Of a DNA stretch of 64,000 nt, positions 1-64,000 are shown in pieces. The position numbers and the translations under genes are program-made. The notes beneath the pieces are model-generated. The model was not told the DNA's origin. It made no database searches and saw nothing but the letters and a program-made list of their open reading frames with translations. This DNA comes from Bacillus sp. 123MFChir2 (GTDB lineage Bacteria > Bacillota > Bacilli > Bacillales > Bacillaceae_G). The stretch is taken from assembly GCF_000383235.1 (NCBI RefSeq), contig NZ_KB910935.1, positions 26,262-90,261 on the forward strand. Reading direction: 5' to 3'. Within the stretch, counting starts at the first letter, position 1, and the number at the start of each line of letters is the position of its first letter.

Positions 1-147
1 ACCTTTTACGACTGTGTAATACGCTTTCGTTTGATAAAACGGATTATATTTATCAATTACTGGACCAAGCTTTGTTGGTAATAGTAAGACAACGACAGCA
101 ATACTAGCAAGTACCCCCAAAAATACACGTCTCTGTATTTTTCCCAC
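1..147 (-). CDS. N-terminal part of an unrecognised membrane-anchored or secreted protein
   Basis: An open frame of 49 codons runs off the left edge of the window, so only the N-terminus is seen. The start is a GTG at 145-147 preceded by a run of six G (GGGGGG) eight bases upstream, a good ribosome binding site. The product begins MGKIQRR, followed by a hydrophobic stretch (VFLGVLASIAVVVLLLP), then a polar region. That is an uncleaved or cleavable signal/anchor with the rest outside the cell. I do not recognise the family from this fragment. Confidence 0.6.
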   Translation of the reverse strand, partial: MGKIQRRVFLGVLASIAVVVLLLPTKLGPVIDKYNPFYQTKAYYTVVKG

Positions 148-227
148 TTTGGTTTCCCCCCTTGCACTTTATACGTAACCTTTCTCTCAGTTTAGAGAAA
201 AAAAGAAACGCCTACCATTGAACTGCC

Positions 228-302
228 TTACACTTCTATTACAAAAATGTAAGCTTTCTGTAAGCTAACTCGATGGTTAAAGCGCCCCTGTTTTCGTACA
301 AT
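228..302 (+). promoter_or_regulatory. Tandem 11-bp repeats and -10 element before small peptide 1
   Basis: Four consecutive 11-bp units (228-238, 239-249, 250-260, 261-271) each begin TTACA or TAAGC, the spacing expected for a PhoB/OmpR-type response regulator binding one face of DNA. A TACAAT -10 lies at 297-302, 36 bp from the start of the last unit. The same arrangement with the same 36-bp distance stands before the paralogue at 1622. Read on the minus strand, the units resemble CTTACA-N5-CTTACA, close to Bacillus PhoP boxes; the identity of the regulator is inference. Confidence 0.55.
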
Positions 303-373
303 GAAATCAGAAACAAGGCAGCAACAAATAAAAACCTGTTTCTACTAAATCAAACAAGTAAGGAGAGATTATA

Positions 374-478
374 ATGGAAAGCCAAATGACTTTTAACAAA
401 TTTGATTACGCTGGGCTTGCTAGCGGCGCGGCTCTTCTTACAGCATTCATTTACGTTGCCGCAGTGATTCTTATATAA
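374..478 (+). CDS. Small membrane peptide, paralogue 1 (34 aa)
   Basis: ATG at 374 follows a clear AAGGAGAG ribosome binding site. The 34-residue product has a polar N-terminus (MESQMTFNKFDYAG) and one hydrophobic helix (LASGAALLTAFIYVAAVILI), so it should sit in the membrane as a single-pass peptide. It is too short for standard gene callers. A second copy at 1626 shares the core TFNKFDY.GL.SGAALLTA.IY, and both share promoter architecture, so the gene is very likely real. Function unknown. It is followed by a hairpin around 515-548 (AAGACGACCT / AGGTCGTCTT with T run), a terminator shared with convergent plsC. Confidence 0.7.
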   Translation: MESQMTFNKFDYAGLASGAALLTAFIYVAAVILI

Positions 479-516
479 TTTTGTGTCCCCTTTCCCCTTA
501 TATAGATAAATTTGAA

Positions 517-548
517 AAGACGACCTTCTATGCCAGGTCGTCTTTTCC
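517..548. terminator. Bidirectional terminator between small peptide 1 and plsC
   Basis: AAAGACGACCT and AGGTCGTCTTT form a perfect stem with a short loop, with T runs on both sides. It can serve both the plus-strand peptide gene and the minus-strand plsC. Confidence 0.75.
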
Positions 549-556
549 TATTACTA

Positions 557-1165
557 TTATGCTGTTTTATCTTCTTGCAACGTTTCTTTTAACTGTGTAA
601 ACGTCTCATTTAATTTTTCTGTCATCAATTGCATCACTTCTTTACGATCCATCTGTGCTGACTGCTCCACTTGAATCGGGTCACCAAAAATTAATTGCGC
701 TCTTTTTCCGCGAAACAATTCTTTTAAACTGTTAGGCCCAACGTATGCAGCCGGAACTAATGGAACATTAGAACGAAAGGCAATTGTAACTGCTCCAGCT
801 TTCAATGAAGTCGCTTCTGCTGATCTCGTTCCACTCGGAAAAATCCCAACAACCTTTCCTTCTTTTAATAACCTAGATGGAATTTTCAGCGTACTCGGTC
901 CCGGATTTTCACGGTCAACCGGAAATGCATTTACGCCCTTAAAAAACCAATTTCCAAATTTACTTTCAAACAATTCCTTTTTGGCCATATAGTAAATTTT
1001 TGTCGGTAACATCCCCGTTGCTAACATGACGACATCCATCCAACTTGTATGAGTACAAGCTACCACATATGCTCCGTTTTGCGGTAATTTTTCTCTTCCA
1101 TATACTTCCACTTTTCCAAATGTTTTAAATATATATTTCAACAGCCTTACAATGAATGTATACAT
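557..1165 (-). CDS. plsC: 1-acyl-sn-glycerol-3-phosphate acyltransferase
   Basis: The 202-residue protein carries the acyltransferase signature HTSWMD (H39-x4-D44), the catalytic His/Asp pair of the PlsC/AGPAT family, and the glycerophosphate-binding motif FPSGTRS at residues 109-115. These enzymes add the second acyl chain to lysophosphatidic acid at the inner face of the membrane to give phosphatidic acid. A hydrophobic N-terminus is consistent with membrane association. The length is normal for bacterial PlsC. It is a single gene on the minus strand, convergent with small peptide 1. Confidence 0.9.
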   Translation of the reverse strand: MYTFIVRLLKYIFKTFGKVEVYGREKLPQNGAYVVACTHTSWMDVVMLATGMLPTKIYYMAKKELFESKFGNWFFKGVNAFPVDRENPGPSTLKIPSRLLKEGKVVGIFPSGTRSAEATSLKAGAVTIAFRSNVPLVPAAYVGPNSLKELFRGKRAQLIFGDPIQVEQSAQMDRKEVMQLMTEKLNETFTQLKETLQEDKTA

Positions 1166-1207
1166 TCGACCTGTTCCCTTCTACAATTTAATTTTTATAA
1201 CTGTATT

Positions 1208-1358
1208 TATATAAATTCAATTTGACTTTCCCACACACAAGTCGCCACCATGCTGAACAAAAAGTAGCCTATACTTGCCTTCTCTCTTTGTTTAAACATT
1301 GCCTGTGGCAAAAAAGGGTTTTATGCCAGTTTTTGAATTTGATTTATATATTTTTAAT
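1208..1358 (-). repeat. Dispersed bcr-like repeat, copy A
   Basis: Degenerate minus-strand copy of a 150-200 bp element found seven times here (A 1208, B 4400, C 6926, D 15944, E 17716, F 33212, G 62886). Shared blocks are a flank like AAAACCTGACATAAAA, a TTTTCTTTTT run, a CTGGCCATGCATAGA-like core, a conserved AAACAAAGAGAGAA stretch and a closing GTTGGAAAGTCAA with TTTATAT. The type resembles the bcr repeats described in B. cereus; which bcr family it is was not determined. Confidence 0.6.
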
Positions 1359-1419
1359 TATAACACTAAGTATTAATAGTTGGTAATAAAATTAAGTGAC
1401 AATTTTTAAAATCTTTTCC

Positions 1420-1483
1420 TTACAAAACTGTAATTCTAATGTAAGCTAACTCGATAGTTACTTTCTTATACCTGTCATATACT
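1420..1483 (+). promoter_or_regulatory. Tandem 11-bp repeats and -10 element before small peptide 2
   Basis: Units at 1420-1430, 1431-1441 and 1442-1452 repeat every 11 bp, ending in the same TGTAAGCTAACTCGAT block as the promoter at 228-271. A TATACT -10 lies at 1478-1483, again 36 bp from the start of the last unit. The -35 region is not a consensus hexamer, which fits an activator-dependent promoter. Confidence 0.55.
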
Positions 1484-1625
1484 TAAAGCAGCAACAGGGC
1501 AACACAAATACATCGAAAAGGCACTCACATACTAAACATGGATAGCAACTACAATGCAGCTCGTGTTTCCCCCTACCGATGCAAAAATGGTTGCTACTAC
1601 ATTACATAAGTAAGGAGAGATAACT

Positions 1626-1727
1626 ATGAACAACATTACCTTTAACAAATTTGATTACATGGGACTTGTAAGCGGTGCGGCTCTTCTTACAGCAGTTATT
1701 TACGCACTCGCACATGTCCTTGTATAA
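1626..1727 (+). CDS. Small membrane peptide, paralogue 2 (33 aa)
   Basis: ATG at 1626 follows AAGGAGAG with good spacing. The 33-residue product (MNNITFNKFDYMG followed by LVSGAALLTAVIYALAHVLV) is clearly paralogous to the peptide at 374. The conserved part spans the polar segment and the start of the membrane helix, and only the C-terminal end of the helix varies. The two genes are 1.25 kb apart, separated by plsC and a dispersed repeat, so this is a proximal duplication including the promoter. Function unknown. Confidence 0.7.
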   Translation: MNNITFNKFDYMGLVSGAALLTAVIYALAHVLV

Positions 1728-1748
1728 CCCCCTTCCCCTTTATATAAA

Positions 1749-1792
1749 TGAAAAGTGCTGCTTGTAATTCTACAAGCAGCACTTTTCATTTT
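1749..1792. terminator. Bidirectional terminator between small peptide 2 and yvgK
   Basis: AAAAGTGCTGCTTGTA / TACAAGCAGCACTTTT forms a long perfect stem with a small loop and flanking T runs. It lies between convergent genes and overlaps the end of yvgK. Confidence 0.8.
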
Positions 1793-2715
1793 GTTTCATA
1801 TATAATTTCACCTGTTTTACTTATATCATAACCACCAATAGCACGCAATTCATTGTGAAATTCAGGAGACTGCAATACCTCTTTTACTGTTTCAATCAGC
1901 TCAATATTTTCTCCTGTCTTTAAAATCACTAAATCGTAACGTTCTTGTATAAGTGGAACAAAATCTACATTTACAATTTGGGCTACTTTTTCTGTCCCTA
2001 CTCCTACATCAGCCTTTCCATTTGCAACTTGAGAAGCAATGCCAATATGATTTGATTCTTCCCAATTGTAACCACAAATGCCCATTTTCGATATTCCATT
2101 TATACGCAATTGTTCATCGACAAGAACACGAATACCAGATCCTCTTTCCCTATTTACAAATTGAATGGATGGATTACATAAATCATTCCATGTCTTTATT
2201 TGTTTCGGATTTCCTTTTTTCACATAAAAACCTGATGTTCTTGATAATAAATTCATAACAATGCAAGGCTGTCCAACTAAAATTCGTTTTACATACGGAA
2301 TGTTGTATTCTCCCGTATCCCCATCGAACAAATGAAGACTAACAATGTCTCCTTTTCCTTGATACATCTGAACCAAACTTGTTAAACTCCCTTGATACGC
2401 CCGCAATATATTAGAAGCTTTCAAACGGCTCTCTACATGTTTCGTTAACATATCTAAAGATAAATCTTGTCCACTGATAATACAAGAATCAGATTTACTA
2501 GGCGGATTCATTACTTGTATAGATGAAGAAACTACCTGTACTTTTCCTGTTTTCATCTCTGTAATATATTGCTCTAAATCACTTGCATCAACACGCATTT
2601 GCCTACCAACTCGATAAGAGGGCAATTCACCTTTTTTAATCAAATCATACACTGTTAACTTCGATACTTTTAACCGCTTCGCTACTTCTTCTGTTGTGTA
2701 GGAATGATGATCCAT
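1786..2715 (-). CDS. yvgK: HTH regulator with periplasmic-binding-like domain (YvgK type)
   Basis: The 309-residue protein has an N-terminal excisionase/MerR-like helix-turn-helix (YTTEEVAKRLKVSKLTVYDLIKKGELPSYRVG, residues 6-38). A PBP-like domain (about 90-300) of the type found in molybdate-responsive regulators follows. It is transcribed away from modA-modB, the arrangement of yvgK-yvgL-yvgM in B. subtilis, so it most likely senses molybdate or a related oxyanion and controls the divergent promoter. The ribosome binding site GAGGA is 8 bases before the ATG. It is cytoplasmic, with no signal peptide. The exact ligand is inference. Confidence 0.8.
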   Translation of the reverse strand: MDHHSYTTEEVAKRLKVSKLTVYDLIKKGELPSYRVGRQMRVDASDLEQYITEMKTGKVQVVSSSIQVMNPPSKSDSCIISGQDLSLDMLTKHVESRLKASNILRAYQGSLTSLVQMYQGKGDIVSLHLFDGDTGEYNIPYVKRILVGQPCIVMNLLSRTSGFYVKKGNPKQIKTWNDLCNPSIQFVNRERGSGIRVLVDEQLRINGISKMGICGYNWEESNHIGIASQVANGKADVGVGTEKVAQIVNVDFVPLIQERYDLVILKTGENIELIETVKEVLQSPEFHNELRAIGGYDISKTGEIIYETK

Positions 2716-2809
2716 AAACCGATTCCTCGCTTTCTGCCTTCATTGTAACAAAAATAACCGTTTTGCTTCTATTTATTTTCACTATCGTGAGAAAAATCAC
2801 AACATAACT

Positions 2810-2849
2810 AATTATAACTATTTATAATTAAATATATTTAGTTATAATT
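2810..2849. promoter_or_regulatory. Operator-like inverted repeat between yvgK and modA
   Basis: AATTATAACTA (2810-2820) and TAGTTATAATT (2839-2849) are perfect 11-bp inverted repeats, with a further TTATAATTA between them. They sit in the 159-bp divergent intergenic region, directly upstream of the modA ribosome binding site. This is a good candidate binding site for YvgK. It is AT-rich, so the -10 of modA may overlap it. Confidence 0.5.
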
Positions 2850-2880
2850 AAACTAGGGGGAAAAGAAGGGAGAAATGAAA

Positions 2881-3681
2881 ATGAACAAGTACATATTTCG
2901 CGTTACGTGCAGTATTTTACTCACACTACTTCTCGTAATCAGTACGGGGTGTACAAGCACAAATAAACAAGAAAAAACAACAGCTAAAGAAGAAAAAATT
3001 GAACTTACCATTTCTGCAGCAGCTAGTTTACAAGATGCATTAAAAGAGATTCAAACACAATATGAAAAGAAAGAACCAAATATAAAGCTCTCATTTAACT
3101 TCGACGGTTCTGGCAAGCTGCAACAGCAAATTGAACAAGGAGCTCCTGTTGATTTATTCTTCTCTGCCGCAGAAGATAAATTTCAAACACTCGTAACGAA
3201 AGGACTTATTGATCAGAAAGAAGGAAAAAATCTACTCGGCAATGAGCTAGTATTAGTTGTTCCTAAAGATAGTAATCTAAAAAATTTTCAATCGTTAAAA
3301 GATGAGCAAGTAACAAAAATCGCACTAGGTACACCTGAATCCGTTCCAGCTGGAAAATACGCAAAAGAGGCGCTTACTCATTTAAATCTTTGGAACGACC
3401 TTCAAAATAAAGTTGTATACACAAAAGATGTGCGCCAAGTATTAACATACGTAGAAACAGGAAACGTGAATGCAGGGATTGTTTATAAAACAGACGCCCT
3501 TATTTCAAAAAGAGTAAAAATTACTACTACAGCACAGGCGAATTCACACGAACCAATCCGCTATCCATTAGGTATCGTAAAAGCAACGAAACATAAAAAA
3601 GAGGCAACTGCTTTTTATGAATATTTACAGTCTAAAGACGCTATAGCCATCTTTAAAAAATATGGTTTTACAGTGCTGTAA
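2881..3681 (+). CDS. modA: Molybdate ABC transporter substrate-binding lipoprotein
   Basis: The product starts with a lipoprotein signal peptide ending STGC and contains the ISAAASLQDAL motif and other features of the ModA/WtpA family. It captures molybdate outside the membrane for the ModB channel. Two ATGs (2875 and 2881) are in frame. The GGGAG ribosome binding site at 2868-2872 is correctly spaced only for 2881, so MNKYIFR is preferred as the start. It is first in a modA-modB operon; no modC ATPase gene follows. Confidence 0.88.
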   Translation: MNKYIFRVTCSILLTLLLVISTGCTSTNKQEKTTAKEEKIELTISAAASLQDALKEIQTQYEKKEPNIKLSFNFDGSGKLQQQIEQGAPVDLFFSAAEDKFQTLVTKGLIDQKEGKNLLGNELVLVVPKDSNLKNFQSLKDEQVTKIALGTPESVPAGKYAKEALTHLNLWNDLQNKVVYTKDVRQVLTYVETGNVNAGIVYKTDALISKRVKITTTAQANSHEPIRYPLGIVKATKHKKEATAFYEYLQSKDAIAIFKKYGFTVL

Positions 3682-3689
3682 TTGTAACT

Positions 3690-4364
3690 ATGATATTTGA
3701 TACATTTTGGTCACCTATCATTCTTTCACTAAAAGTTGCTGCACTTTCTACGATCATTGTGATGGTATTCGGAACGATAATTGGCCGTGTTTTAGCCCGA
3801 TCCTCGAAGCGCTATAAAATTTTATTAGAAACCATTTTTCTACTGCCGATGGTACTTCCGCCCACAGTAATAGGATTTTTCCTCATTATTATTTTTGGAA
3901 AAAACAGCCCCCTTGGTCAGTGGATTGAAACCTTGTTTAAACAATCGATTATGTTTACATCTTGGGCTGCTGTGATTGCTGCAACTGTAGTTGCATTTCC
4001 GCTTATGTACCAATCAGCGAAAACGGGCTTCATCATTGCCAATGAACAAATTGAAGACGGAGCTAGAGACCTCGGAGCAAATGAATTACAAGTGTTCTTA
4101 CATGTAACATTACCACTCGCGTTCCCTTCTCTACTAGGCGGAATGATTTTAAGTTTCGTCCGCGCTCTAGGGGAATTTGGTGCAACGCTTATGTTCGCTG
4201 GTAATATTCCCGGTAAAACACAAACGATTCCAACCGCAATTTATATGGCAATTGATGCAAGCAACATGCCACTTGCCTGGGCACTCGTTCTTACAACTGT
4301 CGGTATGTCAATTGTCTTTTTATTGCTCATTCAATTTATCAATAAAAAAATAACATCTGTTTAA
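3690..4364 (+). CDS. modB: Molybdate ABC transporter permease
   Basis: The 224-residue protein has about five to six membrane helices and the inner-membrane-component loop (EDGARDLGANELQVFLHVTLP, about residues 124-144) that docks the ATPase. It starts only 8 bases after the modA stop and lacks a recognisable ribosome binding site, so translation is probably coupled to modA. The ATPase subunit is not encoded here and must come from elsewhere. The terminator after the gene begins within the stop codon. Confidence 0.88.
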   Translation: MIFDTFWSPIILSLKVAALSTIIVMVFGTIIGRVLARSSKRYKILLETIFLLPMVLPPTVIGFFLIIIFGKNSPLGQWIETLFKQSIMFTSWAAVIAATVVAFPLMYQSAKTGFIIANEQIEDGARDLGANELQVFLHVTLPLAFPSLLGGMILSFVRALGEFGATLMFAGNIPGKTQTIPTAIYMAIDASNMPLAWALVLTTVGMSIVFLLLIQFINKKITSV

Positions 4365-4395
4365 CAGTAGCTTTCGACAAAGCTACTGTTTTTTA
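4363..4395 (+). terminator. Terminator of modA-modB
   Basis: AACAGTAGCTTT and AAAGCTACTGTT form a perfect 12-bp stem with a 4-base loop, followed by TTTTTAT. Confidence 0.9.
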
Positions 4396-4399
4396 TATG

Positions 4400-4604
4400 A
4401 TGTAAATACAAATTGAAAAACAAACATAAACGCCCGTTTCTTTTTCAGATGAGCGAGAGAATCTGGCCATGCATAGAAGCGGTCAGGGCCTTTTCCTGCC
4501 ACGTACGATGGTAAAACAAAGAGAGAAAGCGAGGGTGCGGTCACTTTGTTCTTTTACATAGCAACGACTTATATGTTGAAAAATCAAAATGGATGTATAT
4601 ATTT
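4400..4604 (+). repeat. Dispersed bcr-like repeat, copy B
   Basis: Full-length plus-strand copy, placed directly after the modB terminator and ending shortly before the NUDIX gene. It has the AAAAACAAACATAAA flank, TTTCTTTTT run, CTGGCCATGCATAGAAGCGG core and AACAAAGAGAGAAAG stretch. Confidence 0.65.
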
Positions 4605-4666
4605 CCCGCGAAATAAGATGAAAATATGCCTTCCTTGTAGAATGATAGAAGAAAAGGAGGAATTTC

Positions 4667-5155
4667 ATGTACAATCAAACACTTTGCTTTATAAAAAAAG
4701 GGAATGAAATATTAATGCTAAATCGAGAAAAATCACCGCTGCAAGGCTTGTGGAATGGTGTTGGTGGAAAAATGATAGAAACCGAAACACCAATGGCATG
4801 CATTCTACGTGAAATTGAAGAAGAGACAGGACTATATTTAACAGAGCAAGAAGTCACCTATAAAGGAACATTATCATGGACAATCGACAATACAAGTTCA
4901 AGTGGATTGTACCTGTTTACCACTAATCTCCCAGCTCATACTTCTTATCACACGCCGAAAAAAGTAGCTGAAGGTATTTTAGATTGGAAGCACATTTCTT
5001 GGATTTTATCTAACGAAAATAGAGGAATAAACTCTTTAACAAAGTATTTTTTACCCACGGTTTTACAAGAAGAAGGCGTATATGACCATACTTCTGTTTT
5101 CCACAATAATCAGATTGTGCACTATGAACAAAGGGAACATGTAAATGCAAAATAG
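4667..5155 (+). CDS. NUDIX hydrolase, 8-oxo-dGTP diphosphatase-like (MutT type)
   Basis: A complete Nudix box is present: G34-x5-E40-x7-R48-E49-I-E-E-E-T-G-L56, the Mg-binding and catalytic element that hydrolyses nucleoside diphosphates linked to another moiety. The 162-residue length and the GLWNGVGGK segment fit MutT-like nucleotide-pool cleaning enzymes, although substrate cannot be read from sequence. The start follows a perfect AAGGAGG. A hairpin terminator overlaps the stop and separates it from the convergent acetyltransferase. Confidence 0.8.
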   Translation: MYNQTLCFIKKGNEILMLNREKSPLQGLWNGVGGKMIETETPMACILREIEEETGLYLTEQEVTYKGTLSWTIDNTSSSGLYLFTTNLPAHTSYHTPKKVAEGILDWKHISWILSNENRGINSLTKYFLPTVLQEEGVYDHTSVFHNNQIVHYEQREHVNAK

Positions 5156-5180
5156 CCTCTTTAGCGGAGGCTATTTTTCT
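5151..5180. terminator. Terminator between NUDIX and GNAT genes
   Basis: AATAGCCTC and GAGGCTATT form a 9-bp stem with a 7-base loop, followed by TTTTCT. It overlaps the NUDIX stop codon. Confidence 0.8.
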
Positions 5181-5721
5181 ATATATTTCGGCAATACCGG
5201 TAAGATACGGCCGGTTCTTCTTCTGTACTTCCTTGATTCGGACGTTCAGATTGCTTTACAAATCCTTTTGCTTCATAAAAGGGAATTCCCTTTTCATTCC
5301 CCTCGGCAACCGACACCCACTGCTCTACAATCCCTTTTTCTTTTTGAATTTCTGTAAAATAATCTACTAACAATGTGCCGATTCCTTCTCTTCTTCGACT
5401 CGGATCTAAATAGAGGACAAAAATCTCTCCACAATTTTCACCCGTTGTTCCTCCACCAATCGCCCCTACAACTTGCCCGTTTTCAAGTGCAACGAACCAT
5501 CCATACCAATTTTCGTTATTCGTCAGTACTTCTTTATGAATACGCTCATGATTATAGTATTCTTCAATGACACGATCGATATATTCCTGACTATGCAAAC
5601 CTTCATATGTCGCTAGCCATCCATCTGTACAAACCTTGGCAATCCCTTCGACATGACTTATATCTGCTCTTACCACTTGAATCTTATTTGTTTTCTGTTC
5701 TTGCAATACATAACCTTCCAC
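5179..5721 (-). CDS. GNAT-family N-acetyltransferase
   Basis: The 180-residue protein carries the acetyl-CoA pyrophosphate-binding loop RRREGIGTLL (109-118), preceded by the strand VLYLDP, the core of the GNAT fold. It therefore transfers an acetyl group to an amine, but the acceptor is unknown. The start is a GTG with GGGG about ten bases upstream. It is a lone minus-strand gene convergent with the NUDIX gene. Confidence 0.8.
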   Translation of the reverse strand: MEGYVLQEQKTNKIQVVRADISHVEGIAKVCTDGWLATYEGLHSQEYIDRVIEEYYNHERIHKEVLTNNENWYGWFVALENGQVVGAIGGGTTGENCGEIFVLYLDPSRRREGIGTLLVDYFTEIQKEKGIVEQWVSVAEGNEKGIPFYEAKGFVKQSERPNQGSTEEEPAVSYRYCRNI

Positions 5722-5928
5722 AGCTTACATCCCCTTTATATTCTATTTTCCCCGTACTCCATCAATTTAAATGGATAAAAAATCCAAATTTTTATAATTT
5801 ATTATATCTTCAAATTCCCACATAAACTATTACAATTTTCATATTCATAGAAATATACATTCTATTTGAATTTACTTTCTAAAAGAGACTCTTTCCTGTT
5901 ATTATATGAAGGTGCCAAAAAAGGAGAT

Positions 5929-5991
5929 ATGAAAACGCGTTTATATAATGACTGCGTTCTCCTTATAAACATCACTACTTCATCGTTTTAA
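5929..5991 (+). CDS. Possible 20-residue leader peptide upstream of glcU
   Basis: An ATG with a strong AAAAAAGGAGAT ribosome binding site opens a 20-codon frame (MKTRLYNDCVLLINITTSSF) ending 79 bp before glcU. A TTATAT -10-like sequence lies just upstream. The good ribosome binding site is the only support. It could be a leader ORF or chance. Confidence 0.3.
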   Translation: MKTRLYNDCVLLINITTSSF

Positions 5992-6070
5992 CGATCACTT
6001 CTTAAGTGGAAAATTACCAATCATTAGAACTACATATATTTTATTGCTATAACAAGAAGGGAGTCTTGTA

Positions 6071-6922
6071 ATGGACATTTTATTAGCACTTCTTCCTGCA
6101 TTAGCATGGGGAAACGTTTTATTAGTAAGTGTAAAAATGGGCGGCGGTGCATATAGCCAAACGGTAGGTATGACAATTGGCGCTCTATTCTTCGCAACAA
6201 TTATGTATGCATTTACAACACCAGCACTATCTTTAACTATATTAATTATTGGCTTTATTTCAGGTTTATTTTGGGCTTTAGGACAAGTTAATCAATTAAA
6301 AACAGTTCAAACATTAGGCGTTTCAACAACAGTTACCATTTCAACAGGCATGCAGCTTGTAGCTACTTCTATCTTTGGGGTTATTGCCTTTCATGAATGG
6401 ACAACTACTACTACAATCATTATGGGAACGATTGCAATTCTCTTAATCGTAGTCGGTGTTGTTTTTACTTCTTTAGATGATAAAGAAAATGCACAACCGC
6501 AGGGACAATTGAAAAAAGGGTTACTGACTCTAATTGTTTCGACTGTCGGTTATTTTATGTATGTAATCATTATTCGTTGGTACAATATTGATGGCTGGTC
6601 TGCTATTTTACCTCAAGCAGTTGGTATGTTTGTTGGAGCAGTTGTACTGACATTTAAGCATAAACCATTTAACAAATATGCAATTCGTAATATCTTATCT
6701 GGTCTACTCTGGGGAACAGGGAACCTATTCTTACTTCTTTCCTTACCACGAGTTGGCGTTGCAACAAGCTTCTCATTATCTCAAACAGGGATTGTCATCT
6801 CAACGTTTGGTGCAATTGTCTTCTTAGGTGAAAAGAAAACAAAACGTCAAATGGTATTTATCGCGCTTGGTAGTGCTTTAATTATTGGCGGGGCTGTTCT
6901 ACTTGGTTTGGCAAAAGCTTAA
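6071..6922 (+). CDS. glcU: Glucose/ribose permease of the GRP (GlcU) family
   Basis: The 283-residue, ten-helix hydrophobic protein begins MDILLALLPALAWGN and matches the GlcU/RhaT-like transporter family, which imports glucose by proton symport independently of the PTS. A good AGAAGGGAG ribosome binding site stands ten bases before the ATG. No glucose dehydrogenase gene is adjacent, unlike the sporulation-linked gdh-glcU pair. A dispersed repeat follows almost at the stop codon. Confidence 0.82.
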   Translation: MDILLALLPALAWGNVLLVSVKMGGGAYSQTVGMTIGALFFATIMYAFTTPALSLTILIIGFISGLFWALGQVNQLKTVQTLGVSTTVTISTGMQLVATSIFGVIAFHEWTTTTTIIMGTIAILLIVVGVVFTSLDDKENAQPQGQLKKGLLTLIVSTVGYFMYVIIIRWYNIDGWSAILPQAVGMFVGAVVLTFKHKPFNKYAIRNILSGLLWGTGNLFLLLSLPRVGVATSFSLSQTGIVISTFGAIVFLGEKKTKRQMVFIALGSALIIGGAVLLGLAKA

Positions 6923-6925
6923 TGA

Positions 6926-7094
6926 TATATAGATGCAAATTGAAAAACTAACATAAAAACCCTTTTCTTTTTTGATGAGCGAGAGCAACTGGCCATGCAT
7001 AGAGGTGGTCAGTTCCTTTTCCTGCCACATGCAAAGTTTAAAACAAAGATAGACAGCAAGTAGCGGCCATGTTTTGTTCTGCATAGCAACGACT
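6926..7094 (+). repeat. Dispersed bcr-like repeat, copy C
   Basis: Plus-strand copy starting four bases after the glcU stop, with CTGGCCATGCATAGAGGTGG core and CATAGCAACGACT close. It ends in a run of C (CCCCCCC) where the IS21 fossil region begins. Confidence 0.65.
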
Positions 7095-7200
7095 GGTGCC
7101 CCCCCCTATCAATATTATATTTAGGCCCATCTATTATCTTTCCATCCTGTACTGTAAACTCATAATAAAATTGATTACCTGGACAATAACTTATATAAAA

Positions 7201-7504
7201 CATTACACAAAGTATAAATTACTTATCATTGATGAAATTGGTTATTTGCCAATCAATCCAGAGGATGCAAAATTGTTTTTTCAGTTAATTAATTGATATG
7301 CGTTATGAAAAACGTAGTACGATTCTAACTACCAATGTCAATTTCAAATTGTGGTATGAAGTTTTTTAAGACACAAAAATAGCTAACGCCATATTGGATC
7401 GTGTATTACATCACGCCACAGTCGTTAGCATTGTTGGAAAATTTTATTGAATGAAGGATCATTTTAATAAAAAGAATGAGTAATTTTGTACATCCTTAGA
7501 CAAG
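7201..7504 (+). pseudogene. Fossil of an IS21-family helper ATPase (istB) 3' end
   Basis: Conceptual translation gives KYKLLIIDEIGYLPINPEDAKLFFQLIN. After a stop or frameshift it continues MRYEKRSTILTTNVNFKLWYEVF, another stop, then DTKIANAILDRVLHHATVV. These three blocks are the Walker B strand and C-terminal conserved regions of IstB, the ATPase of IS21 elements. Two internal stops and the missing 5' half make it inactive. The trailing sequence (to about 7540) continues the usual IstB tail and probable IS end. Confidence 0.75.
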
Positions 7505-7875
7505 CAAAAGTGTACATGTTTAGGTTGACAATTACACCAAAGGGTGAAATCTGCCTGAAATGAATCTGAATTCATTCATAAATTGTTTGGATTAGCTGTT
7601 TAACCTCTCCACTAACAGAATATTGCCGTTCTATGTTTCTGGTAAAGTATTTTTGCACCAGAAAAGTTTTTGTACTTAGGGGTAGTGAAAATTCTTAATT
7701 TGATTGTTCTCCAAAACGAAAAAAATAAGCTTTTTTCTTACAAATTAGTACAAAATTTTGTTCTGGGGGTAGTTGCATTGTCTTAGCTCGATAGCGATGG
7801 GCGGTACCCCAGGAAGAAGTGTTTTAACATACTTAAAAATATGTTCACTAAAATTATGAATATTTCTCATATATA
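7505..7875. other. Gene-free stretch with IS remnants before asnB
   Basis: No coding frame is supported. The segment 7695-7830 resembles the non-coding end of an IS231/IS4-type element (a CTCCAAAACGAAAAAA block also seen at the IS231-like end near 14015, then TAGCTCGATAGCGATGGGCGGTACCCC). This assignment rests on memory of such elements. Confidence 0.35.
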
Positions 7876-9759
7876 TTACCTTACAGTTTCGTGAAATATA
7901 CTTGTATTAAACTTATGTTCTATATAGATTTGATACCATACCATAAATGATAAAACTGTCCAAATTTTACGGCTATAATCTCCTTTTCCAATACAGTGTG
8001 CTTCGAGCAATTTTAAAACGTATTGCCTATTAATTAAATGATCAGTCTGACTTTCTGTAATAATAGTTACAGCCCAATCATACATTTCATTCTTTAGCCA
8101 ATGACGAATTGGTACAGGAAAACCTAGTTTTTTACGTTTTAGCACATGATTCGGAACAATGTCTTTTACTGCTTCTCGTAGAAGAAATTTTGTTGTGCCA
8201 TTTGCAATTTTTAAATCATCTGGGATCTTTGATGCAACATCGAACACTTCTTTATCTAAAAATGGAACGCGAAGTTCTAAGGAGTGCGCCAATGTCATTC
8301 TATCTGCCTTTACAAGTATATCACCACGCAACCAGGTAAACATATCAATATATTGCATCTTGCTTACATCATTATAAGAACGTATTTCATTGTACAAAGG
8401 TTTGGTAATGTCCGTGTAGTTTACAGCATTACTGTAGTTTTGCATAAGCTCTACTTTTTCACTTTCTCTGAAAATTTTTGCATTTCCATAATAACGCTCT
8501 TCGATGGGCATACAGCCACGTTCAATGAAACTTTTTCCTTTGAAATCTGTTTGTAATGCACCACTCAATGCTTTTAAAGCGCGTTTTCCTGATGATGGAA
8601 TATACTGAAATAACTTTAATGAATTCGGTTCACGATAAATATTATAACCACCGAATAATTCATCAGCCCCTTCACCAGATAAAACCACCTTGACATGCTT
8701 ACGTGCTTCTTTTGCTACAAAATATAACGGAACAGCGGCTGGATCCGCCAATGGGTCGTCCATATGCCACATAATTTTTGGAAATTCATTCATAAATTCT
8801 TCTGGCGTTACAAGAACGCTATAATTTTTCACATTGAGTTTGTCTGCTGTTTCCTTTGCTATATCAATTTCACTAAAACCTTCATGTTCAAAACCTACAG
8901 AGAATGTCAATAAATTAGGATTAAACTCTTTTGCAATAGATACAACGATTGAGGAGTCGATCCCCCCAGATAAAAAGGATCCAACGGGAACATCGCTTCG
9001 CATATGCAATTTTACAGAATCATATAATACATCACGAATATTTTTGATATGATCCTCTTTTGATACATCAGAAGCATTGAAATATGGCTTCCAGTAGCGA
9101 TGGAAGGAAATTTCTTTCCCAGGTTCCTTAACAAAATAGTGTCCTGGTTCTAGCTTATTAATCGCTTCATTTAAAGATTGTGGTTCTGGTGCATATTGAT
9201 AAGTAAAATAATGATGTAGAGATGAAATATTTATACCTTTATCTCTCAATGCATAGAGAATGCTTTTCTTTTCAGAGGCAAAATAAATCATCTCTTCTTC
9301 TTGTGCAATAAACAATGGTTTAATACCAAAATGATCACGTGCACCGAATAAGCGCTTTTCTTCACGATCCCAAATTACAAATGCAAACATGCCGCGCAAG
9401 TAATCTACACACTTTTCCTTCATTTTTGCATATAAAGCGATTAGTACTTCTGTATCTGATTGTGTTGAAAATGTAGCCCCTTTTTCCAAGAGCATATTTC
9501 GAAGTTCTACATAGTTATAAATTTCGCCATTAAAAATAATTACATATCGCTCATTTTCATATGTCAATGGCTGATGACCAGCCTTTAAGTCAATAATACT
9601 CAAGCGACGGAAACCAAATTGTACATGTTCATCGCGGAAATAGCCTTCATCATCTGGACCACGGTGATGAATAATTGAATTCATCATCTCAAACTGTACA
9701 ATATCCTCAGTTGAAAATTCCCTAGGTCTATCATATAAGCAACCTACAAAGCCACACAT
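7876..9759 (-). CDS. asnB: Asparagine synthase (glutamine-hydrolysing)
   Basis: The 627-residue protein begins MCGFVGC, with Cys2 as the glutamine-hydrolysing nucleophile of class II amidotransferases. Its N-terminal domain (to about 215) has the NGEIYNY signature. The C-terminal synthetase domain carries the SGGIDSS pyrophosphatase loop and the ELFGGY motif. It converts aspartate, ATP and glutamine to asparagine in the cytoplasm. AGAAGGT lies 7 bases before the ATG. It appears monocistronic, and length and motifs are intact. Confidence 0.93.
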   Translation of the reverse strand: MCGFVGCLYDRPREFSTEDIVQFEMMNSIIHHRGPDDEGYFRDEHVQFGFRRLSIIDLKAGHQPLTYENERYVIIFNGEIYNYVELRNMLLEKGATFSTQSDTEVLIALYAKMKEKCVDYLRGMFAFVIWDREEKRLFGARDHFGIKPLFIAQEEEMIYFASEKKSILYALRDKGINISSLHHYFTYQYAPEPQSLNEAINKLEPGHYFVKEPGKEISFHRYWKPYFNASDVSKEDHIKNIRDVLYDSVKLHMRSDVPVGSFLSGGIDSSIVVSIAKEFNPNLLTFSVGFEHEGFSEIDIAKETADKLNVKNYSVLVTPEEFMNEFPKIMWHMDDPLADPAAVPLYFVAKEARKHVKVVLSGEGADELFGGYNIYREPNSLKLFQYIPSSGKRALKALSGALQTDFKGKSFIERGCMPIEERYYGNAKIFRESEKVELMQNYSNAVNYTDITKPLYNEIRSYNDVSKMQYIDMFTWLRGDILVKADRMTLAHSLELRVPFLDKEVFDVASKIPDDLKIANGTTKFLLREAVKDIVPNHVLKRKKLGFPVPIRHWLKNEMYDWAVTIITESQTDHLINRQYVLKLLEAHCIGKGDYSRKIWTVLSFMVWYQIYIEHKFNTSIFHETVR

Positions 9760-9959
9760 GCTGTTACCTTCTCTCTAAAAAATTCCTTTTACAAAATATC
9801 ACCTTAGATATGAACAAAGATAAAGTAATCCTTACCATAAATTTTGAGTAAAGCAAGGATATTCGTTCTTTTATAACATATTGAAGGCACTATTTTGATT
9901 TATGTAGTTTGTTAGCACTAACTCTACAAATATAACCATCTTTAACGTGTTAATTGAGT

Positions 9960-10346
9960 TTATCCAGCAACTGAAATAGATGGTTGTTCTAAAGCATGAA
10001 TGAGTACTTTTGCTGTTTCAACATTAGTAGCAAGCGGTACTTTATATACATCACATAATCTCATCAGGGCTGATACATCAGGTTCATGTGGATGTGCAGT
10101 TAATGGATCTCTTAAAAAAACAACAAAATCAATTAATTTTTTTGTTATTAATGTACCGATTTCTTGATCGCCACCATATGGACCAGACTGAAGACATTTA
10201 ATTGTTAAACCAGTAGCTGCATTTATTTTCTTCCCTGTTGTTCCAGTTGCCAACAAGTAATGTCCCTCTAAGATTGATTTATATTTTTTCACAAGTTGAA
10301 TCATTTCGTTCTTTTGATTATCGTGAGCAATTAGTGCTATTTGCAT
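9960..10346 (-). CDS. mgsA: Methylglyoxal synthase
   Basis: The 128-residue protein has the MgsA signatures HDNQKNEM near the N-terminus, the GTTGKKI phosphate loop and [10 protein letters not shown], which includes the catalytic Asp. It converts dihydroxyacetone phosphate to methylglyoxal, a bypass used when phosphorylated sugars accumulate. Length is typical. A GGGAGG ribosome binding site precedes the ATG. It is usually in the dapB-bshB region in Bacillus, but here it stands alone after asnB. Confidence 0.9.
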
Positions 10347-11171
10347 ATAGCAAGCCTCCCAATGTTTTGGATATAACCTAATATATTTGCCAATTCCATC
10401 ATTTTACTTAGTTAATCTTTTCACATAGATATAAAAAGTTGATAGTTATAATTATTTAAATAATATTGGATTTCCTGAAACATAATCTTTATTCCAAACA
10501 TTCAACTTATAAACAATACAAGGGTTTTACAAGTACACCCCATTAATTTTTTCACAATAAGACATATTTGCTATTTTAAAATATAAATAACTTTACAAAC
10601 GTGTTTATATTTTAAAATAGCGTATTCAAATTGATTAACGATAAATTATTTCATGTCTTTTCCATAATCATATATATTTACGAGGCATTTTGAGATGTTA
10701 ATACTATTATTTTCACATTCTAATATTAATAATTCTTCTTTCCTCTCAAGCACATATGTGTGCGATATAGAAATTGTTCCTCCCTCCTTAAAACATGAAT
10801 ATTACGAATATTCATTGCGTAATATTTCACAGTCTCTTTTGTTGGGGTACGGCCACGATTACTTCTTTATTGAGCCACTCATCAATTTTTATAGTTTTCG
10901 AGGCATTTTACTATACCGAATACAAAAAACTATAAAAATGGGATTATAAATTACATTTTTCTTTAGTGACTCCAAAAGAAAGGAATCGTTTCCATACACC
11001 TTGTCGATCCACTCAACTACCTGATATTAGCATATTTTCATTTAAATGTATATTGATAACTAATTAATATTTTGCAAAAGAAAAAACATTATGCTTTATC
11101 TAAATAATCCTTAGACTGTAAGTTTCTAATGCTGTATATCTGTGCAAATTGCTCAAAATCAATTATAAAAA
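10347..11171. other. 825-bp gene-free region upstream of mgsA
   Basis: This contains a perfect 18-bp inverted repeat (see 10570-10621) and otherwise AT-rich sequence. A 84-codon plus-strand frame (10695-10949) has no ribosome binding site and no recognisable content, so it is not called. Two similar CGAGGCATTTT words (10681, 10900) flank that frame. Confidence 0.5.
10570..10621. repeat. Perfect 18-bp inverted repeat
   Basis: GCTATTTTAAAATATAAA (10570-10587) and its exact reverse complement (10604-10621) are separated by 16 bases. Each arm contains the smaller palindrome TATTTTAAAATA, so the whole could bind two dimers of a repressor. There is no adjacent T run, so it is not a normal terminator. 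Confidence 0.6.
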
Positions 11172-11690
11172 TTAGATTAGTGCTTCAACTAAGCTTTTTC
11201 CAAACTCTTTAGCACCATCCGGACCATCACTGGTTATAATGTCATTATGGGCAATAACATGTTTTGCAATATATTCTACATTATTATCTTTCAATGCATT
11301 AATCATCACATCTACTGGATAACATGTTGCTTGTCGTCCGGAAAGTAAACCAGTTTGAGCTATTACAACGGATCCGGCACAAATTCCTGTTACAAGAACT
11401 TTCTGCTCATAAGCTTGCTTCAAATAACTTATCAAAATTTGATTTCCCCATAGATAATCTATAGTGCCAGAACCACCAATAACAGCTATAATATCATAAT
11501 CATTTACTGGAACTTCAGAGAAAATAACTTCTGCTTTTGTCTTCCCTTGATTGTCTCCTGTAATTTCACCAATTTTGGTGCTTGCAATCGTCACTTTAAC
11601 TCCTGCATTTTCTAATACTTCTTGGGGATGAAATAATTCATCTTCATTAAAGCGATCTGATGGTATAATAAATAATGCGTTTTTATTCAT
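11172..11690 (-). CDS. DJ-1/PfpI family protein
   Basis: The 172-residue protein has the DJ-1 nucleophile elbow VTGICAGSVVIA, with Cys104 as the presumed reactive residue, and the conserved GGSG loop at about 72-75. Members act as glyoxalase III/deglycase, chaperone or protease-like stress proteins, and the activity here is unknown. It is divergently transcribed from an HxlR regulator gene 144 bp away, which probably represses it. An AGGAGA ribosome binding site is 10-11 bases before the ATG. Confidence 0.8.
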   Translation of the reverse strand: MNKNALFIIPSDRFNEDELFHPQEVLENAGVKVTIASTKIGEITGDNQGKTKAEVIFSEVPVNDYDIIAVIGGSGTIDYLWGNQILISYLKQAYEQKVLVTGICAGSVVIAQTGLLSGRQATCYPVDVMINALKDNNVEYIAKHVIAHNDIITSDGPDGAKEFGKSLVEALI

Positions 11691-11736
11691 TGTGTGTTTA
11701 TCTCCTCTAAATAAAAAATAATTTTAAGCCTGAATA

Positions 11737-11808
11737 TAGTTTAACCTCGATTATTCACACTGTGAAGACTGCACTTTTTTGTACGAAGGTTACCAAAAAG
11801 TTACTATT
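11737..11808. promoter_or_regulatory. Divergent operator/promoter of the PfpI–hxlR pair
   Basis: A 72-bp block is nearly identical to 13681-13752, upstream of the second hxlR copy. Both contain CACTTTTTTGTACGAAGGTTACC and a GTTAC-N6-GTTAC direct repeat with 11-bp period. Conservation between two diverged loci singles out the likely HxlR-family binding site. Confidence 0.6.
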
Positions 11809-11834
11809 GCAAGAAGACAAGGAGTTAAGAAGAT

Positions 11835-12224
11835 ATGTCAGATACATTACGGGAAGAAATTAAACAGAAGATATTAAATGGTGATTTTAATTGTGAAAAA
11901 GAACTGACTTTGTCTGTATTTAGCGGGAAGTGGAAAGTGGTTATTTTGTGGCACCTTGGTGTAGAAGGACCACACCGCTTTAGTGACCTTCAAAGACTTT
12001 TCCCTAAAATATCTCACAAAATATTAACTAATCAGTTACGTGAACTTACAGAAGATGAAATTATTTGCCGAAAAGTTTTCCCAGAGTCTCCTCCAAAAGT
12101 TGAGTACTCTATGACTAAACTTGGAATGACTCTGCTACCTATAATTGAAATGATGTATGATTGGGGAAAAAAACGAATGGTAGAAATTAAAGAAGAATTA
12201 GGTTCTTTAGAATCGACAGATTAA
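11835..12224 (+). CDS. HxlR-family transcriptional regulator, copy 1
   Basis: The 129-residue winged-helix protein has the HxlR pattern C-x-E-x-TLS.FSGKWK..ILWHL....RFSDLQR.FP.IS.K.LT.QLREL. The conserved Cys19 near the N-terminus is the redox or aldehyde-sensing residue in relatives such as HypR and YodB. Divergence from the DJ-1/PfpI gene suggests it responds to electrophile stress; that is inference. The start has an AAGGAG ribosome binding site. Confidence 0.85.
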
Positions 12225-12905
12225 TAAACTGACAATTCTACACCTAAAGATATTACAAACAAAGAAATAAACTACTCCAAACGATAAAATTGAGGAATTT
12301 CCACTTTTTTTATATCGAATATAGTCTAGTGTTTTCAAAATAAAATACAATCATTAAAATATCAAAAACCCTTAATTTCGATCAAGAAGCAGGGGTTTTT
12401 GACATTTTAATAGACTTAGGGAAATGAATACTTATTCAAGAAAAGCTACTTGTTAGGTGAAAAAATATTTATCTAGTTGATGGGAATGCGGCTGTATCCC
12501 TATATCTAAAGACTTTTCCTCTTGCGTCCTGAATTTTTCCAACTTTCATTTACATCGTCGAACAACCGATATACTGATGAGGAACAAATACTGGCTGTTC
12601 GCTGACAACTAGTGTAGCTTGCAAAACCGCCAATGCAATCGTTCTTTAATACATCATTTATTATATATAGAGACGTTATAAGGGGATTTCCCCCTAATTC
12701 ACCCCTAGCCTCACTTCTCTCAACATGAGGGGGAAAAACAAACGAAAAGAAATAAAAACTTATAATATAACAGAAGCATGAGAAGAATCAAACATTCTTA
12801 GTGATAAATAAACTAAAATCTTGTTTGTCTCAGACATTACCTCATTATAAGAAGTAGACAACACGAAAACCCCTTAGCGTCCAAGGGGTTTTCGTGTTGT
12901 CCTTT
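12225..12905. other. 681-bp gene-free region
   Basis: Holds a stem (TCAAAAACCC 12362-12371 with GGGTTTTTGA 12393-12402), probably the hxlR terminator, and unrecognised sequence. It ends in the SDR terminator at 12857-12901. No ribosome-binding-site-supported frame was seen. Confidence 0.5.
12362..12408 (+). terminator. Probable terminator of hxlR copy 1
   Basis: A ten-bp stem with a 21-base loop, followed by CATTTTAAT. The T run is weak. Confidence 0.45.
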
Positions 12906-12906
12906 T
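12857..12906. terminator. Strong hairpin terminator after the SDR gene
   Basis: A 19-bp perfect stem (12857-12875 with 12883-12901), AACACGAAAACCCCTT-type, with a 7-base loop and CTTTTTA on the plus strand. It adjoins the SDR stop codon. Confidence 0.85.
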
Positions 12907-13622
12907 TATGGATTAGTAGATAAAAGACTAGCATTCTTCACAAAAATACGTGGATGTAGTTTTAATTGAGCTACCATGTATTCCGCCAAATCATCTGCTT
13001 GCATTACTTTCTCTGGGTTACCATCGGTTAAGTTTAATTCTATCGCCATATCCGTTGCAACTGTACTTGGTGTCAATGCATTTACACGTATATTATGTTT
13101 TCTTACTTCGTACATTAAAGACTCTGTTAAACCAAGTACTGCAAATTTAGAAGCACTATATGCACTTGTAACAGCTGCCCCTTTTTGTCCTGCAGTAGAT
13201 GAGATATTAATAATATCACCATATTGCTGATTAATCATATCTGGTAATACTGCTCTTATTACGTTGTATACACCCATTACGTTTACTTGCATAATATTTT
13301 CCCAAGTTTCAGGACTAAGATCCAAGAAACCACCAAATTCACTAATACCAGCACTGTTAATTAAAATATCTAACGCGCCTAATTCAGATTTAATAACATC
13401 AACGGCTTTGTATACAGATTCTAAATCTTTTACATCTGCAGCTGCAATGCTTACTTCTACATTATATTCTTTTAGCTCGTCTGCAACCTTTTCTAAGTTT
13501 GCTAGTGTACGACCAACTAAACCAATTTTTACTCCTTCTTTCGCAAGTGCAATTGCTGTCGCACGCCCTATGCCTCTTCCAGCACCAGTAATTAACGCTG
13601 TTTTTCCTTGTAATGATTGCAT
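12906..13622 (-). CDS. Short-chain dehydrogenase/reductase, 3-ketoacyl-ACP-reductase-like
   Basis: It has the classical SDR layout: TGAGRGIG nucleotide-binding loop near the N-terminus, NSAG, ISSTAG with the catalytic Ser, and YSASK with catalytic Tyr and Lys. The size (about 239 residues) and similarity to FabG homologues suggest an NADPH-dependent carbonyl reductase of unknown substrate. The start is placed at MQSLQGK (13622), because AAGGGATG is properly spaced for that ATG rather than the one three codons upstream. It is divergent from a second, truncated hxlR gene whose product probably once controlled it. Confidence 0.82.
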
Positions 13623-13680
13623 GATTATCATCCCTTCGCTTACTATCTATAAAAAATTTCTCTTTAAGATTAACCATAGT

Positions 13681-13752
13681 TAGTTTAACCTTGATTTTCA
13701 ACACTGTAAATAATGCACTTTTTTGTACGAAGGTTACCAAAATGTTACTATA
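13681..13752. promoter_or_regulatory. Divergent operator/promoter of the SDR–hxlR2 pair
   Basis: Near-copy of the 11737-11808 block, including TTTTTTGTACGAAGGTTACC and the GTTAC direct repeat. It shows that regulator and operator were duplicated together while the divergent target gene differs. Confidence 0.6.
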
Positions 13753-13787
13753 TATTAGATATACAAAAATAAGGAAGATTGAAATCT

Positions 13788-13975
13788 ATGTCAGATACAT
13801 TAAGGGAGGAAATTAAAAATAAAATATTAAATGGTGATTTTAACTGTGAAAAAGAACTTACCTTATCAATTTTTAATGGCAAGTGGAAAGTTGTTATTTT
13901 ATGTCACTTAGGTTTTGAAGGAGTGCATCGCTTTAGTGATCTCCAAAGACTGTTTCCTAAAGTATCTCATAATAG
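13788..13975 (+). pseudogene. HxlR-family regulator, copy 2, 3'-truncated
   Basis: The first 61 codons, starting at [10 protein letters not shown], are about 85 percent identical to hxlR copy 1. They keep the conserved Cys and the first part of the winged helix. Homology stops at about 13972, where the sequence runs into an IS231-like end; the frame then reads out as HNRPHHTCPST and stops. The wing and dimer helices are lost, so the product is probably non-functional and the divergent SDR gene may be derepressed. Confidence 0.8.
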
Positions 13976-14586
13976 ACCTCACCATACATGCCCATCAACT
14001 TAAGAAATAATTGCTCCCCAAAACGAAAAAAGTGAGCCGAACTCTTATGAATAAATGTGAAAGAAGTAAAGGTAAATGACGTACAATCTATGCTGTTTCC
14101 AATATTAATTTGGGCAGCTGATGTTTTTCCTTGATGAACAATTTCATAGTCTATTCCCATTTCATATTCTCCAGGATGACTTCCACTTAACACCCATCCT
14201 TTCGGTAATCCTTTTTGCATTGAAACGCCCTCCCTTTCTATATAAAATGATTGAAAATACGTCCGATACCTTTTCGGTGGTAAATGAAACATGCCTTTAA
14301 ATGCTCTAGTAAATGCTTCTTGTGAGGAAAACCCATACTGCACTGCAATATCTAATACAGATCGATTTGTCATCACTAATGCCTGCGCTGCATATGTTAA
14401 TCGTCTCTTCCGAATATATGAGTTGACGCTCATTCCAATATTATCTTGAAAAACCCGATGAAAATGATACATAGACATAGCACAATAAGAAGCTACTTCT
14501 TCTAAAGTCAGTTCTTCCTCAATATGCTTTTCCATATAATCAATTGCACGTTTTAATAGTTCACCATACCTCTGCACACTCATCAT
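13957..14586 (-). pseudogene. AraC-family regulator with truncated effector domain
   Basis: Residues about 1-110 form an AraC helix-turn-helix pair (YMEKHIEEELTLEEVASYCAMSMYHFHRVF and IAVQYGFSSQEAFTRAFKGMF). The usual GyrI-like ligand domain begins (GWVLSGSHPGEYEMGID) but breaks off after HQGKTSA. It is replaced by about 50 residues read through IS-like sequence, ending GMYGEVYYEIL. Family members are about 290 residues, against 210 here. DNA binding may survive but ligand sensing should not. The start is uncertain among ATG 14586, ATG 14583 and GTG 14577, all close behind AAGGAGGG. Confidence 0.7.
13987..14006. mobile_element. IS231-like terminal inverted repeat at a deletion junction
   Basis: CATGCCCATCAACTTAAGAA matches, from memory, the 20-bp terminal repeat of IS231 (IS4 family), common in B. 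cereus and B. thuringiensis. No transposase remains. It lies exactly between truncated hxlR2 and a C-terminally altered AraC-type gene, so an IS231-mediated deletion is the likely cause. Confidence 0.5.
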
Positions 14587-14733
14587 CCCTCCTTGCATTT
14601 CCAATTTAACATAAATATTTCATCTATTTTTTGATTTAAATTGCGATATTTGGAAAAACAATCACTTTCTCTTACATAAAAAGATAAATATTGGAAAAAC
14701 TTTATTTGAAAACAACTAAGGAGGCTTTACAAA

Positions 14734-15195
14734 ATGAGAATCTTATTTTCAATCCTTTTAGCATTCATGCTATTACCTGCAATGACAGGCTGTACACCTA
14801 AGAAACAGGATACAACTACTGATAAGAAAACGACAGAAGGCGGAAAACAAGCAGCTAACCAAGATTTAAAATTAAGCTTTAATGAATTTGATTTAAAAGC
14901 AAACTACAAAGATACAAAGAAAGACTACGAAGCTGACTATAAACATAAAACAGCGAGTGACAAGCCTGAGGTAAAATTAGAAGATCGTAAAACAAATGAA
15001 AAGCTAGCTGGAGATGAAGCATTAACAAAGCTCACTCCACTCTTACAACAACTAAAATTTGATAAAGACACAAAAGATGAAGATGTCATTAATCAAGTAG
15101 TAGATGTATTCCAACTAGACAAAGATTATGAAAAATTCGACTTAGAAGTTGTCTTTACAGATGGAACGAAAAAAGAATATAAAATGCCAAAGTAA
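14734..15195 (+). CDS. YusW-like lipoprotein
   Basis: The 153-residue product has a lipoprotein signal (LLPAMTGC) and a lysine- and aspartate-rich linker. It ends in a domain of the YusW type (FNEFDLKANYKDTKKDYEADY and FDLEVVFTDGTKKEYKM). It is exported and lipid-anchored on the outer face of the membrane; function unknown. AAGGAGG precedes the ATG. A hairpin AAAGGTG/CACCTTT follows the stop. Confidence 0.75.
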   Translation: MRILFSILLAFMLLPAMTGCTPKKQDTTTDKKTTEGGKQAANQDLKLSFNEFDLKANYKDTKKDYEADYKHKTASDKPEVKLEDRKTNEKLAGDEALTKLTPLLQQLKFDKDTKDEDVINQVVDVFQLDKDYEKFDLEVVFTDGTKKEYKMPK

Positions 15196-15225
15196 AAGGT
15201 GAACTCTAAAAGTACACCTTTATGT
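15196..15225 (+). terminator. Terminator of the YusW-like gene
   Basis: AAAGGTG and CACCTTT form a short stem just after the stop codon. Confidence 0.5.
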
Positions 15226-15252
15226 ATCATGAAAATCCGAACAGATAGAAAT

Positions 15253-15300
15253 AAAGTAGCCCTTTTAACTTTCGTCTAAAGGGCTACTTTATAATTTTTT
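15253..15300. terminator. Terminator after the 15300-15861 operon
   Basis: AAAGTAGCCCTTT (15253-15265) and AAAGGGCTACTTT (15278-15290) form a perfect 13-bp stem. It lies downstream of the minus-strand pair, with ATTTTTT on the other side. Confidence 0.75.
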
Positions 15301-15536
15301 TATTCTTCATTAAAACATTTTTTATGAAATCTTTTCCCATCCATTTTGTTATAATACACTTCATATTTCTCTCTCGTAGTTGGATCAAAGTATATTTCTC
15401 CTGTAAATAAATATCCAGTTGGCACCTCTGTACCATGATTATCTTGTAATCTTTTATCTTTTCTCTTAGCCATTAGTAAAATAATAAGGAAAATAATGAT
15501 TTGTACACAAAAGTATATTACAATACCTTTCCACAT
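15300..15536 (-). CDS. Small membrane protein of unknown function
   Basis: The 78-residue product has one N-terminal membrane helix (IVIYFCVQIIIFLIILLMAK) and a polar C-terminal tail that probably lies in the cytoplasm. Its ATG comes one base after the stop of the YbjQ-family gene, so the two are translationally coupled and likely work together. Family not recognised. Confidence 0.65.
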   Translation of the reverse strand: MWKGIVIYFCVQIIIFLIILLMAKRKDKRLQDNHGTEVPTGYLFTGEIYFDPTTREKYEVYYNKMDGKRFHKKCFNEE

Positions 15537-15537
15537 A

Positions 15538-15861
15538 CTATTCAGCCTTTTCTACAATAACAGCTGTACCGTACGCTACAATCTCACTCATATTATGACT
15601 TAAGCTTCCTGAATCAAAACGAACCATAATAATTGCGTTTGCTCCCATTGCTGCGGCATTTTCAACCATGCGATCTAACGCATACTTTCTTGCGTCCTCA
15701 AGCATCTCTGTATACTGTAAAATCTCTCCTCCAAATAACCCTTTGAATGCAGCCATAATATCTTTCCCTAATCCTCTTGCTCGCACTGTTAATCCAAATA
15801 CCGTTCCTAACGTCTGTTTCACTTCATAACCTGGTAAACCCTCCGTTGTTACAACAATCAT
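15538..15861 (-). CDS. YbjQ/UPF0145 family protein
   Basis: The protein of about 107 residues (MIVVTTEGLPGYEV.. to VIVEKAE) has the YbjQ signature GANAIIMVRFD, a small oligomeric fold described as a putative heavy-metal-binding domain. Starting at MIVVTT (15861) fits AAGGGG 10 bases upstream and the usual family length. The ATG 54 bases upstream adds an atypical leader and overlaps an inverted repeat. It is in an operon with a small membrane protein. Confidence 0.78.
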   Translation of the reverse strand: MIVVTTEGLPGYEVKQTLGTVFGLTVRARGLGKDIMAAFKGLFGGEILQYTEMLEDARKYALDRMVENAAAMGANAIIMVRFDSGSLSHNMSEIVAYGTAVIVEKAE

Positions 15862-15876
15862 TTCATTCAACCCCTT

Positions 15877-15908
15877 CATTATTATTATCATTATTGATAA
15901 TAATAATG
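15877..15908. promoter_or_regulatory. 13-bp inverted repeat upstream of the YbjQ gene
   Basis: CATTATTATTATC and GATAATAATAATG are perfect inverted repeats around ATTATT, 16 bp upstream of the preferred start. The pattern is loosely like a Fur box (GATAAT/ATTATC), but the central spacing does not match the 7-1-7 form. Confidence 0.45.
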
Positions 15909-15943
15909 TATGCAAAGAATGTCAAACATTCTTCAATTCCGAT

Positions 15944-16142
15944 TAAATATATAAATCCAATTTATTTTTTACATATAGATTGCTACCATGAAAAAAGGAA
16001 CCTGCACTTGTTTGCTCTTTTGGGTTTTCGCTGCGCATGTGGCAGAAATAGGCCCCGACCAATTCTACGCATGGCCAGTTGCTCTCGCCCACCGAAAAAG
16101 AAAAGGGTTTTTATGTTAGGTTTTCAATTTGCATCTATATAT
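15944..16142 (-). repeat. Dispersed bcr-like repeat, copy D
   Basis: Full-length minus-strand copy, containing the reverse of the CTGGCCATGCGTAGA core and the AAAACCTAACATAAAAACCC flank. Confidence 0.65.
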
Positions 16143-16149
16143 TTATAAA

Positions 16150-16200
16150 GTAAAACTTTAATCAGTGGGGGGTCTTATTGCCCACAAATAGCGGGATAAA
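16150..16200 (+). repeat. Short repeat of the GCCCACAAATAGCGGGATAAAC type
   Basis: Shares CAGTG...TTATTGCCCAC.AATAGCGGGATAAAC with 63062-63118 and, more weakly, 24046-24168. It abuts bcr-like copy D, just as the 63062 copy abuts copy G. Confidence 0.55.
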
Positions 16201-16227
16201 CTAACTAGATACACCTTATGAAATAAA

Positions 16228-16257
16228 AAATAACTTTGTTTGAAAACAAAGTTATTT
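16228..16257. terminator. Terminator after the 16252-16776 lipoprotein
   Basis: AAATAACTTTGTTT and AAACAAAGTTATTT form a perfect 14-bp stem that overlaps the stop codon. Confidence 0.7.
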
Positions 16258-16776
16258 GGCTGCCTTCTCTTCTTTCTTAAAGCGGTTATAATAATTAACT
16301 GCTGTAGACAGGTGCACCTCAATATCGCGAATGAATGAAGAGTCTTCTTCTTTCGCTACGCGTTCTAATTTTTTCATCGCTTGTTCGGTTTCGTTTAAAA
16401 AACCTGCGTATAATTCATTTTCTCTTTCTTTTGACTTTGGAACTCGAATTTCTTTACGCACATTTTCAATATCCGCTAACGTATTATCTGTTAATTTTTG
16501 TACGTCTTCTTTAAACTTTGGGAGTTTCATTGCCTTCCCAGACTCCTCTTCCGCTTTTTTCCAAAGCTTCATAGCCTCATTTACTTCATTATTAATTTTG
16601 TCTTCATATTGACTATGTACAGATTGATACACTTTCAGATCTTCAGAATTGTCTTCTTTATGATTTTTTTGCTCTACTTTTTCTTTCGTTTCTTGTTTTG
16701 CTTCTTTATTACTAGTACATCCGGTTAATAGTAATGCACTACTAAGCAGAATCGCGCCCCAAGCTTTTTGCTTCAT
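16252..16776 (-). CDS. Lipoprotein with helical, charged C-terminal region
   Basis: The 174-residue product has a classic lipobox (LLLTGC, Cys20) and a very lysine/glutamate-rich linker. A predicted helical region follows (about 50-170), rich in K and E with heptad-like spacing. It should be anchored on the outside of the membrane. I do not recognise the family. A TAAAACTG-AGGAG-like ribosome binding site precedes the ATG. Confidence 0.65.
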   Translation of the reverse strand: MKQKAWGAILLSSALLLTGCTSNKEAKQETKEKVEQKNHKEDNSEDLKVYQSVHSQYEDKINNEVNEAMKLWKKAEEESGKAMKLPKFKEDVQKLTDNTLADIENVRKEIRVPKSKERENELYAGFLNETEQAMKKLERVAKEEDSSFIRDIEVHLSTAVNYYNRFKKEEKAAK

Positions 16777-17005
16777 TTTAAACTGCTCCTTTTGTTCACT
16801 GTATGTCTTCTATCATTATTATAGCGATAACAAGTAAAAATTCACACGTATCTGCTCTCATTTCTACTTACAGCCATATTGTGTTCACAATATCGTCACT
16901 TTATCCACTACATGCTAAAGCGCTTAAATTAACCAGGATAAAACAAATAAAGTAATACAAACTAACAATAGAACGTTTATGTAAATCAAAAAGGAGAAGA
17001 TACCC

Positions 17006-17653
17006 ATGAAAAAGCTATTCGTGAAATTCACACTGCTCGTTATGACTTGTACTTTCCTTTTGTCACCAATAAAAGTGGGCGCAGAAGAAAATGTACGTAT
17101 CCAAAATCCGTGCCCTAGCCAATCCGCAATACAACTAAAAGATGATTTAAGAAGACTTTGGATTGACCATACAATATGGACAAGGAATTATATTATAAGC
17201 GCCTTAGCAGGACTGAAAGATCAAGAAAAGGTATTAGCAAGACTATTAAAAAACCAAGATGATATTGGAAATGCAATAAAGCCATATTATGGGGAAGCAG
17301 CTGGTAATAAGCTTGCTAAACTATTAAGAGAACACATTCTCCTTGCAGGAAAAGTAGTAGGCGCGGCAAAAAGCGGTAATCAAGCAAATTTAAAAATGTT
17401 TAACACAGAGTGGTATAAAAATGCTGATGACATCGCTCAGTTTCTTAGCAGCGCCAATCCAAATTGGTCAAATGCTGCATTAAAAGACCTATTGTATACA
17501 CATTTAAAATTTGTTACAAATGAGGCTGTAGCCAGAATTAAAAAAGATTGGGACGCAGATATTCTCGCTTACGACAAAGGTGAAGACCATATTATTACAA
17601 TGGCTGATACCCTTACAGAAGGTATTATCAAGCAATTTCCAAATAAGTTTTAA
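17006..17653 (+). CDS. Secreted helical protein of unknown function
   Basis: The 215-residue product has a signal peptide (MKKLFVKFTLLVMTCTFLLSPIKVGAEE, cleavage near AEE) and a mostly helical mature part. Notable are LRRLWIDHTIWTRNYIISALAGL and HILLAGKVVGAAKSGN, a pattern in secreted Bacillus proteins that are sometimes annotated, doubtfully, as acetylglutamate kinase. No catalytic motif is visible. AAAAGGAGAAG precedes the ATG. A terminator follows. Confidence 0.7.
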   Translation: MKKLFVKFTLLVMTCTFLLSPIKVGAEENVRIQNPCPSQSAIQLKDDLRRLWIDHTIWTRNYIISALAGLKDQEKVLARLLKNQDDIGNAIKPYYGEAAGNKLAKLLREHILLAGKVVGAAKSGNQANLKMFNTEWYKNADDIAQFLSSANPNWSNAALKDLLYTHLKFVTNEAVARIKKDWDADILAYDKGEDHIITMADTLTEGIIKQFPNKF

Positions 17654-17654
17654 C

Positions 17655-17697
17655 AAACTAAAACTCTTTCATAATTATGAAGGAGCTTTAGTTTTTC
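17655..17697 (+). terminator. Terminator of the 17006 gene
   Basis: AAACTAAAACTC...GAGCTTTAGTTTTT forms an imperfect long stem including TTCATAATTATGAA, with a T run at the end. Confidence 0.75.
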
Positions 17698-17715
17698 GTC
17701 TGTTATTGTATATCC

Positions 17716-17850
17716 ATTTTAATTTTCCGACATATAAGTCGCTGCTATGCAGAATACAAAATGACCGTTTCTATGCGTGGCCAGTTGCTCTTGCCCACCG
17801 AAAAAGAAAAGGGCTTTTATGTTAGGTTTTCAATTTGCATCTATATATGG
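17716..17850 (-). repeat. Dispersed bcr-like repeat, copy E (shorter)
   Basis: Minus-strand copy lacking the middle AAACAAAGAGAG section. Its right half is nearly identical to copy D. Confidence 0.6.
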
Positions 17851-17854
17851 CAGT

Positions 17855-18364
17855 TCAATACTTAAATTGCGGTTCTGTTTGCAAGTAATACCCATTTCTA
17901 ACATGTCCTACCCAGTTCGCAAAGAATTCTCTCCATGAAACACTGTTAAAAAATGCGTCTATAGATTGTGTTTCAGAATTCCAGTCTAATATTAAAAAGG
18001 GGGCATTTCCTAACTGCCAAATCCCTCTATTAACATCCGTTCCAGTTTCTCGAATTAATAATAATGGTAATCCATATTGATAACCCATCGATGGTTCGAT
18101 TTGTGAAAACGGAGTCCCTTCCCAAAATGGTGTTTGTGGTTCAAACGGCCCAACATTTGTTCTTAAACCTTGAACAAAAAATCTTTGAAAATTGACCGCT
18201 ACTAATCCATAACTAGATAATATCATTCTCCGTATACTTGTTAATGGCGCTTCAGGATATTGATCACTTCGGGGGATTGTACGAGGAAACAGAAGAGCTT
18301 GTTCAATTTCTATAATGAGTCGATCTAAAAATTGTTGTTGCAGTTGATTTAAAGTATTTACTGT
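17855..18364 (-). pseudogene. Unrecognised protein gene with apparent loss of its start codon
   Basis: The frame is open for 170 codons (TVNTLNQLQQQFLDRLIIEIEQALLFPRT.. to ..EPQFKY). A perfect ribosome binding site (AAGGAGGGGG, about 18375-18384) stands before it, yet no ATG, GTG or TTG lies in frame between the two; the position of the expected ATG reads CGT. The first in-frame ATG (18226) would drop 46 residues of normal-looking sequence. The gene is therefore probably silenced, or relies on a rare start. Family unknown. An IS element lies immediately upstream. Confidence 0.55.
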
Positions 18365-18400
18365 ACGTGAATAACCCCCTCCTTATTCACCTTATAATCT

Positions 18401-18540
18401 GATTGAAGAAGGAGCTTCCTGTTTCATAGACCGTTGCATAGACCGTTGCATAGCGGGGTGTCTCACTGCGTCTTACACAGTCTCCACAGGCGTGGATTAT
18501 ACTGTTCGGACATAACCTTGCCCTACAGTTTATAGATTTT
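18401..18540 (-). ncRNA. Probable guide (omega) RNA region at the right end of the IS605-type element
   Basis: The 120-140 bp between the tnpB stop and the right terminus is non-coding. It includes the typical CCACGCCTGTGGAGACTG and GCAGTGAGACACCCCGC blocks of IS1341-like right ends, in which TnpB's guide RNA scaffold lies. A 12-base unit (CATAGACCGTTG) is duplicated in tandem at 18426-18450. RNA production is inferred from the family. Confidence 0.4.
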
Positions 18541-19656
18541 AGTTTGTGGCAAGCAATTCTTCTAATCCTTTTTGTAAGATGTTCCGGCTCGCGTTATAGT
18601 CTCTATCCAATACCGTTCCACACTTTGTACAAATGTGAGTACGAATAGAGAGAGACTTCTTCACACGATTCCCACAAACAGAACAGTCTTGTGAAGTATA
18701 CTTTGGTTCTACTTTGATGAGTACACCACCATGATTTTCGCATTTGTAAACAAGCATGTTTCGAAACATCCCCCACCCAGCATCAGAAATGGACTTCGAT
18801 AAATTTCTATTTTTAACCATGTTACGAATGTTCAAATTTTCTACAGCGATAACGGAATACTCTTTTGCTAGATTGTAACTGAGTTTATGAAGAAAATCTC
18901 TGCGCTGGTTCGCTACTTTTTCATGTAGCTTGCGAACACGCTCGACTTGTTTCATGAAGTTAGCAGAACCTTTTTTTTCTTAGAAAGTTTTTGCTGTGCT
19001 TTCTGTAGCTGTTTTTCTTTTTCACGGAGAAATCTAGGGTTTTCAAACTCTAAACCATTAGAAAGAACAGCATACTTATGTAGTCCCACGTCAATTCCTA
19101 TCGCACGATTGGTATCGATATCAGATGGTACCACTTGTCTTTCGACACTGAAAATAGCGTACCATCTTTTCCCTTGACGTTTGAGGATTAGTTGCTTGAT
19201 TGTTTCTTCGAGTGGTCTATGAAGTAGGATATCTATTTCTCCCAATTTTTTATTGTATAACTTACCGTTATCAGAAAAAGACATAGCATAGCGATGCTTT
19301 CCATTTGGTTTGAATCCAAATTGCGGAAACGTCATACTATTGTAGTCTTTATACTTTTTCTGTTTTGGATACTTTGCATCTTTACAAAAGAAATGATCAA
19401 ACGCTTTTTTCAGACGTATAAAAACTTCTTGCAAAGGCTGAGAAGGCATTTCTTTTAGAAAAGGATACGTCTTCTTGTCCAATGTAAGTTGTCTTTGCAT
19501 ATCATAACGATTGTAATTTTCTTTGTTTTCCTTATATTTCCGTTCTTTGTCTAGCAAGGCAGAATTGTAGGTTTGACGACAATATTGTAGCCAACGATCT
19601 AACATTTCTTTTTGTGCTTCTGTTGGAAAGATTTCATATTTTTGATTCAACAACAT
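18539..19656 (-). pseudogene. tnpB: TnpB RNA-guided nuclease, frameshifted in an A8 run
   Basis: Two overlapping frames together make a full-length TnpB. The upstream frame (19656-18952) holds the N-terminal domain and the first RuvC Asp (IGIDVGL). The downstream frame (18955-18539) holds the second acid (AVENLNI), the zinc ribbon CSVCG...CTKCG and the last Asp (LDRDYNASRN). The break is at a run of eight A at about 18970; removing one A restores the expected ..SKKKGSANFMKQVERVRKLHEKVANQR.. reading. The start ATG (19656) has GGGAGG 8 bases upstream. Confidence 0.85.
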
Positions 19657-19671
19657 TGTCATCACCTCCCA

Positions 19672-19740
19672 TTAGTTATGTCCTTGTGTTTCGATGTATT
19701 GTTTTAGAACTTTTAATGGTGTACCGCCTACAGTCAGCAA
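19672..19740 (-). pseudogene. tnpA: C-terminal remnant of IS200-type transposase tnpA
   Basis: Twenty-two codons ending LTVGGTPLKVLKQYIETQGHN and a stop match the C-terminus of Y1 (HUH) transposases of the IS200/IS605 family. The stop codon is just upstream of the tnpB ribosome binding site, as in intact elements. The catalytic His and Tyr regions are absent. Confidence 0.7.
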
Positions 19741-19768
19741 ACAATAACTTTGAGACTAAAAGCATTCT

Positions 19769-19954
19769 TTACATAAATTCTGTCTGACTGAAGAAAATTC
19801 CTTTTTCATTCCTTGACGAAGGAAAATTCTTTCGAAAATATATTAAAAACACAGGAATTCGAAAAGCTTGATCAATTGCCTGCTGCAGCTTTGCAGAATG
19901 ATAGACACCTTGTTCAGTATTTATATAAGGACTACCATTCACGTTTTCTTCCAT
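19769..19954 (-). CDS. Small protein of unknown function, possibly truncated by the IS insertion
   Basis: The 61-codon frame begins MEENVNGSPYINTEQGVYHS. It has an excellent ribosome binding site (GGAAGGAGAG) 7 bases upstream, so it is translated. The N-terminal half looks like a normal soluble protein. The C-terminal part (SSRNEKGIFFSQTEFM) includes bases that form an imperfect hairpin (GAATTTTCCTTC / AAGGAATGAAAAAGGAATTTTC) next to the IS605-type left side. Family not recognised; the IS may have cut it short. Confidence 0.5.
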   Translation of the reverse strand: MEENVNGSPYINTEQGVYHSAKLQQAIDQAFRIPVFLIYFRKNFPSSRNEKGIFFSQTEFM

Positions 19955-20220
19955 TAGTATCTCTCCTTCCTTTTTGTTAATTAGTATATGTAATTAAAAA
20001 AAGAAAGTTTGCACACCCTCAAGTCGCAAAAGCAAGGAAATCTATTCCTATTGATTGAAAAATTGTGAAATAAAGTATTTTTATAATTGGTATAACATTT
20101 CGTTCGTTTCAAAAGCAATCGGCTTATATGCCTTATATAGTTTTCACAAGAACCGCAGCAAAGAATTGCAACAAATACCATCAACTTTATTCAAAGAAGG
20201 ATAGCTGCGGGAATACACTA
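19955..20220. other. Gene-free stretch between the 19769 gene and dctP
   Basis: AT-rich. A 67-codon minus-strand frame (19981-20184) has no ribosome binding site and no recognisable content. Nothing is called. Confidence 0.4.
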
Positions 20221-20249
20221 AAAAAACTATCCACCTATCGTGGATAGTT
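20221..20249 (-). terminator. Terminator of dctP
   Basis: AACTATCCAC and GTGGATAGTT form a 10-bp stem with a 5-base loop; the minus strand ends in TTTTTT. Confidence 0.8.
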
Positions 20250-20264
20250 CCTTTTATTTATGCA

Positions 20265-21554
20265 TTATACGGCTTCCTTCGCCCCTGTTAATGCTTTTAT
20301 ATCAGAAACAGCCTCGGCATGCTTTGCTTCATCAAATTCATTTTCACTCTTCGCAACAACAATTGTCGCAATCCCGTTTCCAATTAAGTTTACGATGGCT
20401 CTTCCTTCACTCATAAAGCGATCGACCCCAAGAAGTAAAGCTAATCCTTCTAAAGGAATAACCTTTAACGCAGCTAACGTAGACGCTAATACAATAAATC
20501 CACTTCCTGTCACACCTGCAGCACCTTTAGACGTTAACATAAGTACTAAAATAATGGTAACTTGCTGTCCAATTGTTAAGTCGATACCAAATACTTGTGC
20601 TAAAAAGACAACTGCCATGGATAAATAAATAGATGTACCATCAAGATTAAAGGAATAACCTGTTGGAATAACAAGACCAACAACGGATTTTGAACAGCCA
20701 TATCGCTCCATCTTATTCATCATTCTTGGTAATACAGATTCAGAAGAACTTGTTCCTAATACAATTAATATCTCGTCTCGAATGAACTTTAAATAATTCC
20801 ATAAACTAAATCCATACATCTTACAAATAATATTTAAAATAACAAAAACGAATAAGAACATCGTTACATATACCGACATCATTAATTTCCCAAGTGGTAC
20901 AAGCGAAGCAAGTCCAAAGTGACCGATTGTATATGCCATAGCACCAAATGCCCCGATCGGTGCTGCTTTCATTACATAGCCAATAATTTTAAAGAATACG
21001 TGTGAAAGTTTGTCTAAGAAATCAATGACTGAGTTTCCTTTTTCTCCAAGAGCCGCTAACCCTACACCAAATAAAATAGAAAAGAATAATACTTGTAAAA
21101 TATCACCTTTCGCAAATGCATCAACCATATTAGACGGAACGATATGGGTTACAAACTCAATCCAGTTAATACCATGTCCTCCGTTTTGCGTATACTTTGA
21201 TACGTCTCCTTTTGCAAGCTCATTAAAGTTAAGGCCTTCTCCTGGCTTCATCACATTTACAACAATTAAACCAACAATAAGTGCAAAGGTTGTCACTACC
21301 TCAAAATAAATAAGAGCTTTTCCACCGACCTTACCAACCTTTTTCATATCTCCCATTTTGGCAATGCCGAGTACAATTGTTAAGAAAATAATCGGTGCGA
21401 TTACCATTTTTACAGCATTGATAAATGTGTCGCCTATCGGCTTCATTTCTTTACCAACACTTGGCCAAAGTAATCCAACTAACACCCCAAGTACAATAGC
21501 CGCTAATACTTGAAAGGTTAAATTTTTAAAGAGTCGTTTCACCTTTCTTCTCAC
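20265..21554 (-). CDS. dctP: C4-dicarboxylate:cation symporter
   Basis: The 429-residue protein belongs to the dicarboxylate/amino acid:cation symporter (DAACS) family. It has multiple membrane helices, the serine-rich reentrant segment (VLGTSSSESVLPRM) and the TGYSFNLDGTSIYLSMA and TSKGAAGVTGSGFI motifs that form the substrate and sodium sites. It lies downstream of dctR and dctS and near divergent dctB, the locus that controls succinate, fumarate and malate uptake in B. subtilis. A cre site lies 46 bp upstream of the start. Confidence 0.9.
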   Translation of the reverse strand: MRRKVKRLFKNLTFQVLAAIVLGVLVGLLWPSVGKEMKPIGDTFINAVKMVIAPIIFLTIVLGIAKMGDMKKVGKVGGKALIYFEVVTTFALIVGLIVVNVMKPGEGLNFNELAKGDVSKYTQNGGHGINWIEFVTHIVPSNMVDAFAKGDILQVLFFSILFGVGLAALGEKGNSVIDFLDKLSHVFFKIIGYVMKAAPIGAFGAMAYTIGHFGLASLVPLGKLMMSVYVTMFLFVFVILNIICKMYGFSLWNYLKFIRDEILIVLGTSSSESVLPRMMNKMERYGCSKSVVGLVIPTGYSFNLDGTSIYLSMAVVFLAQVFGIDLTIGQQVTIILVLMLTSKGAAGVTGSGFIVLASTLAALKVIPLEGLALLLGVDRFMSEGRAIVNLIGNGIATIVVAKSENEFDEAKHAEAVSDIKALTGAKEAV

Positions 21555-21599
21555 TCCCCTAATTTCTCTAAATTTTCCAGATGTTTATTTCTAACATAA

Positions 21600-21613
21600 T
21601 GATAGCGTTTACA
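21600..21613. promoter_or_regulatory. Catabolite-responsive element (cre) upstream of dctP
   Basis: TGATAGCGTTTACA fits the CcpA consensus TGWNANCGNTNWCA at every position. It lies between dctR and dctP, 46 bp before the dctP start codon, so carbon catabolite repression of dicarboxylate uptake is expected. Confidence 0.75.
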
Positions 21614-21664
21614 CGAAAAAGTGAGAAGTTTATGGTCATAACGAATATTTTGTTCATTTTGGTC

Positions 21665-22363
21665 TTAACTTTTCGTTTCTCGAAACACATAACGATTAAT
21701 TGGTCTTCCAACTCCGCCATACTGAACTGCCAAATGAATGACACCTTTTTTTTCTAAATAATCTAAGTAACGACGAGCTGTCACTCTAGCTATTCCAATG
21801 GCACGCGCCACATCTTCAGCCGAACGAGGTTCTTCTTGCTGTTTTGCATACGTTACAATTTCATTTAATGTAAACTCATTTAAACCTTTTGGTAAATTGC
21901 TCAACGTTCTCTCCGAGCGCCCAGAATATAATAATAAATCTAGCTGCTCCTGCGAAATAGATCCAGAATCTCTTAAACTTATTCTATATTGGCGATACTT
22001 CTCTAACGCTTGTTGGATGCGATGCAATTTAAAAGGTTTAATAATATAATCTATCGCTCCATTTTGCAGCATGAGTTTAATTGTTTCCCTATCTTTAGCA
22101 GCAGAAACAACAATTACATCCGTTTCTAATTGTTGTTTTCGAAATTCCTGCAATACTTGAATACCATCCTTTTTCGGCATAAAGATATCCAAAATAACAA
22201 GATCTGGATTCATTTTTTTTACAAAGCGAATCCCCTCCTCACCATTGCTGGCGATAGCAATTACTTGAAACCCCTTTACACTTTTTATAAACTCTTTATT
22301 TACTTCCTGAACCATTGGATCATCTTCTATTAGCACTACTTTAAATTTCTCTTTATACGCCAT
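21665..22363 (-). CDS. dctR: Response regulator of the DctS-DctR two-component system
   Basis: The receiver domain has the acidic pair in VVLIEDDPMV, the phosphoacceptor Asp in LVILDIFMP and the conserved KPF Lys. A C-terminal helix-turn-helix of the CitB/DcuR type follows (VARAIGIARVTARRYLDYLEKKG). The start at MAYKEKF (22363) is preferred; it overlaps the end of dctS by 11 bases, as usual for this pair, and the longer frame lies within dctS. It should activate dctP in response to extracellular dicarboxylates. Confidence 0.88.
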   Translation of the reverse strand: MAYKEKFKVVLIEDDPMVQEVNKEFIKSVKGFQVIAIASNGEEGIRFVKKMNPDLVILDIFMPKKDGIQVLQEFRKQQLETDVIVVSAAKDRETIKLMLQNGAIDYIIKPFKLHRIQQALEKYRQYRISLRDSGSISQEQLDLLLYSGRSERTLSNLPKGLNEFTLNEIVTYAKQQEEPRSAEDVARAIGIARVTARRYLDYLEKKGVIHLAVQYGGVGRPINRYVFRETKS

Positions 22364-23954
22364 ACAATTCCGCCTCCATCCCCATTGGAAAAGTAATGAT
22401 AAAGCTAGTTCCTTCACCTTCAAAAGATGAAATTCTAATTTCTCCTCTTCCTTTTTCAACAATTTGTTTTACTAGAAAAAGACCATAACCTGTCCCGTCA
22501 CGTTTATTCACAGTAAACCCTTTTTCATATAGCCTTGGTAAATGTTCTTCTTGTATCCCGCATCCATTATCTTCAATTAAAATCGCGCACACATCTTCTG
22601 ACTGCTCAATACTAATATCAATTCTTTTATTCGTTGCCTCAATTTGTTCAAATGACCCAAATGCGTTTTCTATTAAATTACCTAATAATACAACAAAATC
22701 ATGGTGATCTAATTGATACGGAAAGGCCTCTAAATAACTATTTTGATCAACATTCACTTGAATTCCGAGCTCTTTTCCTCTGCTTATTTTACTTAAAAGA
22801 AGCCCTGCAACGGCATCATTTTTAATTGTCTCATTTAAAAAGTTTGCTACGTTCTCCTGTTCTTCTGAAGTGTTATAGGCAAGTTGCAATGCCTTGTCAG
22901 CCTTACCGAGCTGAATTAAGCCTGCAATTGTATGAAGTTTATTCATATGCTCATGACTTTGCACACGCAGTGCCTCAACAAAGTTCTTCACCCCAGTTAA
23001 TTCTTCCGCAAGCTTCGTTACCTCCGTACGATCTTGGAAAATTGCCACAGCTCCGATTAATTCATGATCCTTCTTAATCGGTATACGATTGCTTAAAATG
23101 ACCTTGCCACTTACTTTTATCTCTTCATTATATACCGCTTGATTTTTCTCCACGATTTCCGGGAGCCTTGTATCCTGTAATATTTTACGAATAGGCTGTC
23201 CGACAACGTCTCCATTGACATGAAAAACTTGCTTCGCTTTCTCGTTAAAAACCGTAATCATTTCTTGATTATCAATGGCAATCACCCCTTCATTCATGGA
23301 ATGAAAGGTCGCTGTCCTTTCTTCGAGTATTCTTTTAATCTCATATGGTTCGAGCTGAAACATCTGCTTTTTTATATGATTAGCGAGCATTAACGAACCT
23401 ATCAATCCTAGTATTAACATTAAGATGACTATGAAAAGAATTTCTCCCTTTAATTCACTCATAATCTCAAAGAAGTTTGGTATTTTATTTCCTACAACAA
23501 CAACGCCAATTTGGTTTAAATTTTGATCTTTAATGGGCATAAAAGCTCGAATTAAAGTACCCATTTCTCCCTTTGCCTTTGAAAAATAAATATGTTCTGC
23601 AAACGCCGCCTCTTCATCTGCTCCTTTCGAACGTTTTCCAATCATTTCTTTCACGGGATGCGAATATCGGACTCGTTCCATATTCATGACGACAATATAA
23701 TCTGTTTCATTAATGACTCTAATATTTTCAATCACAGAATTTAATATCATCCATCCATTTTTTTCTTGAAGTGACTTCTTTACATCTGACATTTCTGCTA
23801 CCGTTCGCGCTGTATTCATAGAACGAATTCTTAATTCTTTCTCTTCCTTTTGCTGAATATTGGCGACGATAATCCCGCCACCAATCATAAGTGAAACAAT
23901 AACAACTGCATAAGAAAGAATCGTAATCTTCCAACGTATTGGTAAATCCCTCAC
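22353..23954 (-). CDS. dctS: Sensor histidine kinase for C4-dicarboxylates (CitA/DcuS type)
   Basis: About 533 residues: two membrane helices near the N-terminus and around residue 175-195, enclosing an extracellular PAS-like sensor. A cytoplasmic PAS follows (about 215-320), then the HEHMNKLH phospho-acceptor box and an ATPase domain with N- and G-boxes (NLIENAF, DNGCGI, GTGYGL). The first listed GTG touches the ribosome binding site (AAAGGAGTG), so the GTG three codons later (MRDLPIRW) is preferred. It probably senses with DctB. Confidence 0.87.
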   Translation of the reverse strand: MRDLPIRWKITILSYAVVIVSLMIGGGIIVANIQQKEEKELRIRSMNTARTVAEMSDVKKSLQEKNGWMILNSVIENIRVINETDYIVVMNMERVRYSHPVKEMIGKRSKGADEEAAFAEHIYFSKAKGEMGTLIRAFMPIKDQNLNQIGVVVVGNKIPNFFEIMSELKGEILFIVILMLILGLIGSLMLANHIKKQMFQLEPYEIKRILEERTATFHSMNEGVIAIDNQEMITVFNEKAKQVFHVNGDVVGQPIRKILQDTRLPEIVEKNQAVYNEEIKVSGKVILSNRIPIKKDHELIGAVAIFQDRTEVTKLAEELTGVKNFVEALRVQSHEHMNKLHTIAGLIQLGKADKALQLAYNTSEEQENVANFLNETIKNDAVAGLLLSKISRGKELGIQVNVDQNSYLEAFPYQLDHHDFVVLLGNLIENAFGSFEQIEATNKRIDISIEQSEDVCAILIEDNGCGIQEEHLPRLYEKGFTVNKRDGTGYGLFLVKQIVEKGRGEIRISSFEGEGTSFIITFPMGMEAELYGV

Positions 23955-24045
23955 ACTTGGCACTCCTTTCCCCTAAAAGCATCTTTACGAATAGAAATCT
24001 TCTAGGTATGCTTACAATAAAGTGAAACTTCCATCAGTGACACAT

Positions 24046-24168
24046 TTCTCACTGATGGTTAGTTGAACCAATCGGGCTTTTACGGACAGTTTTCTCCCAC
24101 CTAACTTCCTTGCTTCTCTCTGAATCCTGGGGTGGGGGCTTACTGCCCGTTAATAGCGAGATAACTAC
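24046..24168 (+). repeat. Dispersed repeat related to 16150 and 63062
   Basis: Contains CATCAGTGA, a 9-bp inverted repeat CCATCAGTGA...TCACTGATGG, and the shared TTACTGCCCGTTAATAGCGAGATAAC terminus. It occupies the dctS-dctB intergenic region. Confidence 0.5.
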
Positions 24169-24186
24169 TTCAAAAGGAGAACGACG

Positions 24187-25254
24187 ATGAAAAAAGCAGC
24201 TACCTTTATACTCCTTTTCACCATTTCTATTGCAAACGCTTTATTTTTTTATTATCAGAGTCACCCTCCTCAAAATGAACTATCATATGACGATGACCAA
24301 GAAGGACTAAACGACCAAATCGTCTTTAAATTTAGTCATGTTGTTGCAGAAAACACACCAAAGGGACTTGCTGCTAACAAACTTGCGGAACTCGTGAATG
24401 AAAAATCAAATGGTAAAATAAAAATAGAGGTCTTCCCTAACGGAAGTTTACATTCTGATATAGAAGAATTTCGCGCTTTAAAATCCGGACAAGTACAAAT
24501 GATTGCTCCTTCCACATCAAAACTCGGAACGTTCTCCCCTGAATGGGGTGTACTTGATTTACCATTTGCTTTTTCAAATTATGAAGCCTTACAAGAAGGC
24601 TTAAAAGGAAAAATTGGGGAACAATTACTTCAATCCTTACAAAAAGATGGAATAAAAGGGCTTGCCCACTGGTCCAACGGCTTTAAGCAACTCACGTCAA
24701 ACAAAGGACCTATTTATACACCAAAAGATATACAAGGACAATCTTTTCGCATTATGCAAAGTAATGTCATCCAATCCCAATTCGATTTATTAAAGGTTAA
24801 ATCGCATCAAGATTCATTCAATTCTACATATCAATTAATTGAATCAGGAAAAGTTGACGGTGAAGAAAATACCATTTCAAATATCTACTCTAAAAAATTC
24901 TATAACGTTCAAAACTATTTGACAATTAGTAATCATGGATATTTAGGATACGTTGTCATGATGGATCAAAAAACTTGGAATCAACAAACAAAAAAAACAA
25001 AGCAAATATTAGCGGAAGCCATGCAAGAAACTACCGCTTGGAATGATCAACAAGCCGCACAAATAAATAAAGAACAACTTGAACTTATTAAACAAAATTC
25101 ATCGATTCAGATTCATGAACTAAACAATGAACAACGAAAAGATTGGGAAACCGCACTATTACCTATATATGATAAACTTGCTCCTACGATTGGAGAAGAT
25201 TTGGTTGAAGAGTTGAAGGAATTACAGCGAAAATATCGTGTGCAGGGGTCATAA
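24187..25254 (+). CDS. dctB: Dicarboxylate-binding protein of the TRAP DctP-type family
   Basis: The 355-residue protein has an N-terminal hydrophobic signal/anchor (AATFILLFTISIANALFFYY). The TRAP-type solute receptor fold follows, beginning FKFSHVVAENTPKGLAANKLAELV and including the IRVMQS-like FRIMQSNV strand. No TRAP permease genes are present, as in B. subtilis, where DctB works as an extracellular co-sensor for DctS. It is divergent from dctSRP. A clear AAAAGGAGAA ribosome binding site precedes the ATG. Confidence 0.88.
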   Translation: MKKAATFILLFTISIANALFFYYQSHPPQNELSYDDDQEGLNDQIVFKFSHVVAENTPKGLAANKLAELVNEKSNGKIKIEVFPNGSLHSDIEEFRALKSGQVQMIAPSTSKLGTFSPEWGVLDLPFAFSNYEALQEGLKGKIGEQLLQSLQKDGIKGLAHWSNGFKQLTSNKGPIYTPKDIQGQSFRIMQSNVIQSQFDLLKVKSHQDSFNSTYQLIESGKVDGEENTISNIYSKKFYNVQNYLTISNHGYLGYVVMMDQKTWNQQTKKTKQILAEAMQETTAWNDQQAAQINKEQLELIKQNSSIQIHELNNEQRKDWETALLPIYDKLAPTIGEDLVEELKELQRKYRVQGS

Positions 25255-25272
25255 TTGCCAAACTAGTAAAAT

Positions 25273-25318
25273 AAAGAATCCGCCCTTTCTTTCACTGACT
25301 CAAGAAAGGACGGATTAA
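25273..25318 (+). terminator. Terminator of dctB
   Basis: AATCCGCCCTTTCTT and AAGAAAGGACGGATT pair with one mismatch around a 10-base loop. Confidence 0.75.
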
Positions 25319-25347
25319 ACTTATATCGATAGATTAGTTTGATAATC

Positions 25348-26265
25348 CTAGTTGCTTATATCAATATTTTTCATGAAATACCATTTTGGATTTTTTTTGT
25401 GCAATTTTATTAAATAATATACACAGAAAACAAGCGCTATTGCTGAGATGATAAGATAAGCCTTCTCCTGATAAGCCCCCATGTTAGCATTAGCATAGAA
25501 TAAATGCTCGCTCCCCATACTGTCGTCATTAAATTTAAACAGCGTCTCAGATGCGTTATAAACCCCATGAATTATCATGCTTTTATATATGGAATTACTA
25601 TCAACAGCAACTAAAAATAATAACAATCCCAGACAAAGAGCATACGTCAAAAATATTGGACTAAATCCCCCAAAGGAATGCATGAGAGAAAATAGAATAG
25701 AAGTGAAAAGAAAAACAAATAAAAGATTGTATTTTTTCACGAGCCATTTCGTTAAAAACCCTCTAAAAACAAGTTCCTCTGCGCCGCCCTGGATAAGATA
25801 AGTAACAAAACATAATAAAACATATGGATAAACATTAAAATTAGAGATCTGTTCTGTAAATCCGATTTGAACATTAAACATAAGAGCGTAAATATAAATA
25901 CCTACAAAATTGATAAACAGACCAATTGCTATCCCACTAAATATATTCGTCATAACCTTATGTGACCGGTCTCTTGTAAATCCTATATTCGAAATCGGGT
26001 TCTTAAATATGTAAACATACACTAACAACAGCATCCATATTCCAATAAAAGTACGAATGACTCCTCCAAAACGATATGCAGAACTGGTTTTTGGAATTAG
26101 ATCTTGGATAGATTGAAGCGACATGCTCACTATTGCTTGCGTTCCATAAAAGAGAGCCATTATACCAATACTGCATAGTAGAAGATATACCAAACTAGGT
26201 ATTTTATCGACAAATTTATTACCATTTTTGCCTACTTTACTTTTAAACATCCATAAATTTTCCAC
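25348..26265 (-). CDS. CPBP-family intramembrane metalloprotease
   Basis: The 305-residue protein has about eight membrane helices and the CPBP (Abi) signatures: the glutamate pair in GGAEELVFRGFL, then HSFGG, and HGVYNASE near the C-terminus. Family members cleave prenylated proteins or peptides, and many in Firmicutes serve bacteriocin maturation, export or self-immunity. It faces away from the six-cysteine peptide gene across a 368-bp intergenic region, so a role in that system is possible but unproven. Confidence 0.8.
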   Translation of the reverse strand: MENLWMFKSKVGKNGNKFVDKIPSLVYLLLCSIGIMALFYGTQAIVSMSLQSIQDLIPKTSSAYRFGGVIRTFIGIWMLLLVYVYIFKNPISNIGFTRDRSHKVMTNIFSGIAIGLFINFVGIYIYALMFNVQIGFTEQISNFNVYPYVLLCFVTYLIQGGAEELVFRGFLTKWLVKKYNLLFVFLFTSILFSLMHSFGGFSPIFLTYALCLGLLLFLVAVDSNSIYKSMIIHGVYNASETLFKFNDDSMGSEHLFYANANMGAYQEKAYLIISAIALVFCVYYLIKLHKKNPKWYFMKNIDISN

Positions 26266-26474
26266 ACATTAATCTCCCTATAAATTATTTTTTAATTATT
26301 ACTTCATAAGCTTTTATTATCAGATTGAAATAACAAATAAGCTATCTAATAACCTTACATAAAGATGACAGTTTTGTAAGATGATTCATTTTTAAGCGTA
26401 TCCCGGTTGATCCTCATACCTATCAAGTTAAACTTATGTAAGAATGTTTCGCACTCTCAAAACACCACGAATGA

Positions 26475-26488
26475 TTGACGTAAATCAA
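26475..26488 (+). promoter_or_regulatory. Extra TTGAC-N4-ATCAA element upstream of the SCIFF gene
   Basis: TTGACGTAAATCAA differs by one base from the enterobacterial-type FNR box and sits inside an AACACC...GGTGTT inverted repeat (26461-26496), 45 bp centre-to-centre from the first TGTGA box. It may be a -35 or another regulator site; support is weak. Confidence 0.3.
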
Positions 26489-26518
26489 AGGTGTTGTTAA
26501 AATTATTACTGGAATTAA

Positions 26519-26596
26519 TGTGAAAGTAATCACAAAGTTTAATTATTAATGTGAACCAATTCACAAAGTGTACTTTTTAATGTGAAATCATTCACA
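26519..26596 (+). promoter_or_regulatory. Three FNR/CRP-type operators with exact 31-bp period
   Basis: TGTGA-N6-TCACA occurs at 26519-26534, 26550-26565 and 26581-26596, perfect in all three. The starts are 31 bp apart both times, that is three helical turns, so bound dimers would line up on one DNA face. The last box ends 38 bp before the peptide start codon. TGTGA-N6-TCACA is the Bacillus Fnr consensus; a Crp/Fnr paralogue could also bind. Confidence 0.75.
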
Positions 26597-26633
26597 AATA
26601 TTAACCTTACTTTTTAAAAAGGAGTTATACGTC

Positions 26634-26783
26634 ATGAAAAGAATCGTAACACTTAGCACTCGCAAACTAATGGATACAGTAAAACATGGTGGATGTGGTG
26701 CATGCCAAACATCTTGCCAATCCGCTTGCAAAACGTCTTGCGGAGTTGCAAATCAAAAGTGTGAAAACACAATGAACAGATAG
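26634..26783 (+). CDS. scfA: SCIFF-type six-cysteine peptide precursor (ranthipeptide)
   Basis: The 49-residue product has six cysteines at 21, 24, 28, 32, 36 and 43, within the motif GCGACQTSCQSACKTSC, which is the hallmark of SCIFF (six cysteines in forty-five) peptides. The N-terminal MKRIVTLSTRKLMDTV is the leader recognised by the maturase. The AAAAAGGAG ribosome binding site is 9 bases before the ATG. The partner radical-SAM gene begins 115 bp downstream. In clostridia such peptides receive thioether crosslinks from Cys to downstream alpha carbons and are exported. Confidence 0.92.
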   Translation: MKRIVTLSTRKLMDTVKHGGCGACQTSCQSACKTSCGVANQKCENTMNR

Positions 26784-26798
26784 GAAACAAGACACGTA

Positions 26799-26833
26799 CC
26801 GCCCAGCTGCTTCCCAGATGGGCGGCCATTTTT
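26799..26833 (+). terminator. Terminator/attenuator between scfA and its maturase
   Basis: CCGCCCA and TGGGCGG, extended by CTG/CAG, form a GC-rich stem followed by CCATTTTTAT. It lies between precursor and maturase, the usual place for partial termination that gives more precursor than enzyme. Confidence 0.75.
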
Positions 26834-26897
26834 ATCCCGTATTAACAAGTATAACGGAAGTTTCACTTTATACATAAAAGGAGCTTGATTATCAAGT

Positions 26898-28304
26898 ATG
26901 ATTCATCAATATAAACTAAACGGTTATAACATCGTGCTCGATACCTATAGTGGATCGGTACATGTTGTCGACGATCTCGCCTATGAAATTATTGCGCTTT
27001 ATGAGACTACGCCTTCGGAAGCAATCGTAACAATGGTGCTAGAAAAATACGCACATGATGCAGGCATCTCTGAACAAGACATTCGAGAAACAATCGCAGA
27101 TATTGAAGAGTTGAAAAATGATGGACAACTCTTTACTGAGGATAAATATAAGAATCTATCAATTGATTTAAGAAATCGCCAAACCTATGTAAAGGCCCTT
27201 TGTCTCAATGTTGCACATACATGTAACCTATCATGCGAATACTGCTTTGCCAGCCAAGGAAAATACAACGGAAACAGAGCGATCATGAGCTATGAGGTTG
27301 GCAAAAAAGCTATCGACTATTTATTAGAAAACTCCGGTCATCACCGAAACCTCGACATTGACTTCTTTGGCGGAGAACCGCTCATGGCCTGGAAAGTTGT
27401 TAAACAAATTGTCACTTACGCAAGAAGCAAAGAAAAAGAGTACAAAAAGAAATTCCGCTTCACCTTCACTACAAATGGGATGCTCTTAAATGATGAGGTC
27501 ACTGATTTCTTAAATAAGGAAATGTATAACGTCGTATTAAGTCTTGATGGCAGAAAAGAAGTTCACGATCACCTGCGTAAAACAGTAACTGGAAAGGGAA
27601 GTTACGATTATATCGTTCCGAAGTTCCAGGAATTCATCGAAAAGCGTGGAGATAAAGAATACTATGTGCGTGGAACCTACACCCACAACAACGTCGACTT
27701 CACCAATGACATTTTTCATATCGCAGATCTTGGTTTTGACAAGCTCTCGATGGAACCGGTTATCTGTGACCCTCGGGAACCATATGCGCTCACCGAAAAG
27801 GACCTACAGGAGATTTACAACCAGTACGAAATTCTCGCCAAGGAAATGCTAAAGCGTGAGGAAGAAGGTAATGGCTTCACCTTCTATCACTACATGCTCG
27901 ATCTCTCTGAAGGCCCTTGCATCCAAAAGAGAATTTCAGGATGCGGCTCTGGAACCGAATATCTCGCTGTCACACCATGGGGTGAACTCTTTCCTTGCCA
28001 CCAGTTCGTCGGGGATCAAGAATACAGTATGGGAAACGTCTGGGATGGCATTACAAAACAAGAGACGCAGTGCCAATTTAAAGAAAGCAACTGCTATTCT
28101 AAGCCGGAATGTCAGAACTGCTGGGCGAAGCTTTACTGCAGCGGTGGCTGCCCTGCCAATGCGCTGCACGCAACCGGCTCTATCAATGGAATCTACGATT
28201 TCAGTTGTGACATCTTCCGTAAGAGAGTCGAATGTTCCATGATGGTTAAAGTAACTGAATCCATGAGAGCTATGGAAAAGAACGAACAAGTAGCGGCTGA
28301 ATAA
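26898..28304 (+). CDS. scfB: SCIFF peptide maturase, radical SAM/SPASM protein
   Basis: The 468-residue protein has an N-terminal peptide-recognition (RRE-like) domain (about 1-85), the radical SAM cluster motif C109-NLS-C113-EY-C116, and the SAM-binding GGEPL. A C-terminal SPASM domain with many cysteines (CGSG.., PCHQF, CYSKPECQNC, CSGGCP) binds auxiliary FeS clusters. This is the layout of thioether-forming SCIFF maturases. The gene is visibly richer in G+C than its neighbours, suggesting transfer. The GGAG is 14 bases before the ATG, a weak start. Confidence 0.9.
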   Translation: MIHQYKLNGYNIVLDTYSGSVHVVDDLAYEIIALYETTPSEAIVTMVLEKYAHDAGISEQDIRETIADIEELKNDGQLFTEDKYKNLSIDLRNRQTYVKALCLNVAHTCNLSCEYCFASQGKYNGNRAIMSYEVGKKAIDYLLENSGHHRNLDIDFFGGEPLMAWKVVKQIVTYARSKEKEYKKKFRFTFTTNGMLLNDEVTDFLNKEMYNVVLSLDGRKEVHDHLRKTVTGKGSYDYIVPKFQEFIEKRGDKEYYVRGTYTHNNVDFTNDIFHIADLGFDKLSMEPVICDPREPYALTEKDLQEIYNQYEILAKEMLKREEEGNGFTFYHYMLDLSEGPCIQKRISGCGSGTEYLAVTPWGELFPCHQFVGDQEYSMGNVWDGITKQETQCQFKESNCYSKPECQNCWAKLYCSGGCPANALHATGSINGIYDFSCDIFRKRVECSMMVKVTESMRAMEKNEQVAAE

Positions 28305-28310
28305 GTACAA

Positions 28311-28360
28311 AAATATAATAAGAGGCTGGTATTTATGCTCAGCCTCTTATTATATTTATG
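28311..28360. terminator. Bidirectional terminator between scfB and bcrC
   Basis: An 18-bp perfect stem (28311-28328 with 28340-28357, AATAAGAGGCTG-type) with an 11-base loop, lying between convergent genes. Confidence 0.9.
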
Positions 28361-28369
28361 CTTGTATAC

Positions 28370-28975
28370 TCAAAATCCCTTTGATTTGTTTTTAGATGGT
28401 AAAACATGTTGCTCTACTCTTTCATATAGGGTAAGCAGTGTTGTGATAAAAGAAAACTTCGGTACGAACCAATACGAAAATAACGCTGAAATACATCCTA
28501 TTAAAGCCCCTATCGTAACATCAAAAGGATAATGAACGCCTACCCAAATACGAGAGATTGCTACACAAAACGCAAGTATAAGCCATAACCATCCCGTCTT
28601 TTTACGAACAAGCCAAAATGAAAAACAAATTGAAAAAAAGAGAATCGTATGGTCACTAGGAAATGAATTATCTACAGCATGGTCGACAAGTTTATTAACA
28701 TCCGGCAACACCGCAAACGGTTGATAATTGAAATAAAATTTCCCTGCTATTTTTCCAATCACCTCCGCAATTACAAAAGCAATCATCGCCTGAATAACCA
28801 TCATCCTACCTTTTCTGGACCCGGTAAACCAATAAACGATAATAATTAAGCATAAAATATATACCATATATTCCGCAAAAAATACCATGGCTGAGTTTAA
28901 GAACGAATATTGTTTACCTAAATCATTAATTGCTCGAAAAACATCAATATTGAATTGAGAAAAAGACATTTTCAA
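28370..28975 (-). CDS. bcrC: Undecaprenyl-diphosphatase, PAP2 type (BcrC)
   Basis: The 201-residue membrane protein carries the PAP2 phosphatase motifs, FPSDHT (signature 2) and SRIWVGVHYPFD (signature 3), with the K...P signature 1 around GKFYFNYQPF. It recycles the lipid carrier of cell-wall synthesis and lowers sensitivity to bacitracin. About five helices are visible. It is convergent with scfB and shares a terminator. The exact substrate is assigned by family. Confidence 0.88.
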   Translation of the reverse strand: MKMSFSQFNIDVFRAINDLGKQYSFLNSAMVFFAEYMVYILCLIIIVYWFTGSRKGRMMVIQAMIAFVIAEVIGKIAGKFYFNYQPFAVLPDVNKLVDHAVDNSFPSDHTILFFSICFSFWLVRKKTGWLWLILAFCVAISRIWVGVHYPFDVTIGALIGCISALFSYWFVPKFSFITTLLTLYERVEQHVLPSKNKSKGF

Positions 28976-29323
28976 ACCCCTCCTTTATCGTAAGGCGATA
29001 GACTGATTGCCATATACCTTCTTGTATGCCTCTCATTATTATTATCGAAAAAAAGGTTTAAATGGGACTTAACTACTCCTTAACTATTTCTTAATTAAGA
29101 AATAGAAAATGTAATTGCAGAAGCCTATTTCTTCACAGGAAATAAAAAAACACGAGGAAAAGTACTTCTTCCTCATGCGAAAACACCATTAAAATAACAA
29201 CCAGAGCATCATGAATGGTTTAAACTGTCCCTTACAACTTTTGAATACGAAGTGTAATTCAAAAGTTGTGGTAAAATAAAAAAACTTTATACATTTAAAT
29301 TCCATAAAGGAGGAGATTTAATC
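28976..29323. other. 348-bp gene-free region upstream of mug and bcrC
   Basis: Divergent promoter region. The only strong structure is the inverted repeat at 29234-29269; nothing else was recognised. Confidence 0.4.
29234..29269. promoter_or_regulatory. 13-bp inverted repeat upstream of mug
   Basis: ACAACTTTTGAAT and ATTCAAAAGTTGT are perfect inverted repeats with a 10-base spacer, 54 bp upstream of the glycosylase start. It could be an operator or a terminator without a T run. Confidence 0.5.
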
Positions 29324-29830
29324 TTGAACCCAATTCATGATCATCTTAAAGAAGATTTAAACATTTTATTCGTCGGCTTTAATCCAAGTATTCGCTCAAG
29401 TGAGACAGGACATCACTTCGCCAATCCCAATAACCGCTTTTGGAAAATTCTCTATGAAGCAGGATTAACCCCCAAAAAATATGATGCTTCGGAAGATTAT
29501 AAATTGTTGGATCTAAATATGGGTCTTACAAACATAGTAGCAAGACCAACTAAGGCAGCGGATGAAATTACAAAAGAAGAGTATAAAGAAGGAAAAGAGA
29601 TTTTAAAACAAAAAATTATACGGTTAAAACCAAAAGTAGTCTGTTTTGTTGGGAAAGGTGTTTATCAGGAATATAGTGGACAAAAAGTAGCCCCCTGGGG
29701 ACAGCAGTCTGAACCATTCATATCTGGAACAATTGACTTTGTTGCGCCATCCTCAAGCGGATTAGTAAGAATGAGACTTGAAGAAATTGTAGGGATTTAT
29801 AAGCAGCTTGCTAAATTAGTATATAAATAA
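29324..29830 (+). CDS. mug: Mismatch-specific uracil/thymine-DNA glycosylase (Mug type)
   Basis: The 168-residue protein has the Mug/TDG signature GFNPSIRSSETGHHFANPNNRFW. The Asn of GFNPS activates water, and the segment forms the base pocket. The C-terminal VAPSSSGLVRMR loop inserts into DNA. It removes U or T mispaired with G. The ribosome binding site AAAGGAGGAG is well placed. It is followed by a terminator and stands alone. Confidence 0.85.
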   Translation: MNPIHDHLKEDLNILFVGFNPSIRSSETGHHFANPNNRFWKILYEAGLTPKKYDASEDYKLLDLNMGLTNIVARPTKAADEITKEEYKEGKEILKQKIIRLKPKVVCFVGKGVYQEYSGQKVAPWGQQSEPFISGTIDFVAPSSSGLVRMRLEEIVGIYKQLAKLVYK

Positions 29831-29833
29831 AAC

Positions 29834-29875
29834 ATCGACGGGTAGGCAAGCCCATCCGATTTTTATTTAATCCTC
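29834..29875. terminator. Terminator between mug and the methyltransferase fragment
   Basis: ATCGACGGGTAGGC and GCCCATCCGAT form a mostly paired stem with TTTTTATTT after it. Confidence 0.65.
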
Positions 29876-29883
29876 CTACATTT

Positions 29884-30198
29884 TTATTGCACCTTCGTTC
29901 CGATGACCACGCTGGCATCCAACTCTTCAAAACTAGCCAACTGCGTTATCAACCCATTACGAGTGAATATCTCGACAGTATGCGGCGCCTGCCGCTCACT
30001 CGTCTCAACAAGCAGATACCCGCCAGGTGCCAGCCAAAACGGCGTCATAGCCGCAGAAATAAGCAACCGGGCCTCATCTTCGGCGAAAACACAACCAGCG
30101 GCCTGAAGCCTGTTAACGATCATTGTATAAATGGTGTCCCCATAAAAACTACCACATTCGGATTTCTCAAGGTTCAAAGATGCTTTCCTTGAATCCAT
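29884..30198 (-). pseudogene. C-terminal remnant of a protein N(5)-glutamine methyltransferase-like gene
   Basis: The 104-residue frame ends WLAPGGYLLVETSERQAPHTVEIF..GLITQLASFEELDASVVIGTKV, the C-terminus of class I SAM methyltransferases of the PrmC/HemK-like type common in actinobacteria and some Bacillus. The SAM-binding GxGxG region and the NPPY catalytic motif are absent. The first 40 residues seem to be fused leftovers from a deletion. The region is clearly richer in G+C than its surroundings. Probably a decayed foreign gene. Confidence 0.65.
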
Positions 30199-30341
30199 AA
30201 CATCCCCCTCCTGCCCATCTTCACATTCTACTCATTAGATTAGTGGCTTACATTGCCATTCAGTTTAACCCTCTTTCTAGTCTAAAACTTTAGTTTCTAT
30301 CTGAAAGTTGGAGCTAGAATTTTTCTTATTACGCTTTACAA

Positions 30342-30390
30342 AAAAACACTAAAAGAGATGTCATCATGATACCTCTTTTAGTGTTTTTAA
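30342..30390. terminator. Terminator after the VOC gene
   Basis: AAAAACACTAAAAGAG and CTCTTTTAGTGTTTTT pair around a partly self-complementary 15-base loop, with T runs on both sides. Confidence 0.8.
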
Positions 30391-30399
30391 TTCTGTGAT

Positions 30400-30780
30400 T
30401 TACTTTTTTTCCATTACTGCAAAATAATTATTTTCATGATCAGCAAAGTTAAATACTCTACCAGAAGGCATGCTTACAATTTCTCCGACTGTAATTTTTT
30501 TATCCGATAAGTCTTTATATAACTGATCGAGATTTTCTGTAAAGAACATCAGCGAAGGTGTACCAAGATTTAATTCAGGCTGCATTTTAGCAATTAGTTC
30601 CTTATTATGAAGAATGATACTCGTCCCCGCTTCCTTTACTGGAGAAATTTCAATCCATCTGAACCCTTGGCCATTATCTTCTTCAGAAACTACATGAAAC
30701 CCTACTTTTTCTGTCCAAAATTGCACTGCCTCATCTTGGTTATTTACATATAACATAATTTGACCGACTTTATTAATCAT
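30400..30780 (-). CDS. VOC (glyoxalase/bleomycin-resistance) superfamily protein
   Basis: The 126-residue protein has the paired beta-alpha-beta-beta-beta modules of the vicinal oxygen chelate fold (GQIMLYVNNQDEAVQFWTEKVGFHV, then ..PSLMFFTENLDQLYKDL...FNFADHENNYFAVM). Members bind a metal and act as glyoxalases, dioxygenases or drug-binding proteins. The activity of this one is not known. It is a single minus-strand gene with a terminator. Confidence 0.78.
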   Translation of the reverse strand: MINKVGQIMLYVNNQDEAVQFWTEKVGFHVVSEEDNGQGFRWIEISPVKEAGTSIILHNKELIAKMQPELNLGTPSLMFFTENLDQLYKDLSDKKITVGEIVSMPSGRVFNFADHENNYFAVMEKK

Positions 30781-31184
30781 TTACCATACCCACTTTCTTT
30801 CATTTTGGTTAATATTGATTTTTTCATTTAACATTTCATGTAACTTCTAATACCTTTGGAACATGAAGCCCACATGAATAAGCGTATTCTTGTTTCTTTG
30901 CCTCGTATAAAGATTCTGTGCTTGGAAAGTGTTATTTAAACACTTTTACAATTTTATTATCACAAAGATATATCTTGGCTGTATTCCCTATAGCTATCGG
31001 ATCACCTAGGTTCAATTATTTTCTCTCCTTAAAATAAATTACAATAGTGCCAAATTCGATGTAGTGATAGTGAAATCCTTCTGCTGCTAGACTGCCCTTT
31101 TAATTAATGAAAAAGAATCCATTTGATTAATCAAAATGGATTCTTTTTCAGCAAATTTAAGTTTCGATTTTATAAAAAAGATCT
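30781..31184. other. Gene-free region with an orphan terminator
   Basis: Holds a 16-bp stem-loop with T runs on both sides (31109-31149; AAAAAGAATCCATTT / AAATGGATTCTTTTT) that belongs to no visible gene, and a TnsB-site-like TTTATAAAAAAGAT at about 31161-31175. Sequence upstream of the VOC gene shows no coding frame. Confidence 0.5.
31109..31149. terminator. Orphan bidirectional terminator
   Basis: A long perfect stem with TTAAT-like loop and TTTTTC on both strands. The gene it served has been lost or lies in the disturbed Tn7-fossil region. Confidence 0.7.
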
Positions 31185-31269
31185 AATCATTTTCTTTTTA
31201 CCATAAAAATCCCCTTTAGATAATCGTATCTAAAGGGGGAAGACATCGTGACTTTATTTCAAATCTACA
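31155..31269 (-). mobile_element. Fossil Tn7-like right end (hairpin + first tnsA codons) next to mqo
   Basis: From the mqo side inward on the minus strand: TGTAGATTTGAAATAAAG (one mismatch to the intact transposon's terminus at 54629), then the CCCCTTTAGATA..TATCTAAAGGGG hairpin (31211-31238), TTTTT, and ATG GTA AAA AGA AAA. Those five codons match the start of tnsA (MSKRK) before the frame ends. A TnsB-site-like ATCTTTTTTATAAAA follows. The terminus is 19 bp from the mqo stop codon. The hairpin now probably serves as the mqo terminator. Confidence 0.65.
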
Positions 31270-31288
31270 GCTTCTGTTACAAATATCT

Positions 31289-32794
31289 TTAAGAATTAAC
31301 AACAGACCGTTCTTCTTCGCTTAAACCAAGCGTCTGCGCTGTTGAAGTAGAAATTTCTTGGAAAAGCTCTGGGTTTTCCACTAGTGACACGCCATAAGAA
31401 GGAATCATTTCTTTTATTTTCGATTCCCACTCTTTCATACGTTGTGGGAAGCATTTTTCTAATACCTCAAGCATAACGTGAACAGCAGTAGAAGCACCCG
31501 GAGAAGCACCGAGTAATGCAGCTACCGAGCCATCAGCGGCACTAACAACTTCCGTACCAAATTGAAGTGTTCCTTTGCCACTTGCAGTATCTTTGATAAC
31601 TTGCACACGTTGGCCTGCTACTACCATACCCCAATCTTCGCTTTTTGCGTTTGGGATAAACTCGCGTAATTCTTCCATGCGTTTTTCATTTGATAACATA
31701 ACTTGTTGGATCAAATATTTTGTCAATCCCATCTCTTTTACGCCTGCTGCCAACATAGTCAAGACGTTATTCGGTTTTACAGAACCTATCAAATCAAAAT
31801 TTGAACCAGTTTTTAAGAACTTTGGTGTGAAGCCGGCAAACGGTCCAAACAACAATGTTTTCTTGTTGTCGATATATCTTGTATCAAGATGCGGAACAGA
31901 CATTGGTGGAGCACCAACCTTAGCTTTACCATATACTTTTGCATGGTGCTGTGTTATAACTTCCGGATTGTTACATACCATAAATAATCCGCTTACCGGA
32001 AATCCTCCAATATGTTTTGACTCAGGAATACCAGTTTTTTGTAGTAAAGGCAGACTTCCACCCCCACCGCCAATGAAAACAAATTTCGCAGTATGATATT
32101 CGATTTTGCCGCTATCGATATCATGCACCTTCACTTCCCATGAACCATCGCTAGTACGTTTAATATCCTGAACACTATGCTTGTAGTTTACCTCGACGTT
32201 TTTACTCTGTAAGTGATTAAACAACATACGTGTTAACGCACCAAAGTTAACATCCGTTCCAGAGTCGATTTTCGTTGCTGCCATCGGTTCATTCGATGTA
32301 CGACCTTCCATAATAAGCGGAATCCATTCCTTCAGCTTTTCATGATCATCAGAAAATTCCATCCCTTGAAATAGGGAATTTTTTGAAAGCGCTTCAAAAC
32401 GTCTTTTCAAAAATGTTACATTTTTTTCTCCTTGTACTAAACTCATATGAGGTATTGGCATGATAAAGTCCTGTGGATTACGAATCAGCTTGCTTTTTAC
32501 AAGATAAGACCAAAACTGTCTTGAAAGCTGAAACTGTTCATTAATTTTTATAGCTTTGCTAATATCTACAGATCCGTCAGATTTTTCGGATGTATAGTTA
32601 AGCTCACACAGCGCAGCATGGCCCGTACCCGCATTATTCCATTCGTTAGAGCTTTCTTCTCCCGCGCTTGCGAGTTTCTCAAACACCTTGATTTCCCATT
32701 CAGGTACTAATTCTTTCAGTAATGAGCCTAAAGTCGCACTCATAACTCCGGCACCAATTAAGATAACGTCTGTTTTCTTCTGCATTTTGCTCAT
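31289..32794 (-). CDS. mqo: Malate:quinone oxidoreductase
   Basis: The roughly 501-residue flavoprotein has the N-terminal FAD-binding motif [15 protein letters not shown] and the Mqo-type sequences [15 protein letters not shown] and [15 protein letters not shown]. It oxidises malate to oxaloacetate and passes electrons to the quinone pool as a peripheral membrane protein. The start at MSKMQKK (32794) is preferred because GGAAGG lies 6-7 bases upstream; the longer start lies before that ribosome binding site. It ends at a transposon-derived hairpin. Confidence 0.92.
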
Positions 32795-32809
32795 GATAAC
32801 CTTCCTCAT

Positions 32810-33740
32810 CCCCTATATTTACAAAAAAGAGTTGGCGCTCCTGCTTAGATGTTACAAAAAGCAATGCGCCACCTAGACCCCACCTAGGAACACACCTTTT
32901 CTGTCTCAACTATAACCGTTCATATTCTATTATAATTATTTACAAGGTAAAATATCTACTGTTATCTGATAATTATAAACTATTTAAAGCTGTTTAAAAA
33001 GGAAGAATTTCATCTATAAGGCCCTAACTCAGCTTCTTGCAAGGGTTAAGACTTTCGTTTACCGTTACTTGTGGTATGGTTCTCAGCAGTTAATAGTTTG
33101 GAGTAAAGTCTGATTCTTCTCCGCTTATGTTATGTGACGTATAATTTTACGAAAAGTCCTAGGACAGATAAACGTGCCCTAGAGATTTTGATTTATATGA
33201 CATTTTTTACTATATAAATCCAAATTAAAAACCTGACATAAACCACTTTTCTTTTTAGATGGCCCTAAGCGTCTGGCCGTGCGTAGAAGCGGTCATGGTC
33301 TTTTTCTGCCACGTGCGAAGTTCAAACAAAGAGAGAACGAAAGTAGCAGGTTATTTTTTGTTTAGCATGGCCGCGACTTGTGTGTTGGAAAGTCAAGTTG
33401 GATTTATATATAACGGAAATATCGGTTTCAATATAAACTTTGCTAGAAAGCCTCTCTTCTACTTTTCCATTTGTAGCACTTTTGACAGTTCAGCATTCAT
33501 TAATAGTTCAAGGAGTTCCCCTTCGATTATCGCCATCCTTTTAATGAACAATTAGACACCTTAATTTTACTATATTCCTTTATACTCAGATTGAGCATAC
33601 AATTTGATGGAATTAGGACAAACTTTATACTGTCTCATAAAATGTGCTTTTTAACATCCACCTGGATGGTGCAAGATACTAGAAAAAGGGGCAGGATAGG
33701 TTAAGAATAGTTTTTGAAGAACGAACTTGGAGGAGGATTA
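32810..33740. other. Gene-free region upstream of mqo, with repeat F
   Basis: Includes a dispersed repeat (33212-33410). The rest is unrecognised. A 25-codon minus-strand frame at 33459-33536 has a purine run (AAAAGG) touching its ATG and is not called. The 98-codon plus-strand frame at 33259-33555 is read through the repeat. Confidence 0.45.
33212..33410 (+). repeat. Dispersed bcr-like repeat, copy F
   Basis: Full-length plus-strand copy with AAAACCTGACATAAACC flank, GTCTGGCCGTGCGTAGAAGCGG core, AACAAAGAGAGAACG stretch and GTTGGAAAGTCAAG close. The TATATAAATCC and GGATTTATATA boundaries are inverted. Confidence 0.7.
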
Positions 33741-33857
33741 ATGAAGGCAATTGTGTATGCAAAATACGGTCCACCCGACGTTCTTCAGTTGAAAGAGATA
33801 AAAAAAACTACTCCTAAGGACAATGGCAAAATAAAGGTTTTGGTCAACCTTTTATAA
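33741..33857 (+). pseudogene. 5' fragment of a zinc-independent quinone oxidoreductase/alcohol dehydrogenase gene
   Basis: ATG at 33741 with GGAGGAGG upstream opens [36 protein letters not shown], the N-terminus of MDR-family NADP-dependent alcohol dehydrogenases, then hits a stop after 38 codons. The rest of the roughly 320-residue protein is missing, so this is the left edge of a deletion. Confidence 0.75.
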
Positions 33858-34049
33858 AGCAGTCACAGTAGTAATTTTGTGACTGCCATTGTTAACTAAA
33901 TGAAAATTGAAACACTCTCTAACAATATTAACCTCTTACTGATAGTAAAAAATCGGTTACCTACTTTTTGTTTTTCTTGACATAAAAAGAGGAAATTCCT
34001 CAGCCAGTTTTCCATGGCTTTTGGGACAGCTCCTCTAATCTCTAATCCT

Positions 34050-34895
34050 TTAACTGATAGAAAACTTGTTCAATTTTGCCTCAGTACCAAGCATGACAGT
34101 GTTAAGCTCATTCCCTCGGCTATCTTTTCCCCTTCTGAAATATAGACTGCGTAAAAAATTCTTGCTGTTCACGCGAGCAATCACCTGACTGCGACTCCTC
34201 GGCAAATTGCAGCATTGCGCTAAGCCGCTAATCCAATCAGCGATTTCTTGATGTGGAAGTAACTCTTTGTCAATCATCGTATCCACGATGTTGACCAACC
34301 GCTCATCATCCTCATCGCTAAAAATGTGTCTACCATTATGAAGCATGCCAGAAATAGCAACAAGAACCTCACGCAGCATTGCGATGCTGCTCTCCTCGCA
34401 CTGCACCAACTCGACAAAAACATCCGCACCGTGAGACGCGCTGTGAGCCCAGCCTCCTACTGAAAGGTAACCTCGCAGATCCTTCTCCTCTTTATAATAA
34501 CGGAGCATTGTATGCATTAGTTGCTCAATTTCCGCTTGATTGAAAAATGGATTCTGTCTGTGACGTTGCACAATCAAAACGATAGGCAAGGCAGAGAACG
34601 TCCTCGTAAAAACTGACTGATCATCCTCGCTGCCAATATTATAGAACAAATGGTTCTCATCAGTCAGAACCGTTAAAAGGCTACGCAATTCCTCTTCACT
34701 GAACCTATTCTCTTCCTTAATCCACATATAAAACATCGGATAAATCAGGTTATCCCGTAATTCTGGCTGAGGATCGCCAATGTATTGAAGTAACAAAGGT
34801 AAGAAATCTTGATGCTGCTCACCTTCGCGTAACTGATACCCATCCTTCTCAATTCTTTGCAAATCCAGCATCAATTTGGTCCTTGTGTCGCTCAT
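34050..34895 (-). CDS. DUF2785 domain protein
   Basis: The 281-residue, all-helical, HEAT-like protein matches the DUF2785 family (DNLIYPMFYMWI, LSVGGWAHSASHGADVFVELV, RSLYFRRG). Function unknown; family members are soluble and scattered across Firmicutes. The gene is markedly richer in G+C than its neighbours (many GCC, CTC and ACC codons), which suggests acquisition from another lineage. It lies 108 bp downstream of the peptidase gene on the same strand. Confidence 0.7.
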   Translation of the reverse strand: MSDTRTKLMLDLQRIEKDGYQLREGEQHQDFLPLLLQYIGDPQPELRDNLIYPMFYMWIKEENRFSEEELRSLLTVLTDENHLFYNIGSEDDQSVFTRTFSALPIVLIVQRHRQNPFFNQAEIEQLMHTMLRYYKEEKDLRGYLSVGGWAHSASHGADVFVELVQCEESSIAMLREVLVAISGMLHNGRHIFSDEDDERLVNIVDTMIDKELLPHQEIADWISGLAQCCNLPRSRSQVIARVNSKNFLRSLYFRRGKDSRGNELNTVMLGTEAKLNKFSIS

Positions 34896-35003
34896 TTCCC
34901 CATCCCTCTCATCATTCGTTCTATTTGGTCACTTGTTTTTCCAGCAAAAAACAAGCGCTAAATATGAAAAAAAGCTTCCTTATGTATCCTGTAAGGATAT
35001 CCA

Positions 35004-37019
35004 TTATAAAACCCTAAAATCTTTCATACTTTCTCCAAGAATATGGTGTGAAAACCATATCAAATTCTGCTTCATAATAGCTACATTAATTCCTGGCTGG
35101 TCAGAACTATATTTCATTCCTTTAAATATAATTAATTCTGTATCAACTTCCATATCTCTTAACCCTTGATATAGCTCATATGCATTTGGAGTTGGAATTC
35201 TTGCGTCCTTTTCGCCATGTTGGATTAAGGTGGGAGTACAGGCTGATTTAATATATGTCATTGGTGATGTTTTAGTATATATCTCTGGATCATTCCATGG
35301 ATTATTTCCTAAATGCATCCTAATAAAGTAAGGTATATCTGTATTTACATAATGGGTACTCCAATTCGTAATTCCACCTCCAACTGAAATAGCTTTAAAT
35401 CTACTACTAAATGTGGAACAGAAAGCTGATATATATCCCCCGTTGCTCCATCCCATAACCCCTACTCTATCTTTATCTGCAATCCCTTTGTCAACTAGTT
35501 TATCCACTCCAGATATAACATCATCGTAGTCAGAAATTCCTAGTTTTCTATAGTTTGCTTTTAAGAATTCATTACCATAACCAGAACTTCCCCTGTAGTT
35601 TGGTTCTAAAACTATAAAGCCTTTTTCGATAAACTGTTCAATAGGATATTTCTCATTAAAACAGCCTGAAAATATTGGAAAGGATGCAAAGGCCGGACCA
35701 CCATGGATTACCACTAATAAGGGATATTGTTTATTTGCGTCAAACTCTACTGGGGTCGATAAAACACCCTCTATCTCAAGACCATCACTACTTTTCCATG
35801 AGATTATTTCCCTGTTACTTTTAAGCTTTCCTTTGAAAAAGCTATTTTCATTCGTTATTTTTTTATCTTCTAAATAGATTTCAAAGGTTTCATTTGTTAT
35901 AGCCTTATTATAGGATATATGATTTCCATCCCTTGTTATAGAAGCATCCATTATAAAGCTATCTACTTTTTCGCTTAACATTTCCACAGTGCCATCCTCA
36001 GATAGCAACCCAATAAGATAATTAGTTTTATCCTGCCATCTAATTAAAATTCCCTTAGCTGTCCACCGTAATGGAATAACCGTACTATCAAAATCTGTTA
36101 AAGGTTGAATTAGCTCTCCATTATTAATATCATATATCTCTAATGTACTGTCTTGTATATGAGTCTTATAGTAATCCTTCTCCCTTATGCTTGCTGAGTA
36201 ACATATTTTGCTGCCTTCAGGAGAAAAGCAAACGCTCCCTCCCAACAACCTATCTATATTCATCTTTTGTAGCTCTCCAGTTTTAATATCTAGTATGTAT
36301 AGATCTCCATTCATATAATCTCCCATATCCCGGCTTGGTGTAGCCATAAATACAACCTTTTTCCCATCATTTGAAATATCAAATTCATGGATATGAAAAT
36401 CCTTCCCATCAGTTAGTTGATAAACAACGCTATTTTCGTTTTCATCTTTATATTTATTGGAATCATCTGAATTCACTAGAGGTTCGTATTTATTATTTTG
36501 TATTACTTTTTCTATTTCAATGTAATATAAACAATGATTCTCGTATTCCTTACCTATATGGTGGAAATCCCCATATAGTTCCTTACGTTTCTTTATCACC
36601 TCAGATTCTTTTGAATGTGCAACATAATAAAAACCCTTGCCAGTAGGCTCCCATTTAAATTTACTAACCCCTTCTTTTTCATCAGTAATTTGAACCCCGC
36701 CATAACCATCTATTGACTTAACAAAGATCTGATTCTTCTTATGATCCCCGTCACCAACTGGGCTAAGGTATGCGATATTCCCAGAATCTGGAGACCATAA
36801 TGGGTATGTACTATCTATATCCCTAGTTGTTAATGGGTAACTCTGCTCCTTATTTTTTTCATATATCCATACATGATTCCTATATGTATTGTCTTTCCAG
36901 TTAGCTGTCTTCTTAACAAATGCTACGTTTTTGCCATCATCACTTATGTTTGTACCTGATAAGGTTGGTAATGAAATACTCTCTTCTATACTTAGATATG
37001 CTTTTTCATTCATTTTCAT
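35004..37019 (-). CDS. S9-family (prolyl oligopeptidase-like) serine peptidase, possibly lacking the catalytic His
   Basis: The 671-residue protein has an N-terminal beta-propeller (about 30-400, WSPDSGNIAYL-type blades) and a C-terminal alpha/beta hydrolase domain. The latter has HGGP, the nucleophile motif GWSNGG (Ser about 538) and the acid loop HGEKDARIP. Where family members show ..KGM-x-H.., this one reads IFKGMKYSSDQPG, so the catalytic His may be Tyr. It has no signal peptide, so it is cytoplasmic. The start overlaps the end of a tnsA pseudogene. Probably cargo of an earlier Tn7-like element. Confidence 0.78.
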   Translation of the reverse strand: MKMNEKAYLSIEESISLPTLSGTNISDDGKNVAFVKKTANWKDNTYRNHVWIYEKNKEQSYPLTTRDIDSTYPLWSPDSGNIAYLSPVGDGDHKKNQIFVKSIDGYGGVQITDEKEGVSKFKWEPTGKGFYYVAHSKESEVIKKRKELYGDFHHIGKEYENHCLYYIEIEKVIQNNKYEPLVNSDDSNKYKDENENSVVYQLTDGKDFHIHEFDISNDGKKVVFMATPSRDMGDYMNGDLYILDIKTGELQKMNIDRLLGGSVCFSPEGSKICYSASIREKDYYKTHIQDSTLEIYDINNGELIQPLTDFDSTVIPLRWTAKGILIRWQDKTNYLIGLLSEDGTVEMLSEKVDSFIMDASITRDGNHISYNKAITNETFEIYLEDKKITNENSFFKGKLKSNREIISWKSSDGLEIEGVLSTPVEFDANKQYPLLVVIHGGPAFASFPIFSGCFNEKYPIEQFIEKGFIVLEPNYRGSSGYGNEFLKANYRKLGISDYDDVISGVDKLVDKGIADKDRVGVMGWSNGGYISAFCSTFSSRFKAISVGGGITNWSTHYVNTDIPYFIRMHLGNNPWNDPEIYTKTSPMTYIKSACTPTLIQHGEKDARIPTPNAYELYQGLRDMEVDTELIIFKGMKYSSDQPGINVAIMKQNLIWFSHHILGESMKDFRVL

Positions 37020-37367
37020 TAATAGACCCCCTTGTAATGTCTAGTAATCTAATTTGTTCAATATCAACTGTTAATAAAAAGTCCGTTGTCATAACAATTG
37101 GATCGCCTGTTTTGGGATCAGCTGGGTGTTTAATCCCAAGCTCTTCTTGTGGTAATAAAGGAATTTGTTCACGAATGCCTGAAACAACATCAGAAAATTC
37201 AGTTAAATAAAAGTAGTTCCGTTCCAAATCTGATAAAAACTCATGTTATTTGGCGGTTTTTATACCTTTTAACGTATTTCCGAAAGAAGGCTCCATCTTC
37301 AAGAGCGTTAAGTGGTGGGTAATTAACTCCACTTATCAATTTTAGATGTTCTTTTTCTTTTCGACAC
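37006..37367 (-). pseudogene. tnsA: tnsA pseudogene from an older Tn7-like element
   Basis: Starts GTG TCG AAA AGA AAA AGA at 37367, the same beginning as the intact tnsA (MSKRKR). It is disrupted by stops and a frameshift through about 37240, then reads ERNYFYLTEFSDVVSGIREQIPLLP..LGIKHPADPKTGDPIVMTTDFLLTVD. That segment aligns with intact TnsA residues 60-121, including the catalytic Glu and Asp, with an internal deletion. The region carrying the catalytic Lys and the C-terminus is gone; the frame ends at the start of the peptidase gene. Confidence 0.88.
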
Positions 37368-37417
37368 AAAAACACCCCTTTAGATAATCATATCTAAAGG
37401 GGTAAAACGGTGCAAGG
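37368..37417 (-). mobile_element. Remnant of the older element's right end
   Basis: The hairpin 37375-37402 and the following TAAAACGGTGCAA are identical or nearly so to the intact element's right end (54511-54551), then homology stops where the new element's left terminus TGT begins (37418). It is the interior half of a right end whose outer half may be the CTTATTTCAAATCTATA still next to glmS. Confidence 0.7.
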
Positions 37418-37562
37418 TGTAGGATTAAAATAAAGTTCAATCAAAAGATTGCTACAAACGTTGATTTTATAATAGAAGAAACCTATGTGTTTTGAAAAAA
37501 GATTGATCAAAATGCTTGGGTTTAGTTTTGGATTGCTAAAATTTTTATAAAAAAGATTGATT
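37418..37562. repeat. Left end of the Tn7-like element with three spaced TnsB-type sites
   Basis: Terminal TGTAGGATTAAAATAAAG, then three related sites: 37423-37442 (GATTAAAATAAAGTTCAATC), 37489-37508 (GTTTTGAAAAAAGATTGATC) and 37541-37562 (TTTTTATAAAAAAGATTGAT). The sites are separated by gaps, as in Tn7-L. The innermost overlaps the CD-NTase stop codon. Confidence 0.8.
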
Positions 37563-38943
37563 AAAAAGATCTTTGTAAGGTATTTTCAATTTGAATAGGA
37601 ACATGAATACGGTCTCTCGCTACTACTGTATCCTCGTAAACAATATAGCATTCTACGAAATGATCTCCATTAAAATTAGCAGGTTCTGTACGCTTTTCGA
37701 CTCCCTTTATTATTTGCCCTCGAATACAATTTCTACGAATTGCTTCTTCTCCCCTATTTAAAACTTTCCAATATATATCAAATTTAAATTTCTCATCAGA
37801 ACTTAGTTTTTTTATTGAATCGCGTTCTTGAATGACTTTTTCAAATTCATTTTCAACAATCAAAAATTCAAGTGTTTTTCGACGTTTAATTCTATTTTGA
37901 CTTTTCAAGAGGTCTCTTAAAAATGCAGGTCTGTAACCATCCTGTTTAATGATACAGTCAATTTTAAGAGAATAACGTATATCAACTTTAAATTTATTTT
38001 CAATGAATTCTTCAGTATTAGTTGCTCTAGTATAAGCAGACTCAAAGTAGGCAACAGATTTATTAACCGTTTCTGGAACTGGGAAGGTTTGACCAAATAA
38101 ATATACTAGTGTTTCATATAAGTCTGTACTATCCTCGCCTAAATCTTTAATTTTGTTATAAGCCTTCTTTGCTTTCTTTACGAACTTACACTTTTTATTG
38201 TAGACTTTTTGATTACTGCCTAGAGCATACCAATAAGCTTGTTCTTCATTCAAATCTTTTAAATACTTAAATAAATCCTTTAACAAATCTAAATAATCAG
38301 CAAAAGTTGCAGAATAATATTTAGAATTTTCGTTCAAGAATTTGTAAACTAATGTGTCAATCAATAATCCACCAAATTTAAACCCGATGTTATTTTTCCA
38401 GGCTCTAACTAAATAACAAACATAGCTAAAATTATTATTGGTAGTAATATTGAAAGTATTTGCTTCATCGATCTCTGGAATTGGGTCTGTTTTTTTCCAA
38501 CTACCACCTTCATTTGCATCAGGGTATAAAAAAGAGTCATCCGATTGTTCAAATACAGGGCAGACTTCAATAATCTTTTTTAAACTTTCAAAACTTACAA
38601 CCACAACTTGTCCATCGCCACGTACAATTGTCTTAGGATATCGTTTTTTTATTTCTTTTTTTACATCTTGCAGTAGTTTTGATTGGCCATTCCCATCATG
38701 GTCATCATATTGCTTTTTTTTACTGCTTGGTAAAATAAATAACATATCTACATCACTAAATGATTTAATTGCTGTTTGTCTTCCAAGTGATCCCACAACT
38801 TCACAATGTTCGGTTTCACTTTCACAATCATCGTAATAGGATTTGTTTAATCTCTTTGTAATTTCCTTTACACGTTTAGTCTCTTCTTCAGTATCTTCTA
38901 TCTTTAAAGAATCAATGAATTCTTCCATGTATGTAGCTAGCAT
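37561..38943 (-). CDS. CD-NTase-like nucleotidyltransferase (SMODS), CBASS-type signal synthase
   Basis: The 460-residue protein has the pol-beta nucleotidyltransferase core VVGSLGRQTAIKSFSDVDML, with GS at 51-52 and the metal-binding Asp64 and Asp66. The third acidic position appears to be Glu126 (KKIIEVCPVF) instead of the more common Asp. Such enzymes make cyclic or linear oligonucleotides upon phage infection and activate a partner effector. Its gene lies 12 bases after a SLATT membrane protein, the usual pairing. It is the last cargo gene before the left transposon end. Confidence 0.8.
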   Translation of the reverse strand: MLATYMEEFIDSLKIEDTEEETKRVKEITKRLNKSYYDDCESETEHCEVVGSLGRQTAIKSFSDVDMLFILPSSKKKQYDDHDGNGQSKLLQDVKKEIKKRYPKTIVRGDGQVVVVSFESLKKIIEVCPVFEQSDDSFLYPDANEGGSWKKTDPIPEIDEANTFNITTNNNFSYVCYLVRAWKNNIGFKFGGLLIDTLVYKFLNENSKYYSATFADYLDLLKDLFKYLKDLNEEQAYWYALGSNQKVYNKKCKFVKKAKKAYNKIKDLGEDSTDLYETLVYLFGQTFPVPETVNKSVAYFESAYTRATNTEEFIENKFKVDIRYSLKIDCIIKQDGYRPAFLRDLLKSQNRIKRRKTLEFLIVENEFEKVIQERDSIKKLSSDEKFKFDIYWKVLNRGEEAIRRNCIRGQIIKGVEKRTEPANFNGDHFVECYIVYEDTVVARDRIHVPIQIENTLQRSF

Positions 38944-38955
38944 CCCTTATCTCCT

Positions 38956-39552
38956 TTACTGGTAATTTTCACAATAAAACTTTATTACAAGAATTAAAAT
39001 TGTAATTGTCAAAATGACGGTCCATATTCTCAAAGACATTGGAAATTTATCTTTCCAAGTAAAGCTTTTTTGCTCATCAATCCATTCATGCTGCGCTTGA
39101 TAAAAGAATTTGTAATGGGCATACCAATCGCTAAATGCTATTTGCTTTGTAATGCTTGTAGCATAATAGTCATTCAACAATCTTTTAAGTTTTTCTTGTT
39201 CTTCATCAGTCACATCAGATTCAGTAGAACTGTTTGTCTGATAATACATATCTTTTAACTCATTATGAATTTCCGTTAACCTTATGCCAGCTTCCATATA
39301 ATCTTCTTTTTGAGCACTATATTGATTTATTTGAAGAGCCACCACACTTACTAAAATAATCACAAGAGACACTTCTTTGCTATAGTCAAAAGACGGTGCA
39401 TACAATTGCCATATCCCGATTAATAATGTAATCAAAGCTATTCCACTTGGTACTTTTTCAACAATATCGCAGGTTGCAAAATGCTTTTTAGCACCAAACA
39501 TCACATTGTATCCATGTTCTGCTAACGACTTTAAAAAAATTTCTTTTTTCAT
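38956..39552 (-). CDS. SLATT-domain membrane protein, putative CBASS effector
   Basis: The 198-residue protein has two central helices (SGIALITLLIGIWQLY and SLVIILVSVVALQI), a long polar helical segment, and a third C-terminal helix (WTVILTITILILVIKFY). This is the arrangement of SMODS-associated 2TM (SLATT) proteins, thought to form pores when a nucleotide signal is produced. AAAAGGAGT precedes the ATG. Only about 20 bp separate its start from the hsdS terminator hairpin, leaving no room for an ordinary promoter between them. Confidence 0.78.
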   Translation of the reverse strand: MKKEIFLKSLAEHGYNVMFGAKKHFATCDIVEKVPSGIALITLLIGIWQLYAPSFDYSKEVSLVIILVSVVALQINQYSAQKEDYMEAGIRLTEIHNELKDMYYQTNSSTESDVTDEEQEKLKRLLNDYYATSITKQIAFSDWYAHYKFFYQAQHEWIDEQKSFTWKDKFPMSLRIWTVILTITILILVIKFYCENYQ

Positions 39553-39571
39553 ATTAACTCCTTTTCTATAA

Positions 39572-39611
39572 AAAAAGCATTCTAATATTACGTAATACTA
39601 GAATGCTTTTT
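39572..39611 (-). terminator. Terminator-like hairpin between hsdS and the SLATT gene
   Basis: AAAAAGCATTCTA and TAGAATGCTTTTT form a 13-bp stem around ATATTACGTAATAC, itself nearly palindromic, with TTTTTT on the minus strand. SLATT starts 20 bp downstream. Confidence 0.8.
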
Positions 39612-39616
39612 GATTT

Positions 39617-40864
39617 TTAAATAAACATTTGTTGCATGAATCCTTGTTTTTGTTTTTGTAAAACCTCTATCTTGTGCTGTTCTAATTGAATTTTTCTATC
39701 GTACACCTCGAAAAATTCTCCTATTTTTTTCTGTTCTTTTAGCGATGGAAGATACACTATTTGTTCTTCTAAATCCGATTTACTTAAATTACCTATTGAC
39801 CCATTTCCGCCAGAAACGTGCACATTAATAAACTTTTTATACCATGCTGAGTCCATTAATGCATTGATAAACTCTGGTTCTTCAGCTGTTGCTATTAACA
39901 TGAAACCACCATGAACTGTTTTTTCATCTAAACCTTTAATTAAAGCATGTTTACCAACAAGCCTACTTGAACCATTTGCAGCCGTTATTAAAATATCATT
40001 ATTTTTAACAAAATCAATTTTAATTGCTTCTGGTTTAACGAAAACATCATCTTTCTTCAACAAAAATATATTTTCTAAAATATTTGAGGAACGTAAAACA
40101 CGTACTCCTTTGTCACAAACATCAGAAGGTTTATAAGTTAATCCTCTTTTTATTCTCACAGCTTTACCAAATTTAGTTTCTTCCCATTTTGGATAATCCT
40201 TCCCATCCTCATCCTTAAACCGTAACTCTTGCTTAAAAAGCTTCTGCATATGCCCTTTTTTCTGTTCCTGCAGCAAATCAATTTTTTGTTGTTGGAGTTG
40301 AATTTTTTTATTTAATATATCTACAAATGTGCTGATTTTTTGTTGTTCATGAATCTCAATCGGCATAAAGCTTTTGACTTTTTTTAAGTCTTTCACTGTA
40401 ATATGTGGCTGAGCACTTCCAACTTTTTTTTCAGCTATAAAAATTGGGAGAATTTTTTCTTTAAAGAGATGTAGTGAATATGGAACATCTATTTTATTTT
40501 TAGCTCTTATAATTAACATTGCCGAATTAATTCGCACAAATGGATAAGAATTAATTTCATTAAAAAGAGCTAACTTTCCTAATCTGGAACCTCTGGAAGT
40601 CAATACCAAATCATGTTGTTGAACAATACCTTTTCTAAGTGATTCATGCTTTTCCTTAGAAATCCAATTTGTCTCTTTAAAACTAAAACCTATTTCAGTA
40701 AGATTATTTGCATTCAAAAAAAGGCAATGTCCTTCTTTGAAGAAATCATTCTCACTAGGGTAATTTTTTCCCCTATCACCATCAATAAAATCAAAGTAAT
40801 CGTGTAAAGATACAGGAATCCATTCCCCACTAAATTCTTTAAATCTCAACTTTGGTACATTCAC
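39617..40864 (-). CDS. hsdS: Type I restriction-modification specificity subunit
   Basis: The 415-residue HsdS has two target-recognition domains (about 5-165 and 215-375). They are separated and followed by coiled-coil conserved regions with near-repeats (EQQKISTFVDILNKKIQLQQQKIDLLQEQKKGHMQKLF and EQKKIGEFFEVYDRKIQLEQHKIEVLQKQKQGFMQQMF). It reads the bipartite DNA target for HsdM and HsdR. It starts 3 bases after hsdM. Which sequence it recognises cannot be deduced. Confidence 0.9.
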   Translation of the reverse strand: MNVPKLRFKEFSGEWIPVSLHDYFDFIDGDRGKNYPSENDFFKEGHCLFLNANNLTEIGFSFKETNWISKEKHESLRKGIVQQHDLVLTSRGSRLGKLALFNEINSYPFVRINSAMLIIRAKNKIDVPYSLHLFKEKILPIFIAEKKVGSAQPHITVKDLKKVKSFMPIEIHEQQKISTFVDILNKKIQLQQQKIDLLQEQKKGHMQKLFKQELRFKDEDGKDYPKWEETKFGKAVRIKRGLTYKPSDVCDKGVRVLRSSNILENIFLLKKDDVFVKPEAIKIDFVKNNDILITAANGSSRLVGKHALIKGLDEKTVHGGFMLIATAEEPEFINALMDSAWYKKFINVHVSGGNGSIGNLSKSDLEEQIVYLPSLKEQKKIGEFFEVYDRKIQLEQHKIEVLQKQKQGFMQQMFI

Positions 40865-40867
40865 ACT

Positions 40868-42421
40868 CTACACCCCCAATTCTTTGAAGTATGCAGCTAG
40901 TTCTTCATCGACTTTGGCGATTTCTTCATCGATTTCTTGAAGGCGTTTTGCTACTGCTTCTAAATCAACTGGTTCTTCTTCCTCAAATGTATCTACATAA
41001 CGAGGGATGTTTAAGTTATAGTCATTTTCCTTGATCTCATCTAATGTTGCGGCGTAAGAGTATTTATCAATTGTTTCACGATTTAAATATGTCTCAACGA
41101 TTTTTTCAACATGTTCGTCTGATAAATGGTTTTGATTTTTACCTTTTTCAAACTCATTTGAAGCATCGATAAACATAACGTTATCATCGTGCTTACGGCA
41201 TTTTTTGAACACTAAAATACACGTAGGAATGCTTGTACCGAAGAAAATATTCCCTGGTAGACCGATAACTGCGTCTAAATAGTTTTTTTCTTCGATTAAA
41301 TATTTACGAATGACACCTTCTGCAGCACCACGGAATAAGACACCATGTGGTAATACAACTGCAAATGTACCGTTATCATCTAAATGATGAATAAAGTGTT
41401 GTACGAATGCAAAGTCAGCTTTTGATTTTGGTGCTAATTTTGCGTAATTACTGAAACGTTCATCATCTTGGAATTTATCATCAGCACTCCATTTTGCACT
41501 ATATGGTGGATTGGCAACGATTGCTTCAAAGCGTTTATCCATGTGCTGTGGTTCTTCTAACGTATCTGCATTTTTAATATCAAAGCGTTGGTATGGAATA
41601 TCATGTAGCAACATATTCATACGCGCTAAGTTGTACGTTGTCGATACTTTTTCTTGGCCGTAGTAGTTATAAACTTTTGCTTCTTTACCTACGCGTAGTA
41701 ACAGTGAACCAGATCCACACGTACCATCATAAACATCTTTGATTTCTGTTTTACCAGCTGTAACGATTTTCGCTAAAATGCGTGATACTTGTTGTGGCGT
41801 GTAAAACTCGCCGGCTTTTTTTCCTGCATTCGCAGCAAATTGTGAAATCATATATTCATAGGCATCACCAAGTACATCGATTTCCACATCGTCTTGTAAA
41901 AATGGAATATCTGCAATATTCACAAGTACTTTCGCAATTAGTTCTGAACGTGCTTTTACGGTACGCCCTAATTTTGATGAGTTTAAATCCATATCATCAA
42001 ATAAGTTTTCAAAGTCTTCTTGGCTATCTGCACCCATTGTAGAAGCTTCAATCGCTTTTACACCATTTTGAAGCATTTCAATATCAAAGTTACCATTCGC
42101 ACCTAATTCGATTTCTTTTACGAATGTAGAGAATAAATATTGAGGTGTGATGACATAACCTAATTCATTAATTAAATACTCTTGTAAATCTTCATGATAT
42201 TCTTCATTTCCCCAAGCTTCCGCAAAGTTTAATTCATCTTCCGCAAGTAATGAATTTGCACGTGATTCTACTTTTTCTGATAAATAGCGATAGAAAATCA
42301 ATCCTAAAATATAATCTTTAAACTCATAAGCATCCATTTGACCTCGTAAGTCATTAGCCATTGCCCATAGCTTCTTATGTAACTCAGTTTGCTGCTGGCG
42401 TTGTTTTTCACTTGTTGTCAT
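40868..42421 (-). CDS. hsdM: Type I restriction-modification methyltransferase subunit
   Basis: The 517-residue HsdM has an N-terminal helical domain, the SAM motif DGTCGSGSLLLRV and the catalytic NPPY (VANPPYSAKW) of N6-adenine methyltransferases, followed by a C-terminal coiled coil that meets HsdS. It methylates the HsdS target and forms the core of the restriction complex. It sits between two specificity genes in one operon. Confidence 0.93.
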   Translation of the reverse strand: MTTSEKQRQQQTELHKKLWAMANDLRGQMDAYEFKDYILGLIFYRYLSEKVESRANSLLAEDELNFAEAWGNEEYHEDLQEYLINELGYVITPQYLFSTFVKEIELGANGNFDIEMLQNGVKAIEASTMGADSQEDFENLFDDMDLNSSKLGRTVKARSELIAKVLVNIADIPFLQDDVEIDVLGDAYEYMISQFAANAGKKAGEFYTPQQVSRILAKIVTAGKTEIKDVYDGTCGSGSLLLRVGKEAKVYNYYGQEKVSTTYNLARMNMLLHDIPYQRFDIKNADTLEEPQHMDKRFEAIVANPPYSAKWSADDKFQDDERFSNYAKLAPKSKADFAFVQHFIHHLDDNGTFAVVLPHGVLFRGAAEGVIRKYLIEEKNYLDAVIGLPGNIFFGTSIPTCILVFKKCRKHDDNVMFIDASNEFEKGKNQNHLSDEHVEKIVETYLNRETIDKYSYAATLDEIKENDYNLNIPRYVDTFEEEEPVDLEAVAKRLQEIDEEIAKVDEELAAYFKELGV

Positions 42422-42433
42422 CTATATGACCTC

Positions 42434-43024
42434 CTATTGTTCTGTGATCTTCACCATTTGATGATGAAGAAATAATTGTTCCAATGTATCTTTTTCTTTT
42501 AAAAGCGCTGACTTTTTCTTCTTTAATTGTGCTATTTGTCCAAGCTTTCGTTGCTTTTCAATGGTCGGAAGCACAAGCTCAATTTCTTTTACATTCGATA
42601 ACTTTAATGAAGAAATAATACTTCCTTCTGTAAATAGCGCAATTTGTTTTTGAATCGAAGGATGTTCATTAAATAACCACTCCATAAAATGCACATCTAC
42701 TTCTTCCGAGAAGCTTATTTTCATAAAGTTATTTGTCAACAATAGACCTTGATATTCTGGAGGAAACCAAACAACCTTTTGCGTTAATGTATGCAGTACA
42801 AGGCTTTTCGTATCTGTTAATACTTCTTGTTTAATCTTCTCTTTTTTCACATAAATCGAGCGATCTTTTTCTTGGGAAATCCGATAATCGGTTCCAAGTA
42901 AATGATTGAACTCTTTTAATGTTACTAACTGCAGTTGAACACTGTCTTCATTCAAATTCGACGTTTCAATCCGATTTGTAAAAACGCCTTGTGTGACTTC
43001 TGCACATTCTCTTAACTTCATCAT
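42434..43024 (-). CDS. Half-size HsdS-like protein with a single recognition domain
   Basis: The 196-residue protein resembles half an HsdS: one recognition-like domain (about 1-155) and a C-terminal coiled coil (PTIEKQRKLGQIAQLKKKKSALLKEKDTLEQLFLHHQ), the spacer helix type of specificity subunits. It opens the hsdS'-hsdM-hsdS operon. GGGGAGGT precedes tandem ATGs. It may dimerise to give a second specificity or modulate the full HsdS; this is inference. Confidence 0.78.
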   Translation of the reverse strand: MMKLRECAEVTQGVFTNRIETSNLNEDSVQLQLVTLKEFNHLLGTDYRISQEKDRSIYVKKEKIKQEVLTDTKSLVLHTLTQKVVWFPPEYQGLLLTNNFMKISFSEEVDVHFMEWLFNEHPSIQKQIALFTEGSIISSLKLSNVKEIELVLPTIEKQRKLGQIAQLKKKKSALLKEKDTLEQLFLHHQMVKITEQ

Positions 43025-43054
43025 ATGACCTCCCCTCTGGTCATTATATTAAAT

Positions 43055-43072
43055 GATATTTTAAATAATATC
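43055..43072. promoter_or_regulatory. 18-bp palindrome upstream of the hsdS'-hsdM-hsdS operon
   Basis: GATATT-TTAAAT-AATATC is a perfect palindrome about 30 bp upstream of the first start codon, with a further GATATTTTTTAAAATA nearby (43099-43114). It lies in the promoter region of the modification genes, a candidate operator. Confidence 0.5.
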
Positions 43073-43115
43073 AAGTTAAAATGCATTATTTTTTGATATT
43101 TTTTAAAATAACACA

Positions 43116-43142
43116 AAAAAGAGGGGGATCCCCTCTCTTTTT
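43116..43142. terminator. Terminator between hsdR and the hsdS'MS operon
   Basis: AAAAAAGAGGGG and CCCCTCTTTTTT form a perfect stem. It separates the nuclease gene from the modification genes. Confidence 0.85.
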
Positions 43143-43143
43143 T

Positions 43144-45912
43144 CTATGCTCCATATTTTGCTACTTGCTCATGAATAAAGCTTTTAATCGCTTTAATCGC
43201 CTTATTTTTCTTTAAGAACGAACCTGATAAACGGTCCATAATTGTACTATCTTCAATGATATTGGCATATTCATATGTCGCCACTTGTTCTTTTAAAACA
43301 GATTGCTCTAATCCTACTTCACTTGCAAAAGTATTCATTTCTTCTTCTTGCACTTCTTCTTCATACTTTGAATATTCATCAAGAATGGATACATTTGTAC
43401 CGAGTTGCGGCACAATTTTATCTAAGAAATTATGAATTAGTTCAACTTTTAAACGTAATTTTTCATCAGACGCATGATCTAATTCTTGCTTGATTAATTT
43501 AATTTCTTGATCACGTGTTTTTTCATCATCCATTGTTAAATTCGCGATTAAATTCATAATATAGCTTACATTAATACGATCTGTATGCATTAACTCTAAC
43601 TCAAAATCAATGTCTTGTAAGATAGATTCCTTACGTGGATCTTCTTTTTTCAAGCGATCATGGATTTTGAAGTACTTACTTTTATAGTCCTCGTAAGATT
43701 GCTCTGTAATTTGCAGTTCATCTTCATCAAATTCAAAGTCAGAAAATGATTGCAAACGTTGAAGCATTTTTGTGACGTTTTTGAAAGCAACAATAAATTC
43801 ACGCTGATCTTCTTCTGTTTGAAGTACATCGACTTGTTCAGGCGATGCTGCAACTTTTTTGAGTTCTTCTAATGCTTCTTTAAATTTTGCTAGATAGGCA
43901 TCATAATTTTGCATTAAGACATCATCAACCGAATCTGTTTTAGAGAATAAACGGATTGTATCATCTGTTTGCTCTTTCAAATTACGGTAACAAACGACAT
44001 TTCCATAAGGTTTTGTCGCCTTTTCTACACGGTTTGTACGGCTATAAGCTTGCAATAGATTGTGATACTGCAAGTTTTTATCGACATATAATGTATTGAG
44101 TGGCTTACTATCAAATCCCGTCAAGAACATATTTACGACTAATAAAATATCGATTTGTGCTTGCTTCATTTTTTTCGATACGTCTGAGAAATAGCGGTCC
44201 CATGTATCGGTTGAATAATCAGTGCCAACCATTTGATTATAGTCCTCAATCATACGGTCCAATGCTTCACGTGAATGTTCTTCTGTTCCATCACTTTCTT
44301 CATTCGCACCAAACGAATAAATCCCAGCAATTTTCAAGTTATGATTCTTCGCTTTAAATAAGTCATAGTACTTAATTAACGTTTGAATCGAATCAACCGC
44401 AAAAATACCGCAATATCCTTTACTTTTCGCACGACGATGGTGATTGTCGATAATATGGTCTGCAATCATATTTAAACGTGTAGGATGGCGTAGCACCTCA
44501 TCTGTATCAATACCTTCTACTTTCGTATCATCGAATTCATCTGCTTTCGATTGGAACGTGCTAATGTATTCAACTGAGAAGCCTAATACGTTTCCATCGC
44601 GAATCGCATCTTTAATTAAATAGTGATGTAAACATTTTTCAAATAAATCTGCTGTCGTACGACCATCTTGGCTTTTATTTTCTTCAAATCTTGGCGTACC
44701 TGTAAATCCAAAGTATTGTGCATTTTGGAAATGATGGTCAATATCTTTACGCATATCACCAAACTGGCTACGATGACATTCATCAATAATAAAGACGACA
44801 TGCTCTTGCTTGTAAGGCTCCATTACTTTCTCATAACGTGGATTTTTAACGGCGTTACTCATTTTTTGAATCGTTGTTACGATAAAACGCTTCATTGGAT
44901 TTTTGATTTGTTTAATTAATTCATCCGTTTTATCTGTGCGGTCTACAGAACCTTTTTCAAACTTATTAAATTCCGCAGTCGTTTGGCTATCTAAATCTTG
45001 ACGGTCCACTAAGAAGAATACTTTTTTGATACTTTCTTCATTCGCTAAAATTTGTCCAGATTTAAACGATGTCAATGTTTTACCCGAACCGGTTGTGTGC
45101 CAAATAAAACCGTTATTATTCGTCTCCGTCGCACGTTTGACTAACGCTTCCACCGCATATACTTGATAAGGACGCATGACCATTAAGGCCTTATCGGTAT
45201 CGTTAATAATCATATAGCGGCTTACCATTTTCGCTAAATGACAAGGTTGTAAAAAGGCTTTCGTGAACTCCTGTAAGTTCGTAATAATATTGTTTTCTTC
45301 ATCTGACCAGAAGAATGTAAAACCAAATTGAATATCATAATCAGAGTTTGAGAAGTATTTCGTATCGACGCCATTACTTACAACAAAAATTTGTAAGAAG
45401 TGATAGAGCCCTTGGAACGAATGGCGACGGTAACGCTGAATTTGATTAAATGCTTCTTTAAAATCTAATCCTCTTCGCTTTAACTCAATTTGGACGATTG
45501 GTAACCCATTGATGAAAACGGTGACGTCGTAACGATTTTCGTATTTGCCAAACATTGTCGTTTGCGTTGTCACCTGGAATAAGTTTTTACACCATTGTTT
45601 CGTATTCATAAGTTCTAAATAAAGCTCCGTACCATCTTCACGCTCGATTAGCAATTTATCACGTAAGATTTTTGCAGACTCATAAATACTTTTATCTTCT
45701 GTTGCAACCAGCACACGCTTAAATTCTTTATCTGTTAACGGTTGCCCATTTAATTTCTTCTCATTGAACTTATTTAATTGCGCACGAAAATTGGCTAATA
45801 CAGCTGCATAATCCGATAATTGAACAGCTTCATAACCTTGTTTTTGCAATTGCTCAACTAAATGATTTTCTAGTTGTGCTTCTGACTGATAACCCACTTC
45901 CACATCCCCCAC
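43144..45912 (-). CDS. hsdR: Type I restriction endonuclease and translocase subunit
   Basis: The 922-residue HsdR has an N-terminal nuclease with D129, E143 and K145 (IELKRRG, the PD-ExK triad) and then an SF2 motor with Walker A GSGKT (275-279), DECH (about 375), TGTPRF and the later helicase motifs (VVNMFLTGFDSKPLNTLYVDK, QAYSRTNR). A C-terminal helical domain docks on HsdM/S. It translocates unmethylated DNA and cleaves it. Transcribed separately from the modification operon by an intervening terminator. Confidence 0.93.
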   Translation of the reverse strand: MGDVEVGYQSEAQLENHLVEQLQKQGYEAVQLSDYAAVLANFRAQLNKFNEKKLNGQPLTDKEFKRVLVATEDKSIYESAKILRDKLLIEREDGTELYLELMNTKQWCKNLFQVTTQTTMFGKYENRYDVTVFINGLPIVQIELKRRGLDFKEAFNQIQRYRRHSFQGLYHFLQIFVVSNGVDTKYFSNSDYDIQFGFTFFWSDEENNIITNLQEFTKAFLQPCHLAKMVSRYMIINDTDKALMVMRPYQVYAVEALVKRATETNNNGFIWHTTGSGKTLTSFKSGQILANEESIKKVFFLVDRQDLDSQTTAEFNKFEKGSVDRTDKTDELIKQIKNPMKRFIVTTIQKMSNAVKNPRYEKVMEPYKQEHVVFIIDECHRSQFGDMRKDIDHHFQNAQYFGFTGTPRFEENKSQDGRTTADLFEKCLHHYLIKDAIRDGNVLGFSVEYISTFQSKADEFDDTKVEGIDTDEVLRHPTRLNMIADHIIDNHHRRAKSKGYCGIFAVDSIQTLIKYYDLFKAKNHNLKIAGIYSFGANEESDGTEEHSREALDRMIEDYNQMVGTDYSTDTWDRYFSDVSKKMKQAQIDILLVVNMFLTGFDSKPLNTLYVDKNLQYHNLLQAYSRTNRVEKATKPYGNVVCYRNLKEQTDDTIRLFSKTDSVDDVLMQNYDAYLAKFKEALEELKKVAASPEQVDVLQTEEDQREFIVAFKNVTKMLQRLQSFSDFEFDEDELQITEQSYEDYKSKYFKIHDRLKKEDPRKESILQDIDFELELMHTDRINVSYIMNLIANLTMDDEKTRDQEIKLIKQELDHASDEKLRLKVELIHNFLDKIVPQLGTNVSILDEYSKYEEEVQEEEMNTFASEVGLEQSVLKEQVATYEYANIIEDSTIMDRLSGSFLKKNKAIKAIKSFIHEQVAKYGA

Positions 45913-46037
45913 ATATCCACTTTTATATATTCAAAATAGCTTTACCTATCAATAATCATACCATCGAAAAGAATTTCTGTATTAATATTCCATAAAGTAT
46001 ATTACTAAATTTGTTCTATGGGAAATTATACGATTTG

Positions 46038-47576
46038 TCAAAATAGCTTTTCAAATAACAATTTAGCTTTATGTATAACGCTTTTCTTACTGTGTTTAGC
46101 TTTTTTTACAACAATACCTTCTCTTTCTATCCCCATAATTAATTCCTTAGCCCAAAAACCACTTTTATCCACTAAGCCCGACAACATGTCTTGAATAATC
46201 GAAGGCCATTCCACACTGATAGTTGCGGACAATATCAGCATAGATAAAGAACGACTTTCTCGCTCGATTTCCAAAATTTCATACTGTCTTCCATTAAATA
46301 ATTCTATACTAGCTACTATGTACTTACGCTTTGCAATCCCATCATCTAAATAACTAAATCTCCGCCTTTCGCTTCCCATTGGTAATATACCTGTGATTAC
46401 TTTAATTGCTTTAACTTCTGGATAACCTTCTAAAACCTTAAGTACATTAATAAAATCCAATAATTCGCCTTGTGCCTGTATCTCATATAAAGGTTTATTT
46501 TCTATTCCTCTTGCAAGCTGATTACCGCCAACATCAGCGGTAGATCTTCGTCCATTATCCTCAATAAAATAACGTTTTGTATTTTCATCTTCTTGTGTTC
46601 GTTGCTTATTAGAATTTCTACGAATTTTTGTTACCTTCGGAAGCTTTTCGTATTCATGAATTTGATTATCCATTTCTATTAAATCAAAATCATCAGTTGT
46701 TCCCTCAGCTTCTTCATCTAATTTCATTTCAGATTCACCTATACCATCATTCCGCTTTGAATGAAATGCATATTTTTTAGCTTCGCTTGTCCTTTCATTT
46801 TGAATTATCTCTGGATGAGTAAATGATATCTCTTTATAAGGAATCTTTTTATTTTTAACACTCTTTATTCGAAGGATAGTTCCTCCCGCTACACTTGATT
46901 TAACAGCAGTAATAACAGTAATAGGTTGCTTGAATAACCAATCAAACTGTAGGATTGCTGTATTAATAAAGGCATAAGCGGCATTTTCGAATACTTGTCT
47001 TAGATCTGAATTTGTTAAAAGCCATACTAGCTGGAATAAGTAGGAGTCTTTCGTATACTTACGATGATATTGTGATGAAAAATCTAGATGTAGCTTATTG
47101 GGCTCGTATTGCTCAATAAAATATTGCGGAAAAGAATTCGTTTCAAATAAACGATATAATAAGAATCGATTTGGTGCTAAAATACTACGCACAACTTCAA
47201 TAAGGGGCAAGATATATTTTTTATTTTGGTATGAAACAGTGAAACTACGCGAAACATCTTTATCATTTGTACCAAAGATGCTCCAATCCCTTTCTGAATA
47301 GGTCACAGTGTTTGGATAAATTTTAATTTCAACTTCTTCTATACCTGACGGAGGAATACTTTGACTAATGTTGCCGTTCATGTAGTAATGCTGAATAGCT
47401 AAAGCTGGCAAAGTTCCCCAATCAACTAATAATTTTTCAGTCCTATCATTTGCTCTAAAATACGCATAAATCATCGTTTTTTTATCTTGCAAAAAAGGAG
47501 AGCTAATCCAAGTTAATTGTGCTTGCTCTCCTTCATCAAATGGCCAATTATTCAGTTTAACCTGTTGTTTGCTCAT
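46038..47576 (-). CDS. tnsE: Tn7-like transposition protein TnsE
   Basis: The 512-residue protein lies last in the tns operon, overlapping tnsD by 20 bases, and has the TnsE pattern (N-terminal FDEGEQAQLTWISSPFLQDKK; C-terminal GGTILRIK, ELLDFINVLKVLEGYPEV, GRQYEILEIERESRSLSML). In Tn7, TnsE directs transposition to replicating DNA, especially conjugal plasmids, via the sliding clamp. Its presence gives this element both a chromosomal and a plasmid route. Many Tn7-like elements lack it. Confidence 0.85.
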   Translation of the reverse strand: MSKQQVKLNNWPFDEGEQAQLTWISSPFLQDKKTMIYAYFRANDRTEKLLVDWGTLPALAIQHYYMNGNISQSIPPSGIEEVEIKIYPNTVTYSERDWSIFGTNDKDVSRSFTVSYQNKKYILPLIEVVRSILAPNRFLLYRLFETNSFPQYFIEQYEPNKLHLDFSSQYHRKYTKDSYLFQLVWLLTNSDLRQVFENAAYAFINTAILQFDWLFKQPITVITAVKSSVAGGTILRIKSVKNKKIPYKEISFTHPEIIQNERTSEAKKYAFHSKRNDGIGESEMKLDEEAEGTTDDFDLIEMDNQIHEYEKLPKVTKIRRNSNKQRTQEDENTKRYFIEDNGRRSTADVGGNQLARGIENKPLYEIQAQGELLDFINVLKVLEGYPEVKAIKVITGILPMGSERRRFSYLDDGIAKRKYIVASIELFNGRQYEILEIERESRSLSMLILSATISVEWPSIIQDMLSGLVDKSGFWAKELIMGIEREGIVVKKAKHSKKSVIHKAKLLFEKLF

Positions 47577-49410
47577 CGTTACTCACATCCTGTTTCCTTT
47601 TCAAATATTCTTCTAGCTTTGGTTTTATTTCATGAAAATGATGCGTTTTCACTGCTGCTATACGCTGTACTTGCCATAGTATAACTGGTTCATCCATCGT
47701 TATCATTTGGTCAATCACTTTACAACAACGACGAATTTGAAATTGCTCGACTGACTCAATTATTTCTTCTAATAATTCCTTCGTTTGCAATAGTTTATCT
47801 AAATGACGCTCTAAGTTCGCTAATATTCCTAATCGTTTACCTAATACCGAAATCGTTATTCGAATAGGCCTTTCTTCCGCCAGTAACTCTTTATAGAGCA
47901 CTTTTATTTTTACAACGTATTCTCTATCTCTCTTATCCCAGTCTATCTTTTTAGTCGGCTCTAGCTTCTTTTGTTTTATAGGCAAATTCTCCATCAACCA
48001 TTCTTTATCATGTCGATATAAGAACATATATTGCTTTTTAAAAAGCTCTCGCAAATCTGTACGAGACAAATTAGGAAATTTCCGTATACCTTCTATCATC
48101 TCATTTCGATACTGTTCCAGTAACACTTTATCCTCTATTTTCACTTGATTATTTGTTATCTCATGTTCCTCTAAATATCTTTTAACTGTCTTGGAATCGA
48201 CTCCTAATTCCCTCGCAATTGCTCTTGTACTAAGGTTCTTATTAGATAATTGTTTAAGCTTTGACTTCCACACTTCACCAAATATTTTCACTCTTCCTAT
48301 ACGAAATCGGTCTTCTAAAAATGTATCAGGACCTTTTCTTGCGTAGACAAAACCACATGAACAGTTGAATGTACCAATTAGAGCTGTTGATTTAAAATCT
48401 CTTGTAACCTCAACACTAGGAATGACCATGTCTCTATAGTGTGTTGCCGCTTTATTCAAACAAGGCCAAGGCCCCGCACCAAACAGAGCTACATGAGCCT
48501 TTTGATTCACCAAGTCATCTATATCCTGTTCTAAGAAATAAAGCATTAACAAATGCCTAAAAGGATGTACATGACGATTTGTATTACGAGTAATCATCTT
48601 TAACCAGTTATACTCATCCGCTATATTTAGAGTACTCTCATACTTTTCTAAAAAGCCTTTAGGGAACTTACTTTTAAACGCTTGATACAATTCTTTTTGG
48701 CGTACACGATTCGAAACTGTAATCAGATTTAATTCACACAATAACGCACGGTATTTCAACTTAATATCTTCTCGTGAAAATTTTTGCAACGGTAATTGCA
48801 ATAATTTATATGCTTGTTTTGATAAGTAAATTGAAATTTTTGCAAAAGGGTCACTTTTATAAATAGAAGATAGATTCATATTCTTTAACTCAAAGCGAAT
48901 GTATTCAATACAGCTAGCTGTATCTACTGGGTATTTTCTCAATTGCACCTCATGGTGGGGACAGTAATCAATGCCTTGTAATTGATGCTTTCGATGTATA
49001 TATGGTTCTCCAAATTGCTCTACATCACTTTTCGTACATTCTGCACAATAATAGAGGCCAGCTTTTCTACAAATACTTCCTGCAATCATACCAAGTCTTG
49101 TGTAAAGTGCTTGTCCATTACCAGCAACGTCTTGTAAAATTTCTTGCTGACGCTGTTTTGTTAAAAATATTGCATAATAAGGATAAATTGTATGATTAGC
49201 TAGTATAGTCTTAACAGAATAGTTAGAGCCTAGTTGCTCAGCTAATATAGCAAAATGACTACCAATCTCCACACTCGGAATCACAGAACGACTTTGAAAC
49301 ACTTCTTCTAATGTGTCTTTACAATCAAGATTTCCACTATAAAAGTGATAACGTGCAATCGCTGAATACATCAATTCATCTGGATATGGATTAGTAAAGA
49401 AGGGGAGCAT
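47557..49410 (-). CDS. tnsD: TniQ-family target selector TnsD
   Basis: The 617-residue protein has the TniQ N-terminal domain with a CCCH zinc site at C122, C125, C150 and H153. The spacing matches that recalled for Tn7 TnsD (C124, C127, C152, H155). The long C-terminal region contains helix-turn-helix-like segments (RAIARELGVDSKTVKRYLEEH at about 390-410). It recognises the 3' end of glmS and recruits TnsC; the transposon's place 25 bp beyond glmS is the expected result. Confidence 0.88.
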   Translation of the reverse strand: MLPFFTNPYPDELMYSAIARYHFYSGNLDCKDTLEEVFQSRSVIPSVEIGSHFAILAEQLGSNYSVKTILANHTIYPYYAIFLTKQRQQEILQDVAGNGQALYTRLGMIAGSICRKAGLYYCAECTKSDVEQFGEPYIHRKHQLQGIDYCPHHEVQLRKYPVDTASCIEYIRFELKNMNLSSIYKSDPFAKISIYLSKQAYKLLQLPLQKFSREDIKLKYRALLCELNLITVSNRVRQKELYQAFKSKFPKGFLEKYESTLNIADEYNWLKMITRNTNRHVHPFRHLLMLYFLEQDIDDLVNQKAHVALFGAGPWPCLNKAATHYRDMVIPSVEVTRDFKSTALIGTFNCSCGFVYARKGPDTFLEDRFRIGRVKIFGEVWKSKLKQLSNKNLSTRAIARELGVDSKTVKRYLEEHEITNNQVKIEDKVLLEQYRNEMIEGIRKFPNLSRTDLRELFKKQYMFLYRHDKEWLMENLPIKQKKLEPTKKIDWDKRDREYVVKIKVLYKELLAEERPIRITISVLGKRLGILANLERHLDKLLQTKELLEEIIESVEQFQIRRCCKVIDQMITMDEPVILWQVQRIAAVKTHHFHEIKPKLEEYLKRKQDVSNDEQTTG

Positions 49411-49437
49411 TTATATGACCTCCTAAATACCAATATT

Positions 49438-49830
49438 TTATTCCTTGTTTTTCATCGCTAAGTTACTCAAATATCTAACTGTAGTCATAAATCCTAAACA
49501 TAGTAAGGTTGCTATAATTTTCCCCGTAAAAGTAGGCCATACAGTAATAGAGTAAAATAATATTGTAAAAGCCAATATAGTAGGAGCATCTGCATAAATT
49601 GTTGCTAAAATATCTTTTTTCAAAACTGCCTTAGCTGTGCTTTTGATAATACTTCCCTCAAAACTAAACCAAAGTATTGATAATATTGCATACGCATTTC
49701 CAATCCATTCAACTTTTGTTATAAAAAATGTAACCCCTGTGATTACGATTAAAGTTAAAATGCCTGAAATAAACTTAAAGTTTTTTATATCTATTTCTTC
49801 CTCTGTTTTAACTGCCTTTTTCTGCATCAT
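49438..49830 (-). CDS. Four-helix membrane protein between tnsC and tnsD
   Basis: The protein of about 130 residues has a short charged N-terminus and four hydrophobic helices (SGILTLIVITGVTFFI, YAILSILWFSFEGSII, PTILAFTILFYSITVW, IIATLLCLGFMTTV). Its start at MMQKKAV uses GGAGG 5 bases upstream; the longer TTG start is less likely. It lies in the tns operon, 20 bp after tnsC and 27 bp before tnsD, where canonical Tn7 has nothing. Family not recognised; a toxin, immunity or regulatory role is speculative. Confidence 0.7.
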   Translation of the reverse strand: MMQKKAVKTEEEIDIKNFKFISGILTLIVITGVTFFITKVEWIGNAYAILSILWFSFEGSIIKSTAKAVLKKDILATIYADAPTILAFTILFYSITVWPTFTGKIIATLLCLGFMTTVRYLSNLAMKNKE

Positions 49831-49850
49831 TATTACCTCCAATTGAAAGT

Positions 49851-51536
49851 TTAAAAAAATTCTTGTAATACTTGTTTTATAAATCCTTTTGATTTCAAAA
49901 AATCATAAGAATGTTCATTACTCTGAAGTGCTTTCCTCCTTAATTCTAATAACGGTAATAATTCTATTTTATTTATTTTTTTCTGACTTTCGGATAATTT
50001 CTTTTGCTTATCCATCGCTTCCCGAACAGCTTCAAATTTTAAAATGCTATATTCTACATCAATAGGACTATTTTCAATAATCTTAGTAACTAACTTCTTA
50101 ATATCAGTATCATTCAAAGCATCAAAAATTCCTAACGAAGCAACCTCAATACTTAAACTCTCAATCGTCTCTTGTCTCTTATATTGCAACGTATTTTGAC
50201 GTTCTTTCATCGCGGCTTTGATTTTTCCCTCGTACTCTGTATTTTGCTTATGGTTTATCATCAAATCATCCAAATTAATCATAATATCTTCATACTTATA
50301 CATTGCCTTCAAATCATTTTTACGAATGGCATTAAGCATTGGCTGAATAATTTTCATATCCTCTTTAGCTGTTTTCTTCAACACTCGAGAAGTAATTGTT
50401 TCATCTTCATTTGATTCATCAAAAAGCGCTCGCTCCTGTGCTAGAATAAACAAATTTACAGCTACCGAAGTAATTCCTTGGCATTCTTCATAAAACGTCT
50501 TTTTAATTTCGCCAGTAAGTTCTGAACGAGTTTTTAAGCATTGTAACTCCCATAATGTTTCTAAAAAGAACTCCCATTCCTCACTGTCCTCAGCCATACG
50601 ATCCCAAATAATTGCACCATCACTTGCTGCGCGACGAGCTTGACGGAAGTTTCCTTTAAATAATTGTTGGGCCTTCGAAGTACCAATTAACACTGTAGGG
50701 ATACCGACTGTATTTGATAATGTAACAAAAAAGTTCAACATCTCTTCTTGGTCATTTTTTGAATGTAGTAAATGCTGTATTTCATCAATAACTAACACAC
50801 CGATACCGTACATACTTGCTAAGGAAGTCATGTGTAAAAGCATCGTTGATGTAACACGATTTAAATAACCATACTTCTCCAAATAACGAGTACCGAGTAG
50901 ATCATCAATCGCCTTGAAAAATCCTTTACACATTGTAGATAAGCTGCCATCATATGGACAATCGATTTTGAGCCAAACAATTTGTGTACGATTAAACAGT
51001 TGTCCTTTGTAAGCTTCATGTTTAATAACTTGCGGATACATAAGTAGCAAGCGCTCAATTGCTGTTGTTTTCCCAATACCTGAAATGCCAATAATCGATA
51101 AACTATCTGCTGTGGAGCGAATATAATTTAATCGCTCATCAATATATTTATGTGCTTCCACTTCATCTTCTCTTAGCTGGTGTAAAACCCGAATACGCTC
51201 TAAAAATGTTTTATCTAATGGATTACGTGCTAAGTAACCCCGACGAATTAAAGTCGACAAGCGACGTTCTACCTCAAAATGGATAGGCAAAGGTTGAATG
51301 AAGTTCTTTACACGCTTCAACACATGGTAGCGAATATTCGTTTCACTTTGTTTATCTTGCTCTGTAATACGTGGTGTTACCATAAATCGTTCTAACACAT
51401 CATCCTCATCGAAGATTGGTGGGAGCGCTTCGATAAAGGGATTATTGTCATACTCAGATAAAGCCTGCTCTTTGTAATTAGCTTCCTCAAAATCACCTTT
51501 AAGGACAAGATTATTCGTCTTTTCCAAACTTCTCAT
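49851..51536 (-). CDS. tnsC: Tn7-like AAA+ regulator TnsC
   Basis: The 561-residue protein has Walker A GISGIGKT (150-157), Walker B VLVIDEIQHL and a sensor region typical of TnsC/IstB-like AAA+ ATPases. TnsC links the target complex (TnsD or TnsE) with the TnsAB transposase and gives target immunity. It overlaps tnsB by 26 bases, so the two are translationally coupled. Confidence 0.92.
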   Translation of the reverse strand: MRSLEKTNNLVLKGDFEEANYKEQALSEYDNNPFIEALPPIFDEDDVLERFMVTPRITEQDKQSETNIRYHVLKRVKNFIQPLPIHFEVERRLSTLIRRGYLARNPLDKTFLERIRVLHQLREDEVEAHKYIDERLNYIRSTADSLSIIGISGIGKTTAIERLLLMYPQVIKHEAYKGQLFNRTQIVWLKIDCPYDGSLSTMCKGFFKAIDDLLGTRYLEKYGYLNRVTSTMLLHMTSLASMYGIGVLVIDEIQHLLHSKNDQEEMLNFFVTLSNTVGIPTVLIGTSKAQQLFKGNFRQARRAASDGAIIWDRMAEDSEEWEFFLETLWELQCLKTRSELTGEIKKTFYEECQGITSVAVNLFILAQERALFDESNEDETITSRVLKKTAKEDMKIIQPMLNAIRKNDLKAMYKYEDIMINLDDLMINHKQNTEYEGKIKAAMKERQNTLQYKRQETIESLSIEVASLGIFDALNDTDIKKLVTKIIENSPIDVEYSILKFEAVREAMDKQKKLSESQKKINKIELLPLLELRRKALQSNEHSYDFLKSKGFIKQVLQEFF

Positions 51537-53667
51537 CTCGCTTTTTCTTTAATTTTTCCATTAGGCGAGAGCTAGACTTTTTAGATAGCTCACTTTGTAC
51601 CTTTTCTTTTGTAGAAAAATCAATTACTTCTGCTTTCTCACTAACAGCCGCTGGTGACAAATCAAACTTTTCTTGTTGTCTATTTAACTGCTTTTCCGTA
51701 TTTTTATTTTCTCTAATAGATGCAATTTTTTCTCTTTTGCTAGTAGATTCGTTTACAGATTGTTGTTTCTTTTTCTTTGCTTTTTTAATGATTTCATCCA
51801 TCTTTGCATCTGTATTAATCGTCAGCTGTATTTGATTGGAACGTTCGATCTCTTCCAATTCACTTCGTAATTGTTGTTGGAAAATAATTTCTTCTAAGAA
51901 GTCGTTGCGATATTGTTGACTTGGCTCAAGTAAAATACAAGACTCGAAATCCACCCCATTATCATGCGGAATATAAATTTTCTCTACGTTACGTGGATCA
52001 TAAACTATCTCGATACTTCTGTTCTTAAGTTTTAAATACCATTGTTCTTCAATTGCTTGCTTTGAACTATATAATAGGTTTTTAAATTTAATACCAGCTC
52101 TAGAAATAGTAGCGTTTCCCCGGGGTAAAACATTTAGCCTTAGAATATTTCTATCAACAGTTCTTAATCTGCCCTTACGGTTTTGAATTCCCCAGTTCCA
52201 TAAATTGATTGGATTTGGTACTAAACCATCTGTAATCATTTCTTTTTCCATTGGATATTTATCAACGATTTTATGGTTGTGATGAAGCACCAGCGTAATA
52301 ATTATTGCTGTGAATTCCTTAAGATTTAAAGTCGCATCCAAGCGATAATCTCTATCTCCACGCTCACGATATTCCTTTTGAATGGCACCTGGTGCCTTTT
52401 GTTTCACCTTGCCATTCAATGTACGAAATTTACGTTCTACAATTCCTTTTAAATCCCCTCGATAAGCAGTTGTATTTTCAATTTTGATATTTAAATTATT
52501 AATTAGATTTTCAACAGAGTAGCCTTCAAACTCGCCCCGATCAGCAATAATAATCTCAGGTAAGTGATATGTAGGCCATTGCTCCTCAAGTATTTCAATC
52601 CCATACCGCTTACAAAATCCCACTTTATTAGTGATCATATTATCTAAAGCCATCATCGCTCCGATCCATGATGGACCTTCTAATCCGACATATAATCCTG
52701 TAACGATACGAGAATACACATCGATTACAGCGTAAATAACTGGCCTACCAATGACTTTATTTACATCCAAGGAACTAACTAAGTAAATGTCTGCGATTGT
52801 TGCATCAACTTGAAAACGCGTTCCTGGACCGTTTGTTTCAGATTTCGAATCACTTAAAATTGGTCTATGTTTAGACTCAAATTCCTTGGCACTCTTACGG
52901 AATTGAATATCTTTTTTCGGATCCTCTAGTTTTTTAAACCAATAGTAAAACTGATTATAAGAAGGTATTCGACTAGCATCCCAAACATGGTATTTCATTT
53001 CCATATTATCTTTATAGCGGTCTGAGTAGAAATCACGCAAAATAAAATGGTATACGTCTGTTAGTGAATAATTATTTGTTTTGCGATAGTACTTGTTAAT
53101 GGCGTGCTCAAATTGCAACTTCACTTCATTAGTAATATTGATACCCGTTTGATAATTTCCACTAATATTTACTCTTCGAGGGCGTCCTACTTTAGATTTC
53201 ATTAATGTCTTTGTTTTCCCCTTACCACCTGAGTTTGCATAGTCTGGTAACATCGCGTTCTTATTCATGCCACGCTGCCAATAACGACTGAGAAGTTTCT
53301 TTATTTTGGTTGGACTTGTACCACCTTCCTTAGCAATTTCCTTTATTTTCTTCTCTCGTCCACTTTTTTGAAGTAGAGCTTCCATATGATTAAGACAATA
53401 TTGTTGAATAATAGACCAACCTTCTTCTCTTTTTTGTATTTGTCGATTAGTTAACTCGGTATCTATTATTCCTTTTGCAAATGGATCACTAATTACAAGC
53501 AAGTGTCCTTGTTGCAATTCTGTCAATAAATTTGAATATAATTCCCTTTTAGGCATAGAACTAATTGCATCTATGTCAACCATAAATACAAATGGCTCTT
53601 TTATCTCAATAATACGAATACGCTTAGAGTCTGCTGTATATTGAAGAACTTGGTTAATATAAATCAT
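51511..53667 (-). CDS. tnsB: Tn7-like DDE transposase TnsB
   Basis: The 718-residue protein has an N-terminal DNA-binding part and an rve-type integrase core with D288 (FQVDATIAD), D376 (IIIADRGEF) and E411 (LKGIVERKF). The spacings of 88 and 35 residues equal those of Tn7 TnsB (D273, D361, E396). It binds the end repeats, cuts the 3' ends and joins them to target DNA. It overlaps tnsA by 4 bases (ATGA). Confidence 0.94.
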   Translation of the reverse strand: MIYINQVLQYTADSKRIRIIEIKEPFVFMVDIDAISSMPKRELYSNLLTELQQGHLLVISDPFAKGIIDTELTNRQIQKREEGWSIIQQYCLNHMEALLQKSGREKKIKEIAKEGGTSPTKIKKLLSRYWQRGMNKNAMLPDYANSGGKGKTKTLMKSKVGRPRRVNISGNYQTGINITNEVKLQFEHAINKYYRKTNNYSLTDVYHFILRDFYSDRYKDNMEMKYHVWDASRIPSYNQFYYWFKKLEDPKKDIQFRKSAKEFESKHRPILSDSKSETNGPGTRFQVDATIADIYLVSSLDVNKVIGRPVIYAVIDVYSRIVTGLYVGLEGPSWIGAMMALDNMITNKVGFCKRYGIEILEEQWPTYHLPEIIIADRGEFEGYSVENLINNLNIKIENTTAYRGDLKGIVERKFRTLNGKVKQKAPGAIQKEYRERGDRDYRLDATLNLKEFTAIIITLVLHHNHKIVDKYPMEKEMITDGLVPNPINLWNWGIQNRKGRLRTVDRNILRLNVLPRGNATISRAGIKFKNLLYSSKQAIEEQWYLKLKNRSIEIVYDPRNVEKIYIPHDNGVDFESCILLEPSQQYRNDFLEEIIFQQQLRSELEEIERSNQIQLTINTDAKMDEIIKKAKKKKQQSVNESTSKREKIASIRENKNTEKQLNRQQEKFDLSPAAVSEKAEVIDFSTKEKVQSELSKKSSSRLMEKLKKKRDEKFGKDE

Positions 53668-54503
53668 CCATGCTTCACCTTCTTCAGCTTACTTTCATCA
53701 ATCAACTTAATATCAATAGGCTCCTCTAAATTTAGTGGTTTAAGCATATCTATCACTATAATTTTTCGAGCAAGCAAATGATAAAAAAGGGTCACACCAC
53801 TGCCAAAAGGTAAATGTGTATCTGTATCAAATTCACTTGTAATCATACGGACACTACGTGAATCATTTAGTAATCTTTGCATCAAGGACAAAGATAAATC
53901 TTCAATAAGCTGCGCACTCATTTCTTGGAAGACATCATAATCTCGAATGTCATAGTAATCATGGATATAGCTAATATTTCTCGCCATTGTTTTTGGAATT
54001 TCTTCTTCCGTTACAATACCCCAATCAATATCTCTACGTAGCCAATACTCCCGCTCAATTTCGAACTTCTCAAGTACTCGTTCCTTTAGTAATTCATCTT
54101 TCATTTTGATAGTACGAGCAACTTCAATGATGCCTTGACCTTTATCAAGAGATAATAAAAAATCCGTTGTCATCACAATTGGTTCACCAGTTTTAGGATC
54201 AGTAGAATGCTCAATACCTAACTCATCTGCAATGACAATTGTTTCTTCCAACGGTAGTAAAGGAAATTGCTCCCGAATATCAATAATAAAATCGGAATGT
54301 TCAGTTAAATAAAAATAGTTTCGTTCTAAATCCGATAAAAATTCATGTTGCCTACTCGTTTTTATTCCTTTCAAACGAGTTGAACGACCTAGAGAGGAGA
54401 CATCCTGAATTTTTAGCCACGGTTTATAATCTGCGCCTATCCCTGAACCTCGACCTTGTTTAATCCACTTTTCAATTTCAGATGTTCTTTTTCTTTTGGA
54501 CAT
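53664..54503 (-). CDS. tnsA: Tn7-like endonuclease TnsA
   Basis: The 279-residue protein has the restriction-like nuclease residues E60 (DLERNYFYLTEHSD), D114 (IVMTTDFLL) and K133 (ARTIKMKDEL), aligning with E63, D114 and K132 of Tn7 TnsA. A C-terminal domain for TnsC contact follows (LEKFEIEREYWLRRDIDWGIVTEEEIP). It cuts the 5' strands at the transposon ends, making cut-and-paste movement possible. Its start codon is 7 bases after a strong hairpin whose 3' arm holds the AAAGGGG ribosome binding site. Confidence 0.93.
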   Translation of the reverse strand: MSKRKRTSEIEKWIKQGRGSGIGADYKPWLKIQDVSSLGRSTRLKGIKTSRQHEFLSDLERNYFYLTEHSDFIIDIREQFPLLPLEETIVIADELGIEHSTDPKTGEPIVMTTDFLLSLDKGQGIIEVARTIKMKDELLKERVLEKFEIEREYWLRRDIDWGIVTEEEIPKTMARNISYIHDYYDIRDYDVFQEMSAQLIEDLSLSLMQRLLNDSRSVRMITSEFDTDTHLPFGSGVTLFYHLLARKIIVIDMLKPLNLEEPIDIKLIDESKLKKVKHG

Positions 54504-54538
54504 AAAAACACCCCTTTAGACAATCATATCTAAAGGGG
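54504..54538 (-). promoter_or_regulatory. Hairpin that terminates read-through and hides the tnsA ribosome binding site
   Basis: CCCCTTTAGA (54511-54520) pairs with TCTAAAGGGG (54529-54538), 10 bp, 8-base loop. On the minus strand it is followed by TGTTTTT and at once ATG of tnsA. The 3' arm, AAAGGGG, is the only possible tnsA ribosome binding site. It works as a rho-independent terminator for transcripts arriving from glmS and, in any transcript that does pass, would mask translation. The same device occurs in the fossil copies at 37375 and 31211. Confidence 0.75.
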
Positions 54539-54545
54539 TAAAACG

Positions 54546-54629
54546 GTGCAACTTTTTTATAAACAGTTAAACTTTTTTCAAAACGGTTAATCTTTTTTAT
54601 AAACAGTTAATCTTTATTTCAAATCCACA
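54546..54629. repeat. Right end of the Tn7-like element with four abutting 20-bp TnsB-type sites
   Basis: Four exact 20-bp units: 54546-54565, 54566-54585, 54586-54605 and 54606-54625, consensus GTTAATCTTTTTTATAAACA, then CACA ending at 54629. Four overlapping or abutting sites at the glmS-proximal end is the Tn7-R architecture. Confidence 0.85.
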
Positions 54630-54654
54630 CAACCTTATTTCAAATCTATAACTC
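54630..54654. other. attTn7 segment between transposon end and glmS stop
   Basis: 25 bp separate the transposon terminus from the glmS stop codon, the canonical Tn7 insertion distance. The segment includes CTTATTTCAAATCTATA, which resembles the transposon's own terminal repeat and may be the outer half of an older right end. Confidence 0.6.
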
Positions 54655-56457
54655 TTACTCAACCGTCACCGACTTAGCCAAGTTACGCGGTTTATCAACG
54701 TCACACTCACGGTGAAGTGCTGCATAGTATGAGATTAACTGTAATGGAATGACTACTGCAAGCGGTGCTAGTGCCTCGTGTACAGCTGGTACGATGAAGC
54801 GATCGCCTTCCATTTCTAAGCCTTTCATTGCGATGATGCAAGGGTTTGCTCCGCGTGCAGCTACTTCTTTTACGTTACCACGAATACCAAGGTTTACGTG
54901 TTCTTGCGTAGCAAGCGCAATAACTGGTGTACCTTGTTCAATTAACGCGATTGTGCCGTGTTTTAACTCTCCTCCAGCAAAGCCCTCTGCTTGGATGTAA
55001 GAGATTTCTTTTAGCTTTAATGCACCTTCTAAACCAACGTAGAAGTCAACGCTGCGGCCAATGAAGAAACAGTTACGTGTTGTTGCTAAGTATTCTTTCG
55101 CAATTGCATCCATTTCATCTTTTTGGTCGCAAAGTACTTCCATTGCGTTTGCAACAAGACCTAGTTCTTTGATTAAATCAAAGCCAAGTGCTAAACCTTT
55201 TGCTTTTGCAATGTCAGCCGCTAAGATTGCAAGTACTGCAAGCTGTGCTGTATATGCTTTCGTAGAAGCTACAGCAATTTCTGGGCCAGCATATAATGGC
55301 AATGTATAATTCGCTTCACGAGATAGTGTAGAGCCTGGTCCGTTTGTAATTGTTAATGCTTTATGTCCCATTTCATTTGTTTGTACAAGTACTGCGCGGC
55401 TATCTGCAGTTTCACCACTTTGTGAAATGTAAATGAAGAATGGTTTTTCTGTTAATAATGGCATGTTGTAAGAGAATTCACTTGCTACATGTACTTCTAC
55501 TGGTACTTTTGCAAAAGTTTCAATGAATTGTTTTCCAACAAGACCTGCATGATAACTTGTTCCGCATGCGATAATATACACACGATCGCTAGCTAAAATT
55601 GCATCGCGAATTTCTGCATCAAGTTCAATTTCGCCATCTTCATTTTGATACTTTTGAATAATATTACGAATAACAAGTGGTTGCTCATCAATTTCTTTTA
55701 GCATGAAATGAGGATATGTTCCTTTTTCAATGTCACTTGCATCTAATTCTGCTGTAAATGGTGCACGATCAATCGTTTCACCTTGTAAATTTTGAATTGT
55801 AATCTTTTCTTTTGTTACAAGAACCATTTCTTTATCCATTAGTTCGATAAATTGATCTGTAACTTGTAGCATTGCCATTGCATCACTTGCAACAACATTA
55901 AAGTTATCTCCAGTACCCACTAATAGCGGGCTTTTATTTTTAGCAACATAAATCATGTCTGGGTTTTCTGCATCAAGTAATGCTAATGCATACGAACCGT
56001 GTAATAGTGTTAATGTTTTACGGAATGCTTCTTCTACCGTCAAACCAGTTTTCACTTGTTTTTCTACAAGCTGAACGATTACTTCTGTATCTGTTTCACT
56101 TACAAAGTTTACATCTTGAAGATATTCATTCTTTAATAACTCGTAGTTTTCAATTACACCGTTATGCACAAGGGTAAAGCGCTCTGTAGTGCTTTGGTGC
56201 GGATGTGCGTTCACCTGACTTGGAACGCCATGAGTTGCCCAACGTGTATGACCGATTCCCACGTTAGCTGCTACATTTTCATCCACAATTTCACGAAGTT
56301 TTGCAATGCGGCCTTTTTCTTTAAATACAACAACACCGTTTGCTGCCTGCACTGCAATACCAGCTGAGTCGTATCCGCGGTATTCAAGCTTCTCTAACCC
56401 TTTTAATAAAATTTCCTTTGCATCTTGTTCCCCAATAAATCCTACGATTCCACACAT
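54655..56457 (-). CDS. glmS: Glutamine–fructose-6-phosphate aminotransferase (isomerising)
   Basis: The 600-residue protein begins MCGIVGF with Cys2 as glutaminase nucleophile. An N-terminal amidotransferase domain (to about 235) is followed by two SIS sugar-isomerase domains; the C-terminus is [12 protein letters not shown]. It makes glucosamine-6-phosphate, the entry to peptidoglycan amino sugars. The 3' coding end is the recognition sequence of TnsD. Expression is governed by the upstream ribozyme. Confidence 0.96.
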
Positions 56458-56647
56458 AATTAGTCGCCGTTACAATATGCTTATGCTCTTTCATAAACAT
56501 ATAACGACATAGCCCGATCTTATTTTTACACATAAAAAAACGGATTTACATATCGCTAGCTTTGTAAGCTTGTAACGACTTTCACCTTCCTCTCATTTTG
56601 GTTTCAGTCTGTATGCTTCTTACTGCTAGTATAATCCGTTCCTTTTC

Positions 56648-56792
56648 TCTCATCACACTTTCACCTTTGTCCATTGAGTCACCTCAATGCTTTAAGTAAA
56701 AGCTTTCGGTTATGATGAACAACCGGGAGCCATCCGCCGAAATCTCGATAAACTCCTCCTCGTCAACTACATTGCAGGTAGTTCTGGCGCTT
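56648..56792 (-). ncRNA. glmS: glmS ribozyme-riboswitch
   Basis: The minus strand reads AGCGCCAGAACTACC, followed by a P2 stem, GTTGACGAGGAGGAGTTTATCG, TTCGGCGGATGGCTCCCGG, AGCTTTTACTTAAAGC, and GAGGTGACTC with GGACAAAGGTGAAAGTGTGATGA. All are conserved blocks of the glmS ribozyme core and its P3-P4 domain. Self-cleavage occurs just 5' of GCGCC (near 56790) when glucosamine-6-phosphate binds; the cut mRNA is then degraded. The leader to glmS is otherwise non-coding. Confidence 0.95.
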
Positions 56793-56892
56793 CTTACTTC
56801 AATCTATTTTGCTGAGAAAAAGAACAAAACCATCTTATAACAAATGGAATAAATCGTCAATGGAATTTTTCCATTGTAGATAACAAGTATAT

Positions 56893-56925
56893 GCAAAAAG
56901 AGCACAAAATGTGCTCTTTTTTTGT
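56893..56925. terminator. Terminator of the cdaA-cdaR-glmM operon
   Basis: AAAAAGAGCACA and TGTGCTCTTTTT form a 12-bp stem with a 3-base loop and T runs. Confidence 0.9.
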
Positions 56926-56940
56926 AATAATATCCGACTA

Positions 56941-58287
56941 TTATTCAGCTCCAACTTCTGCTTTCACAACCTCTACAATGCGGCTTACGTATTGGTCACA
57001 AAGATCTTGTGTTGGCGCTTCTGCCATAACACGAATTAATGGCTCTGTACCAGAAGGACGAACAAGAATACGACCATCTCCATCCATCTCTTCTTCTACA
57101 ACACGTATGATTTCTTTAATTTTTTCATTTTCTAATGCTTGTTTTTTATCTGTTACGCGAACATTCACAAGTAATTGAGGGAACTTTTTCATTTCACTCG
57201 CAAGCTCAGATAATGATTTTTTCGTCATTTTCATAATATTTACAAGTTGAAGTGCACTTAACATGCCATCCCCAGTTGTAATGTAATCTAAGAAGATAAT
57301 ATGACCAGACTGTTCCCCGCCGAGATTATAACCACCACGTTTCATCTCTTCCATTACGTAACGGTCACCAACAGCTGTTTGATTACTTGTAATACCATTC
57401 GCTTCTACCGCTTTATAAAAGCCTAAATTACTCATAACTGTTGAAACAACTGTGTTATGTTTTAATTTTCCAGATTCGTTCATATATTTTGCACATATGT
57501 AGATAATTTGATCGCCATCTACAACATTTCCTTTTTCATCAACAGCAATTAAACGGTCACCATCTCCGTCAAATGCTAAACCAATATCAGCACCTTTTTC
57601 TTTCACAAACGCAGCTAATACCTCAGGATGCGTAGAACCTACACCATCGTTAATATTCATGCCGTTTGGCGATGTTCCCATTGTTGAAATGTCAGCTTCT
57701 AAATCAGCAAACAAATACGGTGCTAGAGAAGATGTTGCACCGTGTGCGCAATCTAACGCAATATGTAGGCCAGAGAAATCTTCATCTACAGTTTGTTTAA
57801 TGTATTGTAAGTATTTTTGTCCGCCTTCAAAATAGTCATTTACTTGGCCTAAAGCTGTACCAACAGGACGTGGAAGTTCATCTACTTCTTTATCTAATAA
57901 CGCTTCAATTTCTTCCTCTTGCTCGTCTGTTAATTTAAAACCGTCTGGACCAAAAAACTTAATTCCATTATCTTGTACAGGGTTATGAGATGCAGAAATC
58001 ATCACACCAGCTTGTGCATCTAACACTTTCGTTAAATAAGCAACCCCAGGAGTAGAAATAACACCAAGGCGCATTACTTCTGCCCCAATTGATAATAGTC
58101 CAGCTACTAAAGCACCTTCTAACATATGTCCAGACACACGTGTATCACGGCCAATAATGACTTTTGGACGCTCTGTATTTTTCGTTAATACATAACCACC
58201 AAATCGACCAATCTTAAATGCTAATTCAGGCGTTAATTCTTCATTCGCAACACCTCGTACGCCGTCAGTACCAAAATATTTTCCCAT
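56941..58287 (-). CDS. glmM: Phosphoglucosamine mutase
   Basis: The 448-residue protein has the active-site phosphoserine loop [15 protein letters not shown] (Ser about 101), the metal site DGDGDR and the C-terminal [12 protein letters not shown]. It converts glucosamine-6-phosphate to glucosamine-1-phosphate. It starts 2 bases after cdaR and is last in the cdaA-cdaR-glmM operon, in which GlmM is known to bind and restrain CdaA. Confidence 0.96.
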
Positions 58288-58289
58288 TG

Positions 58290-59603
58290 CTATTCGCTCC
58301 TTTTTTCTTGCTCATTTCCTTTATTCGTTGGCTGCTCTGGCTGCCCTTGTACTTCATGCCCTGTATCTTGCTTCTTTGCAAGCTCTACTTTCGCATTCTT
58401 TTGTTTTAATTCTAATGTGACATTATTGGGACCGCTAATTTGAATTGGAACGTCATGTGTTCCTGCACTCATATTTCCTACATTTATGGATGCTTTAATC
58501 TGATCCGCACTTACCTTTTGTATAATACTTGCATCCCCAGAAACATCAACACTAATTTTCCCATTTTGTGGATCAGAAAATTTCATTGTTAATACATCTG
58601 ATAACCCATTTACCTGTAAAAGGATGTCAGTTATTGTTTTTCTCTGTTGTTTTTGTACCTCAACTGTCACTTTTACTTGGCTAGGATCCGACTTTGTGAC
58701 ACCTTTAGGCAAAGAAACAGAGGCATCAAAGGTAGTTGACTCTGTAATTTTACTTAAGTCGACTTCGATGCCCTCAAGAGATGTAATATTATCAAGTACG
58801 TCTTTCGAACCATAAATCTGCACTTCATTCGGTTCAACTTTTATGCTCGTTACAGTTATACCTTCTTGTAAACTTCCCTTTTTCGTGACGCCTAGGGAAA
58901 CTGTTTTTTCAGGTGATGAAACTGGTACAGTGACATTGACAGTGGAAGAACCTGTTTTCAAATCTAACTGATTCCCGTCTTTATCATACAATACAATTTT
59001 TGCTTCTTTTGTCACTGTTTTGTTAATACCTTTCAAGTCAACATATGCCCGCACAAGAGAAATTTGTGAAAGTTCCTCTGTTGTACCGGCTACTTCTACA
59101 GTGCCTGGTTTAACAATCGGTTTATCTATAACCGTTCCTTTCTGCACCTGATTCTCATTTAAATATTTCACTTGTACAGGGAAAGATTTTACTTCTTTCT
59201 TTTTAATGGTAACTTGTATTTTCGCTGGCTGAACTTTTAAATGTAAATTATTTGGAACTCCGCTATATTTTAAAGGAATTTCATATGTTCCCGGTGTATA
59301 ACCACGTAAATTAACAAATACCTCAAACTGTCGTTTTACTTTAGCTGCCGCTACAACGTTATTTTGCCCTTCAAGTGTGACGCTGACTTTTTCAGGAATT
59401 CCACTTACAATATACTTATCTTCATCATAATATGCAGATACTGGAACCCCAGATATTGTTTCTGTTGTATCTCCTACTGGAAAAGGCGATGGATTAAAAT
59501 TATCTGATGCATTTTTATCTATGTTTGTTGACATGTAGAGCATAATTGCTAATAATAATGCAATTCCTCTTAAAAACCAATGATTATCCATTAACTTATC
59601 CAT
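58290..59603 (-). CDS. cdaR: CdaA regulatory protein with YbbR repeats
   Basis: The 437-residue protein has one N-terminal membrane helix ([19 protein letters not shown]), then four YbbR-type beta repeats (about 55-390) outside the membrane, and a charged C-terminal tail ([15 protein letters not shown]). It binds CdaA in the membrane and modulates cyclic di-AMP synthesis. Its start overlaps the end of cdaA by 8 bases. Confidence 0.93.
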
Positions 59604-60420
59604 GACGTTTTCTCCTCCAATTCCATAAAGACGAAGAAGACTGTTTTACGTTTCCGCCTAACTCTTTCATAAGCAGTTCCTTTAATTGTTCACTTTTTAA
59701 ATCACGATGTAACTCGCCGTTTTTTGTTAAAGAAATGTGTCCTGTTTCTTCTGATACAACAATTGTTAAGCTATCTGTTACTTCACTTACACCCATTGCC
59801 GCACGATGACGTGTTCCCAATTCTTTAGAAATGAACGGACTTTCTGATAATGGTAAATAACAAGCAGCTGCTCTAATAATATTTCCTTGCATAATTACTG
59901 CACCATCATGCAGCGGAGTATTTGGTATAAAAATATTAATTAATAACTCTGATGAAATATTTGCATTTAGCGGGATTCCTGTTTCAACATAATCCCCCAT
60001 ACCAGTTTCTCTCGCCATTGTAATAAGTGCACCAATACGACGTTTCCCCATATATTCTGTTGCCTTTACAACAGCGTTTACAACCGATTCATGTTCATTT
60101 TCCTCTTGATTGCCTCCACGTGAAAATAAACTTCCCCGTCCAAGCTGCTCAAGAGCACGTCTTAACTCTGGTTGGAAAATGATAATAATTGCTAAAAATC
60201 CCCAAGTTAATGCTTGATCCATAAGCCATTGCAGTGTATGCAATTCAAAGAAATTACTTAAAATACGAACAATAATAATTACTGTAATTCCTTTTAAAAG
60301 CTGAACAGCTTTTGTACCACGGATTACAAGAATCAATTTATATATAACAAACCACACAAGGGCGATATCTACTATAGTGCTGAGATATTTAAAAATAACA
60401 TTTATATCTCCAAAAGGCAT
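59596..60420 (-). CDS. cdaA: Membrane diadenylate cyclase
   Basis: The 274-residue protein has three N-terminal membrane helices and a cytoplasmic DAC (DisA_N) domain with the catalytic DGAVIMQG and the ATP-binding RHRAAMG. It makes cyclic di-AMP from ATP, the essential second messenger for potassium and osmotic control. GGAGGAAGG precedes the ATG. It is first in the operon with cdaR and glmM. Confidence 0.95.
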   Translation of the reverse strand: MPFGDINVIFKYLSTIVDIALVWFVIYKLILVIRGTKAVQLLKGITVIIIVRILSNFFELHTLQWLMDQALTWGFLAIIIIFQPELRRALEQLGRGSLFSRGGNQEENEHESVVNAVVKATEYMGKRRIGALITMARETGMGDYVETGIPLNANISSELLINIFIPNTPLHDGAVIMQGNIIRAAACYLPLSESPFISKELGTRHRAAMGVSEVTDSLTIVVSEETGHISLTKNGELHRDLKSEQLKELLMKELGGNVKQSSSSLWNWRRKRHG

Positions 60421-60591
60421 TCTGACCCTTCCTCCATCTATATGTAATTTACAACAACAAATTAATTATAACATACATTATACGAACCACAATTTCAAAC
60501 CACATTTCTAGACCTGACATGTAGTTGCTAGATGTCAGACTTCAAGAAATGATTCTAAACATAATGTGTCGCTGTATCTTTATTTTATAGC

Positions 60592-60622
60592 AAAAAAAAC
60601 AGCTTTTCAGCTGCTTTTTCGC
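60592..60622 (-). terminator. Terminator of rocF
   Basis: The minus strand reads GCAGCTGAAAAGCTGTTTTTTTTG: a short CAGCT/AGCTG stem and a long T run. Confidence 0.7.
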
Positions 60623-60632
60623 TTTTTTAAAA

Positions 60633-61526
60633 TTATTTTAACTTTTCGCCAAATAAAGAACCCATTAACGCTACAGCTGCAATTGCAGTTTTATTTTTTT
60701 CATCTAAAATTGGATTCACTTCCACAAATTCAGCAGACGTAATCATACCAGACTCCGCTAGCATTTCCATCGCTAAATGACTTTCACGATACGATAAACC
60801 ACCAGCAACTGGTGTACCCACACCAGGTGCATCATGTGGATCAAGGCCATCTAAATCTAAAGATAAATGTACGCCATCTGTATGTGATAAGTATGCCATT
60901 GTTTCTTCCATAACCGCTGTCATTCCCATGCGATCAATTTCATGCATAGTGAAAACTTTAATACCTTCTTTACGAATAAACTCTTTCTCTCCATCATCTA
61001 AAGAACGCGCACCAATAATAACTACGTTTTCTTTTTTCACTTTCGGATACTCACCATATAAATTAACAAGTGATGGATGACCATATCCTAAACTTGCAGC
61101 TAATGACATACCATGAATGTTCCCAGACGGAGATGTTTCCTCTGTATTTAAATCTCCATGTGCATCGTACCAAATCACACCAAGATTTTTATAATGTTTC
61201 GCAATACCAGCAAGCGTTCCAATCGCAATGCTATGATCGCCGCCTAATACAAGTGGAAAGCTTTTCTTCTCAATAATGCTATCCACTTTACTTGCTAGCT
61301 CATGACATACTTTTACAACTTGTTCAAGATTTCGTAATTTTTCATTTTCATTTATTTGAACTTCTCTTTCAATACATATATCCCCTAAGTCTTCTACGTT
61401 ATATCCTATATTTTCAATTCTTTCAACAACTCCAGCATAACGAATCGCGCTCGCGCCCATATCAACACCACGACGCATTTGTCCTAAATCCATTGGTACT
61501 CCCACAATTGAAATTTCTTTATTCAT
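60633..61526 (-). CDS. rocF: Arginase
   Basis: The 297-residue protein carries the ureohydrolase manganese motifs [17 protein letters not shown] and SLDLDGLDP. It splits arginine to ornithine and urea, feeding arginine-derived nitrogen into central metabolism. The length and motifs are intact. It is a single gene with its own terminator. No adjacent ornithine pathway genes are present. Confidence 0.95.
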
Positions 61527-61672
61527 AGATGATTCCCCCTTTTATGCTTTCACTAAATATTTTAAATCTTTTATATTATCTGACTCAACTAGACATTTTT
61601 TTGTATTTATATACACTTAATACAATACAAGGAAGCCACAAAGTGAGAATTTTCCGCTAAAATATGCATAAA

Positions 61673-61703
61673 AAAATCGTCCCTTACGAGTAGGGACGAT
61701 TTT
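61673..61703. terminator. Terminator overlapping the glycerate kinase stop codon
   Basis: AAAATCGTCCC and GGGACGATTTT pair around a 9-base loop that contains the stop codon; T run on both sides. Confidence 0.85.
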
Positions 61704-62835
61704 GTAATCCTAGTTTCCATACAGCTGCAATATTTCGTGCTGTAGTATAAATATTTTCTTTTCCCATTTCATACGCTTCTTCTAATGTCATTGCTCCTGA
61801 AACGATGCTAAATACAGCATCAATGCCCTCTTCGTAAATTGGAGTATGATTTGGGTGGACAGCTCCGGCAATTGCAATAACAGGAAGATTATGCTCTTTA
61901 GCTCGTTTTGCTACTCCTATAGGCGCTTTTCCATAGACCGTCTGTTCATCAATTCTTCCTTCTCCTGTAATCACTAAATCTGCATCTTTCAAATGAGCAT
62001 TAAAATTCGTGTAATCAAGTACAATATCAATACCTTTTCTAAGCGTACCATGTAAAAAAGCAACAATAGCCGCTCCAAGTCCTCCCGCAGCACCTGCTCC
62101 TGGAACAAATTCAATATCAACATGAAGAGTTTGTTTAATCAACCTAGCATAATGCTTCAAATTGCAATCTAACCGCTCTATCATCTCGTCTGTAGCTCCT
62201 TTTTGTCTGCCAAACATAAACGTTGCCCCTGTCATCCCAGTTAAAGGATTCGTAACGTCACAAGCTGCTTCAATGCTAACCCGCGCTAAACGAGAATCTA
62301 ACTGTGATATATCAAAATAAGTAATAGAGTCTAAATTCCCTCCATTTGGCTCTATAGTACAATTATTGCTATCAAAAAAACGGACGCCTAACGCGGATAA
62401 CATTCCTGCTCCTCCATCGTTTGTAGCACTTCCTCCAAGTCCTAAAGTGATGCGACGGACCCCTTGCTGTAATGCGTGTAAAATGAGTTCTCCCGTTCCT
62501 CTTGTTGTCGTTACAAATGGATTCCTTTTCTCAAGTGGAACATGATGTAAACCAGAAGCAGCGGCCATTTCAATAAAAGCGGTCTGTTTATCCGAGGAGA
62601 GGCCGTAAAACCCTTCCACTACGTTTCCTAACGGACCTGTCACGGGAAGAGTCACGATTTCTCCTTGCGTTGCATTAACAAGTGCTTGTACCGTCCCTTC
62701 TCCGCCATCTGCAATAGGAATTCTTATATACTCTGCCTCTGGGTATATAGAGCGAAATCCTTTTTCTACTGCTTCACATACTTCCAAAGCCGTTAAACTT
62801 TCTTTATATGAATCAGACGCTATAATAACCTTCAC
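61684..62835 (-). CDS. glxK: Glycerate kinase
   Basis: The 383-residue protein matches the GarK/GlxK family: N-terminal IIASDSYKESLTALEVCEAV, the nucleotide and substrate loops ADGGEGTVQAL, GLGGSATNDGGAGML, and the C-terminal AIAGAVHP. It phosphorylates glycerate to feed glycolysis. The start has a GGGAGC ribosome binding site. It is monocistronic; its terminator overlaps the stop codon. Confidence 0.92.
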   Translation of the reverse strand: MKVIIASDSYKESLTALEVCEAVEKGFRSIYPEAEYIRIPIADGGEGTVQALVNATQGEIVTLPVTGPLGNVVEGFYGLSSDKQTAFIEMAAASGLHHVPLEKRNPFVTTTRGTGELILHALQQGVRRITLGLGGSATNDGGAGMLSALGVRFFDSNNCTIEPNGGNLDSITYFDISQLDSRLARVSIEAACDVTNPLTGMTGATFMFGRQKGATDEMIERLDCNLKHYARLIKQTLHVDIEFVPGAGAAGGLGAAIVAFLHGTLRKGIDIVLDYTNFNAHLKDADLVITGEGRIDEQTVYGKAPIGVAKRAKEHNLPVIAIAGAVHPNHTPIYEEGIDAVFSIVSGAMTLEEAYEMGKENIYTTARNIAAVWKLGLQNRPYS

Positions 62836-62885
62836 ATGAAACAGCTCCCTTCATCTTCAATATTAAAGTTGAAGTCATCAAAAAT

Positions 62886-63054
62886 ATATAAATTAAAATT
62901 AAAAAACGGCATAAAAAACCTTTCTTTTTTAGGAGGTACGAGCATCTGGCCATGCAGAGATCAGGACCTTTTCCTGTCACATGCAAGGTTTAAAACAAAA
63001 GGGGAAAGCAAGTAGGGGCTTACATGTAAAAAAAGTGAAATTGGATTTATATAA
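62886..63054 (+). repeat. Dispersed bcr-like repeat, copy G
   Basis: Plus-strand copy, somewhat degenerate, with AAAAAACGGCATAAAAAACC flank, ATCTGGCCATGCAGAGATCAGG core and AAAACAAAAGGGGAAAGC stretch. Confidence 0.6.
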
Positions 63055-63061
63055 AGTGAAA

Positions 63062-63118
63062 ATAACCATCAGTGAGTTTTTTCTCCCCCACCTTACTGCC
63101 CACGAATAGCGGGATAAA
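63062..63118 (+). repeat. Short repeat related to 16150 and 24046
   Basis: Contains ACCATCAGTGAGTTTTTTC, CTTACTGCCCACGAATAGCG and GGATAAAC, adjoining copy G as the 16150 copy adjoins copy D. Confidence 0.55.
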
Positions 63119-63120
63119 CA

Positions 63121-63162
63121 AAAAAAGCCTGAAGTCTATTATTCGACTTCAAGCTTTTTTAA
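63121..63162 (-). terminator. Terminator of the rRNA–tRNA operon
   Basis: The AAAAAGCYTGAAGTC / GACTTCARGCTTTTT stem with an 8-base loop lies directly after tRNA-Ala. Confidence 0.85.
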
Positions 63163-63167
63163 CTATA

Positions 63168-63240
63168 TGGAGCCTAGCGGGATCGAACCGCTGACCTCCT
63201 GCGTGCAAGGCAGGCGCTCTCCCAGCTGAGCTAAGGCCCC
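63168..63240 (-). tRNA. tRNA-Ala (TGC)
   Basis: A 73-base cloverleaf with acceptor GGGGCCT/AGGCTCC, anticodon loop CTTGCAC and T loop TTCGATC. The CCA end is not encoded. Confidence 0.95.
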
Positions 63241-63244
63241 AAGT

Positions 63245-63319
63245 TGGAGCGGAAGACGGGATTCGAACCCGCGACCCCAACCTTGGCAAGGTTGTATTCT
63301 ACCACTGAACTACTTCCGC
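63245..63319 (-). tRNA. tRNA-Gly (GCC)
   Basis: A 75-base cloverleaf, acceptor GCGGAAG/CTTCCGC, anticodon loop TTGCCAA, encoded CCA. Confidence 0.95.
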
Positions 63320-63324
63320 AAAAA

Positions 63325-63400
63325 TGGTGAGCCATGAAGGACTCGAACCTTCGACCCTCTGATTAAAAGTCAGATGCTCTACCAACTGAGCTAATGGCTC
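63325..63400 (-). tRNA. tRNA-Lys (TTT)
   Basis: A 76-base cloverleaf, acceptor GAGCCAT/ATGGCTC, anticodon loop CTTTTAA, encoded CCA. Confidence 0.95.
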
Positions 63401-63405
63401 TTAAA

Positions 63406-63480
63406 TGGCTGGGCTAGCTGGATTCGAACCAGCGCATGACGGAGTCAAAGTCCGTTGCCTTACCGCTTGGCTATAGCCCA
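63406..63480 (-). tRNA. tRNA-Gln (TTG)
   Basis: A 75-base cloverleaf, acceptor TGGGCTA/TAGCCCA, anticodon loop CTTTGAC, encoded CCA. Confidence 0.95.
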
Positions 63481-63543
63481 TTGATATTTACTATTTTGCT
63501 CGTCTCACCAAAAAAATAAACCCTTGTAAGGTTGTTTTTAAAA

Positions 63544-63627
63544 TGGTGGAGGGGGGCAGATTCGAACTGCCGAACCCGAAGGAGCGGATTTACAGTCCGC
63601 CGCGTTTAGCCACTTCGCTACCCCTCC
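63544..63627 (-). tRNA. tRNA-Tyr (GTA)
   Basis: An 84-base class II tRNA with a long variable arm, anticodon GTA in CTGTAAA, encoded CCA. Confidence 0.95.
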
Positions 63628-63643
63628 GACATTTAAATATATA

Positions 63644-63719
63644 TGGTGGAGGATGACGGGATCGAACCGCCGACCCCCTGCTTGTAAGGCAGGTGCTCTC
63701 CCAGCTGAGCTAATCCTCC
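63644..63719 (-). tRNA. tRNA-Val (TAC)
   Basis: A 76-base cloverleaf, acceptor GGAGGAT/ATCCTCC, anticodon loop CTTACAA, encoded CCA. Confidence 0.95.
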
Positions 63720-63724
63720 AAAAG

Positions 63725-63799
63725 TGGTGACCCGTACGGGATTCGAACCCGTGTTACCGCCGTGAAAGGGCGGTGTCTTAACCACTTGACCAACGGGCC
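63725..63799 (-). tRNA. tRNA-Glu (TTC)
   Basis: A 75-base cloverleaf, acceptor GGCCCGT/ACGGGTC with a wobble pair, anticodon loop CTTTCAC, encoded CCA. Confidence 0.95.
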
Positions 63800-63821
63800 A
63801 AAAAAAATGATACTTCTCACA

Positions 63822-63894
63822 AGCTTCCAACCGGGCTTGAACCGGTGACCTCTTCCTTACCATGGAAGTGCTCTACCAGCTGAGCTATGGAAGC
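63822..63894 (-). tRNA. tRNA-Thr (GGT)
   Basis: A 73-base cloverleaf, acceptor GCTTCCA/TGGAAGC, anticodon GGT in ATGGTAA, T loop TTCAAGC. The CCA end is not encoded. Confidence 0.93.
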
Positions 63895-63897
63895 ATA

Positions 63898-63972
63898 TGG
63901 CTCCGCAGGTAGGACTCGAACCTACGACCGATCGGTTAACAGCCGATAGCTCTACCACTGAGCTACTGCGGA
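63898..63972 (-). tRNA. tRNA-Asn (GTT)
   Basis: A 75-base cloverleaf, acceptor TCCGCAG/CTGCGGA, anticodon loop CTGTTAA, encoded CCA. It is first of the cluster after the 5S rRNA. Confidence 0.95.
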
Positions 63973-63981
63973 ATAATATAA

Positions 63982-64000
63982 GCCTGGCAACGTCCTACTC
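63982..64000 (-). rRNA. rrf: 5S ribosomal RNA, 3' end (partial)
   Basis: The minus strand reads GAGTAGGACGTTGCCAGGC, the conserved 3' end of Bacillus 5S rRNA. The gene continues past the right edge. The rRNA operon is thus on the minus strand and runs into the nine-tRNA cluster. Confidence 0.9.

Follow-up and report, generated by a model that had tools for sequence, protein, structure and literature searches.

SCIFF ranthipeptide systems are known from Clostridia, with Tte1186a/Tte1186 and CteA/CteB (thermocellin) as described examples, and a signalling role has been proposed for the clostridial peptides. The founding SCIFF paper is reportedly that of Haft and Basu in 2011. Excerpted text of PMC8326336 lists a quorum-sensing role for SCIFF-type peptides and gives Cys32-Thr37 and Cys32-Thr34 as differing assignments of their crosslink. 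Freyrasin (PapA/PapB) of Paenibacillus polymyxa is a ranthipeptide of a Bacilli host with a radical SAM/SPASM maturase, and PapB is reported to need Cys-X3-Asp (PMC8172795, in part). The Rex site is given as TTGTGAAW4TTCACAA, located at or beside promoters, in a portion of PMC2883068, and Rex regulons of Bacillus and Staphylococcus have operators near TTGTGAA-N4-TTCACAA in such positions (excerpts of PMC2883068 and PMC4162614).

The scfAB genes studied here lie in a window (the whole 64,000-nucleotide stretch of Bacillus sp. 123MFChir2 that was analysed) and form a system of a known kind, since NCBI models already name such proteins. They share with clostridial SCIFF systems the gene order, a precursor and a maturase that pass both NCBIfam equivalog cut-offs, the core CQTSCQSACKTSC and a terminator-like hairpin no more than 100 nt downstream of scfA (the hairpin also being present in 47 of 75 Clostridia loci). 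They differ in their host, in Gly at position 37 where CteA-like peptides have Thr, and in the Rex-like operator that closely follows the promoter (matched with up to two mismatches at 1 of 70 Clostridia loci, 0.2 expected). The window peptide has no Cys-X3-Asp, and ScfB reaches 284 of 340 bits for PapB, below the PapB cut-off. The window operators resemble those of Rex regulons in sequence and placement, whereas their target is a RiPP operon with three operators at 31-bp steps. The variant on known SCIFF is the Rex-like operator of the Bacilli clade and its triplication here. Among the matches listed in the open-access literature, nothing resembled a RiPP operon under three 31-bp-spaced Rex-like operators, and none concerned SCIFF in Neobacillus-type Bacilli or a Rex- or Fnr-controlled ranthipeptide; excerpted text of a Bacillus thuringiensis paper mentions ranthipeptide once (PMC11882490). 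We read scfAB as a SCIFF operon of probable clostridial origin that has been kept in a clade of Bacilli under a redox repressor, with Rex the favoured candidate, and put the probability of this reading at about 0.68.

Genes and signals of the scfAB locus

The features of the locus are as follows, the ribosome-binding site and scfB motifs having been read from sequence.

25348 to 26265, divergent from scfAB: CPBP-type gene (PF02517)
26475 to 26503, forward strand: predicted sigma-A promoter of scfAB, with TTGACG at 26475-26480, a 17-bp spacer and extended -10 TAAAAT at 26498-26503; start predicted near 26510; Neobacillus, Mesobacillus and some Paenibacillus relatives have promoters like it
26519 to 26534, forward strand: operator 1, TGTGAAAGTAATCACA, centre +16.5, same position as the single operator of relatives
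26550 to 26565, forward strand: operator 2, TGTGAACCAATTCACA, centre +47.5, differing from the 18-bp Rex consensus at one position
26581 to 26596, forward strand: operator 3, TGTGAAATCATTCACA, centre +78.5
26620 to 26624, forward strand: ribosome-binding site of scfA, AGGAG
26634 to 26783, forward strand: scfA, SCIFF precursor peptide (TIGR03973), with six Cys, Thr34 and Gly at 37
26799 to 26833, forward strand: terminator-like hairpin CCGCCCA...TGGGCGG with a T-run, between scfA and scfB
26898 to 28304, forward strand: scfB, radical SAM/SPASM SCIFF maturase (TIGR03974)
Within 26898 to 28304, forward strand: scfB motifs CNLSCEYC and SPASM-type CQNCWAKLYCSGGC

The original prediction had named a SCIFF precursor and a radical SAM/SPASM maturase, with a CPBP gene diverging from them, and all three are present. 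ScfA (49 aa) scores 78.6 bits against the curated model TIGR03973 (cut-off 50) and ScfB (468 aa) 748 bits against TIGR03974 (cut-off 425); for the exception model not_ScfB, ScfB reaches 541 of 855 bits, below that cut-off. The two genes are adjacent, as in SCIFF systems, with a gap of 114 bp, and the peptide has the SCIFF pattern of six Cys in about 45 residues plus Thr34. Assignment of the locus as a SCIFF ranthipeptide system is therefore supported by both the precursor and the maturase equivalogs.

Distribution and origin of scfAB

A scan of species genomes for ScfB yielded 545 stretches that encode a relative, and the best 80 of these 545 were retained as loci. Among the best 80 were Mesobacillus zeae (91% identity to the window ScfB) and Neobacillus (90%), together with Bacillus sp. 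EB600, Paenibacillus, Anaerobacillus, Robertmurraya, Sporolactobacillus and Trichococcus; identity to the window was 75-91% within the Bacilli-type group and at most 70% for the Clostridia in this set. Similarity to the window governed the choice of loci L030-L080, and score that of L219-L248; the loci that enter the box, hairpin and peptide counts are not independent of each other (e.g. L026/L190). One locus (L015) was counted with the Bacilli on account of its Trichococcus-type promoter and ScfB. Its contig is labelled Sedimentibacter sp. SX930, possibly wrongly.

SCIFF had been put forward as a hallmark of Clostridia, and this holds as a statement of frequency: 242 of 291 genomes sampled from Clostridia, the class that includes Ruminococcus bromii, had the maturase above cut-off, against 18 of 398 sampled Bacilli. 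It does not hold as a boundary, with several Bacilli genera carrying the maturase. In the GTDB family of Neobacillus rhizosphaerae, which belongs to the same class as these sampled Bacilli, 16 of 193 genomes had the maturase above cut-off and 177 did not. In this family, 191 genomes had a hit to the window glmM, the best match being 76% identical. Bacilli with a putatively redox-controlled copy, alongside same-family relatives without one (177 of 193 below cut-off), would allow an on/off test of the system. The 18 Bacilli hits comprise 8 in the clade of the window and 10 distant ones (469-635 bits); a SCIFF-like peptide was found near two of the latter (L198 and L199), while the remaining eight had none in flanking sequence of roughly 1.5 kb. 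The peptides of L198 and L199 are without Cys36 (CKTSV or CKTSM).

We placed ScfB in a tree of 106 rows, built by a quick method with a midpoint root for drawing only. ScfB extraction by motif gave no sequence for 6 of 135 loci, and 24 of the 84 other rows were thinned out. As the phylogeny suggested with the original prediction, the tree sets ScfB of Bacilli against clostridial rows: 46 Bacillales, Sporolactobacillus and Trichococcus-type rows, including the window, formed one clade nested among the latter (SH-aLRT 100, stem 0.45). The window ScfB grouped with Mesobacillus and Neobacillus (support 94, 90-91% identity), and the Sporolactobacillus, Trichococcus, Paenibacillus and Robertmurraya rows clustered by genus. 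Because five of the distant Bacilli rows (L197, L200, L202, L203 and L205) fell outside the clade on long branches, a single origin holds for the 46-row clade only; the other five of the 10 distant hits are absent from the tree.

Directly upstream of scfA, 5 of 5 Trichococcus-type and 10 of 18 Clostridia loci have an Orn/Lys/Arg decarboxylase-family gene (PF01276). Given the tree clade and this shared upstream gene, we read scfAB as a probable transfer from Clostridia into the Bacilli clade, followed by inheritance, loss and perhaps transfer within Bacilli, the last being possible. Decarboxylase-type genes were also hit downstream of scfB in L057 and L067 (31%) and about 1.9 kb upstream in L031 and L073; in L037, scfA was not found beside the decarboxylase-family hit. 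In the five Trichococcus-type loci (L010, L015, L016, L018 and L019), the decarboxylase gene is a possible functional partner.

Recent horizontal gain of scfAB by this strain would offer another account of its presence. The G+C content of scfB is indeed above its surroundings, as had been noted earlier (42.7% against 35.4% for the window, with a GC3 of 46%); however, 13 of the 14 Bacilli relatives that were checked likewise have an scfB with more G+C than the DNA around it, so composition does not tie the acquisition to this strain, and we ruled it out as proof of recent gain. Tn7-like end-type repeats lie 3 and 9 kb from scfAB, but scfAB is outside the repeats seen, and we likewise rejected it as mobile-element cargo. 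The patchy distribution of the maturase would also fit recent gain, as would the flanking genes of the window, none of which was shared in place with relatives' scfAB loci; against this, the window ScfB groups with those of Mesobacillus and Neobacillus, and the window promoter and operator 1 sit where they do in those genera. Recent gain thus appears quite improbable. Of the earlier suggestion of acquisition, the part that stands is an old clostridial import into the Bacilli clade, and the evidence supports scfAB as such an import, patchily kept and with no sign of recent gain.

Operator array and candidate regulators

Three perfect TGTGA-N6-TCACA boxes with an exact 31-bp spacing had been predicted, and exact matches start at 26519, 26550 and 26581 (spacings of 31 and 31 bp), all within 78 bp. 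With one mismatch allowed, the whole window contains one further match, and shuffled windows contain about 2 matches on average, 13 of 100 shuffles reaching 4. Because one-mismatch matches are common in shuffles, what carries weight is that three perfect copies fall within 78 bp and that the boxes are conserved among relatives. The 31-bp units 2 and 3 are identical at 15 of 21 positions outside the box, against 9 between unit 1 and either of them, so the array was probably extended by duplication downstream of an older operator 1.

The window promoter matches 10 of 12 consensus bases and has an extended -10. A shared form (TTGACg-N17-TAAAAT with TG before the -10) was present in Neobacillus and Mesobacillus, with variants in some Paenibacillus and in Trichococcus. 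Of the 17 relatives with a box that were analysed, 14 have its centre between +15.5 and +18.5, counted from transcription starts that are all predicted, and two more (L008 and L088) have it at +16. Locus L029 is off this pattern, its best-scoring promoter placing the box at -38, and at four Trichococcus-type loci the best Rex 18-mer match overlaps the -10 (-6).

Upstream of scfA, a Rex 18-mer with up to two mismatches was found at 17 of 46 Bacilli loci (0.1 expected) and at the single locus among 70 Clostridia given above; with up to three mismatches, the counts were 21 of 46 (2.2 expected) and 5 of 70 (2.3 expected), 10 of 80 Clostridia loci with no readable scfA having been dropped. The Rex-like operator looks like an addition in the Bacilli clade, lost or absent at the 25 of 46 Bacilli loci without a match within three mismatches. 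Against the Rex consensus TTGTGAA-N4-TTCACAA (14 fixed bases), operators 2 and 3 have one mismatch each and operator 1 has two, none being perfect. Their centres at +16.5, +47.5 and +78.5 from the predicted start put them beside the promoter, where repressors of Rex regulons are positioned.

We favour repression by Rex, which would respond to NADH/NAD+, over activation by Fnr, although sequences alone do not separate the two and the box is a weak guide for telling Rex sites from Fnr sites. All 17 scfA boxes have A at base 6 and 16 have A immediately after the box, both as in the Rex consensus; immediately before the box, 14 have A in place of the consensus T, and 5 have A at base 11. The pattern TGTGAAN4TTCACA occurs at 6-13 sites per genome in five relatives' genomes (reversed control 0-1), some of which fall within long reading frames (those of L127 and L139 and one of L154). 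Genes beside these sites make up a redox set, but a mixed one: dcu (anaerobic C4-dicarboxylate transporter), nirB and adhP were above cut-off, adhE-, nrfH- and formate-transporter-like genes just under it, and NADH dehydrogenase-, old-yellow-enzyme- and fnr-like genes were named by reading or weak hits, with one site of G022 left out of this reading. Such AA..TT boxes thus occur upstream of nirB and of an fnr-like gene as well.

In B. subtilis, ndh is a Rex target, and in two genomes the ndh-like gene (named from reading) has its box at +17.5, as for scfA. This likeness rests on two genomes because the promoter predictor scatters at other boxed genes, the M. zeae ndh-like gene having its box at -123.5 or +5.5 depending on the predicted promoter and adhE-like genes at positions from about -129 to +2.5. 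At one adhE-like gene (L141, in G157), three Rex-like boxes 104 and 103 bp apart form an apparent tandem repeat. The Rex-type DNA-binding domain PF06971 was above cut-off in 20 of 20 SCIFF relatives' genomes tried. Crp/Fnr-family hits were found in 22 of 22 SCIFF genomes searched, and the presence of Fnr is therefore uninformative as a discriminator between Fnr and Rex.

Fnr or another Crp-family protein could instead act as a repressor on the boxes, or Rex and Fnr could share them, since the position suits any repressor and, in excerpted text of PMC4162614, the Rex motif overlaps ResD and Fnr motifs at B. cereus ldhA. The base before the box, mostly A rather than T, would also agree with this; yet the invariant A at base 6 is demanded by the Rex 18-mer and not by TGTGA-N6-TCACA. 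Anaerobic repression would moreover switch the maturase off when it is able to work, which is an argument rather than data. We consider a repressor of this type, or shared use of the boxes, unlikely.

The original prediction had taken the boxes for FNR-type sites under strong oxygen-dependent control, and activation of scfAB by Fnr when oxygen is absent is the least probable account. TGTGA-N6-TCACA also fits the Crp/Fnr consensus, every SCIFF genome searched had a Crp/Fnr-family hit, a Mesobacillus zeae protein ends in CENCPTEFC (presumably like the cysteine motif of Bacillus Fnr) and the best-scoring promoter of L029 would put its box at -38; but the window boxes, the first centred at +16.5, are all downstream of the -10, a position in which Fnr would not be expected to act as an activator, and the 14 relatives agree with this placement. 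Class II Fnr sites lie near -41.5, as does a second nirB box in three relatives' genomes (by a promoter pattern written after the sequences were inspected), and a promoter with 10 of 12 consensus bases and an extended -10 seems not to need an activator. Fnr-type activator sites are thus poorly supported and activation by Fnr highly unlikely. With Rex as the favoured repressor, scfAB may come under redox or oxygen control, and its peptide is probably produced once oxygen becomes scarce.

Peptide, hairpin and neighbouring genes

Natural variation of the peptide bears on the disputed SCIFF crosslink. In CteA numbering, Thr34 is kept in all 46 Bacilli and all 75 readable Clostridia peptides (121 of 121; 5 of 80 Clostridia loci had no readable scfA), whereas Gly occupies position 37 in every one of the 46 Bacilli peptides and in 66 from Clostridia, and Thr in only 9, all from Clostridia. 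The search pattern left positions 34 and 37 free and fixed most Cys positions. Because Thr34 is kept throughout and Thr37 in only 9, these rows, which are not independent, favour a Cys32-Thr34 bond over Cys32-Thr37. Position 21 is His instead of Cys in eight Sporolactobacillus-type peptides (seven named loci plus one more of that type), leaving five Cys; these loci are L017, L023-L028 and L190.

Of the 46 Bacilli loci, 41 have a G+C-rich hairpin followed by a T-run within 100 nt 3' of scfA, where shuffles gave a mean of 1.0, as do the 47 of 75 Clostridia loci mentioned above, where they gave a mean of 5.0; the stems differ between groups of loci. RNAalifold found no structure in the 41-row hairpin alignment, in which MAFFT misplaced a few rows and from which three rows were omitted on purpose and two for want of the motif, so covariation was given no weight; in Rfam, the scfA-scfB region reached no family at the gathering threshold. 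The hairpin probably holds the precursor above the level of the enzyme.

A regulatory scheme can be proposed from these elements. In relatives from Paenibacillus to Neobacillus, a predicted sigma-A promoter is followed by a Rex-like palindrome at about +16, to which the window adds two more copies at 31-bp steps; as 31 bp is about three helical turns, all three operators should face the same side of the DNA. As long as respiration holds NADH down, NAD+-bound Rex on the operators would block transcription at initiation or in early elongation. A lack of oxygen or other acceptors would let NADH rise, Rex would leave and scfAB would be transcribed, so that the oxygen-sensitive maturase would appear when it is able to work. 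The extra operators would be expected to make repression tighter or steeper. The hairpin after scfA would end most transcripts and leave the precursor in excess of the enzyme, and ScfB would then make a Cys32-Thr34 thioether. Following transfer from Clostridia into facultatively anaerobic Bacilli, SCIFF, a peptide of obligate anaerobes, may in this way have been rewired into a Rex output, a redox-gated peptide and perhaps a fermentation-switch signal whose steepness is set by the three-operator array, a proposal that we hold tentatively and at somewhat less than even odds.

We also examined the neighbouring genes. Flanking sequence of up to 4 kb from 30 other Bacilli and 18 Clostridia loci gave no CPBP hit at E 1e-5, and with none in these 48 loci we rejected the CPBP protease as a leader peptidase of the SCIFF system. 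PAP2-type neighbours were hit at three loci (32-35% identity). In the two Robertmurraya loci the gene lies downstream of scfB, as in the window, yet on the opposite strand, and in L004 it lies upstream; we took these hits as probably due to chance.

A Tn7-like transposon lies beside glmS at 37368-54650 of the window, with TnsA, TnsC/TniB, TnsD/TniQ and TnsE domains (Pfam) and a Mu-type transposase in the place of TnsB. It carries as cargo hsdR/hsdM/hsdS-like genes (named from reading) and an SMODS/AGS_C nucleotidyltransferase (37561-38943). End-type repeats are found near 37.37-37.41 kb and 54.50 kb, with partial ones near 31.2 kb, and this arrangement suggests nested or successive insertions.
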